DNA from: Elusimicrobiota bacterium
Lineage (GTDB): Bacteria > Elusimicrobiota > Endomicrobiia > Endomicrobiales > Endomicrobiaceae
Assembly (NCBI GenBank): GCA_017529005.1
Contig: JAFXOB010000221.1
Coordinates: 1 to 43,297 of the forward strand
Direction of reading: 5' to 3'
DNA: 43,297 bases
The notes under the pieces were generated by a model that was not told where the DNA came from, ran no database searches, and saw nothing but the letters and a program-made list of their open reading frames with translations. The stretch's first letter is position 1, and every line of letters starts with the position of its first letter. Shown here piece by piece: positions 1 through 43,297 of the stretch. A program made the position numbers and the translations under genes.

Positions 1-217
1 ATATTGTAGATTTTTCATCAGGAATCATTTCCGGAGTTTCTTTCGGTAAACCGGTATCTACAAGAATTACATCACTGCCTGTATCTATTAAAAAATTTTG
101 TAAACTTGAACGATATTTTATTGAAGAATCAAATTTGTCCGACCCTTCTTCACCGCCGAAAGCGAAAGGTTGTGTCATAAATCCGTTTTCATAAAATTTT
201 ACTGCTTTTATAATCAT
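1..217 (-). CDS. MBL-fold metallo-hydrolase, N-terminal part (cut by window edge)
   Basis: Reading the minus strand from the ATG at 217, an open frame runs off the left edge. It begins MIIKAVKFYENGFMTQPF and contains NFLIDTGSDVILVDTGLP, the first beta-strand pair and DTG turn typical of metallo-beta-lactamase-fold hydrolases. A good Shine-Dalgarno (AAGGAG, 222-227) precedes the start. The metal-binding HxHxDH motif would lie beyond the edge, so the substrate cannot be guessed. The glutathione peroxidase gene ends 25 bases upstream on the same strand, so the two may be co-transcribed. Confidence 0.7.
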   Translation of the reverse strand, partial: MIIKAVKFYENGFMTQPFAFGGEEGSDKFDSSIKYRSSLQNFLIDTGSDVILVDTGLPKETPEMIPDEKSTI

Positions 218-242
218 AAATTTACTCCTTAATTTTGGTAAT

Positions 243-869
243 TTACAACAATTCTTTAATGCATTTTTCTACAACTGCCATATCTTCCGTGGGTTCAAAT
301 CTTGCAACAACGTTTCCGTTTTTATCTACAACAAATTTCGTAAAGTTCCATTTTATATCTGAATTTTTTTCATAGTTCGGATCTATTTTTGAAAGATGTT
401 GTTTCATAAACTGAGCCATTTTACTTTCTCCGAATCCTTTAAAACCCTGCTGATCCTTTAAATATTTAAATAAAGGCAATTGATTATCTCCGTTCACATC
501 GGACTTTTTCATTTGAGGGAAAGTTGTGTTGTAATGTAATGTACAAAATTCGTGAATTTCGTCATCTGTTCCCGGTGCTTGTCCGCCGAATTGGTTGCAA
601 GGAATATCAAGTATTTCAAGCCCTTTTGCATGATAATCTTTATACATCTGTTCTATCGGTGCATATTGCGGTGTAAATCCGCAACCTGTTGCAGTGTTTA
701 CTATTAAAACAACTTTACCTTTAAAATCAGCCATTTTAATTTCTTCGCCTTTTGCACTTGTAACGGAAAAATCGTAAAAGTTTGCCATTTTGTCTTCTCC
801 TTTTATATTATTTATTGAAAATATTGAGATCAGAATAAAAATTGATAATAAAATTTTGAAAGTTTTCAT
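243..869 (-). CDS. Glutathione peroxidase-family thiol peroxidase, probably exported
   Basis: Reduces peroxides using a cysteine, likely with thioredoxin as reductant as in most bacterial family members. The thioredoxin-like fold is clear: NTATGCGFTPQY with peroxidatic Cys63, CNQFGGQAPG with Cys91 and Gln93, and WNFTKFVVD with Trp174-Asn175, giving a complete Cys/Gln/Trp/Asn set. A cysteine replaces selenocysteine. The first 25 residues (KTFKILLSIFILISIFSI) look like a signal peptide, suggesting periplasmic action. However, the ATG at 869 has no Shine-Dalgarno, while the internal ATG at 788 (Met28) has AAGGAG 8 bases upstream and would give the usual cytoplasmic length of 181 residues. Both starts may be used; the start is the uncertain part, not the family. 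Confidence 0.88.
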   Translation of the reverse strand: MKTFKILLSIFILISIFSINNIKGEDKMANFYDFSVTSAKGEEIKMADFKGKVVLIVNTATGCGFTPQYAPIEQMYKDYHAKGLEILDIPCNQFGGQAPGTDDEIHEFCTLHYNTTFPQMKKSDVNGDNQLPLFKYLKDQQGFKGFGESKMAQFMKQHLSKIDPNYEKNSDIKWNFTKFVVDKNGNVVARFEPTEDMAVVEKCIKELL

Positions 870-921
870 ATTATATTTTTTATTTTAGTAAAATATGAGT
901 AAAAATAAAACGGAGAAATTT

Positions 922-2073
922 ATGAGTAAAGAACAAACCGAAGTTACTGAAAATATAATTCAAGAATCAATAAACAGAAATAAAGTAATAGTAAAAACAA
1001 GTGTTATAGGTATTGTTACAAATATATTTCTTGTAATATTTAAAGCAACAATAGGACTACTTTCAAATTCCATTGCCGTTATATTGGATGCCGTAAACAA
1101 TTTGTCCGATGCTTTATCTTCCGTTATTACAATTATCGGAACAAAACTTGCAAACAAATTGCCAAACAAAAAACATCCGTTAGGTTACGGCAGAATAGAA
1201 TATATGAGTGCAATGCTTGTATCGGCAATAGTTTTATATGCAGGTATAACATCTGTTGTTGAATCAATAAAAAGAATTATTCATCCCGAACCGTCGGACT
1301 ATTCAATAATTTCTTTAATCATAATAGCGGTAGCAGTTGTTGTAAAAGTTTTGCTCGGTAAATATGTAAAATCACAAGGTAAAAAAGTAAATTCAGGGGC
1401 ATTAATAGCTTCGGGTGCGGATGCAATGTTCGATGCAATACTTTCGGCATCCGTTTTAGCTTCCGCAATAATTTATTTTACAACAAAAGTATCATTGGAA
1501 GCTTATGTAGGTGTAATAATTTCTTTGGTAATTATAAAAGCCGGTATAGAAATGATGATGGATACTTTGAACGATATTTTAGGTAAAAGAGCAGATGCCG
1601 AAACCACACAAAAAATCAAACAACTTTTAGTTGAAGAACCGGAAGTTCGCGGTGCTTACGATTTAATAATTCATAATTACGGGCCAAACAAAAATCTTGC
1701 TTCCGTTCATTTGGAATTGCCGGACACAATGACCGTAGAACAAGTTGATACTTTAACAAGAAAGTTACAAAATAAAGTTTATCATGAAACGGGAGTTATT
1801 CTTGCAGGGACAGGAGTTTATTCTTACAATACAAAAAATGATGAAGCATCCAAAATACGAAACAGAGTACAAGAAATCGTAATGGCTTACAATTGGGTTT
1901 TACAAATGCACGGATTTTATGTAGATCTTTCCGCAAAAACAATAAGGTTTGATATAGTTATGAGTTTTGAAATTGATGCCAAAGAAGGACTAAAAATTAT
2001 TAGCGAACAACTTGCAAAAGTTTATCCTGAATACAAATTACAAATTGTTCCGGATGTGGATGTTTCCGATTAA
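922..2073 (+). CDS. Cation diffusion facilitator (CDF) family divalent metal exporter
   Basis: Inner-membrane proton/metal antiporter exporting Zn, Fe, Mn or similar ions. About six membrane segments fill the first half. Family motifs include DAVNNLSDALSS with Asp/Asn metal ligands in TM2, HPLGYGRIEY in the following loop, and SGADAMFDAILS in TM5. The cytoplasmic half holds the ferredoxin-like CDF domain (HNYGPNKNLASVHLELP) followed by a second, similar-sized module, making the protein longer than the roughly 300-residue E. coli FieF. I place the start at 922 because GGAG sits 6 bases upstream. An in-frame ATG at 895 lies directly on a possible -10 (TAAAAT 889-894) and lacks a ribosome site. 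It is divergent from the peroxidase gene. Confidence 0.9.
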   Translation: MSKEQTEVTENIIQESINRNKVIVKTSVIGIVTNIFLVIFKATIGLLSNSIAVILDAVNNLSDALSSVITIIGTKLANKLPNKKHPLGYGRIEYMSAMLVSAIVLYAGITSVVESIKRIIHPEPSDYSIISLIIIAVAVVVKVLLGKYVKSQGKKVNSGALIASGADAMFDAILSASVLASAIIYFTTKVSLEAYVGVIISLVIIKAGIEMMMDTLNDILGKRADAETTQKIKQLLVEEPEVRGAYDLIIHNYGPNKNLASVHLELPDTMTVEQVDTLTRKLQNKVYHETGVILAGTGVYSYNTKNDEASKIRNRVQEIVMAYNWVLQMHGFYVDLSAKTIRFDIVMSFEIDAKEGLKIISEQLAKVYPEYKLQIVPDVDVSD

Positions 2074-2080
2074 TTGCTTA

Positions 2081-2111
2081 TTGACATTAGAGTTGCTCTA
2101 ATTGGTATAAT
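2081..2111 (+). promoter_or_regulatory. Sigma70-type promoter with a perfect 7-bp palindromic operator in its spacer
   Basis: TTGACA at 2081-2086 and TATAAT at 2106-2111 are 19 bases apart (slightly long), with TGG before the -10. The spacer holds ATTAGAG-TTG-CTCTAAT (2086-2102), a perfect inverted repeat. TTAG...CTAA half-sites resemble in layout the operators of DtxR/MntR-type metalloregulators, and one such regulator is encoded at 11162. The link is inference. It should control the membrane-protein pair and larEBC. Confidence 0.6.
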
Positions 2112-2247
2112 TTAACAACGATCACAAAATTAATAAATTGTTATTATATTTATTACTAAAAAACAACAAAAAGTGTTTATTTTATTTTTTTTTAATATAA
2201 TAACAATGTATATTGTTGAAAGTATACTATTTAAGGAGGGTGTCGGT

Positions 2248-2661
2248 ATGGCATGCTTTTTAGTTCCTGCAGCAGAAGCGGTTGTTACAACCATTATTAC
2301 AAAGATAATTAAAGCAAAAGAAAAAGAAGAAAAAGTAAAAATTTCTTTTTCTGACGGAATTGTTGAAGAAACAACAAAAATTAAATTTTCTACGAAACTC
2401 GGATGGTTAAACAAACTTTTATGGGGAGGTTCCGCTCTTCTTGCTTTTGAACATATTTGGCATGGAGAAGTTGTTCCTTTTTTTCCGTTTCTTACAGCTG
2501 TTAAAAACGGAGAAACTGCAGATATGCTTGCGGAAATGGAAAGTGCCGGTGTTACTATGGCAGTTTTAGTTACGGCAATATGGGTTTGTATGTTGATAGT
2601 TTCCAATATTATAGAAAAAAGAGCTCTTCGCGAAGTTAAACTTACAAAGGAGGCATTATAA
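2248..2661 (+). CDS. Small membrane protein of unknown function, first of a pair
   Basis: I do not recognise a named family. The 137-residue protein starts MACFLVPAAEAVVTTIITK, then has a charged stretch (KAKEKEEKVK), a hydrophobic segment around WLNKLLWGGSALLAFEHIWHGEVVPFFPF and a C-terminal membrane helix (VTMAVLVTAIWVCMLIVSNII). His residues in FEHIWHGE could touch a metal but this is untested. The start at 2248 follows a strong AAGGAGG (2233-2239); an upstream in-frame ATG at 2173 lacks such a site. The next gene begins 2 bases after its stop, so the two are translationally coupled and probably form a complex. They lie upstream of the nickel-pincer cofactor genes under one palindrome-bearing promoter. 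Confidence 0.75.
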   Translation: MACFLVPAAEAVVTTIITKIIKAKEKEEKVKISFSDGIVEETTKIKFSTKLGWLNKLLWGGSALLAFEHIWHGEVVPFFPFLTAVKNGETADMLAEMESAGVTMAVLVTAIWVCMLIVSNIIEKRALREVKLTKEAL

Positions 2662-2663
2662 GT

Positions 2664-3005
2664 ATGACACTTTTAATTACTCTTTTTGCTGCAATTATAT
2701 GTACCGTTATTTGGTATGCCGGAGCTTATAAAAGCAATATGAAAGTTGGTGTTCTTTGTTGGTTATATTGGGGAGCATCTATTATGTGGTTCGTAGATGC
2801 AATTTTTGAATATGCGGAAATTAAAGCCGAATTTTTTAATCCCGCTCCGTTAGATATGTTGAACGATGCGTATCTTGGTTTGTCTGTAGTAGCTTTAGGT
2901 ATGCTTATTTGGTTGATAATCGTTCTTATATCCGATCCGAAAGGTGTTATTAAAGAAGTTTTGTTTAAAAAAACTTCAAAAACAAAGATTACGTCTGAAA
3001 ATTAA
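2664..3005 (+). CDS. Small membrane protein of unknown function, second of a pair
   Basis: A 113-residue protein with three predicted membrane helices: LLITLFAAIICTVIWYAGA, VGVLCWLYWGASIMWFVDA and LGLSVVALGMLIWLIIVLI, followed by a short basic tail. It is Trp-rich and has several acidic residues at helix ends (DAIFEYAEIKAEF). No family is recognised. AAAGGAGG overlaps the end of the preceding gene and serves as its ribosome site. The tight spacing to the preceding membrane gene and to larE (37 bases, interrupted by a palindrome) suggests a role linked to the cofactor pathway or its metal, but this is context only. Confidence 0.75.
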   Translation: MTLLITLFAAIICTVIWYAGAYKSNMKVGVLCWLYWGASIMWFVDAIFEYAEIKAEFFNPAPLDMLNDAYLGLSVVALGMLIWLIIVLISDPKGVIKEVLFKKTSKTKITSEN

Positions 3006-3008
3006 TTT

Positions 3009-3026
3009 TTCAATAAATTTATTGAA
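3009..3026. repeat. Perfect 18-bp palindrome before larE
   Basis: TTCAATAAATTTATTGAA reads identically on both strands. It lies between the stop of the membrane-protein pair and the larE start. It could be a protein-binding site or a weak RNA fold; there is no U-tract, so it is not a convincing terminator. Confidence 0.5.
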
Positions 3027-3041
3027 GTCGTTCATATATTA

Positions 3042-3794
3042 ATGAAATTAAAAAAATTTTTTTCAAAATATACAAAAGTAGCAGTTGCTTTTTCAGGCGG
3101 AGTTGATTCTTCATATCTTTTGTATGCTGCAAAAAAATATGCTGAAGAAGTAAAAGCATATTATGTAAAATCTGAATTTCAACCCAACTTTGAGTTTGAT
3201 AATGTTCTAAAGTTTGCTTCTGATTTTAATATTGAATTAAAAGTTATTAAATTAAGTGTATTGTCAAATAAACAAATTGTTTCAAATCCGAGTAACAGAT
3301 GTTACTTTTGTAAAAAACAAATTTTTTCGGCAATATATCGTGAAGCAATAAAAGACGGTTTTAATGTTATTGTTGACGGAACAAATGCTTCCGATAAAGA
3401 AAGTGACCGTCCGGGTATGAAAGCTCTTAAAGAATTGGCAGTTTTATCTCCTCTTAAATTGTGCAACATTACTAAATCGGATGTTCGCAAATTATCTAAA
3501 AAAGAAAAAATGCCCACATGGAATAAAATATCTTATACATGTCTTGCAACTCGTATTATCACAGGACAAAAAATAAACAAATATTTGTTACAACGAACGG
3601 AAAAAGCGGAGAAATACCTTTTTTCTTTAGGTTTTGTTGATTTTAGAGTGAGAACCATTGGTGATACGGCAAAGATTCAAATAAGAAAAGAACAATTTCC
3701 TTTGATAGTTTCAAACAGAAAAAAAATATTTAAAAAGTTATCGGCATATTATAAAACGGTTTGTCTTGATATGGAGGCAAGAGATGAACGGTGA
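3042..3794 (+). CDS. larE: LarE, ATP-dependent sulfur transferase for nickel pincer cofactor synthesis
   Basis: Converts the two carboxylates of the LarB product to thiocarboxylates after adenylation. The PP-loop SGGVDSS is at residues 18-24. Cys167 in YTCLATRIITG matches the family's sulfur-donor cysteine. Cys87 and Cys90 (NRCYFCKK) form an additional CxxC that is absent from the sacrificial Lactobacillus enzyme. Three such cysteines are the arrangement associated with cluster-binding LarE as described from Thermotoga, so this copy may be catalytic rather than single-use (inference). The length of 250 residues is close to the family norm. No Shine-Dalgarno is obvious. The gene overlaps larB by 11 bases. 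Confidence 0.92.
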   Translation: MKLKKFFSKYTKVAVAFSGGVDSSYLLYAAKKYAEEVKAYYVKSEFQPNFEFDNVLKFASDFNIELKVIKLSVLSNKQIVSNPSNRCYFCKKQIFSAIYREAIKDGFNVIVDGTNASDKESDRPGMKALKELAVLSPLKLCNITKSDVRKLSKKEKMPTWNKISYTCLATRIITGQKINKYLLQRTEKAEKYLFSLGFVDFRVRTIGDTAKIQIRKEQFPLIVSNRKKIFKKLSAYYKTVCLDMEARDER

Positions 3795-4539
3795 ATTAAA
3801 ACAAATTCTTGAACAAGTTAAAAATAAAAAACTTTCCGTTAAAGAAGCAATGTTAAAAATTAAAAAAAAACCGTTTGAAGATATCGGTTTTGCCAAAATT
3901 GATTTTCATAGAAAATTTCGTAAAGGAACAAATGAAGTTATTTATGGTTCCGGAAAATCCGCCGAACAGATAGTCGGTATTATAAAAACAATGAAAACAA
4001 ACGGACAAAACAATATTTTAATTACCCGTATGCAAAAAGAAAAAAAAGATATTATTTCAAAAAAATTTCGCATAAAATATTTTAGTGATGCAAAAATCGC
4101 AATTTTAGGGAAAAAAGCACTTCCTGACGGTATAGGTACAGTTGTTGTCGCAACGGGCGGAACAAGTGATATACCTGTAGCAGAAGAAGCTGCAATTACT
4201 GCGGAATTTTTTGGGAATAAAGTTGTTCGCTTGTATGATGTTGGTGTTGCCGGTTTACACAGACTTATGGCTCATATTGATGATATTATGAATGCATCCG
4301 TTATTATAGCAATTGCGGGAATGGAAGGAGCTCTTGCAAGTGTTATCGGCGGGTTAGCGGATTGTCCTGTTATTGCTGTTCCTACAAGTGTTGGATACGG
4401 AGCATCTTTTCATGGGATATCAGCTTTGTTATCTATGTTAAATTCTTGTTCTGCGGGAGTATCGGTAGTAAATATTGACAATGGTTTTGGAGCAGGTTAT
4501 ATTGCAAATATGATTAATCATATGGAGACAAAAAAATGA
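3784..4539 (+). CDS. larB: LarB, nicotinate adenine dinucleotide carboxylase/hydrolase
   Basis: First step of nickel pincer cofactor synthesis: carboxylates and hydrolyses nicotinic acid adenine dinucleotide, using CO2. The C-terminal half is a PurE-like domain: TGGTSDIPVAEEA (about 124-136), GMEGALASVIGGL (179-191) and PVIAVPTSVGYGASFHG. Cys222 in NSCSAGVSVVNIDNGFG sits where the family keeps its substrate-binding cysteine. I choose ATG 3784 because GGAGG lies 6 bases before it; the longer frame from 3766 lacks a ribosome site. It overlaps larE by 11 bases and larC by 4, typical of a tightly coupled operon. Confidence 0.93.
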   Translation: MNGELKQILEQVKNKKLSVKEAMLKIKKKPFEDIGFAKIDFHRKFRKGTNEVIYGSGKSAEQIVGIIKTMKTNGQNNILITRMQKEKKDIISKKFRIKYFSDAKIAILGKKALPDGIGTVVVATGGTSDIPVAEEAAITAEFFGNKVVRLYDVGVAGLHRLMAHIDDIMNASVIIAIAGMEGALASVIGGLADCPVIAVPTSVGYGASFHGISALLSMLNSCSAGVSVVNIDNGFGAGYIANMINHMETKK

Positions 4540-5777
4540 AAACATTATATTTGGATTGTTCTATGGGTGCGGCAGGTAATATGCTTACAGCTGCTTTGTA
4601 TGAATTGTTGGATGATACCGAGAAAAAAGATTTTATAAATCAAATAAACAATATCGGCCTTTCAAAAACGGTTATATCTGCTGAAAAAACGGAAAAATGC
4701 GGAATATTGGGAACATATATAGATGTATCCGTTGACGGAATAAAAGAAGAAAATCTTTTTGTTAAAGATGAACGCCATCATCACGAACATAGTGATAATC
4801 ATGTTGATAAACATGAGCATAAACATACACATCATCACACAAGTTTTCAAGAAATAGTTGATATTGTAAATTCTTTACAAATTTCGGATAAAATAAAAAA
4901 TAATATAATTGCAGTTTATAAATTGATAGCAGAAGCCGAAAGTAATGCACATGGTGTTTCTGTATCTGAAGTCCATTTTCATGAAGTCGGAATGATGGAT
5001 GCAATTGCAGATATTTCTGCAGTATGTATTTTAACGGACAAACTTAAAATAGAAAAAATTATATCTTCTCCTATAAATGTAGGCGGCGGACATGTTCATT
5101 GTTCACATGGAATTTTACCTGTTCCGGCACCTGCAACAGTTTTTATTTTAAAAAATATACCTGTTTATTGCGGAGAAGTTAAAGAAGAGTTATGTACTCC
5201 TACGGGAGCAGCATTACTTAAATATTTTGTAACAGATTTTACCGATATGCCCGTTATGAAAGTAGAGAAAATAGGTTATGGTATGGGAAGAAAAAATTTT
5301 GTTTATGCGAATTGTTTGAGAGCAATGCTTGGAAGTTCGCAACAAAAAAGTGATATTGTTGAACTTACGTGTAATATAGATGATATAACACCGGAAAAAA
5401 TAGGGTTTGCAATGAAAGTTCTTTTTGATGCCGGAGCTGTAGAAGTGTATACTACCAATGTTTGTATGAAAAAATCTCGTCCGGGAATAGTTCTTTCAGT
5501 TATGTGCAGACAAGATATTGAAGAAAAAATAGTAAGTTTGATTTTTAAACACACAACTACTATCGGTATAAGAAGAAATGTAAGTTACAGATATGGTCTT
5601 AACAGAAAAATAGAGAATATTGAAACTGTTTTTGGGCCTGTAAGAAAAAAAGTTTCCGAAGGGTATGGTGTAACAAGAACAAAATACGAATATGATGATA
5701 TTTCAAAAATTGCGAAAGAACAAAACCTTTCAATTGATGAAGTAATAAAAACAATAGAATCAAAAGTTACAAAATAA
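4536..5777 (+). CDS. larC: LarC, nickel-inserting cyclometallase of the nickel pincer cofactor pathway
   Basis: Inserts Ni into the bis-thiocarboxylate nucleotide using CTP. The N-terminal LarC signature is MKTLYLDCSMGAAGNM, followed by SEVHFHEVGMMDAIADI and INVGGGHVHCSHG, with the C-terminal CTP-binding half (residues about 270-413) in the same frame. In Lactobacillus the two halves are joined by a programmed frameshift; here there is one uninterrupted 413-residue frame. Residues 81-101 hold 11 histidines, a probable nickel-binding or storage loop. It overlaps larB by 4 bases (ATGA). No user enzyme such as lactate racemase LarA is in the window. Confidence 0.94.
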   Translation: MKTLYLDCSMGAAGNMLTAALYELLDDTEKKDFINQINNIGLSKTVISAEKTEKCGILGTYIDVSVDGIKEENLFVKDERHHHEHSDNHVDKHEHKHTHHHTSFQEIVDIVNSLQISDKIKNNIIAVYKLIAEAESNAHGVSVSEVHFHEVGMMDAIADISAVCILTDKLKIEKIISSPINVGGGHVHCSHGILPVPAPATVFILKNIPVYCGEVKEELCTPTGAALLKYFVTDFTDMPVMKVEKIGYGMGRKNFVYANCLRAMLGSSQQKSDIVELTCNIDDITPEKIGFAMKVLFDAGAVEVYTTNVCMKKSRPGIVLSVMCRQDIEEKIVSLIFKHTTTIGIRRNVSYRYGLNRKIENIETVFGPVRKKVSEGYGVTRTKYEYDDISKIAKEQNLSIDEVIKTIESKVTK

Positions 5778-5817
5778 CTTTCAATCATCATATCTTCAAA
5801 AAAAACGGGGGATTTTT

Positions 5818-6357
5818 ATGAAAAAAGTATTAATAATTTCTACAAGTTTAAGGAACGGTTCAAATTCCGAACTTCTTGCAAAAGAAGCAGCAAAAGGTGC
5901 TAAAGAAAAAGGTCATAAAGTTGAATTTGTTTCATTAAAAAATAAGAAAATAGATTTTTGTAAAGGCTGTTTTGCTTGCCAAAAGTCAGGCAAATGTGCA
6001 ATAAAAGATGATGCCAACAAAATAACGGAAAAAATAAAAAAGTCCGATGTTATAGTTTGGGCAACCCCTGTTTATTATTATGAAATGGCAGGACAAATGA
6101 AAACTGTTATAGACAGAGCAAACTCATTATATTCTTCAAACTACAAATTCAGAGAAGTTTATTTAATTACAACATCTACGGAAGATAGTAAAACAGTTGC
6201 AGATAGGGTTGTTAGCGGTGTTCAAGGTTGGATAGACTGTTTTGAAAATGTAAAACTAAAGAAAGTTCTTTCCGGTGGCGGTGCGGAAGGTCCTAACGAT
6301 GTAAAAAATATGCCGAAACTGTTAAAAAAAGCTTACGAGTTAGGCAACAAAATATAG
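5818..6357 (+). CDS. Flavodoxin-like NAD(P)H-dependent FMN oxidoreductase (iron-sulfur flavoprotein family)
   Basis: The 179-residue protein shows the flavodoxin fold: ISTSLRNGSNSELLAKEA is the FMN phosphate loop and WATPVYYYEMAGQMKTVIDR the second flavin-contacting stretch. CKGCFACQKSGKC carries four closely spaced cysteines, as in two-electron flavoproteins of anaerobes that may bind a cluster or a disulfide. It probably passes electrons to an unknown acceptor in the cytoplasm. A purine-rich ribosome site (ACGGGGGAT) precedes the start. It lies 40 bases after larC and 11 before the carbonic anhydrase, so it may be the tail of the lar operon. Confidence 0.85.
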   Translation: MKKVLIISTSLRNGSNSELLAKEAAKGAKEKGHKVEFVSLKNKKIDFCKGCFACQKSGKCAIKDDANKITEKIKKSDVIVWATPVYYYEMAGQMKTVIDRANSLYSSNYKFREVYLITTSTEDSKTVADRVVSGVQGWIDCFENVKLKKVLSGGGAEGPNDVKNMPKLLKKAYELGNKI

Positions 6358-6368
6358 AGGTAAATATT

Positions 6369-6947
6369 ATGATTTCGCAAGTTGCACAAAAAGAGTTGAA
6401 CAAATTGTTGGAAGGAAACAAAAATTTTATATCAGGTAACCCCACAGCAAAAAATATGTGTTTAAAAACATTACAAAGTCTTGCACTATATCAAGAACCT
6501 TATGCTTGTGTCTTAAGTTGTTCCGATTCAAGAGTAGTACCGGAAATAATTTTTGATTGCGGTATAGGTGAATTGTTTGTTGTTAGAGTTGCGGGAATTG
6601 CTGTAGGTCCTAATGTTAAAGAAAGTATAGAATATGCAGTAAAAAAATTGCATGTTCCGCTTCTGATACTTTTAGGTCATGACGATTGCGGAGTTATGAA
6701 ATATGCCAATGAACAGTATCCCGAAATGCCGGAATATTTTCAATCTATATTAAAATGTGTATATCCTGTTATAGACGGGAAAGGTAAATTTGATTGTAAT
6801 AACGAGTTTGCAAGAAAACACACTTTATGGGTAGAAAAATATTTGTTGGATAATTCAAAAATAATTAAAGATGCTGTTGATAACGATAAATTGTATATTG
6901 CAAAGTGCCACTTTTCCCATACTACCGGAAAAGTTGAACTGATATAA
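6369..6947 (+). CDS. Beta-class carbonic anhydrase
   Basis: Interconverts CO2 and bicarbonate. Zinc ligands are visible: Cys51 and the Asp53-Arg55 dyad in CSDSRVVPE, and His104 and Cys107 in GHDDCGVM. The length of 192 residues is typical of the bacterial beta class, and there is no signal peptide, so it is cytoplasmic. AGAGGT precedes the start and the flavoprotein gene ends 11 bases upstream. LarB encoded nearby consumes CO2, so co-location may be functional, although carbonic anhydrases also serve general carboxylases. Family assignment is firm. Confidence 0.93.
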   Translation: MISQVAQKELNKLLEGNKNFISGNPTAKNMCLKTLQSLALYQEPYACVLSCSDSRVVPEIIFDCGIGELFVVRVAGIAVGPNVKESIEYAVKKLHVPLLILLGHDDCGVMKYANEQYPEMPEYFQSILKCVYPVIDGKGKFDCNNEFARKHTLWVEKYLLDNSKIIKDAVDNDKLYIAKCHFSHTTGKVELI

Positions 6948-6953
6948 ATTCAA

Positions 6954-6982
6954 TAGACAAAATTTTTTTATTTAAGTAGAAT
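6954..6982 (+). promoter_or_regulatory. Promoter of tRNA-Pro
   Basis: TAGACA (6954-6959) and TAGAAT (6977-6982) are separated by 17 bases and lie 18 bases before the mature tRNA 5' end. Confidence 0.55.
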
Positions 6983-7000
6983 ATATTCCGTTACAAAAAT

Positions 7001-7074
7001 CGGGGCGTGGCGCAGGTGGCTAGCGCACTCCCTTGGGGTGGGAGAGGTCGCTGGTTCAAATCCAGTCGCCCCGA
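7001..7074 (+). tRNA. tRNA-Pro (anticodon GGG)
   Basis: A full cloverleaf can be drawn: acceptor CGGGGCG (7001-7007) with CGCCCCG (7067-7073), anticodon stem CTCCC/GGGAG around TTGGGGT with GGG at 7035-7037, and a T-arm containing GGTTCAAATCC. The discriminator is A at 7074 and CCA is not encoded. Confidence 0.96.
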
Positions 7075-7092
7075 TTTGTTAAATAATAAATG

Positions 7093-7148
7093 AAGAGTTT
7101 CGTAAGTACTTTCTTAAAAGAGAGATTTTTCGAAACTCTTATTTTTTT
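7093..7148 (+). terminator. Rho-independent terminator after tRNA-Pro
   Basis: AAGAGTTTCG (7093-7102) pairs perfectly with CGAAACTCTT (7131-7140), followed by ATTTTTTT. The 28-base loop includes CTTTCTT/AAGAGAG, which can extend the fold. It ends only 6 bases before the next gene's ATG. Confidence 0.8.
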
Positions 7149-7154
7149 AATTAA

Positions 7155-7673
7155 ATGAATAAACGAATATATTATAAAACTAATTACAAATCACCTTTAG
7201 GTAAAATCATAATTTGTTGTGATGAAAAAGAAAATATTGTCGGTTTATGGTTTGAAAAGCAAAAATATTTTGCCGATAACATTGACGGCAAAATAATAGA
7301 AAATGATAACCTGAAAATATTTACAAAAGTAAAAGATTGGCTAAACAAATACTTTGCAGGTAAGAAACCTGATATAAATGAAATTCCTGTTAAATTTATA
7401 GGAAACGAGTTTAAAAAATCCGTTTGGAAAATTTTATGTAAAATACCTTATGGTAAAGTTATAACCTATGGCGATATAGCAAAACAAATTGCAAATCAAA
7501 AAGGTATAACAAAAATGTCTGCCCAAGCCATAGGTGGTGCAGTAGGGCATAATCCCATATCAATAATAGTCCCTTGTCACAGAGTTGTTGGTAAAAACGG
7601 CAAACTAACCGGATATGCTGCAGGACTCGATAAAAAGAAAAAACTTTTAGAACTCGAACAGACAAATATATAA
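7155..7673 (+). CDS. ogt: Methylated-DNA-[protein]-cysteine S-methyltransferase (Ogt/AGT)
   Basis: Repairs O6-alkylguanine by transferring the alkyl group to its own cysteine. The active-site motif IIVPCHRVVGKNGKLTGYAAG is complete, preceded by the DNA-recognition helix region (GKVITYGDIAKQIANQKG) and a conserved VGGAVGHNP-like loop (IGGAVGHNPI). A short N-terminal ribonuclease-like domain (about residues 1-75) completes a normal 172-residue protein. There is no clear ribosome site, and the start lies close behind a terminator, so its promoter is not obvious. Confidence 0.92.
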   Translation: MNKRIYYKTNYKSPLGKIIICCDEKENIVGLWFEKQKYFADNIDGKIIENDNLKIFTKVKDWLNKYFAGKKPDINEIPVKFIGNEFKKSVWKILCKIPYGKVITYGDIAKQIANQKGITKMSAQAIGGAVGHNPISIIVPCHRVVGKNGKLTGYAAGLDKKKKLLELEQTNI

Positions 7674-7680
7674 AATTTGT

Positions 7681-7709
7681 TTAATACAATTACCAAAAAA
7701 TGGTAAAAT
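7681..7709 (+). promoter_or_regulatory. Possible feoB promoter with inverted-repeat operator
   Basis: TTACCA-AAAAA-TGGTAA (7690-7706) is a perfect 6-bp inverted repeat overlapping a possible -10, TAAAAT (7704-7709); a weak -35 (TTAATA, 7681-7686) lies 17 bases upstream. It is the best candidate site for iron control of feoB in this gap. The binding protein is unknown; the palindrome differs from the one at 2086. Confidence 0.4.
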
Positions 7710-7761
7710 ATATTGATATTTTATATATGAAATACTATTTATCAAAGAAGGTAAATAACAG

Positions 7762-9678
7762 ATGTCAAAACTTATAGCATTTGTCGGTAATCCTAATGTC
7801 GGCAAATCCGTAATATTTAATAAACTTACAGGGCAATATGCCGTTGTTTCAAATTATGCAGGAACTACGGTTGATGTGACAAGGGGAACCATTACAATAG
7901 GTAGTGAACAATACCAGGTTGTAGATACTCCGGGCACATACTCTTTAATGCCGTTATCGGAAGATGAACAAGTAACAAGAGATTTAATAATAAAAGAAAA
8001 GCCTAACATTATAGTACAAGTTTGCGATATGAAAAATATTGAAAGATCGTTACACTTGTTTTGTGAACTTGCATTATTCAAAATTCCTATGGTGTTGGTT
8101 TTAAATATGAGGGATGAAGCATTACAATCCGGTATTAGAATTAATATAAAAAAGCTTACAGAAATTTTAGGTGTTCCTATAACTTGTTGCACTGCAACAA
8201 CAGGCGACGGTGTAAACGAAATTTTAAAAGTTATACCGCAAGCAACAATAAGTAACTTAACGGTTGAATATAAAAACAGTAAAGATATTTTAACAATAGA
8301 AAATGTTTTAAAAGATAAATCTTCAATATCCAAAGCATTGGCTGTATATTTGTTGTCCGGAGATAAAGATATAAAACAGTATGTTCCGCAAAAGTTGCAG
8401 GAAAAAGTTTTTAAGTTGGTATCCGATACCGTTAAAGATGAATACAAAATGTTTGCGGCACAAATATTTCACGATAACAATGAAACTATATTGAATATTG
8501 TTTCCGATGTAAAAAAAATAAAGCACAGAAAACATAAAGGTTTTATGGAAAAGTTGGGCAACATTTGTTTGCAACCCTTTTGGGGAACAATAATAATGTT
8601 GTTCATAATTTTTATAATGTATGAATTTATAGGAGTGTTTGTTGCAGGTTTTGTTGTAGATTGGATACAAACAAAAGTGTTTGAAGAGTTAATAAATCCA
8701 TTTATAGCAAATTGTTTTGATTATTTAGGTACAGGCGGATTTGTAAATTTCATAAAAGATTTGTTTGTAGGACAATACGGAATTTTTACAATGGCAATAC
8801 CTTACGCTTTTGCAATAATCTTTCCTATAGTTATTGCCTTTTTTTCATTTTTCGGAATACTTGAAGATTCAGGTTATTTACCGAGATTATCGGTAATTCT
8901 TAACAGATTATTTTCGCTTGTAGGGTTAAACGGTAAAGCTGTTCTTCCTATGGTGTTAGGTTTGGGTTGCGGAACAATGGCAGTATTAAGTTCAAGAATA
9001 CTTGAAACGAAAAAAGAAAGAATGATAGTTGTGATTTTATTATCTCTTTCAATACCATGTTCTGCTCAGTTGGGAATAATTCTTGCAATGTTATCATCAG
9101 TATCTTATAAGGCAACGATAGTTTGGTTATTATGCATACTATTTTCACTTTTCTTGGTAGGCAAAATTTTAGATTTCTATGTTAAAGGTGAATCTACAAA
9201 CTTTATTATAGAAATTCCTAAAATGAGAATACCGTCAATAATAAACATTTTATCTAAAGTTAAAATGCGACTTGTTTGGTATATGAAAGAGGTAGTACCT
9301 TTATTTATTTTAGCTACTGTCGGCCTATTTTTTATGGACAAAATTCATTTGCTTACAACATTGGAAAAATGGTTTTCTCCGATAGTAGTAAAATTTTTGG
9401 GGTTACCTATAGAAACGACGAGTACATTTATTATGGGCTTTTTAAGAAGAGATTACGGGGCATCCGGAATTTATACTTTGGCACAGGACGGACTTTTAAA
9501 TGGAGGACAAATTTTAGTCAGTGCTGTAGTTATAACATTGTTTGTTCCGTGTCTTGCACAGAGTTTAATGGTAATAAAAGAGCATGGAATAAAAATTGCA
9601 TCATTAGTTTTTGTAGCGATTACAACTTATGCCGTTTTATTTGGGGGATTGTTAAGATTTTTATTATCGGGATTTTAA
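7762..9678 (+). CDS. feoB: FeoB ferrous iron transporter
   Basis: GTP-gated Fe(II) importer of the inner membrane. The N-terminal G domain shows GNPNVGKS (9-16), DTPG (55-58) and NMRD (115-118), followed by a helical spacer and two gate-type membrane regions, including GLGCGTMAV with conserved Cys and the ending GGLLRFLLSGF. The length of 638 residues is at the short end of the family, mainly because of short loops. A ribosome site GAAGG precedes the start. bioG begins 4 bases after the stop. No separate feoA is adjacent; the FeoA domain is instead fused to the DtxR-type regulator at 11162. Confidence 0.96.
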   Translation: MSKLIAFVGNPNVGKSVIFNKLTGQYAVVSNYAGTTVDVTRGTITIGSEQYQVVDTPGTYSLMPLSEDEQVTRDLIIKEKPNIIVQVCDMKNIERSLHLFCELALFKIPMVLVLNMRDEALQSGIRINIKKLTEILGVPITCCTATTGDGVNEILKVIPQATISNLTVEYKNSKDILTIENVLKDKSSISKALAVYLLSGDKDIKQYVPQKLQEKVFKLVSDTVKDEYKMFAAQIFHDNNETILNIVSDVKKIKHRKHKGFMEKLGNICLQPFWGTIIMLFIIFIMYEFIGVFVAGFVVDWIQTKVFEELINPFIANCFDYLGTGGFVNFIKDLFVGQYGIFTMAIPYAFAIIFPIVIAFFSFFGILEDSGYLPRLSVILNRLFSLVGLNGKAVLPMVLGLGCGTMAVLSSRILETKKERMIVVILLSLSIPCSAQLGIILAMLSSVSYKATIVWLLCILFSLFLVGKILDFYVKGESTNFIIEIPKMRIPSIINILSKVKMRLVWYMKEVVPLFILATVGLFFMDKIHLLTTLEKWFSPIVVKFLGLPIETTSTFIMGFLRRDYGASGIYTLAQDGLLNGGQILVSAVVITLFVPCLAQSLMVIKEHGIKIASLVFVAITTYAVLFGGLLRFLLSGF

Positions 9679-9682
9679 AACA

Positions 9683-10324
9683 ATGAAAACGAAATTAATA
9701 GAAAATAACAGTAACGATTTAGTTTTATTTTTGACCGGTTGGGGATGTGATGATAACCAGTTTAAAAATTTTTATTCAAGCAAAAACTTATTATTGTGTT
9801 GGGATTATTCTACATTAGATTTTGAGTTTGATTTTAGAAAATATAATAAAGTAAGTTTATTAGCTTACTCTGCAGGGGTTACGATTGCTTGTTTATTACA
9901 AGACAAGTTACCTAAATTTGATAAAAAAGTTGCCGTAAACGGTAATCCTTTAATGACAGATAAAAAATTCGGTATAAGCAACAAAATAATAGATTTAATG
10001 TTAAACTTAAATTTAGACAATTGTATGGATTTTATATCAACATATTTGGTTTATGACGAACAAGAACTGAAGAAATTTCTTGCTGCACCGTCTTACAGAC
10101 CGTTTGAAAGTTCAAAACAGGAATTAATAAAATTACAAGAATATTGTGATTTAAAATATAAACCTATGGAATTTGATAAAGTAATATTATCCGATACCGA
10201 TAAAGTTTTTAGTCCGAGTACACAACAGGAATATTTTAAAGACAAATTCGTATTGCTAAAAAATGCAGCACATCATACACCGTTTTTGAGATTTAATTCT
10301 GTTGATGAGTTGTTTAGTTTATAA
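9683..10324 (+). CDS. bioG: BioG-like pimeloyl-ACP methyl ester esterase
   Basis: An alpha/beta hydrolase of the BioG (DUF452) family, which frees pimeloyl-ACP from its methyl ester in biotin synthesis. The FLTGWGCDDNQF opening is characteristic. The nucleophile is Ser63 in AYSAGV, the likely acid lies in SDTDKVFSP (171-173), and the catalytic His is in NAAHHTPFLRF (197/198). The length of 213 residues is typical. No other biotin genes are in the window, and it sits between feoB and an acetyltransferase gene, 4 bases after feoB, so its placement looks opportunistic. The family is fairly sure; the exact substrate is inferred. Confidence 0.82.
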   Translation: MKTKLIENNSNDLVLFLTGWGCDDNQFKNFYSSKNLLLCWDYSTLDFEFDFRKYNKVSLLAYSAGVTIACLLQDKLPKFDKKVAVNGNPLMTDKKFGISNKIIDLMLNLNLDNCMDFISTYLVYDEQELKKFLAAPSYRPFESSKQELIKLQEYCDLKYKPMEFDKVILSDTDKVFSPSTQQEYFKDKFVLLKNAAHHTPFLRFNSVDELFSL

Positions 10325-10335
10325 AGGAGTATAGA

Positions 10336-10866
10336 ATGGGAATTCCAAATCCTAATAAAATATTTCCTAATAAAAATATTAAGACAATAATAAATGTTAA
10401 ACCTACGATAAAGAACAAAAATATTATTGTTGGTGATTTTACCTATTTTGCCGATACGGACTTTGAAAAACATGTAACACACCACTACGATTTTATCGGT
10501 GACAAACTTATAATAGGAAAATTTTGCCAAATAGCTGCAGGAGTAAATTTTGTGATGAACGGAGCAAATCATCAAATGAATGCGGTTACAACGTTTCCTT
10601 TTTATATTTTTGAAGGTTGGAAACAAAAAGCTCCGGCATTAAGTAAGTTACCGTTAAAGGGTGATACCATAATAGGTAACGATGTTTGGATAGGTCAAAA
10701 TGTAACAATTTTGCCCGGAGTACATATAGGAGACGGTGCGATTATAGGTTTAAATTCGGTTGTAGGCAGCGATGTAAAACCTTATACAATAGTTGCAGGT
10801 AATCCTGCAAAAGTAATAAGAAAAAGATTTGATAATGAGTTAATAAAATTGTTACTTAAACTATAA
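10336..10866 (+). CDS. Vat/CatB-like hexapeptide acetyltransferase, truncated by in-frame stop
   Basis: Left-handed beta-helix acyltransferase of the xenobiotic (streptogramin/chloramphenicol) acetyltransferase group. It opens MGIPNPNKIFPN, has the catalytic His79 in NGANHQMNAVTTFPF, and hexapeptide repeats (IIGNDVWIGQNVTILPGVHIGDGAIIGLNSVV) ending AGNPAKVIRKRF. AAGGAG precedes the start, 11 bases after bioG. Family members normally continue ...LLKIKWWDW...; here the frame stops at LLKL-TAA and the very next in-frame codons encode WWDKSIKEINEL. The catalytic fold is intact, so the product may still work without its C-terminal helices. The natural substrate is unknown; resistance should not be assumed. 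Confidence 0.85.
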   Translation: MGIPNPNKIFPNKNIKTIINVKPTIKNKNIIVGDFTYFADTDFEKHVTHHYDFIGDKLIIGKFCQIAAGVNFVMNGANHQMNAVTTFPFYIFEGWKQKAPALSKLPLKGDTIIGNDVWIGQNVTILPGVHIGDGAIIGLNSVVGSDVKPYTIVAGNPAKVIRKRFDNELIKLLLKL

Positions 10867-10968
10867 TGGTGGGATAAGAGCATAAAAGAAATTAATGAAC
10901 TGATACCGATTTTAACCGACAATGATTTAGTTAAAGTAAAGAATTTTTTGAAAAATTATTTAAAATAA
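10867..10968 (+). pseudogene. Detached C-terminal tail of the Vat/CatB-like acetyltransferase
   Basis: Directly behind the TAA at 10864-10866 and in the same frame lie 33 codons starting WWDKSIKEINELIPILTDND and ending KNFLKNYLK before a second TAA (10966-10968). WWD followed by an amphipathic helix is what intact family members have at this point. A single base change (for example AAA to TAA) would explain the break. A sequencing error or stop read-through is also possible. Confidence 0.75.
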
Positions 10969-10990
10969 AAAATTTGCTAAACAAATTTTT
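10968..10990 (+). terminator. AT-rich hairpin after the acetyltransferase tail
   Basis: AAAAATTTG-CTAAA-CAAATTTTT is a perfect 9-bp stem that starts at the second stop codon and ends in a T run. It is weak in GC, but its position fits the end of the feoB operon. Confidence 0.5.
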
Positions 10991-11020
10991 ACCTTGCAGT
11001 TGTTTGTTGCAATCAAAGAC

Positions 11021-11131
11021 TTTCAAGATTTTAAATTATAACGAAGTATTTTCCGCCTGAAGTGTACAAAAGGAAAAACGGAGTGGCTGGTACTCGAAGA
11101 AGGAAAATACAAAGTTAGAATTTAAAAGATA
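11021..11131. repeat. Long imperfect palindrome, family P copy 1
   Basis: The left arm (11029-11054) and right arm (11102-11127) are inverted copies matching at 22 of 26 bases, with TTTTAAATT...GTATTTTCC shared. The inner part carries TGAAGTGTAC and GGTACTCGA around about 27 unmatched bases. Nearly the same element lies at 27691-27815 in the opposite orientation. It is MITE-like in form, but no transposase or clear target duplication is seen. The remaining non-coding bases 10991-11020 include TTGCAGTTGTTTGTTGCAA-like sequence similar to the cores of the other repeats. Confidence 0.7.
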
Positions 11132-11161
11132 AAGTTGTTTAGCTCAAGCAAAGGAGAAAAA

Positions 11162-11830
11162 ATGGCTCTAAACGAGCACAAAAGTAAGACGAACAGAGAT
11201 ATTGAAGAAGCGCTTGGTGTAATTTGGACATCAATTCAAAGAGGAAACGACGACTTTGAAGAAGTATCAAAAACTGTTAAACAGGGTGTAGATGAAAATA
11301 TAATAGATGAACTTTTAAATGGTAAATATATAGTAAAAGAAGGCAATAAAATAAAACTCACCGATGCAGGTGAAGATTTGGGAAAACAACTTACAAGAAG
11401 ACACAGACTTACTGAAAGATTATTAGCTGATGTTTTAGATTTTAACAGACAGGATATAGAAAAAATTGCTTGCGATTTGGAACATAATCTTTCTACCGAT
11501 TTGGCAGATTCTATATGTACATTGCTCGGTCATCCTAAACAGTGTCCTCACGGAAATCCTATACCGGAAGGAAACTGTTGTAAAAATTCAAGCAGCAAAA
11601 TAGAGTCTATAGTTGTTCCTTTATCAAAAGTTGATATTGCCGAAGATGTAACACTTTCGTATATAGTTACAACAAATCATGATTATATGCACAAACTTTT
11701 GTCTCTCGGTATGGTGCCGGGAACAAAATTGAAATTACATCAAAAGTTTCCTACGTATATTGTGAAAGTTAATGAGACACAAATTGCATTAGACGGTGAA
11801 GTTGCAAACTTAATTTATGTAAGGAAATAA
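11162..11830 (+). CDS. DtxR-family metal-dependent repressor with C-terminal FeoA domain
   Basis: Iron- or manganese-sensing repressor. It has a winged-helix DNA-binding region (about 1-75), then the dimerisation/metal domain RRHRLTERLLADVLDF with His81 and Glu85, Cys104, Glu107 and His108, and QCPHGNPIP with Cys128 and His130. Residues 150-222 form an SH3-like FeoA domain (VVPLSKVDIAEDV...LSLGMVPGTKLKL). The cysteine pair in GNCC (139-140) is extra. ATG 11162 is chosen because AAGGAG (11151-11156) precedes it; a frame from 11135 lacks one. Being downstream of the feoB operon, it is the likely regulator of feoB and perhaps of the palindrome-bearing promoter at 2081. Confidence 0.92.
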   Translation: MALNEHKSKTNRDIEEALGVIWTSIQRGNDDFEEVSKTVKQGVDENIIDELLNGKYIVKEGNKIKLTDAGEDLGKQLTRRHRLTERLLADVLDFNRQDIEKIACDLEHNLSTDLADSICTLLGHPKQCPHGNPIPEGNCCKNSSSKIESIVVPLSKVDIAEDVTLSYIVTTNHDYMHKLLSLGMVPGTKLKLHQKFPTYIVKVNETQIALDGEVANLIYVRK

Positions 11831-11856
11831 ATTAAGTTTATAAAAAACATATAAAC

Positions 11857-11866
11857 TTGGTATAAT
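11857..11866 (+). promoter_or_regulatory. Extended -10 promoter of the division/wall operon
   Basis: TTGGTATAAT is an extended -10 (TGnTATAAT). The following ATG (11874) is only 7 bases beyond it, so the first mRNA would be leaderless. No good -35 is visible. It should drive the small membrane gene and the murC-ftsZ series. Confidence 0.6.
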
Positions 11867-11873
11867 TTAGATT

Positions 11874-12317
11874 ATGAAAATATTGAAAATAATATTATTA
11901 ACATCATTTATAAGCCTTTTGATATTTATACTATCTGTTTTTGTTGTATTTAAATTTATTATTACACCGGAACGAATAGATAAATATTTAGAAAATTATA
12001 TAGAAAAAAGTTTTAGACATAATATGACAAAAGCTGAATTATTAGTTAAACCTGAAAATGATCTTCTGGATGAGCTTTATACTACTTCAAATTCAAAAAT
12101 GAAAAGATATAAACATACCGATAAAGATCTTGATAATCTAAAAGTATTAGAAAGTTTTATGGATATTAAACAGCTTAAAACTTCAAAAATTTTTGATAAT
12201 TTAAGTGATCTTAATTTTTTTTCTTCGCAGTTGTCCAGTGATATTAATATGAGAATGGATCTTTTAAAATATAGAATAAACGAATATCTTTCAAACAAAA
12301 AGATAAAAGAGGAATAA
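11874..12317 (+). CDS. Single-pass membrane protein, first gene of the dcw operon
   Basis: This 147-residue protein has an N-terminal membrane anchor (LKIILLTSFISLLIFILSVFVVFKFI) and a charged, mostly helical periplasmic remainder. ITPERIDKYLENYIEKSF after the anchor resembles the start of the AsmA-family protein at 32229-34805 (LPEDKIKNYIVDYAKTNLN), so it may be a much-reduced relative, but this rests on one short stretch. There is no ribosome site; the ATG lies 7 bases after a -10 box. murC begins 1 base after its stop, so its product may act in division or wall synthesis. I cannot name it. Confidence 0.7.
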   Translation: MKILKIILLTSFISLLIFILSVFVVFKFIITPERIDKYLENYIEKSFRHNMTKAELLVKPENDLLDELYTTSNSKMKRYKHTDKDLDNLKVLESFMDIKQLKTSKIFDNLSDLNFFSSQLSSDINMRMDLLKYRINEYLSNKKIKEE

Positions 12318-12318
12318 A

Positions 12319-13671
12319 ATGTTTAACGGAAAACAGAGAATACATTTTGTAGGTATCGGTGGATCCGGAATGAGCGGTATTGCAGAAGTTGCACTGAATT
12401 TAGGTCATCAAGTTTCAGGTTCCGACATAAAAAAAACGGAAGTTACTCAACGATTAAAAGAGTTAGGTGCAAAAATATATATCGGACATAAAAAAGAAAA
12501 TATAAAAAATGTAGATGTTGTAGTAACATCTACTGCTATTTCAAAAGATAATCCGGAAGTTCAACAGGCAATAAAAGAAAAAATAATTATTATTCCAAGA
12601 ATAGAGATGCTTGCGGAACTTGCAAGATTAAAATATACAATTACAATTGCAGGAACGCACGGTAAAACAACAACAACATCAATGACATCAATGATATTGG
12701 ATGAGGGTGGTTTTGATCCTACGATAGTTATCGGCGGTAAGTTGAAGAATTTAAAAACAAATGCTCGTTTAGGTAAGGGTGAATATATGATAGCTGAAGC
12801 AGACGAGTCCGACGGTTCGTTTTTAAAACTATCCCCTGTATTAACGATAGTAACAAATATAGATAACGATCACCTTGATTATTATGGTTCTATGGACAAC
12901 TTAAAACAAGCTTTTATCAAACATATAAACAGTCTTCCTTTTTACGGTAGTGCAATGGTTTGTACTGACAGTCCTTTGGTTAAAGAAGTGTTACCTTATG
13001 CGACAAGAAAATATATTACTTACGGTTTTAAAGGCAATCCTGATATAACGGCAACGGATATTATAGTTGTTAACGGAAACACGGAATATACTGTTATTTA
13101 TAAAGGTAAAAAACTCGGTAAAATTTTGTTAAAAGTTCCGGGTGAACATAATGTGTTAAATTCGTTGGCGGCAATTGGTATTGGGCTGCAGTTTGATATA
13201 CCATTTGTAACAATAAGAGATGCGTTGTTTAAATTCGGCGGTGTAGGAAGAAGACTTGAAGTTAAGGGTGAAAAAAACGGTATAACTGTTATTGACGATT
13301 ACGGACATCATCCTACCGAAATAAATGCTACACTTTCTGCACTAAAACATAACTATCCGCACAAAAGATTAGTCACAATATTCCAACCGCACAGATATAC
13401 AAGAACAAGAAACTTGTATAAAGAGTTCGGTAAGGCTCTTAAAAAAGCGGATTTAGTTTATATTATGGATATTTATGCCGCAAGTGAAAAACCGATAAAA
13501 GGTGTAACATCGGATTTAATTGTAAATGCTGCAAAAGAAAATAAGTGTAATGTACAAAAGTTTACCGATATAAATTCCGTTGCAAAAACATTAAAAGAAA
13601 ATGATATCTTGTTAACACTCGGTGCAGGTAATGTTTGGCAACAGGGAGAAGAATTATTAAAAATAATATAG
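12319..13671 (+). CDS. murC: MurC, UDP-N-acetylmuramate-L-alanine ligase
   Basis: Adds the first amino acid of the peptidoglycan stem peptide in the cytoplasm. The N-terminal Rossmann motif VGIGGSGMSGIAEVALNLGH (11-30), the ATP loop AGTHGKTTT (111-119), the central motif EADESDGSFL and the C-terminal DDYGHHPTEI and QPHRYTRT are all present. The length of 450 residues is normal. GAGGAATAAA lies ahead of the start. Its 3' end overlaps the presumed start of murB by 37 bases. Confidence 0.97.
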   Translation: MFNGKQRIHFVGIGGSGMSGIAEVALNLGHQVSGSDIKKTEVTQRLKELGAKIYIGHKKENIKNVDVVVTSTAISKDNPEVQQAIKEKIIIIPRIEMLAELARLKYTITIAGTHGKTTTTSMTSMILDEGGFDPTIVIGGKLKNLKTNARLGKGEYMIAEADESDGSFLKLSPVLTIVTNIDNDHLDYYGSMDNLKQAFIKHINSLPFYGSAMVCTDSPLVKEVLPYATRKYITYGFKGNPDITATDIIVVNGNTEYTVIYKGKKLGKILLKVPGEHNVLNSLAAIGIGLQFDIPFVTIRDALFKFGGVGRRLEVKGEKNGITVIDDYGHHPTEINATLSALKHNYPHKRLVTIFQPHRYTRTRNLYKEFGKALKKADLVYIMDIYAASEKPIKGVTSDLIVNAAKENKCNVQKFTDINSVAKTLKENDILLTLGAGNVWQQGEELLKII

Positions 13672-14549
13672 AACATTTTTTATCCTCAATAAAATGTAAT
13701 TATAAATGTAATGAGCCGTTATCAAAACATACCACATTGTGTATAGGCGGTAACACAGATTATTTTGTTGAAGTTGAAACCGAAGAACAGTTGTTATCAT
13801 TATTAAAGTTTATAAATGAGAATAAAGTAAAGTTTTTTGTTATCGGCGGCGGTTCAAATATTTTATTTAGTGACGAAGGTTTTAACGGGATAGTGATAAA
13901 ACTTTCCGGTAAATTTTATAAATATGAAATATTTCAAAATATAGTTGTTTGCGGTAGTGCGGTAAGTTTAACTTATTTAGCACAACAAACAGCTGAGCAA
14001 GGGTTAAGCGGTTTAGAGCTTCTTTCCGGAATTCCGGGAACAGTAGGCGGTGCAGTTTACGGTAATGCAGGAGTAAAAAATTGTTCCATATCCGATATTA
14101 TTGATAAAATAGAAGTTGTTGATTATTTCGGAAATAAAAAAGTTTTAACTAAAAATGATATCAAATTTGAATATAGAAAAAGTGACTTGCAAGGCAACAT
14201 TATAACTAAGATATTTCTTGTCTTGAAAAAAGCTGATAAAAATGATATTTTAAAGACGATTTCACAAGAGCTTAAAAGAAGAAAAAGCTCGCAACCAATC
14301 GGCACTAAAAACGCAGGATGTATATTCAAAAATCCGAAAGATGATAGTGCAGGACGACTGATAGATTCTCTAAAACTTAAAAGTTATAGTGTCGGCGGGA
14401 TAAAAATATCCGATGTACATGCAAATTTCTTTATTAATAAAGATAACGGTTGTGCAAAAGATATGATAAGCTTAATAGATTTTGTAAGAAACGAAGTTTA
14501 TAAGAAATATAATATAAAACTTGAAACGGAAATAAAGATAATAAAATGA
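13635..14549 (+). CDS. murB: MurB, UDP-N-acetylenolpyruvoylglucosamine reductase
   Basis: FAD enzyme forming UDP-MurNAc. FAD contacts are IGGGSNILFSDEGFNG (70-85) and SGIPGTVGGAVYGNAG (131-146). Tyr180-Arg181 lie in EYRKSDLQG, the proton donor is Cys229 (NAGCIFKNP; many species use Ser) and the final acidic residue lies in LETEIK. No ATG exists near the expected N-terminus: the only standard start is TTG at 13635, inside murC. GGGAG (13644-13648) is followed 5 bases later by ATT codons, so a rare start codon is conceivable. The exact N-terminus is unsettled; the family is certain. Confidence 0.93.
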   Translation: MATGRRIIKNNIEHFLSSIKCNYKCNEPLSKHTTLCIGGNTDYFVEVETEEQLLSLLKFINENKVKFFVIGGGSNILFSDEGFNGIVIKLSGKFYKYEIFQNIVVCGSAVSLTYLAQQTAEQGLSGLELLSGIPGTVGGAVYGNAGVKNCSISDIIDKIEVVDYFGNKKVLTKNDIKFEYRKSDLQGNIITKIFLVLKKADKNDILKTISQELKRRKSSQPIGTKNAGCIFKNPKDDSAGRLIDSLKLKSYSVGGIKISDVHANFFINKDNGCAKDMISLIDFVRNEVYKKYNIKLETEIKIIK

Positions 14550-15445
14550 TAAATTTAAAAAATAAAAAAATAGGTGTGTTGTGCGGGGGAACATCTTCGG
14601 AAAGAGAAATCTCTTTAATGTCTGGTAAAGCAGTTTATAATGCAATAAAAAAATTAGGTTTTAAAACCGTTTTAATAGATGTAAACAAAAATGTAGCTCA
14701 AAAGTTGGTAAAAGAAAAAATAGATGTTGCATATATAACTTTGCACGGAACACCCGGTGAAGATGGAACAATTCAAGGTATGCTTGAAATTATGGGGATA
14801 CCTTATACCGGTTGCGGTGTATTTTCAAGTGCTGCAACTATAGACAAAATAATATCAAAAAAGATGTTTGAATCGGCAAAAATTCCTACGGCTAAATGGA
14901 CAATGATAGAAAAATTAAAACCGTTTGAAGAAATTCCTTTTCCCGTTGTCGTAAAACCTGCATCACAAGGTTCTGCAATAGGAATATCAATAGTAAAAAA
15001 CAAAAAAGAGTTTGAAAAAGCAGTAAAATTAGCTTTTTCTTATGAAGATAGAATATTGGTGGAAAAATATATTAAAGGTATAGAAGTTACTGCAGGTGTA
15101 TTAAACGGCAAACCTTTACCGGTGATAGAAATTGTTCCTAAAGGTAAATTTTATGATTTTAAATCTAAATATACCGTAGGGCAATCAACACATATTATTC
15201 CTGCAAGATTATCCGAAAAGGTATTGCACAAGATACAAAACATTGCATTGAAAGTTTATGATGAGTTCAGATGTAACGGAACATGCAGAGTTGATATGAT
15301 AGTAGATAAAAATAACGATATATATGTTTTGGAAGTAAATACTCTTCCGGGTATGACAAAAACATCGTTATTTCCGGATGCCGCAAAACATATGGGATTA
15401 AGTTTTGAAGATTTGGTATTGGAAATTTTAAAATCGGCAAGATAA
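14546..15445 (+). CDS. ddl: Ddl, D-alanine-D-alanine ligase
   Basis: Joins two D-alanines for the stem peptide. ATP-grasp enzyme of 299 residues with GVLCGGTSSEREISLMSG at the N-terminus, the serine loop ASQGSAIGIS, and the metal-binding end CRVDMIVDKNNDIYVLEVNTLPGMT. It overlaps murB by 4 bases (ATGA), so the order murC-murB-ddl-ftsQ-ftsA-ftsZ of the classical division and wall cluster is preserved, without murG, ftsW or murD in view. Confidence 0.96.
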   Translation: MINLKNKKIGVLCGGTSSEREISLMSGKAVYNAIKKLGFKTVLIDVNKNVAQKLVKEKIDVAYITLHGTPGEDGTIQGMLEIMGIPYTGCGVFSSAATIDKIISKKMFESAKIPTAKWTMIEKLKPFEEIPFPVVVKPASQGSAIGISIVKNKKEFEKAVKLAFSYEDRILVEKYIKGIEVTAGVLNGKPLPVIEIVPKGKFYDFKSKYTVGQSTHIIPARLSEKVLHKIQNIALKVYDEFRCNGTCRVDMIVDKNNDIYVLEVNTLPGMTKTSLFPDAAKHMGLSFEDLVLEILKSAR

Positions 15446-15446
15446 A

Positions 15447-16454
15447 ATGGCTATAAAAATAATTAAAGGTAAAAAAAGACCAAAAAAAACAGAAAACAAA
15501 ATAACAAAAAATGGAGCAAAAAAGACTGTAGGCAAAAGGTCTGTAAAAAAAGCTTCTCAAAATAAACATGTAAGATCTGTTGTTTTAACAGATTCGCCTA
15601 AAATTCCTTATGGTGTTCGTGTTTTAGTAAAACCTGAAAATAAAATTAAAGAAAAGAAAAACGAAATAAAAAAATCGATTAAAAAGATTTTCCGTAATGT
15701 TATTATATTGCTTTTTATTATTTGTTTAGCTTTTTCAAGTGTATATGCTTACAATCATTTGATGTCTTATTTATGTTCTCTTGAAAGATTTTTTATAGAA
15801 AATATAGAAGTTAACGGATGTAAAAATATTACCGAATCAGAAATAATGAACACAATTCCGTTTAAAGTCGGAGAAACGGCGATAGGAATAAATTTATGGC
15901 AATTTGAAAAAGATTTAATGAATATTAAATCTGAATTAAAAAAAGTTTCTGCTTATAGAAGGAATTGGTTCGGTAAAGGAAAGAAAATAAAAGTGGTTGT
16001 TTCTTTAACCGAAAGAGAGCCGGAAGTATTTATTTATAATAAAGGAAATAAAGAAGGATTGGATTTTGACAACAAACCTTTTAATTTAAGAGGCAATATG
16101 TCTTTAATGCAAATTCCTTTTTTGTTGTACGATACTGAACAAGACAGACAAACACTGTTACATTTTTACAAAAATCTTAAAACTTATTTTTCTGATTTAA
16201 TTCCGGAAATGAAGGAGATAAAGTTTGGTGAATTGGATGATATTGTTATAACGATGAACAACGGAACGGAAATATATTGGGGTTATCCGAAAGAAAGTAA
16301 AATAAAAGAAAAAGTTAGAAAGTTTTTTGCTATTTCAAAAGATTTAGCTAATAAAAAGCAAGGGATGGATTATATAGATTTAAGTTTTCTTGATGTAAAC
16401 AAAGATAAAGTAATAGTAAAAATTTCAAATATAAATGAAGAAGTAAAAAAATAG
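15447..16454 (+). CDS. ftsQ: FtsQ/DivIB-like cell division protein
   Basis: Bitopic divisome protein linking FtsB/L to the ring. It has a long, very basic cytoplasmic N-terminus (residues 1-83, many KK pairs), one membrane helix (about 84-101, NVIILLFIICLAFSSVYAY), a POTRA domain starting FIENIEVNGCKNITESEI (about 117-185) and the beta FtsQ domain. The 83-residue lysine-rich tail is longer than in E. coli. The start lies 1 base after the ddl stop. Identification rests on architecture and position between ddl and ftsA; the sequence itself is divergent. Confidence 0.9.
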   Translation: MAIKIIKGKKRPKKTENKITKNGAKKTVGKRSVKKASQNKHVRSVVLTDSPKIPYGVRVLVKPENKIKEKKNEIKKSIKKIFRNVIILLFIICLAFSSVYAYNHLMSYLCSLERFFIENIEVNGCKNITESEIMNTIPFKVGETAIGINLWQFEKDLMNIKSELKKVSAYRRNWFGKGKKIKVVVSLTEREPEVFIYNKGNKEGLDFDNKPFNLRGNMSLMQIPFLLYDTEQDRQTLLHFYKNLKTYFSDLIPEMKEIKFGELDDIVITMNNGTEIYWGYPKESKIKEKVRKFFAISKDLANKKQGMDYIDLSFLDVNKDKVIVKISNINEEVKK

Positions 16455-16465
16455 GAGTTTAACAG

Positions 16466-17776
16466 ATGGATAAAAATGTGTTTTTAAGTTTGGATTTGGG
16501 AACAAATTCTATTCATGGTGTATTTGCTAAATATAACGATGAAAACCAAATTGAAATTTTATCTGCGGAAACATTTGTTTCCGAAGGTGTGAAATGCGGT
16601 GCGATATCCGATATAAGTGCTGCCGAATATACGGTAGACAAATTTTTAACTAAAGCGGAAAACGAATATAATTTAAAAGAAGTTAAATTGGTATGTGCAA
16701 TAAGAGGTTCTCAAATAGAAGTTTTTAGTTCAGAAGCCGGTTTAGCATTAAAGAACAGTGATGATACTAATATCTGCAGAGTTACGGAAGAAACAATATC
16801 GGATATAAGAAACAGGTTGGAGGAAGCAAACAAACTTCCGGAAAACAAAGAAACAATAGAAATAATACCGCAACAATATAAATTAGATGATCAGGAAGTT
16901 ATAAATCCGGAAAGAATGGGCGGTAAATATTTAGAGTTATCTGCAGTGGTTGTAACCGGATTAAAAAGTTATTTAACCAATATAAGGCAGGCAACTGGTG
17001 GAGATATTTTAAGATACGGATACACGGCAATTGCAAACACTTTGGTCTCTAAAGAGGATAAAGAATACGGTTGTATTTTAGTTGATATCGGCGGAATGAC
17101 TACCGGTGTTGTTGTTTATGTTGAAGGAAAATTAAAACATGCTTTTGAACTGAATTTCGGTTCTGATTATGTTACAAGAGATATATTAAAAAAGCTAAGA
17201 ATTACTTTAAAAGAAGCAAAAGCAATAAAAGAACAATATGGTTATATTTTGGAAGACCTTATTACGAAAAATACCGAGTTTGAATATAGTGTTTTAGGAA
17301 ACCAAAAACAAAAATATACGGTAAAAGATTTAGTTGATATTATAAAACCGCAAGTTGAATTACAGTTAAGAGAAATAAACTCTGCTCTTTTAAAAAGAGG
17401 TGTAAAAGCGGACGAATTGGTAGGCGGATTTTTATTAACCGGCGGCGGCTCTTTGTTAAAAGGTATGCCTGAAGCTTTTTCAAAGTATTTTTCCACTAAC
17501 GCTAAATGTGTTAATTTTGTACATGATGATTTTGTCTATTCACAAGAAAAAAAAGAAAACTTTGACTCTGTAATTAATTCACAGGTATATACTTCATGTT
17601 TTGCAATATTAAAAAACAAAACAAAAAATTTAATGGATAACGATTACGCCGAAGGTGAAGAAGAACAGGAAGAAGAAAGTGTTTATGAAGATGAAGACGG
17701 AGAATCTGTAAGTACAACGAAAAAGATTTTGAAAAAGATTCAAGCTGCCATAAAAGCTTTTAAAAAAAATTCTTAA
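16466..17776 (+). CDS. ftsA: FtsA, actin-like membrane anchor of the Z ring
   Basis: Actin-fold ATPase that tethers FtsZ to the membrane. It has SLDLGTNSIHGVFAK (phosphate 1), LVDIGGMTTGVVVYVEG (phosphate 2) and LLTGGGSLLKGMPEAF (adenosine). The C-terminal 45 residues are an acidic linker (AEGEEEQEEESVYEDEDGE) followed by an amphipathic helix KKILKKIQAAIKAFKKN, the membrane-targeting sequence. AGGAG precedes the start. ftsZ follows after 14 bases. Confidence 0.95.
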   Translation: MDKNVFLSLDLGTNSIHGVFAKYNDENQIEILSAETFVSEGVKCGAISDISAAEYTVDKFLTKAENEYNLKEVKLVCAIRGSQIEVFSSEAGLALKNSDDTNICRVTEETISDIRNRLEEANKLPENKETIEIIPQQYKLDDQEVINPERMGGKYLELSAVVVTGLKSYLTNIRQATGGDILRYGYTAIANTLVSKEDKEYGCILVDIGGMTTGVVVYVEGKLKHAFELNFGSDYVTRDILKKLRITLKEAKAIKEQYGYILEDLITKNTEFEYSVLGNQKQKYTVKDLVDIIKPQVELQLREINSALLKRGVKADELVGGFLLTGGGSLLKGMPEAFSKYFSTNAKCVNFVHDDFVYSQEKKENFDSVINSQVYTSCFAILKNKTKNLMDNDYAEGEEEQEEESVYEDEDGESVSTTKKILKKIQAAIKAFKKNS

Positions 17777-17790
17777 CGGAGAAATGAGTT

Positions 17791-18918
17791 ATGGAAAATA
17801 TTGAAATAAGATTTCCAAATAATAATAATGAAGTAATAATTCCCGATGCAAAAATAAAAATTGTCGGCGTAGGCGGAGCCGGAACAAATGCAGTTACAAG
17901 AATGATAATGGCAAATATTACAGGCGTTAAACTTTATGCCGTAAATACTGATAACGGTAGTTTAAAAAAATCTGCCGCAGAAAACAGAGTTTCTATAGGA
18001 ACAGGATTAGGTGTCGGCGGAGATCCTGTAAAAGGAAAACAATATGCGGAAGAAGCCGTTGATAAATTTAGAGATATATTGCAAGGTGCAAATATGGTTT
18101 TTATTACTACCGGTATGGGAGGAGGAACAGGAACAGGTGCAGCTCCCGTTATTGCAAGAGTATCAAAAGAGTTAGGAATTTTAACGGTTGGTGTAGTAAC
18201 AAGACCATTTACGGCAGAAGGACCCGAAAGAGTTGAAAATGCGAAACTCGGTATAGCTGAAATGAGAGAATATACCGATGCTTTAATAGTTATTCCTAAC
18301 GACAGAATATTTACTTTGGTTGATTCAAAAACTCACTATGAAAAAGGGTTTGAAGTTATAGATGATGTGTTAAGAAGATCAATAGAATCTATTACCGATA
18401 CAATTACAAAAACCGGAACGATAAACATAGATTTTGCAGATGTTAAAGGTGTGTTATCGGATGTAGATAATGCCATTATAGGTTTGGGAGACGGGCAAAC
18501 TTTGGAAGAAGCTTTTCAAAATGCCATTACGAACAAATTTGTTGAAGGTGAAGATATAGTAGATGCACACAAAATATTGATAAATATTTCATATTCTAAT
18601 ATAAATGAGATTGCAGTCGGTGATGTCAAATATGCATACGATTATTGTGCAAAAGAATTTAGACATTATAAATCTTTAAAAGTTGGTAATATAGAAAATA
18701 ATGAACTTGACACAAAAATCAGAGTAGCAATAATAGCTTCCTTCAAGAAAGATAGTGTACAAGATACGGACAAGGAAGAAGAAGATCAATTAGGCTTATT
18801 TAAAAATAAAGATACTTCGGAAGATATAAGCAGAAATAAAAAAACAGAAGAAACAAAAAAAGAAGAAGATATTTTTTCAAAGCCGGCTTACGAAACTTAT
18901 AAACCTACAAAATTATAA
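17791..18918 (+). CDS. ftsZ: FtsZ, tubulin-like division GTPase
   Basis: Polymerises into the Z ring. GVGGAGTNAVTRMI (26-39), the tubulin signature GGGTGTG (110-116), TRPFTAEGPERVENA and the T7 loop NIDFADV (212-218) are intact. The linker after about residue 315 is short and charged (DTDKEEEDQLG...). The extreme C-terminus is EDIFSKPAYETYKPTKL rather than the common DIPxFLRxR peptide that binds FtsA and other partners, though its ED-I-x-x-PAY core may be a diverged form. ACGGAG precedes the start, and pgeF follows 5 bases after the stop. Confidence 0.97.
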   Translation: MENIEIRFPNNNNEVIIPDAKIKIVGVGGAGTNAVTRMIMANITGVKLYAVNTDNGSLKKSAAENRVSIGTGLGVGGDPVKGKQYAEEAVDKFRDILQGANMVFITTGMGGGTGTGAAPVIARVSKELGILTVGVVTRPFTAEGPERVENAKLGIAEMREYTDALIVIPNDRIFTLVDSKTHYEKGFEVIDDVLRRSIESITDTITKTGTINIDFADVKGVLSDVDNAIIGLGDGQTLEEAFQNAITNKFVEGEDIVDAHKILINISYSNINEIAVGDVKYAYDYCAKEFRHYKSLKVGNIENNELDTKIRVAIIASFKKDSVQDTDKEEEDQLGLFKNKDTSEDISRNKKTEETKKEEDIFSKPAYETYKPTKL

Positions 18919-18923
18919 ATATT

Positions 18924-19589
18924 ATGCAAAAAAATAATATTGTAATTACGGAAAAAAATTTTGAAACATTTAATTTAACCACAACAAAATATTGTGGTGA
19001 TATGAAAAATGTAAACGACAGAATTAATTTCTGTAAATCTTTCGGTATAGACTATACAAAAATAGTTTTTGCAAATCAGGTGCATGGAACATCCGTAAAA
19101 AAAGTTTCAAAACAAGATTGCGGTAAAACAATAGATTTATGTGACGGACTTATAACAAACGACAAAGATGTTATATTATGTATATTTACCGCGGATTGTA
19201 TGCCTGTTTTTTTAGCTTCAAGAGATTATTCTGTAGTTGCTATGGTGCATGCCGGATGGCGAGGTCTTGCAGGTGGTATTATTGAAAGTGCAACAATAAG
19301 ATTTTTGGAAGATTTCGGTATAAGTTCTCAAGATATTTTTGCATATATAGGTCCGCATATTTCGAAATGTTGTTATCAAGTCGGAGACGAACTGAAAAAA
19401 GCATTTAACAGATCATCCGAAGAAGAATTTTTTTCTCTTTCGGAGGAAGCACAGTCTCAAATGAAAAAAATTGGTATAAAAAGAATATTTATAAATTCTC
19501 ATTGTACATGCCACGAGTATGAAATGTTTTACTCCTACAGAAGAGATCCTACCGATAAAAGAATGATGTCACTTATTAAATGTAAATAA
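18924..19589 (+). CDS. pgeF: PgeF/YfiH-type (LACC1 family) peptidoglycan editing factor / nucleoside phosphorylase-like
   Basis: In E. coli the homologue removes wrong Ser-containing muropeptide precursors; other members phosphorylyse purine nucleosides. The copper/zinc-site residues are present: His54 (NQVHGTS), Cys92 (TADCMPVFL) and His109 (VHAGWRGLAGG), with the C-terminal SYRRDPTDKRMMSLI typical of the family. The length of 221 residues is slightly short. Its position right behind ftsZ agrees with a cell-wall role, though the family commonly sits here in many bacteria. No ribosome site is evident; it probably relies on coupling with ftsZ. Confidence 0.9.
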   Translation: MQKNNIVITEKNFETFNLTTTKYCGDMKNVNDRINFCKSFGIDYTKIVFANQVHGTSVKKVSKQDCGKTIDLCDGLITNDKDVILCIFTADCMPVFLASRDYSVVAMVHAGWRGLAGGIIESATIRFLEDFGISSQDIFAYIGPHISKCCYQVGDELKKAFNRSSEEEFFSLSEEAQSQMKKIGIKRIFINSHCTCHEYEMFYSYRRDPTDKRMMSLIKCK

Positions 19590-19601
19590 ATTTAGTATAA
19601 T
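19573..19601 (+). promoter_or_regulatory. Probable htpX promoter (weak -35)
   Basis: TATAAT at 19596-19601 is a consensus -10; the box 17 bases upstream (TTATTA) matches poorly. It lies across the pgeF stop codon. The htpX start has its own AGGAG (19622-19626). Confidence 0.4.
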
Positions 19602-19633
19602 ACAATAGATATATTGTCAATAGGAGTAAATAT

Positions 19634-20509
19634 ATGAATTCATTGAAAACATTTGTTTTATTGTTGTTGATGACAGTGTTTTTCTTGATTGTAGGTGAAC
19701 TTCTCGGCGGAGTTCAAGGTATGCAAATAGCCTTGATTTTTGCCATAATAACAAATTTCATATCTTACTTTTTTTCAGACTCAATGGTATTAGCGGCATA
19801 TAAGGCAAAGCCTGTTTTACCTGAACAAGATCCAAGATTACACAGTATTGTGTCGGAGCTTGCAATGTCTGCAAAAATTCCTACACCGAAAATTTATAAA
19901 ATAAATACGAATATGCCGAATGCTTTTGCTACGGGAAGAAACCCGCAACATGCAGCAGTTGCTGTTACCGAAGGCTTATTAAGACTTTTAGATGATAGAG
20001 AATTAAGAGGAGTTATTGCTCATGAATTGTCGCATGTAAAAAACAGAGATATTTTAATAAGTTGTATAGCTGCTACTTTAGCAGGCGCTATTATGATGCT
20101 TGTTAGAATGGGATTTTGGTTTGGCGGAGGGAGAGGAGGCAGAAATAATAATGCAATAATAGCTTTATTACTATTGATACTTGCACCTATTGCGGCAGCT
20201 CTTATTCAAATGGCAATTTCAAGATCAAGAGAATATATTGCAGATTCCGATGGCGCAAAAATTTCAGGTGATCCTTTGGCACTTGCTTCTGCTTTAAGAA
20301 AATTGGCATATGGTAATTCGAGACAAGAAAATAATGTTTCTGCAAGTACAGCACATATGTTTATAGTTAATCCTTTAAAAGGTAAAGATATACAAAATTT
20401 ATTTTCGACTCATCCTCCTATTGAAGAAAGGATTAAAAAACTTGAACAAATGGCTAATGTTTTTAGTAACAATAACAGTAAATATGATATACCGAAGGTG
20501 ATATATTAA
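19634..20509 (+). CDS. htpX: HtpX-like M48 membrane zinc metalloprotease
   Basis: Inner-membrane protease that degrades misfolded membrane proteins. Two N-terminal membrane helices (about 5-22 and 30-48) precede the catalytic HELSH (130-134). A further pair of helices follows ([18 protein letters not shown] and [20 protein letters not shown]), then [24 protein letters not shown] with the third zinc ligand Glu. The glycine-rich [10 protein letters not shown] linker is typical. The length of 291 residues is normal. Its stop overlaps the rlmN start by one base (TAATG). Confidence 0.95.
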
Positions 20510-21555
20510 TGTCGAAACAGAAAAAAACATTTATCCTTGATATAGAACCTCAACAATTATATTCTGTTTTAAAACCGTTTGTTTCGGAAAATTACAGAAT
20601 AAATCAAATAATACAATGGATTTATTCAAAAAAAATTTTAGATTTTGACGGATTTACAAATATATCAAAAGATATAAGAGGAAATTTAGAATCTTCTTTT
20701 ACTTTAAGAAGTTTTACAAATGTTATTAAAGACGAATCAATACTGGACGGAACAGTTAGGTATACATTCAGAACTTACGACAACAAATATATTTATGCTG
20801 TATGCTTACCTGCCGACAACAAAAAAACAGTTTGTATTTCAACTCAGGTAGGATGTCCCGTTTCATGCAATTTTTGTTTATCCGGTAAAACAAAATTTGT
20901 TAGAAATTTGTCCAGAGGTGAAATTTTAGAAGAGATATTGCACATAGAAAATGATATTAAAGAAAGAATATCCGGTGTTTTGTTTATGGGTATGGGGGAA
21001 CCTATGCTGAATTATAAAAACTTAACATCTGTAATAAAAACTTTAATATCAAAAAAAGAAATGAATATCGGTAAAAGGCACATTACAGTTTCATCTATGG
21101 GTGTAATTCCGGCAATAAAAAATCTTGCAAACGAAATGTACGGTGTTCGCTTTGCTCTTTCTTTACATGCAACAGACGATAAACAAAGAACAAAAATAAT
21201 TCCAAATAATTTTGATACAAAAATATCTGATTTGCTTAATGTATGCAAATATTATTTGAAAAAGACGAATTCAAGAGTTACAATAGAATATATTTTGTTA
21301 AAAGATTTTAATGATACTTCAACGGATGCACACAGACTTGCAAGACTTATGAAAACAGCAGGACTTGTTAATCCGAGTGTACAGGTAAATTTAATTCCGT
21401 ATAATGAAACAAACAGTTTTGATTATAAAACTCCGTTACAAGTATCAATATTAAACTTTAAAAAAATATTAAAATTGAATGGTATAACAGTAAATATTAG
21501 AGAACCTAAAGGTTTGGATATCGGCGCGGCATGCGGTCAATTAGGTAAGAAATAA
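20509..21555 (+). CDS. rlmN: RlmN, dual-specificity 23S rRNA A2503 / tRNA A37 C2-methyltransferase
   Basis: Radical SAM methyltransferase. The cluster motif CPVSCNFC places ligands at Cys116, Cys120 and Cys123; GVLFMGMGEPMLNY and the SAM-binding SLHATDD follow. The C-terminal methyl-accepting Cys342 lies in AACGQLG; the other catalytic cysteine is Cys116-region independent and expected in the same family layout. The length of 348 residues is standard. Start and htpX stop share one base, so it is translationally coupled. Confidence 0.95.
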   Translation: MSKQKKTFILDIEPQQLYSVLKPFVSENYRINQIIQWIYSKKILDFDGFTNISKDIRGNLESSFTLRSFTNVIKDESILDGTVRYTFRTYDNKYIYAVCLPADNKKTVCISTQVGCPVSCNFCLSGKTKFVRNLSRGEILEEILHIENDIKERISGVLFMGMGEPMLNYKNLTSVIKTLISKKEMNIGKRHITVSSMGVIPAIKNLANEMYGVRFALSLHATDDKQRTKIIPNNFDTKISDLLNVCKYYLKKTNSRVTIEYILLKDFNDTSTDAHRLARLMKTAGLVNPSVQVNLIPYNETNSFDYKTPLQVSILNFKKILKLNGITVNIREPKGLDIGAACGQLGKK

Positions 21556-21569
21556 AAGAGGTAAGCAGT

Positions 21570-22511
21570 ATGAAAAAGGCAATAGCATTAGGTGGTGGCG
21601 GTGCAAGAGCATTAGCTCATATCGGTGTGTTAAAAGTGTTGGAAGCAAACAAAATAAAGTTTGATTATATCACCGGAACTTCTATGGGCTCCATTATAGG
21701 AGCATTGTATGCAATGGAAGAAACTCCGGAATTGATAGAAAAAACTTTAAAAAATTATTTCTTCAATATTTTATTTTCTAAAATGAACATGCAAAAAATG
21801 CAGGATGAAAACCAAGTAACTTCTGCGAGAAGCTTAATAAGAAAAGCAAGAGAGTTTGTTAAGTACGGCTCTCAAGAAGGCGGAAATGCATTTTTATCTC
21901 ATTCTATTTTAGAAGATCTTGTTAATACCGTTATTCCCGATATGGATATTGCCGATACAAAAATACCTTTTGCTTGTGTAGCAACCGATATTACTAATGG
22001 TAAAGAAAAAATATTTACCAAAGGCTCTTTAAGAAGAATAGTGTTGGCATCTGCATCAATTCCGGGAGTATTTCCTCCGGTAAACATAGATAATGTATGG
22101 TATACCGACGGAGCACATGTAAATGTTACCCCCGTAACGGTAGCAAAAATGTTTGGTGCGGATTTTGTTTTGGCATCGGATGTTAAAAGTAAATTAAAAA
22201 CATTGGAAACATTACCTACAAACTCTAAAGATATTATGAACAGATGTAACTTTATTGCAAGTCATTTGTTTTATGAAATACTTATAAAACAAGCAGATGT
22301 TGTCATTGAACCAAACATTAAACAAATATCATGGTCTGAATTTAATAAATTTAATTTGATGGTAAATGAAGGTAAAAAAGCGGCAGAATCTAAATTGAAG
22401 GAAATAAAGAACAAATTGAAAATATATAATACTCCTGCTGCAAAATGTAAAAGATTTATTAAAAAGATATTCAAACACGATGATAGAAATTTAAAGGCAG
22501 CATTATTTTAA
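21570..22511 (+). CDS. Patatin-like phospholipase (RssA/YchK-type serine esterase)
   Basis: Serine-Asp dyad hydrolase. The oxyanion loop is GGGGARALAHIGVL (8-21), the nucleophile Ser38 is in GTSMGS and the catalytic Asp180 is in TDGAHVN. No signal peptide is present, so it is probably cytoplasmic and acts on lipid or acyl substrates; the true substrate is unknown. GAGG precedes the start, 14 bases after rlmN, and a strong terminator follows. Confidence 0.9.
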   Translation: MKKAIALGGGGARALAHIGVLKVLEANKIKFDYITGTSMGSIIGALYAMEETPELIEKTLKNYFFNILFSKMNMQKMQDENQVTSARSLIRKAREFVKYGSQEGGNAFLSHSILEDLVNTVIPDMDIADTKIPFACVATDITNGKEKIFTKGSLRRIVLASASIPGVFPPVNIDNVWYTDGAHVNVTPVTVAKMFGADFVLASDVKSKLKTLETLPTNSKDIMNRCNFIASHLFYEILIKQADVVIEPNIKQISWSEFNKFNLMVNEGKKAAESKLKEIKNKLKIYNTPAAKCKRFIKKIFKHDDRNLKAALF

Positions 22512-22530
22512 AATTTATACTTTAATATAA

Positions 22531-22565
22531 AAAAAGCAGGTAAACTAATGTTTACCTGCTTTTTT
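22531..22565. terminator. Bidirectional terminator between converging operons
   Basis: AAAAAGCAGGTAAA (22531-22544) pairs with TTTACCTGCTTTTT (22551-22564) around CTAATG. A-rich and T-rich flanks let it work for both the patatin gene (plus) and the spy-like gene (minus). Confidence 0.9.
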
Positions 22566-22576
22566 ATTATGTAAAA

Positions 22577-23101
22577 CTATTTTTTCTTACCTTTTTGTTC
22601 TTTGTTTTGTTTTTTGTCTTGTTCTTTCTTTTGATGATTTATTTTTTCCTGTTTGAAATTTTCCATTGTTTGTTTTCTGGCTTGTTCCATTCTGGAATAT
22701 TGTTCAAAAGTAAGAATGCTTCTGACATTTAATTTACTTTCAATATTTATTTTTGCAATTTCTGCATTTAATTGTTGAATTTCTTCAGATAATTTATTTA
22801 CTACATAAATATCAAATTTTTCTTTCATTAATTCTTCATCAATAGCAGTTGATTTTTCTTTTATTTGCTGTCTTAACTCTCTTTTCTTTTCTAAATCTGT
22901 TTTCATTAATTCATTTATTTTTTGTTTCTGTTCATCGGTAATCTTTAGCTCTTTGGAAATTTTTTCAAAGTCCAATTTCATTTGTTGTTGATGTTTTTGT
23001 GGCGGTTCCGGCGGTATATTACCTTTGTCACTTTTTGGTGGTGCTGCAAAAATAAAACTGCTTACAAATAATACTGATACTAAACTTACAAATTTTTTCA
23101 T
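22577..23101 (-). CDS. Spy/CpxP-like periplasmic LTXXQ-motif protein
   Basis: Small envelope-stress protein with a signal peptide (MKKFVSLVSVLFVSSFIFAA, cleavage near residue 20), a Pro/Gln segment and then long charged helices. ISKELKITDEQKQKINEL and ILTFEQYSRMEQA are the paired motifs of the Spy/CpxP fold, which forms a cradle-like dimer. The tail is Lys/Gln/Glu rich (KKEQDKKQNKEQKGKKK). It is the last gene of the tolC-macA-macB operon, 35 bases after macB, with AGGAGG before its ATG, and may sense or buffer what the pump handles. The chaperone role is inferred from the family. Confidence 0.8.
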   Translation of the reverse strand: MKKFVSLVSVLFVSSFIFAAPPKSDKGNIPPEPPQKHQQQMKLDFEKISKELKITDEQKQKINELMKTDLEKKRELRQQIKEKSTAIDEELMKEKFDIYVVNKLSEEIQQLNAEIAKINIESKLNVRSILTFEQYSRMEQARKQTMENFKQEKINHQKKEQDKKQNKEQKGKKK

Positions 23102-23136
23102 ATATCCTCCTCAAAATAAATTCAAAAGATAAACCA

Positions 23137-25092
23137 TCAATCGTATCTAAGAGCTTCAATCGGCGATAATTCCGATGCTTTCTTTGCCGGCCACAAACCG
23201 AACACTATACCTACAATTGCGGAAAAGCCTACAGATAAAACAATTGAAAAAGTAGATATAAATGTTGCCCATCCCGCAACTTTAGATACGATAACCGATA
23301 TACCTATACCTAAACTTACACCTAATATTCCGCCCAGTAACGATAATACCGATGACTCTATTAAAAACTGTAAAAGAACTGCAATTCTTGTTGCACCGAT
23401 AGCCTTCCTTAATCCTATTTCTCTGGTTCTTTCACTTACACTTACAAGCATTATATTCATAATACCTATACCACCGACTATTAACGATATACCCGCAACA
23501 GCGCCCAAAAGCATTGTCATTGTTTGAGTTGTAGATGTGAGCATTTGTATCATGTCCGACATGTTTCTTATTCTGAAAGCGTCTGCCTGTTCGGAAGTCA
23601 GTTTGTTTCTTTCAAGCATTGTTTGTAGTAAATAAGTTTCGGTTTCACTCATTTTACCATCTTGAACTTCAACGGCAACGGAAGATACATAATTTGTTCC
23701 CAATAATCTTTTCATAGCAGTATTTAAAGGAACTATCACCATATCGTCACCATCCCTATAACCTTGAGCACCTTTTACCGGTAAAATTCCTATGACTCTA
23801 AATTGTTTTCTGTTAATTTTAATATATTTGCCTACAGGATTTTCATTTCCGAAAAGGTTTTTTACTACCGTTGTTCCTATAACACAAACTTTAGCCAAAT
23901 TTTCATTTTCAGATCTTGTAAAGAATCTGCCGTATTGAGGAACAGCATTTTGTAAGTATTGATAAGCAGGAGTAGCACCGGTAATTGAAGTATTTGAATT
24001 TTTGTTACCGTAAACAACCTGCACAGAGCCATTTACATTAGGATCAATATTTTTTATTAGTTCGGTATTTGTTGCAAGAGCTTCAACATCTTTTAAATAT
24101 ATTCTTCTTGCAACTGTACCCGAAACACCACCTAACGAAATTCTTCCCGGCATCAAATATAATAAATTGGTTCCCATAGATGTTATTTGCTGTTCAAGTG
24201 CTTTTTGTGCTCCGTTACCTAAAGCTAACATGGATATAATTGAAGCAACACCTATGATTATACCAAGCATAGTTAAAATTGATCTTGTTTTGTTAGAAAT
24301 AATTGCTCTTATTGCGGAAAAAAAATTCTCTGCAAATTCGGCTATACTTAAATGTGAGCTTTCTTTTTTTATTTTTAAAGGTTTTGTATCTACTTTTTCT
24401 TTTTTCTTTTGAATTGTGTCGGATAACACTTGTCCGTCTTTAATCATTATAAGTCTGTCTGCCCATTTTGCAATATCAGGTTCGTGAGTAACCAAAATTA
24501 CACTTATACCTTTTTTGTTTAAGTCTGTTAATATTTGCATTATTTCGTTAGACTGTTTTGAAGATAAGTTTCCGGTAGGTTCATCCGCAAAAATTATTTT
24601 AGGGTCGTTTACTAAAGATCTTGCTATTGCTACTCTTTGTTGTTGTCCTCCGGAAAGTTGTGTCGGTTTATGTTCTATTCTGTCACTTAATCCTACTTCA
24701 TTAAGTAATTGTTCAGATTTCTCTTTTCTGTTTTTACCGCCGGAATATACCATAGGTAAAGCAACATTATCTGCAGCAGTCATTTTGTTTAACAAATTGT
24801 ATTGTTGGAAAACAAAACCTATAATTTTTGATCTTAAAAAAGCGGTTTGATTATCGTTAAACTTTAAAACATTTTCACCATATATTTCATATACACCATC
24901 CGTAGGTCTGTCAAGTAAACCTAATATGTGCATGAGTGTAGATTTACCCGAACCGGAAGGTCCCATAATAGCAACAAATTCACCCTCTTCAACGGTTAAA
25001 TTTATACCTTTTAAAATGTCGAGTCTGTTATCACCGACATTATAAACTTTGGTAATGTTTTTTATTTGTAATAATGGTACATGCTTTTCCAT
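23137..25092 (-). CDS. macB: MacB-type ABC transporter, fused ATPase and permease
   Basis: Mechanotransmission exporter working with an adaptor and TolC. The N-terminal ATPase has GPSGSGKST (44-52), LSGGQQQRVAIARSL and IIFADEPTGNL. After a charged linker come the first membrane helix (NKTRSILTMLGIIIGVASIISML), the large periplasmic MacB core domain (GNGAQKALEQQI...GYRDGDDMVIVPL) and three C-terminal helices with SVSERTREIGLRKAIGATR. The length of 651 residues matches MacB. The ATG has no Shine-Dalgarno; the gap to macA is filled by an 8-bp-unit repeat element. The exported substrate is unknown. Confidence 0.93.
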   Translation of the reverse strand: MEKHVPLLQIKNITKVYNVGDNRLDILKGINLTVEEGEFVAIMGPSGSGKSTLMHILGLLDRPTDGVYEIYGENVLKFNDNQTAFLRSKIIGFVFQQYNLLNKMTAADNVALPMVYSGGKNRKEKSEQLLNEVGLSDRIEHKPTQLSGGQQQRVAIARSLVNDPKIIFADEPTGNLSSKQSNEIMQILTDLNKKGISVILVTHEPDIAKWADRLIMIKDGQVLSDTIQKKKEKVDTKPLKIKKESSHLSIAEFAENFFSAIRAIISNKTRSILTMLGIIIGVASIISMLALGNGAQKALEQQITSMGTNLLYLMPGRISLGGVSGTVARRIYLKDVEALATNTELIKNIDPNVNGSVQVVYGNKNSNTSITGATPAYQYLQNAVPQYGRFFTRSENENLAKVCVIGTTVVKNLFGNENPVGKYIKINRKQFRVIGILPVKGAQGYRDGDDMVIVPLNTAMKRLLGTNYVSSVAVEVQDGKMSETETYLLQTMLERNKLTSEQADAFRIRNMSDMIQMLTSTTQTMTMLLGAVAGISLIVGGIGIMNIMLVSVSERTREIGLRKAIGATRIAVLLQFLIESSVLSLLGGILGVSLGIGISVIVSKVAGWATFISTFSIVLSVGFSAIVGIVFGLWPAKKASELSPIEALRYD

Positions 25093-25106
25093 AATTTTAG
25101 TTCATC

Positions 25107-25196
25107 GGTTTATGAGGTTATTGGTTATTTTTTAGTTGCAGTTTGCCGTTAAACCTATAACCTTATAATCCTATAATCCTATAATCTTATAACCTG
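25107..25196. repeat. 8-bp-unit palindromic element, family R copy A
   Basis: The plus-strand left arm is GGTTTATG-AGGTTATT-GGTTATTT, the core TTTTTTAGTTGCAGTTTGCCGTT, and the right arm, read on the minus strand, has five 8-bp units (AGGTTATA, AGATTATA, GGATTATA twice, AGGTTATA). It fills the macA-macB gap and abuts the macA stop codon. Confidence 0.8.
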
Positions 25197-25198
25197 TC

Positions 25199-26200
25199 CT
25201 ACTGTTTTTTCGGTGCTCCAGAATTATTTAAGATCTCTTTATTGCTTTTTCTTTTTCCCGGTCCCATAGACAAAAATCCTTTAGTCATTTCTTTAGTAGT
25301 AGCAATATTATATTTGTCTTGTTTAACTAAAATAGTATCACCTTTAGAAAGTCCCGAAGTTACTTCAACATTGTCTCCATCAAAAATACCGGTGATTATT
25401 TTATGTTTATTTTGCTGCATTTCATCGCCAACCAAAACAAAAGTTTCTCCTTGTTCATCTTCAACAAAACTGTCCCAAGGAATAACTACGGCATCTTTTT
25501 GTTCTTTAACTATGATATCTATGTTTGCCGTCATTAACGATTTAAAAAATGCCGGTGTTTTTTCCGGTCTTATTTTTACATAATATGTAATAACATTACT
25601 AACATTTTTACCTTCTTCCAAAATTTGAAATACTTTACCGTTAATAGTAACATCTTTGTAAGCATCAAGTGTTATTTCTGCTCTTTGCCCGTTTTTTATT
25701 TTTCCGATATCTGCTTCATCAACACTTGCTAAAACTATTAATTCATCTGCTAAAGCGTACAAAATATCATTTGTAGAAATTGTTTGACCTTCAACGACAT
25801 TTCTTAAAATTATTTTACCGTTCATAGGCGAAATTACCGGAGTTGCTTTATATGTGTTTTCCCAATCTTTTATATTTTCGTTAGGATTTGCTCTAACGGC
25901 ATCAAGTATTGCAACTCTATCGGAAGAACTTAAATATGCTAACACTTGCCCTTTTCTTACGGTATCGCCTTCATTAACTAAAAGTCTGTCAACTCTACCT
26001 GACACTGAAGGTTTTATTTCTACTCTGTTTAAAGCAGATACTTCACCGGTAGTATCGATAATTTCTTTAACATCTGCCGTTGTTACCGTATAAGGCATAT
26101 AAACTATCTCCGGCACCTTTTCTTTTTTATCTCTAAGTTGATAAGTTATTATTATTCCAAGTACAAGAAGTATCGTAAAAATTGTTGCTGCTTTTTTCAT
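25199..26200 (-). CDS. macA: MacA/HlyD-type periplasmic adaptor, short-hairpin form
   Basis: Membrane fusion protein linking MacB to TolC. It has an N-terminal anchor (ATIFTILLVLGIIITYQL), a lipoyl half-motif (VSGRVDRLLVNEGDTVRKGQVLAYL, about 68-92), only about 30 residues of spacer, the second half (PVISPMNGKIILRNVVEGQTI), then beta-barrel and membrane-proximal domains. Typical MacA carries a long alpha-hairpin between the lipoyl halves; here it is almost absent, making the protein 333 residues. It ends with a Gly/Lys/Asn-rich tail. It overlaps tolC by 4 bases. Confidence 0.9.
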   Translation of the reverse strand: MKKAATIFTILLVLGIIITYQLRDKKEKVPEIVYMPYTVTTADVKEIIDTTGEVSALNRVEIKPSVSGRVDRLLVNEGDTVRKGQVLAYLSSSDRVAILDAVRANPNENIKDWENTYKATPVISPMNGKIILRNVVEGQTISTNDILYALADELIVLASVDEADIGKIKNGQRAEITLDAYKDVTINGKVFQILEEGKNVSNVITYYVKIRPEKTPAFFKSLMTANIDIIVKEQKDAVVIPWDSFVEDEQGETFVLVGDEMQQNKHKIITGIFDGDNVEVTSGLSKGDTILVKQDKYNIATTKEMTKGFLSMGPGKRKSNKEILNNSGAPKKQ

Positions 26201-27459
26201 TTTATTTCTCCGTGGGTATCACCCAAAAGTCTATCTCTTTTAGCTAATGCTAAATTATAATTATGTAAAGCGGAAAGATGTGACATTTGACTGTTTACAT
26301 ATTCTTGTTCTATATCTTGCCAAGTTTGAAATTCCATCGTTCCTGCTCTATATTTTATTGTTGCTTCTTTTTGTCTTTGAATTGCTGCTTCTAAAAACAA
26401 TTTATATATTTCTATATTATCTTTTGTTCGTTCGATATCTGCCAAAATTTCTTCTAAAGTTGTTTTTGTTGTAAGTATTGTTTGTTTGTAACTTTCTTGA
26501 GCCTTTTCTAAAGACGTCTTTGCAGCTTTTATACTATTTAACGAACTTGTAATACCACCTGAAAATAACGGATAATTCAGACCTACTCCAACACTCCAAT
26601 TTTTACTGTTTGCTGGAGGTATAGGATTAGTTTCGTCGGAAACACCTATTGAAGCAGATGCAGAAATATTCGGATAAAGATTTCCTTTGGAAGAGTCTAC
26701 ACTATATTTTGCTATTTCTACCGTCGATGATGAAAGTATTACATCCGGACAGTTTGCTACTGCATTATCTACGTCTATATTTGTGGTATCTTCAACTTCC
26801 TCTAACTTATAATCTACCGTGCATAAAGAAGTTAATTCCGTCCCTAAAGTTTGCGCAAGAGTTCTTCTTGCAACTGCCAAATCTCTTTTAGCATTAGATA
26901 CGTTTACATAAGCAGACTGTTTTTGAGCTTGTGCTCTTAACATGTTACCTTTACTTTCTTTACCACCTTCATATTGTAATCTAACAATATCGGCAGATTG
27001 TTTTCTCATATTATAAATGCTTTCTAAAAGAGTAATGTTTTCTTGAGCGAAACACATTTGTAAAAAGGCTTGTCTTAAAGAATAATAAACATCTGCAGAA
27101 GATTTTGTAAGTTGTGCAACCGTTTTGTTTATATTAGCTTTTTGGCTATGTATTTGTGCATTAGATTGAAAATTGTAAATTGTTTGAGAAGCATTTAAAC
27201 TTGCACTCCAGTTGTTTCCGGTGTGCCCGTTGCCGCTTCTTGAAAATCCGTACTTAAAGTTTACGGACGGATAATATTTGTTTAATATTATGTTGTAATC
27301 ATATTCTGCAATTTGTAAATCTTGTTTTGCCATTAACAGAGTATTATTAGTTTTGTTTGCAATATCAATACAATCTTGCCAAGTTAACGTTTCGGCATTT
27401 GCATAACAAACAAACACCATTAAACAAAATATTATTAATGTGTATAAACTCTTTTTCAT
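26197..27459 (-). CDS. tolC: TolC-family outer membrane efflux channel
   Basis: Trimeric outer-membrane duct of the MacAB-like pump. It has a signal peptide (KSLYTLIIFCLMVFVCYANA) and two outer membrane efflux repeats of long helices (about 25-215 and 230-415), with SVGVGLNYPLFSGGITSSLNSI and the ending YNLALAKRDRLLG typical of the family. The length of 420 residues is normal. Its ribosome site GGAG sits in the loop of a small hairpin (27463-27483). First gene of the minus-strand operon tolC-macA-macB-spy. Confidence 0.92.
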   Translation of the reverse strand: MKKSLYTLIIFCLMVFVCYANAETLTWQDCIDIANKTNNTLLMAKQDLQIAEYDYNIILNKYYPSVNFKYGFSRSGNGHTGNNWSASLNASQTIYNFQSNAQIHSQKANINKTVAQLTKSSADVYYSLRQAFLQMCFAQENITLLESIYNMRKQSADIVRLQYEGGKESKGNMLRAQAQKQSAYVNVSNAKRDLAVARRTLAQTLGTELTSLCTVDYKLEEVEDTTNIDVDNAVANCPDVILSSSTVEIAKYSVDSSKGNLYPNISASASIGVSDETNPIPPANSKNWSVGVGLNYPLFSGGITSSLNSIKAAKTSLEKAQESYKQTILTTKTTLEEILADIERTKDNIEIYKLFLEAAIQRQKEATIKYRAGTMEFQTWQDIEQEYVNSQMSHLSALHNYNLALAKRDRLLGDTHGEIK

Positions 27460-27462
27460 TAA

Positions 27463-27483
27463 AAAAAATACTCCGTATTTTTT
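27463..27483 (-). promoter_or_regulatory. Ribosome-binding hairpin with GGA loop before tolC
   Basis: On the mRNA, AAAAAATAC-GGA-GTATTTTTT is a perfect 9-bp stem whose 3-base loop plus the next base is the Shine-Dalgarno GGAG. Matching structures lie before the ZIP and pyruvate kinase genes. Opening of this stem could tune translation. Confidence 0.55.
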
Positions 27484-27562
27484 AGGTTATTGGTTGTTTT
27501 TTTAATTGCTTTGTCGTTGTCGTTCTAACCTTATAACCCTATCACCCCATAACCCTATAACC
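27484..27562. repeat. 8-bp-unit palindromic element, family R copy B
   Basis: The left arm is short (AGGTTATT-GGTTG), the core has TTAATTGCTTTGTCGTTGTCG, and the right arm on the minus strand holds AGGTTATA, GGGTTATG, GGGTGATA, GGGTTATA and AGGTTAGA. It lies upstream of tolC and runs into its ribosome-binding hairpin. Confidence 0.75.
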
Positions 27563-27690
27563 TACTTTAATCTGTCGTTAAATTAGACTATTTCCGTATC
27601 AATAAAGTTACATATTTTAATATCTGTAAATGATATCAATTTTCTTTGCTTTTTTACAATACAAAATTTAAAAATTTTTTTGGAGAAACG
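27563..27690. other. Non-coding, AT-rich spacer with no clear feature
   Basis: This part of the 703-bp gap between tolC and the secreted-protein genes should hold the minus-strand promoter of the tolC operon. I see no convincing -35/-10 pair; TTGATA and TAAAAT boxes occur but are badly spaced. Confidence 0.4.
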
Positions 27691-27815
27691 TATTTATCTT
27701 TTAAATTCTAACTTTGTATTTTGCTCAATCGAGTACCAACCGCTACCGCTTACTTTTGCCGTACACTTCATTCGCCAAATACTTCGTTATAATTTAAAAT
27801 CTGAAAATACTTTGA
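27691..27815. repeat. Long imperfect palindrome, family P copy 2 (inverted relative to copy 1)
   Basis: The arms are 27699-27722 and 27777-27799 (TTTTAAATT[C/A]TAAC...GTATTT). The inner part is TCGAGTACC...GTACACTTCATTCG. Its reverse complement matches 11021-11131 through both arms, the inner motifs and a flanking CTTTCAA stretch, with scattered changes. The middle between the inner motifs differs most. Confidence 0.75.
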
Positions 27816-27878
27816 AAGCCAACAACGACAAAACATGTCATTGCAAATGAAGAGTAGCAATCTGGCCTTTTTTCGTTT

Positions 27879-27896
27879 CCATGCCTCTATGCCTCA
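27879..27896. repeat. Half of an 8-bp-unit element (CATGCCTC/TATGCCTC)
   Basis: Two tandem 8-bp units lie behind CTTTTTTCGTTT, which resembles the T-rich core plus right arm of the R family. No left arm is present. Confidence 0.4.
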
Positions 27897-27918
27897 ATTT
27901 TTACAAAGTGAAAAACTA

Positions 27919-27947
27919 TTGAAAAAACAGAAAGAATTGTTTATACT
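27919..27947 (+). promoter_or_regulatory. Promoter of the secreted-protein operon
   Basis: TTGAAA (27919-27924), 17-base spacer, TATACT (27942-27947). It gives a leader of roughly 210 bases before the first ATG (28163), which contains a perfect terminator. Confidence 0.65.
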
Positions 27948-28024
27948 TTAGTTATGACAAACAATAATTTTAACATGATTATTTTTGTTAAATGGAGTTT
28001 GTTTTACCGTGTTTTTTTTGCATG

Positions 28025-28057
28025 CACATAAATTTTTATAATTTATGTGTTTTTTTT
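28025..28057 (+). terminator. Intrinsic terminator inside the leader of the secreted-protein genes
   Basis: CACATAAATT-TTTAT-AATTTATGTG is a perfect 10-bp stem followed by eight T. It lies about 75-100 bases after the promoter and 106 before the ATG, so it would yield a roughly 100-base RNA or act as an attenuator. No classical riboswitch is recognised. The rest of the leader has two purine-rich sites (GGGAGGG, AAGGAG) before the true GGAGG. Confidence 0.7.
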
Positions 28058-28162
28058 ATTTCTAATTTTATGAGTTAAATATAAATTTACGGGAGGGAAA
28101 ATTATTTAAGGAGATAAAATAAAGTTTTGGTAATAAATAGTAGAATTAGGAGGTAGTAAAAC

Positions 28163-28957
28163 ATGAAAAAGTTTTTTAGTCTGTTAGCAGTATTAACAGT
28201 AACGATGTTTATGGCGGGAAGTGCTTTTGCAGATATAAACATTGTAAAATCTGCATTTGCATCGTTTAGTGAAGTAGCAATGGTATTTGATGTAACTTTG
28301 TATGAATGGGTACAAAATAAAGATTATTCCACTTATACAGGTACAGGAGCAGATTCTATTGCTTTTGATGTTTCAGGAGTTACATTAGGTAATACGTCTG
28401 CACAGTGGGCAGGCGGAACTGTGTTTGCAAAAGTTCATTCAAATTTATCAGTTCAACAAGCAGGAACAACGGTTTATATGTTCACAAAAAATACTACCGC
28501 AACAGGTGATTATAAAGCAAATGCCGGCAGAACGTCCGGAGAAGATACTTTCTATAGTGGACTTGTAAGAAAAGGTAATACAACAACATATCAAGAAGGT
28601 GATTTTGCACCTTTGTTTGTAAAATGCAAAAAAGTAACTGATGCTAATGCTTCTTATAAATCGGCATTACCTGCAGATTTCAGTGCAGAAGAACCATTTA
28701 ACGGTTCAAGAATTTTAGTTGATTACAGTGATTCCAATTTTTCAACTTTAGCAGATCTTTCAAGAGTTATCGGTAAAAGCGGAGTTAACGGCGGTATTTG
28801 GGTTGGTTACGGAAGTGATCCGTCAACAGCTCCTGCAACGGATTGGTATGCAGGAAACGAAGATGTTATTATATTCTTCGGAGCAAATTTCGACCATGTA
28901 ACAAGCGGTTCGGAATACGGAACAACAACAATAAATTTTGTTCAATCAATAGAATAA
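28163..28957 (+). CDS. Secreted protein of unknown function, paralogue 1
   Basis: A 264-residue protein with a clear signal peptide (MKKFFSLLAVLTVTMFMAG, cleavage after SAFA). The mature part starts DINIVKSAFASFSEVAMVFD, is Thr/Ser/Gly/Asp rich, has one cysteine and looks all-beta. The mid-region contains GDYKANAGRTSGEDTFYSGL and the end is EDVIIFFGANFDHVTSGSEYG. The next gene encodes a paralogue. A strong AGGAGGT site and a dedicated promoter suggest high expression, perhaps as a surface or pilin-like subunit, but no family is recognised. Confidence 0.8.
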   Translation: MKKFFSLLAVLTVTMFMAGSAFADINIVKSAFASFSEVAMVFDVTLYEWVQNKDYSTYTGTGADSIAFDVSGVTLGNTSAQWAGGTVFAKVHSNLSVQQAGTTVYMFTKNTTATGDYKANAGRTSGEDTFYSGLVRKGNTTTYQEGDFAPLFVKCKKVTDANASYKSALPADFSAEEPFNGSRILVDYSDSNFSTLADLSRVIGKSGVNGGIWVGYGSDPSTAPATDWYAGNEDVIIFFGANFDHVTSGSEYGTTTINFVQSIE

Positions 28958-28993
28958 AAAAGTAGTAAAAAATAAAAACGGAGGTAGTTTAGT

Positions 28994-29740
28994 ATGAAGA
29001 AATTTTTTAGTTTGTTAGCAGTATTGGCATTGGTAGGTATGGTAAGTAGTGCAGTTTGGGCAGCCCCAACAACAGAAGCAACACACACGGCTCTTGCGAG
29101 TTTTTCAGGAGGAACTATTTCTTTTAGTGCAGATTTGTATAATTGGAATTCAACTTATACAGGAACAACAGCAACAAATATAACTTTTAATACTGATGGC
29201 TTTATATTAGGTAGCTCAACTCCAGTATTCAAATGTGCAAGTGTTTATGCTTTAATACAATCGAATATTACTGCTTCTACTGGAAAAGTTTGGGTTTATC
29301 AAGATAACAAAAATAATTCCGATTCTAAGTATGTAGCAACTACAGGAAGAACAGATGGTTCTAATACTTTAGTTAGTGGTCTTGTAAAAGCTAATTCTGG
29401 TGGTAGTAAGGCAGAACATTTTGCCCCTCTTAAAGCATATTATAAAAAACTTAGTGATGCAAAAAATGTGATTACGACACTTCCAACACAATTTCCTCCA
29501 GATGGTGTAGGAGAGTATGGAGTTTATAATTTTGTAGATAAAGGTGATTCTAATTATGTTGCAAAAGATCCATATACATTAATTGCAACAGGTGATGGTA
29601 ACTATGTTGGAACTAACGAATGGGGAAGAAATTATGTTAAAGAAGATGTTGTAATGTTCTTTGGTGCAACATTTACAAATGTTTTGGGTGGAGATAGCTA
29701 CGGAACAAACAGTATAACTTTTATATCTGAAATAGAATAA
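28994..29740 (+). CDS. Secreted protein of unknown function, paralogue 2
   Basis: A 248-residue paralogue of the preceding protein. The signal peptide begins with the same MKKFFSLLAVL (cleavage after VWA). Shared landmarks, in order, are ASFSGGTISFSADLYNW, YVATTGRTDGSNTLVSGLVK, EHFAPLKAYYKKLSDA and EDVVMFFGATFTNVLGGDSYG with an SITFISEIE end. ACGGAGGT precedes the start, 36 bases after the first gene. The mature N-terminus lacks the NIVKSAFA motif found in its two neighbours. The tandem arrangement points to duplication and divergence; the function is unknown. Confidence 0.8.
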   Translation: MKKFFSLLAVLALVGMVSSAVWAAPTTEATHTALASFSGGTISFSADLYNWNSTYTGTTATNITFNTDGFILGSSTPVFKCASVYALIQSNITASTGKVWVYQDNKNNSDSKYVATTGRTDGSNTLVSGLVKANSGGSKAEHFAPLKAYYKKLSDAKNVITTLPTQFPPDGVGEYGVYNFVDKGDSNYVAKDPYTLIATGDGNYVGTNEWGRNYVKEDVVMFFGATFTNVLGGDSYGTNSITFISEIE

Positions 29741-29750
29741 TTATACTTTC

Positions 29751-29782
29751 TTGGATAGCGGTATTTTTATACCGCTATCCAA
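29751..29782. other. Perfect 14-bp hairpin without U-tract
   Basis: TTGGATAGCGGTAT and ATACCGCTATCCAA flank TTTT. It sits just after paralogue 2 and 18 bases before the next ATG. Neither strand has a following T run, so an mRNA-processing or 3'-stabilising role, or rho-independent termination with a poor tail, are alternatives. Confidence 0.75.
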
Positions 29783-29799
29783 CCCTGTAAAAAATTTTA

Positions 29800-30984
29800 A
29801 TGATAAAAAAAATTAGTATAGAAATATTATCTTTAATAGTCTTGTTTGGTGTTTATGTATGCACTTTTGCAGCACCTATAAATATAGTGAAATCTGCTTT
29901 TGCAAAATTTCCTAAAGTTATAGCTAAAATAGTGCATGATGAGATAGTTGCTGTTTCTTCGATAGACAGGTTACTAAATGCAAAAATTTCAGTAGATTTT
30001 ACCGGTTATGAATCTGCTACGGCAAAACTTGTTTATTATTTAAACGGAGACCAAAGCACTAAACAGGAAGAACCTGTTAATGAGGGTAAAAAAATAAATA
30101 ACAAACAGGACTTTTATATTTCGTTACCGCAATTTAGCGATACGGATACTTCCGTATCTTATCAAATAAAAATAGCTTTGAAAGATGCTGCCGGTAATAC
30201 GTTCTATGCTTATTGGCCGTCGAGTGATACAGCCAAATTTAACACATCGCAAATTACAAGTATTGCATCTAAAGTTATAGGAACAGACGGTGGAATAGTG
30301 GAGCTTGAAAGCGGTAACCAAGAAATAGGAAACAGTGCAATAACTGTGCAACCGGGAACATTTACTAGCGATATAAAAGTAATTATAGAAGAATTTGATC
30401 CTAACGATGAATTATTTTTGTCTGCCGGAAAAGCAAAATCCGTTCAAGAAAGAGTTAGAGCTTACAGTATAAGAACGGAACCCGCAATAGACACATTTAA
30501 GTTGCCTTTATCTGTTCAGTTATCTAATGCAACACAACTTAATATACAAAAGTTTGAATTGAAATACAGAAAAGATAATTCAACGACATGGAACAAAGCA
30601 GAAAAAATAAAAATAGATAACATAGATACTGTCCAAAAATTGTTGTTTGCAACAGTTACAAAAACCGGACAATATATGATTTTTGCTGCCTCAAATTTAA
30701 CGGATAATGATTACAGACCGGAAAACAGAGTTAGAGTAAAATCGAGAATTTCTGCTTATGGTGGATTTAAGTTTAACAACTTGAAAGATGGTGATAGTGT
30801 TAAAATATATACAACAAGCGGTAAGAAAATTGCCGAACTTACAGCTGGTGATTATGAAGGATTTGAATGGAAAGGTAGAAAAGGTACCAATAACAGCGGT
30901 GATTGGGCAGAGAGTGGTACTTATATCTATCAAATAAAAGTTAACGGTAAAGTTATAAGCGGAACGATAGCTTTTGTTTGGTAA
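29800..30984 (+). CDS. Secreted protein with C-terminal FlgD-like Ig domain
   Basis: A 394-residue exported protein: signal peptide (ISIEILSLIVLFGVYVCTFA), then APINIVKSAFAKFPKV, which repeats the mature start of the first paralogue (INIVKSAFASF). The middle holds beta-rich modules, including an Ig-like stretch and a ZU5/GAIN-like SGNQEIGNSAITVQPGTF region. The last 75 residues (VKIYTTSGKKIAELTAGDYE...GTYIYQIKVNGK...GTIAFVW) form the FlgD-Ig fold used as C-terminal sorting or assembly domain in several diderm phyla. No ribosome site is visible. Role in cell-surface export is inferred. Confidence 0.8.
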   Translation: MIKKISIEILSLIVLFGVYVCTFAAPINIVKSAFAKFPKVIAKIVHDEIVAVSSIDRLLNAKISVDFTGYESATAKLVYYLNGDQSTKQEEPVNEGKKINNKQDFYISLPQFSDTDTSVSYQIKIALKDAAGNTFYAYWPSSDTAKFNTSQITSIASKVIGTDGGIVELESGNQEIGNSAITVQPGTFTSDIKVIIEEFDPNDELFLSAGKAKSVQERVRAYSIRTEPAIDTFKLPLSVQLSNATQLNIQKFELKYRKDNSTTWNKAEKIKIDNIDTVQKLLFATVTKTGQYMIFAASNLTDNDYRPENRVRVKSRISAYGGFKFNNLKDGDSVKIYTTSGKKIAELTAGDYEGFEWKGRKGTNNSGDWAESGTYIYQIKVNGKVISGTIAFVW

Positions 30985-31006
30985 AAATTTTGCAAAGCAA
31001 AATTTT
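30984..31006. terminator. Short stop-proximal hairpin
   Basis: AAAATTTTGC-AAA-GCAAAATTTT (30984-31006) is a perfect 10-bp stem beginning at the stop codon of the FlgD-Ig gene. Only a TTTT tail follows, so termination would be weak. Confidence 0.5.
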
Positions 31007-31020
31007 GAGGAATGGAGAAA

Positions 31021-31109
31021 AAGAGGGATAGAGGTATAGAAGAAATAATAATATAGAAAAAGTCGTAGTTTGTATTTTCCATACCTCCATACATCCATAC
31101 CTCTATACA
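31021..31109. repeat. 8-bp-unit palindromic element with GAGGTAT units
   Basis: The left arm is AGAGGGAT-AGAGGTAT-AGAAG; the right arm on the minus strand is AGAGGTAT-GGATGTAT-GGAGGTAT. The core has AAAAAGTCGTAGTTTGTATTTTCC. It has the same architecture and 8-base period as family R but a different unit. It ends 9 bases before the next start codon. Confidence 0.65.
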
Positions 31110-31117
31110 TTAGAAAA

Positions 31118-32044
31118 ATGAAAAAGATTTTAGTATTTTTATTGTTAATTATAATGGTAGCAATAAATCAACAGGTTCAAGCTGCCTTTGTTGATACCTA
31201 TTGGGGGGTAAGGGCATTAGGTATGGGCGGTGCATATACTGCCGTAGCAAACGATTCAAATGCACCTTTGTATAATATTGCAGGTATATCTTTTGCAGCA
31301 CAAAAAGAAGTTACTTTGATGGGCTCAAGATTGTTTGCCGGTGTAGAAGGAGTAGAAATAGGTGCAAATTATTTAGGATATGTACATCCTATAAGTTTGG
31401 AGTATGGAGCGGTATCTTTTGCATGGTCGTCAACATCAACACCTGGGTTAAGAAGAGAAGATACATTTAATATAGGTTATGCGAGAGAATTAAACGATAT
31501 AGTTAATTTAGATAAAGAAATAGTAGAAATAAGTGCAGGTTTGAATTTAAAGTATTTAATGCAGGAAGTAAAATTTGATGAGGAAGATAAAGATTTATCA
31601 ACAAGTAAAGGTGCAATGACGGCTGATATCGGACTTTTAGCAATGTTTTCCAACGGAATAGGTGTAGGTTATAGCAGCAAATATTTAGTCCCTGCCGATA
31701 TTGGATATTTGGAAAAAGATGAAGTTAATAATGTAAATGTTTTAGGTTTAAGTTATTACAATGAAGAATTGCCATATTTAAAGATACCATATTTTACCAT
31801 AGCAATGGATGTAATATTCAGAGATAACGAAACATCGATAAGAGCCGGTGTGGAAAGTTATGTAATAGACGGTAAACTTGCAATAAGGTTAGGCGGCAGA
31901 GAAGAAGCATTTGATATAGGTTTCGGATATGAGTTTGCATTCGCAAATGAAACTAAATTAATAATAGATTATGCATTGGAGTTACCGTTACAGGTGGAAG
32001 AAAGTTACGGGTCACACTTCATTTCTTTGTCATTTAGATTCTAA
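31118..32044 (+). CDS. PorV/PorQ-like (UPF0164-type) outer membrane beta-barrel protein
   Basis: Signal peptide MKKILVFLLLIIMVAINQQ (cleavage after VQA), then FVDTYWGVRALGMGGAYTAVANDSNAPLYNIAGISFA, the hallmark start of the PorV/FadL-like barrels that act in type IX secretion and related surface export. Alternating beta-strands follow, ending SHFISLSFRF with the C-terminal aromatic expected for barrel insertion. I start at 31118 because the signal peptide begins there; the longer frame from 31070 runs through the GAGGTAT repeat. The neighbouring FlgD-Ig protein makes a secretion link plausible, but no other T9SS genes are seen. Confidence 0.82.
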   Translation: MKKILVFLLLIIMVAINQQVQAAFVDTYWGVRALGMGGAYTAVANDSNAPLYNIAGISFAAQKEVTLMGSRLFAGVEGVEIGANYLGYVHPISLEYGAVSFAWSSTSTPGLRREDTFNIGYARELNDIVNLDKEIVEISAGLNLKYLMQEVKFDEEDKDLSTSKGAMTADIGLLAMFSNGIGVGYSSKYLVPADIGYLEKDEVNNVNVLGLSYYNEELPYLKIPYFTIAMDVIFRDNETSIRAGVESYVIDGKLAIRLGGREEAFDIGFGYEFAFANETKLIIDYALELPLQVEESYGSHFISLSFRF

Positions 32045-32082
32045 ACGACTTATAGCGACCTTAATATTTTGGTTATAATATT

Positions 32083-32142
32083 GAAACTCAGGAAATCGAG
32101 TACACCCTTACGGGATCCAAGTACACTTCATTCCTGAGTTTC
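32083..32142. repeat. Palindrome with family P core but different arms (copy 3)
   Basis: GAAACTCAGGAA (32083-32094) and TTCCTGAGTTTC (32131-32142) are perfect 12-bp inverted arms. Between them lies ATCGAGTACACC...AAGTACACTTCA, matching the inner motifs of the elements at 11.0 and 27.7 kb. The stretch 32143-32228 has no gene and contains GCAACAGCAAAAAC and CCAACGGCAA, similar to the cores of family R. Confidence 0.6.
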
Positions 32143-32228
32143 TTCATTCTAACACAAAATCTTAAGGTCTTTAACGGCAACAGCAAAAACTTTGAAACTC
32201 TTTAAAAGCAACCAACGGCAATATATGT

Positions 32229-34805
32229 TTATTGGTTTGTGCTTTCAGTTTTTTGTTCTTCTTTTTTGTTTGTTTTAAACAAATTCTTTAATGCATCACC
32301 GACAGATTTTTCACCTAAAACATTTGATAAAGCAGCTGCAACATCATAAGAAATTTTCGGATCGGACATTGTTCCCTTAATTTTCATTCCTGTATAATTT
32401 CCGGCAGTTACCGCAAGATTTAATGCTTCCGTTTTCATATCTATTGTACCTTTAGCTATGATTTTTGCGGTAGGTATTTTTATTGATACATCGTTAGTTT
32501 TTATTAAACCGTCGGTAAATAATACATCGCATATAATATTTTGAAAACTTATATCGTTTTTGCTGTTAGCTTTAGTTTCTTCTGTCCTGTTATTATTTAT
32601 AATGTTAAACAAAGACAAAAATGTTTTAGCCATTTTGTTATCTGTCAATTTATTAACATTTGATATAGTTCCATTGTTTATATTTAAAGCAAAAGTCCCG
32701 TTAGTTTTTTTCATTGTACTTGTCACGGATTTTAAAGATGTTTTTAATGTAGCATTTTTGCTTACCAAATACGGAACATTTATTTCATTAATTGAGATAT
32801 CAGTATAAATATTATAGTTGAACGGTTGGCCGGACGAAGAAGATTTTTTAGTTTCTTCTTTTTTAGCAGGTTGTTGTTTGTTTTCGTTTTGTGTATTTGT
32901 AGCAATTTTAAGTTTGTCCATAGTTAAATTTAGTTTTATATCTTTATTTATCAATGAACCGCTTGCATTAAATTTTCCTTCGTTAAATATACCATTAGCA
33001 GATTTTATAACAATATTCTTTTTTGATTTTGCTGTTGCATCCAAATTAAGTTTAGATACGGAAGCCATCGGTTGATAGTCAAATGCTACATTTGAACAAT
33101 TAAGTGTTCCGGAAAAATCGTTGTTGGAAACTTTTGCATTGGACAACACTTTCCCTTTCATTTTATATTCCGGAAAATTTTTTGCGATGTTATCTAATAG
33201 TAAATTAAGATTTAAAGCTAAATTGTATACGAAATTTTTTTCATTTTTCCAATTTAATAAACCGGTTATATCTGCAGAAGAATCCGGAATTTTTATGTTT
33301 AATTTAGATATGTCTGCAGTTTTGGAATTTAAATTAAAACTTAAAATTGTGTCCATATCCAATGTAGGAAGAATGAATTTTACGGGACAACTGTAAAATT
33401 TTTTAAATGTATCATTTGTGATATTTTTAGATTGTAAATTTAATGTAAGAGCAGAACGTAATTGTTTTGTAAGTTCACCGGTTAATGAAATGTCTGCTTC
33501 GTTATATTTTAATGATAATTGTTTTATTATAAATGAAAGAGAATCTAGATCGAGAGTTTTAAAATCTACTTTATGTAAAGGTGTTTTGTTTTCTGCTTTT
33601 AAATAAAATTCTGTATTTAAGTTAGATACTGTTCCGTATTCGGATTGTGAAGATATATTTTCTAAAATAAAGTTGCCTTCACAAAAATTTTGTGTTGCTT
33701 CCAAACTTGTTTTTAATCTTCCTGTTAAATTGTATTCTGGAATAGCTTTTGCGAAGTTGTCGATAAGTAAATCGAGATTTAATTTTACATTGTATTCGAT
33801 ATCTTCTTTACCCCAATTTATTGTTCCGGAAACATCAGAAGATGAATTTGGTAACACTAAATTTAAACTTTCAATATCGGCAGTCATTGAAGCAAAATTT
33901 ATTACCGATTTTGTTTTAAATGTTATTTCCTCTGCTTTAAATTCAGCTTTAGATTCAAAAAAATCTTTAAAAGTTTTGTCGTCAATGTTTTTTAGTACAA
34001 GGTTACAATCAATTTTGGGTATGTTTAAATTTTCAACTTTTCCCTGTAAGCTTATTGTGGCGCTGTTAAATGTTGTTTCAAATGTTTCAAGATCTAAAAA
34101 TAATTTGTTCATATCAAAATTGTTTAAGTTTGTTCTAAATGTTGCAGCTAAAGGTAAAGAAATATCCAACTTGTTTTGTTTAACGGACAAATCAAAAGAT
34201 GTTTCGCAATAAAATGTGTCCGTAAAAGAAAAATCGTTTGTTAATAAATTGAAATTTTTTATACTTGCAACTAAATTTGTTTTTTTATCTTCGTAATTAA
34301 TGTTAGCGTTTCTTATATTAAAATGATTTATGTTTAAATCAAAAGAAGAACTTGAAGATTTTTGTTTTTGTTGAGCTTTTTGTTCTTGCTGTTCGGTATC
34401 TGTACTTTCAAAAGATTTTATTATATCGTCAAAATTAAAAAGTCCGTTTTCATCTTTTGTTATGTTTATATCTATTGAATCCAATAAAATGTTACTTATT
34501 TTTATTTTTTTTGAAAGTAAAGGCAGAGGGGAAATTTTTATTATAAAATCATCAGATTTTATAAATGTCCCTTCGTTAAAAGTAGCTCTTTCGGACATTT
34601 TAAAATTCTTTAAATCGATACCTATAAATTTAAAAGAAAGAGAATCAAAAGAAACTTCTCTGTTAAGATTAGTTTTTGCATAATCTACGATGTAATTTTT
34701 TATTTTGTCTTCAGGTAAAAAAATTTTTATCGCAATAACAACTGCTGCCGATGCAATTACTATTAAACATACCAATGAGACCAATAAGATTTTTAATTTT
34801 TTCAT
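32229..34805 (-). CDS. AsmA-family protein (lipid-transfer-like envelope protein)
   Basis: An 858-residue protein with one N-terminal membrane helix (ILLVSLVCLIVIASAAVVIAI) followed by the AsmA start LPEDKIKNYIVDYAKTNLNREVSFDSLSFKFIGIDLKNF and long stretches of short beta-strands with repeating ...LTGRLK/ADITGLLNW... modules. A low-complexity linker (TQNENKQQPAKKEETKKSS) separates the C-terminal AsmA_2-like part that ends MKIKGTMSDPKISYDV. The family forms periplasm-spanning grooves that move phospholipids to the outer membrane. AAGGAT precedes the start. Two GTINW/LLNW blocks suggest internal duplication. Confidence 0.85.
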   Translation of the reverse strand: MKKLKILLVSLVCLIVIASAAVVIAIKIFLPEDKIKNYIVDYAKTNLNREVSFDSLSFKFIGIDLKNFKMSERATFNEGTFIKSDDFIIKISPLPLLSKKIKISNILLDSIDINITKDENGLFNFDDIIKSFESTDTEQQEQKAQQKQKSSSSSFDLNINHFNIRNANINYEDKKTNLVASIKNFNLLTNDFSFTDTFYCETSFDLSVKQNKLDISLPLAATFRTNLNNFDMNKLFLDLETFETTFNSATISLQGKVENLNIPKIDCNLVLKNIDDKTFKDFFESKAEFKAEEITFKTKSVINFASMTADIESLNLVLPNSSSDVSGTINWGKEDIEYNVKLNLDLLIDNFAKAIPEYNLTGRLKTSLEATQNFCEGNFILENISSQSEYGTVSNLNTEFYLKAENKTPLHKVDFKTLDLDSLSFIIKQLSLKYNEADISLTGELTKQLRSALTLNLQSKNITNDTFKKFYSCPVKFILPTLDMDTILSFNLNSKTADISKLNIKIPDSSADITGLLNWKNEKNFVYNLALNLNLLLDNIAKNFPEYKMKGKVLSNAKVSNNDFSGTLNCSNVAFDYQPMASVSKLNLDATAKSKKNIVIKSANGIFNEGKFNASGSLINKDIKLNLTMDKLKIATNTQNENKQQPAKKEETKKSSSSGQPFNYNIYTDISINEINVPYLVSKNATLKTSLKSVTSTMKKTNGTFALNINNGTISNVNKLTDNKMAKTFLSLFNIINNNRTEETKANSKNDISFQNIICDVLFTDGLIKTNDVSIKIPTAKIIAKGTIDMKTEALNLAVTAGNYTGMKIKGTMSDPKISYDVAAALSNVLGEKSVGDALKNLFKTNKKEEQKTESTNQ

Positions 34806-34867
34806 AAATTTATCCTTAATATAATAATTTAATATGCTAATTATAAATTATAAATTGCGAATTGTAA

Positions 34868-34974
34868 ATTGGGTTATTGTTTGGTGATAGGGTTATTGGG
34901 TTATAGGTTATTTTGTAGTTGCTGTTAGTCGTTAAACCTATAACCTTATCATCCTATAATCTTATAACCTGTTG
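34868..34974. repeat. 8-bp-unit palindromic element, family R copy C
   Basis: Left arm GGGTTATT, GGTGATAG, GGTTATTG, GGTTATAG; core TTTTGTAGTTGCTGTTAGTCGTT; right arm (minus strand) AGGTTATA, AGATTATA, GGATGATA, AGGTTATA. It fills most of the ZIP-AsmA gap and abuts the ZIP stop codon. No ribosome hairpin follows here. Confidence 0.8.
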
Positions 34975-34975
34975 T

Positions 34976-35683
34976 TTAGTGGGCAATATGACCTAAGAAA
35001 GAAACAATTATTACACCTAACAATAAACAAACACCAGCTTTTTTGTTGGATGCTTTATGTGTTTCGGGAATAAGATCTGCTGCTGACAAATATATGAATG
35101 TTCCTGCGGTAAATGCTAAGAAATCTGCAATTAAATGAGATATTTGGTTAGCAAAAAATAGTCCTACAAGTGTACCTATAGGAGTAAACATTGCTACAGT
35201 TAATGAATAAGCTATTATTTGTTTTATAGATTTTTTTGAATGCATTAAAATTCCGGTAATTGTTATACCGTCCGGCAATTTGTGTAACATTATTGCTATA
35301 GTTGTCATTAATCCTATATAAGAATTTGCACCGAAACCTATACTTATAACTATACCATCAAAAAATGAATGTAATGATAATCCGAAAGTTGAAAGTGTTC
35401 CTAAATGTACTCCGCAATGTTCATCGTGACAAGGATGAAAAAATATAAAATGTTGAATAATAAACATAAACAAAAATCCGACAAAAGCGTAAATAATTGC
35501 ATGTGCATTATGTTCTACTGATTCCGGTAGTAAATGAACAAAAGCTATAGATAGCATAACACCGGCAGCAAAACCTATTAAAAGAATAGAGTTTTTTCTT
35601 GCCCACTCTGAAAATTTTAATACTATAAATGTCCCAATAAGTGCCGAACACATAGCCAAAAGAGAAAATAATATTTGCTTCAT
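34976..35683 (-). CDS. ZIP-family divalent metal transporter
   Basis: Imports Zn or other divalent ions across the inner membrane. The 235-residue protein has about eight helices. The metal-site helices are visible: LSLHSFFDGIVISIGFG (TM4, with His, Asp) and MLHKLPDGITITGIL (TM5, HxxxD/HKxPDG). The intervening loop has HPCHDEHCGVH, a His/Cys-rich likely metal sensor or entry loop. Its GGAG ribosome site is presented in a hairpin loop (35687-35705). Together with the CDF exporter and FeoB it gives the window three metal transporters. Confidence 0.92.
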   Translation of the reverse strand: MKQILFSLLAMCSALIGTFIVLKFSEWARKNSILLIGFAAGVMLSIAFVHLLPESVEHNAHAIIYAFVGFLFMFIIQHFIFFHPCHDEHCGVHLGTLSTFGLSLHSFFDGIVISIGFGANSYIGLMTTIAIMLHKLPDGITITGILMHSKKSIKQIIAYSLTVAMFTPIGTLVGLFFANQISHLIADFLAFTAGTFIYLSAADLIPETHKASNKKAGVCLLLGVIIVSFLGHIAH

Positions 35684-35686
35684 TAG

Positions 35687-35705
35687 AAAATTACTCCGTA
35701 ATTTT
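35687..35705 (-). promoter_or_regulatory. Ribosome-binding hairpin with GGA loop before the ZIP gene
   Basis: AAAATTAC-GGA-GTAATTTT is a perfect 8-bp stem on the mRNA with the Shine-Dalgarno starting in the loop, 3 bases before the ATG region. Confidence 0.6.
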
Positions 35706-35802
35706 GGGTTATTGGTTTATAAGGTTATTGGGGTATTGGTTGTTTTTTAGTTACTATTTGTCGTTAAACCTATAACCTTATAATCCTATCACCTTATAAC
35801 CT
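35706..35802. repeat. 8-bp-unit palindromic element, family R copy D
   Basis: Left arm GGGTTATT, GGTTTATA, AGGTTATT, GGGGTATT, GGTTG; core TTTTTTAGTTACTATTTGTCGTT; right arm (minus strand) AGGTTATA, AGGTGATA, GGATTATA, AGGTTATA, GGTTT. This is the cleanest copy for seeing the 8-bp period. Confidence 0.85.
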
Positions 35803-35821
35803 AAATTGCCCTAGGCAATTT
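35803..35821. other. Hairpin overlapping the pyruvate kinase stop codon
   Basis: AAATTGCC-CTA-GGCAATTT is a perfect 8-bp stem that overlaps the stop codon (35820-35822) and joins element D. It resembles the stop-proximal AAATTTTGC hairpin at 30984. Confidence 0.55.
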
Positions 35822-36854
35822 ATACCAGTGGTAATCTGTAAATATTTTTTTCAGTAAATTTTATAATGTTTCCCATCATTGCAACTGCTTTTTCAGGATA
35901 TTTTCCTACTGCAGTTTCTGCGGATAACATTACAAAATTGCTGCCATCTATAATCGCATTGGCAACATCACTTACTTCCGCTCTTGTAGGAACTGGGTTT
36001 TCTACCATGCTTTCAAGCATTTGTGTTGCTGTTATAACAAATTTTTGCCTGGATCTACATTTTCTTATAATATATTTTTGAACTACGGGAACTGTCCATA
36101 AAGGAATTGAGATTCCCATATCGCCTCTTGCAACCATTATACCGTCACAAACTTCAAGAATTGAAGCAACATTGTCTATTCCTTCTCTGTCTTCTATTTT
36201 TGCTACAAGTTGACATTTCGGAAGTTGTTGTGAAACTGTTTTTTTCAAATATTTCATATCGGATTTATTTCTTACAAAAGAGTTTGCAATATAATCAAGC
36301 TTGTTCTTTATTGCAAATTCAATATGTTTTTTATCGTGTTCTTCAATTTCCGGGAAATGTAACCTTGCTGCAGGTATGTTTATACCTTTATGTTCTTTTA
36401 AAAGGTAGTTCATACCGACAGTTGTTGTAACGGAATCTTTACCGGTAGATACAACGGTAAGTTTTAAGTTGCCGTCATCAATAAATATTTCAAGTCCTTT
36501 TTTTAAGTCCGACATTGGTCCGGAATAATCTATTGAGATTGTTTTTGAATTACCGATAAGTTTTTTGTTTGTTAATACAAGTTTTTGATCTTTTTTTAAC
36601 TCAACCGGTTTCCCGCCTTCCAATAATCCTATTCTTATTCTGTGTCCTTCCAAATCACCCAAAATTTTAATATTTCTGTTATATTTTTTGTTTACGGATC
36701 TTATTAAAGCAATATCTTTTTCATATTGATCGAATGTTCCGTGAGAAAAATTGAGTCTTGCAACGGTCATTCCGTTATCCGAAAGACTCTTTATTATTTT
36801 TGCAGACCTTGTTGAAGGCCCCATTGTACAAATAATTCCTGTCTTGTTAGCCAT
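35820..36854 (-). CDS. pyk: Pyruvate kinase lacking the C-terminal regulatory domain
   Basis: Forms ATP and pyruvate from PEP and ADP. Catalytic residues are in place: Arg33, Asn35, Ser37, His38 (VARLNFSHG), LEGHRIRIG in place of the usual QGPKIR, Lys219 and Glu221 (VAKIEDREG), Asp245 (VARGDMG) and ATQMLESM. The B-domain insert (about 80-150) is present. The protein ends at residue 344 after AETAVGKYPEKAV...MGNII, so the roughly 120-residue C domain that binds effectors is missing and no remnant follows. Such two-domain forms exist but are uncommon. GGAG sits in a hairpin loop upstream. Confidence 0.9.
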   Translation of the reverse strand: MANKTGIICTMGPSTRSAKIIKSLSDNGMTVARLNFSHGTFDQYEKDIALIRSVNKKYNRNIKILGDLEGHRIRIGLLEGGKPVELKKDQKLVLTNKKLIGNSKTISIDYSGPMSDLKKGLEIFIDDGNLKLTVVSTGKDSVTTTVGMNYLLKEHKGINIPAARLHFPEIEEHDKKHIEFAIKNKLDYIANSFVRNKSDMKYLKKTVSQQLPKCQLVAKIEDREGIDNVASILEVCDGIMVARGDMGISIPLWTVPVVQKYIIRKCRSRQKFVITATQMLESMVENPVPTRAEVSDVANAIIDGSNFVMLSAETAVGKYPEKAVAMMGNIIKFTEKNIYRLPLV

Positions 36855-36858
36855 ACTA

Positions 36859-36877
36859 AAAACTACTCCGTAATTTT
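36859..36877 (-). promoter_or_regulatory. Ribosome-binding hairpin with GGA loop before pyruvate kinase
   Basis: On the mRNA AAAATTAC-GGA-GTAGTTTT forms 8 pairs including one U-G wobble, with GGAG at the loop, 4 bases from the ATG. Confidence 0.55.
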
Positions 36878-36968
36878 GGTTTATCGGTTTATAAGGTTAT
36901 GGGGTTATTGGTTATTTTTTTAATTGTTTTATCGTTCTCAACCTATAACCCTATTATCCTATAACCTG
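36878..36968. repeat. 8-bp-unit palindromic element, family R copy E
   Basis: Left arm GGTTTATC, GGTTTATA, AGGTTATG, GGGTTATT, GGTTATTT; core TTTTTTAATTGTTTTATCGTT; right arm (minus strand) AGGTTATA, GGATAATA, GGGTTATA, GGTTG. It fills the gap between trpB2 and pyruvate kinase. Confidence 0.8.
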
Positions 36969-36971
36969 TCT

Positions 36972-38348
36972 TTATAAGTTTACTTTCGGTAAATCTTTTA
37001 AAGCTTCTTTAACTTCTTCTTCGGAATAATTACAATCTTGAATTTTTCCTGCTAAATATTGTTCGTAAGCTGTTAAATCAAAATGACCATGTCCGGACAA
37101 ATTGAACAATATAGTTTTAGATTTACCTTCTTCTTTTGCTTTTAATGCTTCGTTTATTGCTACTCTTATTGCATGAGAAGATTCCGGTGCAGGAAGTATT
37201 CCTTCGCATCTTGCGAAAGTTACTGCCGCTTCAAAAACTTCTCTTTGTTTTACTACTACGGATTCTGCAAGCTTTTCTTTTACTATTGCAGAAACTAATG
37301 GTGATGCTCCGTGATATCTTAAACCGCCGGCGTGTATACCGCTTGGCATAAATGTGTGACCTAATGTATACATTTTAAATGCAGGTGTAAAACCTGATAA
37401 ATCACCGTAATCGTAAGCATATACACCTTTGGAAAGTTTAGGACATGCTGAAGGTTCAACGGCTATAGCTCTTAAATCTTTATGTGTTCCGTTTATCTTA
37501 TCCATTATAAAAGGAAATGCCAAACCGGAGAAATTTGAACCGCCGCCTAAACAAGCTATTACTATATCAGGATATTCATCTATAACTTCCAATTGTTTTT
37601 TTGCTTCCAATCCTATAACTGTTTGGTGCATTGCAACATGATTTAATACACTGCCTAACGAATATTTAGCATTTTCGTGTGTTAAAACATCTTCTATTGC
37701 TTCCGATATTGCTATACCTAAAGAACCTGTACAGTCAGGATCTTTTTCCAAAACTTTTCTTCCTGCTTCGGTTTGTGTAGAAGGACTTGCATAAACGTTT
37801 GCACCGTAAACTTGCATAAGTGATTTTCTGTAAGGTTTCTGTTGGAAAGAAACTTTTACCATATACACTACACATTCTATTCCGAACATTTTGCAAGCCA
37901 TAGCAAGAGCTGAACCCCACTGACCGGCACCTGTTTCGGTTGCTATTCTTTTTGTTCCCGCTTTCATATTATAATAAGCTTGTGCTATTGCAGAATTAGA
38001 TTTGTGGCTGCCTGAAGGACTTACACCTTCATTTTTAAAATATATTTTTGCAGGTGTATCCAAAAATTTTTCAAGGTTGGTTGCTCTTATAAGCGGAGAA
38101 GGTCTCCATATTTTATAAGCTTCTCTTACTTGGTCCGGAATATCTATCCATCTTTCTCTGCTTACTTCTTGTTCAACAATTGCTTCCGGAAAAATTTGAC
38201 ATAAATCTTCTTTTGTTGCGATTTTTCCGGTTCTTGTATTAAAAGCAGGTTCCAAAGGTTTTGGTAAATCTGCTTGTATGTTATACCATTGTTTAGGTAT
38301 ATCTTCTTCACTTAAAATTATCTTTTTACTGTTATTTAATTTTGACAT
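36972..38348 (-). CDS. trpB: TrpB2-type tryptophan synthase beta chain
   Basis: PLP enzyme joining indole and serine. Residues [15 protein letters not shown] (82-96), the PLP lysine Lys116 in [24 protein letters not shown] and the phosphate loop [10 protein letters not shown] are present. N-terminal extension ([23 protein letters not shown]) and length (458 residues) mark the TrpB2 subgroup, which often occurs without trpA and may salvage free indole. No other trp genes are in view. AAGGAG precedes the start. A leader region upstream could encode a short Trp-containing peptide. Confidence 0.93.
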
Positions 38349-38393
38349 AATAAATTCTCCTTTTGAGTTTTTTTTGACTAAATGTACTAAAAC

Positions 38394-38462
38394 TTACATT
38401 TTGCACCATCGAAACTCAAAGAGTTTTTTTGATAAAAATATTTTATTATAACTATACATCAT
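38394..38462 (-). CDS. Possible 22-codon leader peptide upstream of trpB2
   Basis: An open frame MMYSYNKIFLSKK...FRWCKM lies between the minus-strand promoter and trpB2. It has one Trp codon near its end, and its stop overlaps AAATGTA-AGTTTTAG-TACATTT, a perfect 7-bp hairpin (38380-38401). AAACTC-TTT-GAGTTT lies within it, and a second AAACTC just before the trpB2 ribosome site could pair alternatively with GAGTTT. There is no Shine-Dalgarno; the ATG is 9 bases from the -10. Leader-peptide control is a hypothesis. Confidence 0.35.
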   Translation of the reverse strand: MMYSYNKIFLSKKLFEFRWCKM

Positions 38463-38471
38463 AATCTTTTT

Positions 38472-38501
38472 ATTTTACATTATATATAAATTTATTGTCA
38501 A
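38472..38501 (-). promoter_or_regulatory. Promoter of the trpB2-pyk-ZIP-AsmA series
   Basis: On the minus strand TTGACA (38501-38496), 18-base spacer, TAAAAT (38477-38472). Transcription would start around 38465, giving a leader of about 115 bases. Confidence 0.6.
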
Positions 38502-38510
38502 ACCAAAGTA

Positions 38511-38643
38511 GTAGGTTATAGAATTATTGGGCTATTAGGTTATAGGGTTATTTATTATTTTTTAGTTGCTTTTTCGTTCGTACCCTATCGCCCTATAATC
38601 TGTCTTTCAAACCTATAACATTATACACCTATAAACTTATAAC
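38511..38643. repeat. 8-bp-unit palindromic element, family R copy F (longest)
   Basis: Left arm AGGTTATA, GAATTATT, GGGCTATT, AGGTTATA, GGGTTATT; core TTTTTTAGTTGCTTTTTCGTTCG; the right arm (minus strand) carries GGGCGATA and AGATTATA, then a second block GGTTATAA, GTTTATAG, GTGTATAA, TGTTATAG. It lies between the divergent trpB2 and ABC-ATPase promoters rather than inside an operon. Confidence 0.75.
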
Positions 38644-38655
38644 CAAAGGTGTTAT

Positions 38656-38684
38656 TTGACTAACTTTTATCAAAAGTATATAAT
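38656..38684 (+). promoter_or_regulatory. Promoter of the MsmX/UgpC-like ATPase gene
   Basis: TTGACT (38656-38661), 17-base spacer, TATAAT (38679-38684). Near-consensus. Confidence 0.75.
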
Positions 38685-38728
38685 TTTATTTCAATACTTG
38701 TATTTTTTTAGCTGTTTTGGAGGAATTA

Positions 38729-39832
38729 ATGGCCGAAATTATTTTGAAAAACGTATACAAAAGTTATGGCGATGTTAAAATCGTTAAAGATTTTAATTTG
38801 GAAATAAAAGATAAAGAATTTTGTATTCTTGTAGGTCCTTCCGGTTGCGGTAAAACAACAACATTAAGAATGGTTGCAGGACTTGAAGATATTACATCAG
38901 GCGATATATTAATAGATGGCAAAAGAGTAAACGATGTTCCTCCTAAAGACAGAGATATTGCAATGGTATTTCAAAACTATGCATTATATCCTCATATGAC
39001 CGTTTATCAAAATATGGCTTTTGCTCTTAAACTTAAAGGTTATGAAAAAGCGGAAATAGATAAAAGAGTAAAGGAAGCTGCAGAAATTTTAGGCATTTCT
39101 CATTTGTTGGACAGAAAACCTAAACAACTTTCCGGCGGACAAAGACAAAGAGTTGCAGTAGGTAGAGCAATAGTAAGAAAACCTAAAGTTTTCTTATTTG
39201 ATGAACCTCTTTCAAACCTTGATGCAAAGTTGAGAGTACAAATGAGAGCCGAATTAAAAAAATTACACGAAAGATTACAAAGTACAATGATATATGTTAC
39301 ACATGATCAAACCGAAGCTATGACAATGGGTGATAAGATATGTGTAATGAAAGATGGTATTATTCAACAAATTGCAGGTCCTTTGGAATTGTATGATAAA
39401 CCTTCAAATAAATTTGTTGCAGGTTTTATAGGAACACCTCCAATGAATTTCTTTAATGTTGAAGTATATAAAGAAAATGACGGTTTAGTTTTAAAAGAAG
39501 GTTCTTTTGATGTTAAAGTTCCGGATTTTATGAAAGATAAAGTTACACCTTTTGTTAATCAAAAAATTGTTATGGGTGTAAGACCGGAAGATATATATGA
39601 TAAACTTTTTGCAAATGTTTCTCATCAGATAGTTAGCGGTTTTAGTGCAACAGTAGATATTGTTGAGCCTTTGGGTAGTGAAATTTATTTACATTTTAAT
39701 ACAGGCAAAAACATAATGGTTGCGAAAGTTGATTCAAATAACAAATCAAAACCAAATCAAGTAATAGAACTTGTTTTTGATTTGAAAAAAGTTCATTTGT
39801 TTGAACTTGAGTCCGGAAAAACAATTATATAG
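38729..39832 (+). CDS. MsmX/UgpC/MalK-type ABC transporter ATP-binding protein
   Basis: Cytoplasmic ATPase that powers carbohydrate or glycerol-phosphate importers. Walker A GPSGCGKT (36-43), LSGGQ (134-138), Walker B FLFDEPLSNLDAKLR (155 on) and VTHDQTEAMTMGDKI are followed by a C-terminal MalK-type TOBE/OB domain (about 240-367, VMGVRPEDIYD). The start at 38729 follows GGAGG (38719-38723). No permease or binding-protein genes adjoin, so like MsmX it may serve several transporters encoded elsewhere. Confidence 0.92.
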   Translation: MAEIILKNVYKSYGDVKIVKDFNLEIKDKEFCILVGPSGCGKTTTLRMVAGLEDITSGDILIDGKRVNDVPPKDRDIAMVFQNYALYPHMTVYQNMAFALKLKGYEKAEIDKRVKEAAEILGISHLLDRKPKQLSGGQRQRVAVGRAIVRKPKVFLFDEPLSNLDAKLRVQMRAELKKLHERLQSTMIYVTHDQTEAMTMGDKICVMKDGIIQQIAGPLELYDKPSNKFVAGFIGTPPMNFFNVEVYKENDGLVLKEGSFDVKVPDFMKDKVTPFVNQKIVMGVRPEDIYDKLFANVSHQIVSGFSATVDIVEPLGSEIYLHFNTGKNIMVAKVDSNNKSKPNQVIELVFDLKKVHLFELESGKTII

Positions 39833-39861
39833 TTGAAAAAAAAATAAATTTTTTGTAAAAT
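39833..39861 (+). promoter_or_regulatory. Promoter giving a leaderless DUF948 transcript
   Basis: TTGAAA (39833-39838), 17-base spacer, TAAAAT (39856-39861); the ATG at 39870 follows 8 bases later. Confidence 0.65.
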
Positions 39862-39869
39862 TTAAAGAT

Positions 39870-40157
39870 ATGAACGAAATAATTACAGTTTGTATAGTTT
39901 TGTTGACGGTAGCAATAATAGTAGCTATAATTTATTTTATACTTACTATGATTCAGTTGGTGCAAACTACTAAAAAGTTGGAAGAAACTTTAAATAAAGT
40001 TAATATTGAGTTGGATTCTGTTCATAAAATTTCGGATAGTGTTTTGGAAGTAGCAAACTTTTTTCCGAAAACTTGGTTTAAAATAGCCACAAAGGCTTTG
40101 CCTGTAGTAGCATCCGTTTTTTGTAGAAAAAAGAAGAAGGAGGCATATCATGAGTAA
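39870..40157 (+). CDS. DUF948-type small membrane protein
   Basis: A 95-residue protein with an N-terminal membrane helix (IITVCIVLLTVAIIVAIIYFIL) followed by a coiled-coil-like stretch (TTKKLEETLNKVNIELDSVHKISDSV) and a short basic tail. This architecture and its pairing with a YtxH protein are characteristic of DUF948 gene pairs, whose role (often stress or envelope related) is not settled. There is no Shine-Dalgarno; the mRNA is probably leaderless. It overlaps the next gene by 8 bases. Confidence 0.82.
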   Translation: MNEIITVCIVLLTVAIIVAIIYFILTMIQLVQTTKKLEETLNKVNIELDSVHKISDSVLEVANFFPKTWFKIATKALPVVASVFCRKKKKEAYHE

Positions 40158-40476
40158 TAAAGATAGCGGTCTTTTTGCTTTTTTGTTAGGTGCGGTTGTA
40201 GGTGCGGCAGCAGCTTTTTTGTATGCTCCGAAAACCGGTAAAGAAACGAGAGCTCATTTGAAAAAGTTGACTGAGGATTTTGTTGAAGATGCCGGTGAAG
40301 TAAGTGCCAATTTGAAAGAAAAAGGTAAAAAATTTGTTGCAGAAGGAAAGACAAAAGTTTCCGAATTAGTTGAAAAAGGTAAAGCAAGATATTCAAAAGC
40401 TTTAAAGAAACAAGCTCCTGTAGCGGAAGAACCGGTAGTTGTTGAAGTAAAAGAAGAAGATCTTATTCAAGAATAA
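40150..40476 (+). CDS. YtxH-domain protein
   Basis: A 108-residue protein starting with the YtxH hallmark, a Gly/Ala-rich helix then APKTGKETRAHLKKL (GLFAFLLGAVVGAAAAFLYAPKTG, residues about 7-30), followed by a long charged amphipathic helix and an acidic end. Homologues such as B. subtilis YtxH are general-stress proteins of unknown mechanism. AAGGAGG precedes the start inside the DUF948 gene, so the two are co-expressed and likely interact at the membrane. Confidence 0.85.
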   Translation: MSNKDSGLFAFLLGAVVGAAAAFLYAPKTGKETRAHLKKLTEDFVEDAGEVSANLKEKGKKFVAEGKTKVSELVEKGKARYSKALKKQAPVAEEPVVVEVKEEDLIQE

Positions 40477-40487
40477 AGAGGTAAAGT

Positions 40488-40560
40488 GCTGAGGTAGCTC
40501 AGTCGGTAGAGCAAAGGTCTGAAAAACCTTGTGTCGGCAGTTCGATTCTGCCCCTCAGCA
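40488..40560 (+). tRNA. tRNA-Phe (anticodon GAA)
   Basis: Acceptor GCTGAGG (40488-40494) pairs with CCTCAGC (40553-40559), discriminator A. Anticodon stem AAGGT/ACCTT holds CTGAAAA with GAA at 40521-40523; T-loop TTCGATT is present. CCA is not encoded. Confidence 0.96.
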
Positions 40561-40576
40561 CTTTTTTAAATATTAC

Positions 40577-40607
40577 AGCTTAGGTCATAAAACCTAAGCT
40601 TTTTTTA
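40577..40607 (+). terminator. Rho-independent terminator after tRNA-Phe
   Basis: AGCTTAGGT (40577-40585), loop CATAAA, ACCTAAGCT (40592-40600), then seven T. Confidence 0.9.
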
Positions 40608-40637
40608 TTGAAAAAAAACTTATAAAATTGATAAAAT
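40608..40637 (+). promoter_or_regulatory. Promoter giving a leaderless CpXC transcript
   Basis: TTGAAA (40608-40613), 18-base spacer, TAAAAT (40632-40637); ATG at 40644 is 6 bases on. It begins at the end of the tRNA terminator. Confidence 0.55.
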
Positions 40638-40643
40638 ATAAAA

Positions 40644-41303
40644 ATGTCAATACTTTCTAATTGTGAAATTACTTGCAGCTGCGGAAAAACTTTTGAAGCA
40701 GAAGTTTGGAAAGCAGTAAACATATTTGATGATCCCGATTTAAAAGATGTTATTTTGTCGGGAAGATTTAATACGGTTGAATGTCCTCATTGCAAGAAAG
40801 TTTTTTATCATGAACACTTCTTTATGTATCAAGATTTACAAAACGAACTCATAGCTTATGTGTATCCTAAAAAAGAGCAGGAGTTTGCAAAAAATTTAAG
40901 ACAAAAAATGTTATCTGAATTTAATGCATTAACAAAAGATATGCAAGATTTTGCAGAAATAGATTTTGAACCTGTTATATATTTTGGAATAGAAGATTTG
41001 ATAGATACGATAAAAAATGAGGACAATTCAAAAGATGAAATAGATATACTAAATTTTATAGCAAAAAGAATAGATCTTGATTTAATAAAAATAAAACCGT
41101 CAAAAGCAAGAAATTTGTGTATCTTACATACTATTCCAAAAAGCAAAAAATCGACAGGTAATTTAAAGAAAGATATAGTATCCGGTTTAGAACAATTGTT
41201 GAAATATAATCCGAATTTAGTGGAATACGAAAATTTACTTGCAAGAATAAAACAAAATATTTCTTGTTTGGATGAGATTTTGTTACATAAAAAAACAAAA
41301 TGA
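40644..41303 (+). CDS. CpXC-domain protein (zinc-ribbon-like)
   Basis: A 219-residue cytoplasmic protein. The N-terminal 75 residues match the CpXC domain: two Cys pairs (ITCSCGKTF and VECPHCKKVF) that can bind zinc, joined by WKAVNIFDDPDLKDVILSGRFN, ending FYHEHFFMYQDLQNELIAYVYP. The remainder is helical and charged, including NPNLVEYENLLARIKQNISCLDEI. The function of the family is unknown. No ribosome site is seen. It overlaps the next gene by 4 bases (ATGA). Confidence 0.85.
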   Translation: MSILSNCEITCSCGKTFEAEVWKAVNIFDDPDLKDVILSGRFNTVECPHCKKVFYHEHFFMYQDLQNELIAYVYPKKEQEFAKNLRQKMLSEFNALTKDMQDFAEIDFEPVIYFGIEDLIDTIKNEDNSKDEIDILNFIAKRIDLDLIKIKPSKARNLCILHTIPKSKKSTGNLKKDIVSGLEQLLKYNPNLVEYENLLARIKQNISCLDEILLHKKTK

Positions 41304-41629
41304 CGGTAGAGGTAATAATAGGAATAATCCTAATAGCAATAAATGTTCCTTTCGGATGGGGAGGAGCGCTGATTTGCGGGTATTACGGACAAAAGACCGG
41401 CAAAAAATTTTTTTATGTGTTATCTGCGATAGTTTATGCTCTTTCTTGGGTGATGCTTTCGATAGGTATTTTGTTGTGTGGAAAGCCATATGCGGACTAC
41501 ATAATAGAAAATTATGTTGTAAAATATATTATTCCGATAGTTCTTGTTTGTATAATAGTATCATTGGTATTGGTATTTATTTACAGAAAGAAGATTTTTA
41601 AAAAATATAAAAACAATAAAACTTATTGA
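41300..41629 (+). CDS. Small three-helix membrane protein of unknown function
   Basis: A 109-residue protein with three hydrophobic segments (VIIGIILIAINVPFGWGGAL, FFYVLSAIVYALSWVMLSIG and YIIPIVLVCIIVSLVLVFIY) and a basic C-terminus (RKKIFKKYKNNKTY). PFGWGGALICGYYGQKTGKK between helices 1 and 2 is the most distinctive part. I do not recognise a family. It starts inside the CpXC gene stop (ATGA), so the two are translated together. Confidence 0.72.
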   Translation: MTVEVIIGIILIAINVPFGWGGALICGYYGQKTGKKFFYVLSAIVYALSWVMLSIGILLCGKPYADYIIENYVVKYIIPIVLVCIIVSLVLVFIYRKKIFKKYKNNKTY

Positions 41630-41635
41630 TTTTTA

Positions 41636-41664
41636 TTGACAAAATTAAGTTTTTCTTATATACT
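41636..41664 (+). promoter_or_regulatory. Promoter of the second TolC gene
   Basis: TTGACA (41636-41641), 17-base spacer, TATACT (41659-41664). The -35 is a perfect match. Confidence 0.75.
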
Positions 41665-41690
41665 TTTAAAGATATTAAAGGAATCGATTT

Positions 41691-43097
41691 GTGATAAAAA
41701 AGATAATATTTTTAACTATTATAAATTTTTTGATTGTACAACCTTGTTTTTGTATGGATGAGTTTCTTGAAGAATGCCTAAAACTTGCACAAGCAAGGGA
41801 TCAAAAAATAGCGGTTGCGGCGGAACAAGTGGATTTGGCCCAGTTAAGAGTAACTGGAGCTATTCGTTCCTTTTTTCCTCAATTGTATTTACAAAGCGAA
41901 CAATCAAAAGGTAAAACTGCATTGAATACTTTAGGAGGACTTGATACGGAAGAATATAAATCCGAAAGTATTGGTGCAAGAGCATCTTTGCCTTTGTATA
42001 CCGGTGGTGGAACCAAAGCAAATTATAGATATAATAAAATGATGAAAGATGCGGCAAAGTATAATTATACAAAAGCAAAAGAAGATTTATATGCTAATGT
42101 AAAACTTGCCTACTATGAGTATCTTACATTAAAAATGGAATATGTTGCATTAAGTAAAGCTTTTGAAGAAGTTGAAAATTTGTTTTTAAAAACAAGAGTT
42201 GAGTATAAAGCAAGAGCAATATCAAATCTTGATTTGGCAGAATCGGAAAATTTTAGAGATAAAGTTGCAAACCTTTTAAGTTCTTCAAGAATAAATCTTG
42301 AATTTTCTACACAAAAATTAATAGAAATTGTAGGAGTAAATACATTAGAAGAAATTCCTGCTACAGTTTCGGATGAATTGCCTTCGGATGCTTTTGAAAT
42401 AGCATTTACCGTTCAAGATTGTATAAGTTTTGTTCAATCGAACAATCTTGATGTTCAATTGGCTAAACTGCAACTTGATATGGCAGACCAAAAAATAAAA
42501 ATGAATAAGGCCAAAATTCATCCTCAAATATATGCCGAAGGTTTTTACGGAAAAATGGGAGAAGCTTTTGTTACCGAACCTTTAGAGCTTACTACGCAAT
42601 GGACTTTAGCAGCTAAACTTTCTTGGGGATTATGGGGAAACTCGTTAGCGGCTTCTTATAGTATGGATAGAACAGATCCTACTACAATTGTTGATGCAAG
42701 TAAAAGAACTGAAGTTGATACTTTTTCCATTCAGTTAGGTATTTTGGATGATATACAATATTTTGTAGATGCAAAAGAAAGTTCTGTTTCAAAGAAACAA
42801 CTTAATTCGGATTTGATAGACTTACTTAAAAACAGCAGATTAGCTGTAGAAAAAGCATATAATGAATATATTTTATCTTTAAATAATGCAAGAACAACGA
42901 GAAATGAGTTAAAAGTAAAAGAAAGAAAACTTGCTCTTTTAAAGAAAAGAAATGATTTGTATGAAGTAGAGACCGTATCTCTTATGGAAGAAAGTTGGAA
43001 TTATGCGGAGGCTATAGCATCCTTTGCAAGGGCATTATATTCCAATCATGCTGCAATTGTGGAATTGGAAAAACTTACTTTGATGAGTTTAAGATAA
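41691..43097 (+). CDS. TolC-family outer membrane efflux protein (second copy)
   Basis: A 468-residue outer-membrane channel subunit. Start is GTG, with AAAGGA 8 bases upstream. The signal peptide (IKKIIFLTIINFLIVQPCFC) ends in a possible lipobox-like Cys. Two long helical repeats follow: FLEECLKLAQARDQKIAVAAEQVDLAQLR... and VQDCISFVQSNNLDVQLAKLQLD..., with beta-strand segments such as SIGARASLPLYTGGGTKANYR. It is clearly different in sequence from the channel encoded at 26197-27459. The gene behind it may encode its adaptor, so a second export system starts here. Confidence 0.88.
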   Translation: MIKKIIFLTIINFLIVQPCFCMDEFLEECLKLAQARDQKIAVAAEQVDLAQLRVTGAIRSFFPQLYLQSEQSKGKTALNTLGGLDTEEYKSESIGARASLPLYTGGGTKANYRYNKMMKDAAKYNYTKAKEDLYANVKLAYYEYLTLKMEYVALSKAFEEVENLFLKTRVEYKARAISNLDLAESENFRDKVANLLSSSRINLEFSTQKLIEIVGVNTLEEIPATVSDELPSDAFEIAFTVQDCISFVQSNNLDVQLAKLQLDMADQKIKMNKAKIHPQIYAEGFYGKMGEAFVTEPLELTTQWTLAAKLSWGLWGNSLAASYSMDRTDPTTIVDASKRTEVDTFSIQLGILDDIQYFVDAKESSVSKKQLNSDLIDLLKNSRLAVEKAYNEYILSLNNARTTRNELKVKERKLALLKKRNDLYEVETVSLMEESWNYAEAIASFARALYSNHAAIVELEKLTLMSLR

Positions 43098-43126
43098 TAT
43101 TAATAATTATATAATTGGAGGAAACT

Positions 43127-43297
43127 TTGAATTTTAAATATTTGTATTACAAATTAATTGAAGGGATTGTTTATAGATATAACCAAATATCGCAAAAGTA
43201 TCCTAAATTTAAAAGGAATGCAATAATTACAATAGCATCTTTGTTGATTATATTATTGGGAGTTGCTATTTATTTTATATACTTTAAAAAAGAAAAA
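43127..43297 (+). CDS. Membrane-anchored protein, probable efflux adaptor N-terminus (cut by window edge)
   Basis: TTG start with GGAGG 5 bases upstream (43117-43121). The 57 visible codons read MNFKYLYYKLIEGIVYRYNQ..., then a membrane helix (ITIASLLIILLGVAIYFIYF) and KKEK. A short cytoplasmic tail plus one helix, just behind a TolC gene, is what a periplasmic adaptor (HlyD/MFP type) looks like at its start, but no diagnostic domain is visible within the window. Confidence 0.6.
   Translation, partial: MNFKYLYYKLIEGIVYRYNQISQKYPKFKRNAIITIASLLIILLGVAIYFIYFKKEK

Follow-up and report, generated by a model that had tools for sequence, protein, structure and literature searches.

The window, meaning the whole stretch of 43,297 nucleotides that was analysed (contig JAFXOB010000221.1), comes from the genome of a rumen bacterium of the Endomicrobiaceae in the Elusimicrobiota, placed by kinship in the genus Ruminimicrobiellum and assembled to 88.7% completeness (GCA_017529005.1). 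Positions 28163–32044 hold four open reading frames, P1 to P4, all on the + strand, which form the A-A-D-E version of an operon spread over the family and the order. Other copies of this operon contain further genes, namely B, with a glucan-binding-like and an A-like domain, and C, with two Ig domains. The C gene is absent from the window operon, and one sister operon (L160) has A, B, C, and E and is without D.

Genes and features of the operon

Subunit A: P1 (28163–28957, + strand) is subunit A1, a protein of 264 aa and the predicted shaft subunit, with a signal peptide at about 28163–28231. Its mature N-terminal strand, DINIVKSAFASF, is a putative donor strand (28232–28267, +). P2 (28994–29740, +; 248 aa) is subunit A2, and its signal peptide runs from the start at 28994 to about 29062. 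The mature N-terminal strand of P2, APTTEATHTALASF (29063–29104, +), keeps the register of P1 with other letters and also differs from the strand of D. P2 had been predicted to be a paralogue of P1, which is borne out by 37% identity at E 2.1e-22. The signal peptides end in SAFA/D (P1) and AVWA/A (P2), with the cleavage sites placed by eye and a crude script, and on reading both lack a lipobox Cys. P1 matches no Pfam family at E up to 1, and P2 has one unrelated match below the cut-off and no other. When A was searched by HMM against solved structures, six weak matches came up, five antibody chains and one carboxylesterase, all of which fall on the N-terminal (signal-peptide) part. Neither A nor B contains a recognised T9SS domain. 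A resemblance of P2 to midcut-by-XrtH was also seen (E 0.0087, under the cut-off).

Protein D: P3 (29800–30984, +; 394 aa) is protein D, the predicted donor-only base or anchor. Its signal peptide (about 29800–29871) is followed by the mature N-terminal strand APINIVKSAFAKF (29872–29910, +), which matches that of P1. Three domains with approximate borders come next: an Fn3/Ig-like domain (29914–30249, +), placed from the L068 orthologue; a ZU5-like domain (30268–30687, +), for which the same orthologue finds its best match in ankyrin ZU5 at Z 11.4; and a FlgD-Ig or T9SS-type C-terminal domain (CTD; 30739–30984, +). By sequence, the C-terminus of P3 matches CHU_C at E 0.0077, FlgD_ig at 0.036, and Por_Secre_tail at 0.0011. 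Two relatives of D were scanned for CHU_C (cut-off 27 bits), one scoring above it at 38 and one below it at 23. In structure, the end of D is like PorZ, PorU, and chain D of the T9SS translocon entry 8gl8 (Z 6.5–7.7). The FlgD-Ig C-terminus named in the original prediction therefore finds backing in a relative and in T9SS structures, but P3 itself lies under every curated cut-off.

Protein E and T9SS components: P4 (31118–32044, +; 308 aa), directly 3' of D, is protein E, a PorV/PorP-like outer-membrane barrel. The ATG at 31118 is preferred as its start over the TTG at 31070 because relatives begin at the corresponding Met. A PorV-like barrel beside D had been predicted; P4 does match PorV_fam (E 1.7e-8), but its 34.5 bits remain under the curated cut-off of 90 bits. 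A different gene of the same genome (C137) passes that cut-off with 192 bits. In an HMM search against solved structures, E has no match at E 0.1. SprA-like matches occur in 49 of 61 genomes, all under the curated cut-off, and controls were positive in 0/14. The best of these in the window's own genome (C27; E 9.7e-16, ORF of 1,868 aa) is likewise under the cut-off and has no Pfam match at E 0.01. GldM was found in 0/31 genomes, with control genomes equally silent.

Stem-loop: A 14-bp stem-loop lies between the last A gene and D (29751–29782, +), in a gap that folds at -23.6 kcal/mol. A comparable stem is present in 17 of the 21 testable gaps 3' of the last A gene and in 0/20 among the C-D, D-E, C-B, and B-D gaps, by a threshold (12 bp, 25 bases) that was fixed after an earlier folding result was known. 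The stem-loop probably helps to hold A mRNA above D mRNA and would thereby favour A in excess over D. Stem-loops in cellulosome mRNAs are a subject of PMC4423207, according to its abstract.

Proteins B and C, and the usher: The C-terminal half of B matches the core of A with Prob 99.7 and E 3.1e-25, and the match begins just past the strand of A. B thus has the core of A and no donor strand. The outer-membrane usher (PF00577) was found in 0/61 genomes, including that of the window, with a positive E. coli control. None of four C proteins matches a PapD family of Pfam (E up to 1). A profile of 22 C proteins searched against solved structures at E up to 1 gave three matches and no chaperone; two of the three are EfmWxLIP1 (E 0.0013 and 0.0016).

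Matching strands in A and D

As a general rule, the mature N-terminal strands of A and D match within an operon. For P1 and P3, whose mature N-termini had been reported to match, the best ungapped score of the N-terminal regions is 54 over a segment that takes in one signal-peptide residue, and the maximum in 2,000 residue shuffles is 41. Among 48 D groups, three had D truncated at the 5' end and 45 were kept; 17 of these were without an intact A, and the remaining 28 entered the matching test. Gene grouping left two operons (L148, L149) unlinked to their own A genes, and a third (L164) kept one false A, by eye a 307-aa lipoprotein; the best-scoring A was used. Over 20 operons with D less than 60% identical, the strand score is 34.6 for matched and 22.7 for unmatched pairs (0/3,000 permutations), and the stricter set of 14 operons with D less than 45% identical gives 33.2 and 22.1 (0/3,000). 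The control pairs A-E, A-C, A-B, B-D, D-E, and D-C (9–15 operons each) are flat, the best being 586/3,000, and shifted windows of A or D reach at best 224/3,000 permutations. Within eight genomes, the observed A-D value was reached by 46 of 20,736 permutations. Several operons show no A-D excess within genomes, and in 5/20 operons the cognate D ranked 11th or lower for its A.

Compared as profiles, A and D have only the signal peptide and the strand in common (38 columns, E 4.8e-7), a match that owes part to the signal peptide. The letters of the strand vary between operons and a single alternating register runs throughout: counted from an anchor Phe, positions 0, -2, and -4 are hydrophobic in both A and D (in D also -6), and -1 and -5 are polar. 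The exact motif pattern occurs in the window's own genome in P1 and P3 only, and a looser pattern finds 12 more places with three mismatches; the totals are 7 forward and 7 reverse, and a reversed-pattern control gives 6 and 3. A genome-wide exported motif is therefore rejected, the looser matches being at about control level. The motif had been expected in other exported proteins or orthologues; its exact letters are private to this locus, but in orthologues and paralogous operons the strand is kept as a match between A and D.

Structure models and the proposed fibre

Of the 50 structures listed as matching the P1-P2 model, 44 are subunits or adhesins of chaperone-usher pili (Z 4.5–6.3), and the alignments begin at P1 residues 13–18 in 31 of the 50. 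The motif of A occupies the donor-strand place of the pilins in this model, and the predicted A fold resembles donor-strand pilins, with Z below 8 throughout. In Foldseek, the pilin matches of A all have E above 0.1, the single match at E ≤0.001 is to 7kwb, a surface glycan-binding protein of Bacteroides with a whole-chain rmsd of 25, and the whole-chain matches of the two-chain models are weak. The N-terminal strand of P2 is not formed as a strand in the P1-P2 model. In the A2-D model, the strand of D (293–305) is beta and the own N-terminus of A2 is coil. This model aligns with the CfaB-CfaB fusion 3f84, the sole pilin among 50 rows, over 15–306 and as far as residue 298 of the fusion (Z 6.9); the same entry is aligned only up to 285 in the P1-P2 model. 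The low-confidence joined model suggests that the strand of D completes the fold of A, strand insertion being deduced from the alignment ranges together with the secondary structure, for regions with block-mean pLDDT of 29–64. Only two extra alignment rows for D entered the A2-D model because MAFFT otherwise put rows on the wrong half of the joined queries.

The common N-terminal segment might instead serve in sorting or processing, as a signal that a translocon, a protease, or a barrel recognises after signal-peptide cleavage. It directly follows the signal peptide in A and D, and D ends in a T9SS-type domain and has a PorV-like barrel as partner. This is unlikely, because a genome-wide signal should be constant, whereas the letters vary by operon and are matched between A and D even within a genome. 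Moreover, the segment has no match in the B, C, or E proteins of its operon, and its residues alternate in the manner of a beta strand. The N-terminal identity of P1 and P3 could also be a functionless product of chance or of a recent local DNA copy, given that both are encoded within 2 kb of each other and that the exact letters occur only here in the genome. The shuffle scores reject chance, and the codons reject a recent copy: shared residues have an identical codon at 61 of 140 positions against 53.4 expected, barely above codon usage, in segments that contain some signal-peptide residues. As the match also returns in other operons with other letters, this explanation is highly improbable.

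It is likewise unlikely that A and D stand alone as surface proteins, each using the strand to complete its own fold as a shared packing element, with no polymer formed. The unformed N-terminal strand of P2 in AF2, the modest structural Z-scores, and the glycan-binding protein as best Foldseek match would agree with such proteins. However, no likeness of A and D was detected outside signal peptide and strand, so that a groove of one kind, filled by one strand, can hardly be expected in both. In most alignments of the P1-P2 model the pilin-like core does not include the strand, the strand of D aligns with the core of A2 in the joined model, and the core of A occurs in B without the strand.

The locus thus likely encodes a surface fibre that is built by donor-strand complementation and assembled without an usher. 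The original prediction of a donor-strand or recognition motif in a fibre-assembly set gains support from the A-D match, the pilin-like predicted fold, and the joined model. A would be exported by its signal peptide. Its core would be a pilin-like sandwich that is incomplete on its own, with the ~12 residues at the mature N-terminus (xINIVKSAFASF) acting as donor strand in the groove of the next subunit. Being donor and acceptor, A would make the shaft. B of the sister operons has an A-like core without a donor strand and would therefore be an acceptor only, at the tip. D carries the donor strand of A and no A-like core, so it would be a donor only, at the fibre base, capping the last A groove with the copied strand of its own operon's A. 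The T9SS-type end of D probably crosses the outer membrane via a SprA-like translocon, and barrel E, encoded beside it, probably holds D. C is probably a periplasmic groove chaperone, which the window operon would borrow from elsewhere in the genome.

More tentatively, and leaning slightly towards doubt, the operons of the Elusimicrobiota may encode donor-strand pili of a new class, in which a T9SS-type route replaces the usher, D as donor-only base subunit sits in a dedicated PorV/PorP-like barrel, and a private A-D strand code per operon keeps up to three fibre systems per cell unmixed. If true, a diderm can build donor-strand fibres with a T9SS-type anchor in place of an usher, and the operon-specific strand common to shaft and base is a sequence code. 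The glucan-binding-like domain of B would be a possible grip of rumen Elusimicrobiota on plant fibre or host cells; passages of a single-cell study suggest that an elusimicrobium may bind, and not degrade, cellulose (PMC7031533). Pilins are the sole cell appendages encoded in the family according to a genome study from 2024, passages of which make no mention of the present system (PMC11257099). Among the matches listed, no title or abstract connects donor strands with the Elusimicrobiota or with a fibre anchored by a T9SS, and the name TLP-1 was not found. The terms 'donor strand' and 'type IX' both occur in PMC4789730 (P. gingivalis Mfa4). An earlier report of T9SS in the Elusimicrobiota may exist, since 'Elusimicrobi' and 'type IX secretion' both occur in PMC12204202 and in PMC7031533, the latter having 'type IX' at one place.

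Comparison with known systems

The system would work like TasA/TapA and chaperone-usher pili, and in sequence it belongs to neither. Chaperone-usher pili (type 1, P, CFA/I, archaic Csu/CupE) have a pilin core preceded by a donor strand, a two-domain strandless tip, a donor-carrying terminal protein, and a chaperone. Similar to these, the operons encode a predicted pilin-like core with a putative donor strand before it, a strandless, tip-like two-domain B, a D with that putative donor strand, and a chaperone-like C. In contrast, the usher was found in none of the 61 related genomes, C is without a PapD match, and a PorV-like barrel and a T9SS-type anchor are present instead. Homology to chaperone-usher pilins is unproven because the structural Z stays under 8. 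The type V pili of Bacteroidota (FimA/Mfa1) are, as proposed for the present fibre, donor-strand fibres of diderms made without an usher, and a protease trims their lipoprotein subunits. In contrast, the signal peptides of P1 and P2 end in AFA and VWA without a lipobox Cys.

In T9SS type B, a surface protein with a CTD has a dedicated FadL-like barrel gene directly after it, and the barrel is believed to keep the protein on the surface, according to passages of PMC9143113 and PMC12618676. D directly followed by the barrel gene E resembles this pairing of a type B substrate with a PorP/SprF-like shuttle. The CTD of D matches solved CTDs, but types A and B are indistinguishable for it because no type B CTD structure is solved yet, as stated in a passage of PMC12618676. 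Unlike type B proteins, D additionally bears a donor strand and its host lies outside the Bacteroidota; the SprA-like gene is under the curated cut-off, and GldM was not found where the control was silent too.

In TasA/TapA of B. subtilis, a minor operon partner whose fold is already complete copies the strand and starts or anchors the fibre, as passages of PMC9674648 and PMC10151520 describe. Likewise, the N-terminus of D copies the N-terminal strand of A, here at the level of sequence. Membership in the TasA/camelysin family is rejected, there being no Pfam match, and the present host is a diderm. In contrast to TasA/TapA, D ends in a T9SS-type domain and is accompanied by an outer-membrane barrel gene, and the sister operons add two-domain tip-like and chaperone-like proteins.

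The shared strand in proteins A and D

Contig C89 of a draft genome totalling 1.86 Mb makes up the window, which by kinship falls in Ruminimicrobiellum (Endomicrobiaceae, Elusimicrobiota), a rumen lineage (PMC11257099). Directly behind their signal peptides, P1 (with P2, a subunit A of the predicted shaft) and P3 (protein D, the predicted donor-only base) carry DINIVKSAFASF and APINIVKSAFAKF, respectively. The likeness of these N-termini, from which the original prediction derived a secretion or fibre-assembly set, holds up, with a segment score of 54 lying above all 2,000 shuffles (maximum 41). The search for other exported proteins with NIVKSAFA gave no such family: without mismatch the pattern occurs in the whole genome in P1 and P3 only, and with three mismatches it reaches 12 further places, and in all, forward and reverse matches number 7 each, compared with 6 and 3 in the reversed-pattern control.

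Across 28 operons, precursor residues 16–62 (taken without cleavage prediction) of A and D score 32.3 when matched and 22.6 when unmatched (0 of 5,000 permutations; such figures are not strict probabilities because related operons are not independent). The values are 34.6 and 22.7 in 20 operons with D less than 60% identical, and 33.2 and 22.1 in 14 operons with D less than 45% identical (0 of 3,000 permutations each). The control pairs A-E, A-C, A-B, B-D, D-E, and D-C are flat (9 to 15 operons each; lowest 586/3,000), as are A or D windows shifted inwards (lowest 224/3,000). Kinship is addressed in part by the 45% set and by a test within eight genomes, each with two or three operons (20 operons), in which matched pairs average 29.0 and off-diagonal pairs 21.3, the observed sum is reached by 46 of 20,736 permutations, and several operons have no excess of matched score. 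Of the 20 A proteins in the 60% set, 8 have their cognate D in first place and 5 have it 11th or lower.

In the 15 operons scoring at least 30, the same codon is used at 61 of 140 shared A-D residues, some of which fall at the signal-peptide end, and codon usage alone predicts 53.4; the protein sequence of the strand is kept, not its DNA. Profiles of 22 A and 21 D proteins match in the signal peptide and strand alone (38 columns, E 4.8e-7, probability 92.5, a score partly due to the signal peptide). Both families are hydrophobic at positions 0, −2, and −4 from the closing Phe, with −6 strongly so in D and partly in A, and polar at −1 and −5. Such an alternation is what a strand burying one face would show.

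Structure models, predicted donors, and predicted acceptors

The P1-P2 chain, built with the natural stops read through, gives a model with mean pLDDT 70.2 and pTM 0.53. Subunits or adhesins of chaperone-usher pili (CfaE, PapA, FimI, FimF, FimA, CupE, CsuE, and PapH among others) make up 44 of its best 50 structural matches; their Z of 4.5 to 6.3 is under the tool's line of 8, and pilins are also numerous in the PDB. TLP-1 and Pyrodictium cannula proteins account for two each of the remaining six, and glycosidases for the last two. The top Foldseek match is a Bacteroides surface glycan-binding protein (E 2.8e-4), with pilins above E 0.1, and the likeness to pilins could be a common arrangement. 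Seven of the 50 matches lie on P2 and 43 on P1; 31 of the latter begin at residues 13–18, so that the first ~12 residues fall at the place of the N-terminal extension in pilins; another 12 begin at residues 1–10, mostly with larger rmsd. The FimA match 5lp9 spans 7..501 of the model, in which P2's own strand is not formed, a range hinting at a P1 strand that would lie on the P2 core.

In the A2-D chain model from the related stretch L068 (mean pLDDT 57.8, pTM 0.41), the D strand (293–305) is beta and A2's own N-terminus is coil. D's other domains fill the best 50 matches, of which two align the A2 core and D strand as one unit: the hexosaminidase 8k2h (12..306, Z 7.5) and the CfaB-CfaB fusion 3f84, the sole pilin (15..306 on its residues 150..298, Z 6.9). 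In the P1-P2 model, 3f84 is aligned up to its residue 285 only. In CfaB fusions the chain closes with a donor strand engineered in cis (PMC2650451), so in the model the D strand occupies the donor-strand position of 3f84, presumed from its title to be such a construct.

The A profile matches the C-terminal half of B, a tip-like protein of sister operons, beginning at the first column after A's strand (probability 99.7, E 3.1e-25), so B has the core but lacks the donor. Its N-terminal half is weakly matched by the glucan-binding modules 2c24 and 1wmx (E 4.7e-4), which belong to CBM30. D has the donor but not the core; the model of the L068 orthologue places three domains behind the strand, namely Fn3/Ig-like, ZU5 (Z 11.4), and C-terminal, the last resembling those of PorZ (Z 7.7), PorU (Z 6.8), and chain D of the T9SS translocon entry 8gl8 (Z 6.5). 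A has both strand and core. This division among B, D, and A would give exactly one cap per fibre end, with B capping the tip and D the base, fixed through its C-terminal domain. It is fairly probable that the operon encodes a donor-strand fibre in which D forms the base.

Operon layout and the stem-loop behind A

Of 99 related genomes, 58 contain P3 relatives (E 0.001 or better), with many matches that span the common C-terminal domain alone; gene order was read in stretches around the better matches. The recurring order is A (P1/P2 type), then C and B, D (P3 type), and E (P4 type, a PorV/PorP-like barrel), with C and B in either order or absent. C is a chaperone-like protein of about 250 aa with two Ig-like domains, and B has about 420 aa. 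Full flanks are present in 18 of 48 D-containing groups, the remaining 30 being truncated by, or close to, the end of a contig or stretch. The 18 comprise AADE and ACBDE (3 each), ABCDE, ABDE, and BDE (2 each), and AACDE, ACD, DE, BCBDE, ACBDDE, and D alone (1 each). The window operon is without B. Its genome holds two further D genes (contigs C136 and C156) and two C genes (C107 and C156), so the operon could borrow its chaperone from elsewhere in the genome; the C107 gene (L172:3033-3794, reverse strand), on a 4.9-kb contig without A, B, D, or E, is a candidate trans-acting partner.

Of 21 gaps of 35–350 bases behind the last A gene, 17 have a stem of at least 12 bp (G-T pairs allowed, threshold chosen after a first look at the data) that starts no more than 25 bases after the stop codon; ten further gaps were too short for the test. 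The stem is absent from all 20 C-D, D-E, C-B, and B-D gaps. It occurs in 1/5 A-A, 1/2 E-A, and 1/1 B-C gaps, the last (L149) behind a gene that may be an A with mis-set start, and several D-E gaps fold well without it. In the window, folding of the gap places the stem-loop at 29751-29782, with no T run directly after it. As would suit a shaft subunit, the stem may stabilise A mRNA or partly stop transcription.

One genome carries three paralogous fibre operons in about 14 kb (L049:4718-18421, within 20 kb), each with its own strand letters. In L066 and L074 (and the cut L072), an A-less B-D-E module overlaps, through its B, the preceding operon's E gene by 50 bases. Acceptor adjoins donor-only protein there, perhaps in a further module of that operon or in a shaft-less B-D device. 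By eye, a small GIY-YIG-like endonuclease ORF is close to several fibre operons (L049:13526-13813, L051:454-744, and L059:296-586). Also by eye, a MacA/MacB/TolC-like exporter set with a small exported protein (22577-27459, reverse strand) lies upstream of and divergent from the window's fibre operon, with similar neighbours in L059, and a cell-wall/division cluster at 12319-18918 (forward strand) reads as murC, murB, ddl, ftsQ, ftsA, and ftsZ.

Export route and known fibres

No usher was detected in 61 genomes, the E. coli control being positive. An SprA-like gene is present in 49 of the 61, below the curated cut-off; in the window's genome (G000), it is an ORF of 1,868 aa on contig C27 (L171:2378-7984, reverse strand) whose three stretches of match to TIGR04189 stay below the cut-off and which hits no Pfam family at E 0.01. 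PorV-family genes occur in 31 of 31 genomes, over the cut-off in 27, with 14 matches in the window's genome. In Flavobacterium, a PorP/SprF-like gene is commonly found directly behind its type B substrate gene and its product is thought to hold the substrate at the surface (PMC12618676, PMC9143113); the D-E pair has the same layout. Export by a T9SS-type route is less certain than a donor-strand fibre based on D; A and B might pass the outer membrane together with D through SprA, or in some other way.

The cast of chaperone-usher pili comprises a shaft, a two-domain tip, a chaperone, and a terminator. The Elusimicrobiota operon has the same cast, with C chaperone-like, but is without usher or PapD match and is not a member by sequence. 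The N-terminus of TapA resembles the TasA donor strand and TapA's own fold is complete (PMC9674648, PMC10151520); A and D follow the same logic, although they are not members by sequence. The operon is filed among the donor-strand fibres, as a new variant apart by sequence from both TasA/TapA and chaperone-usher pili.
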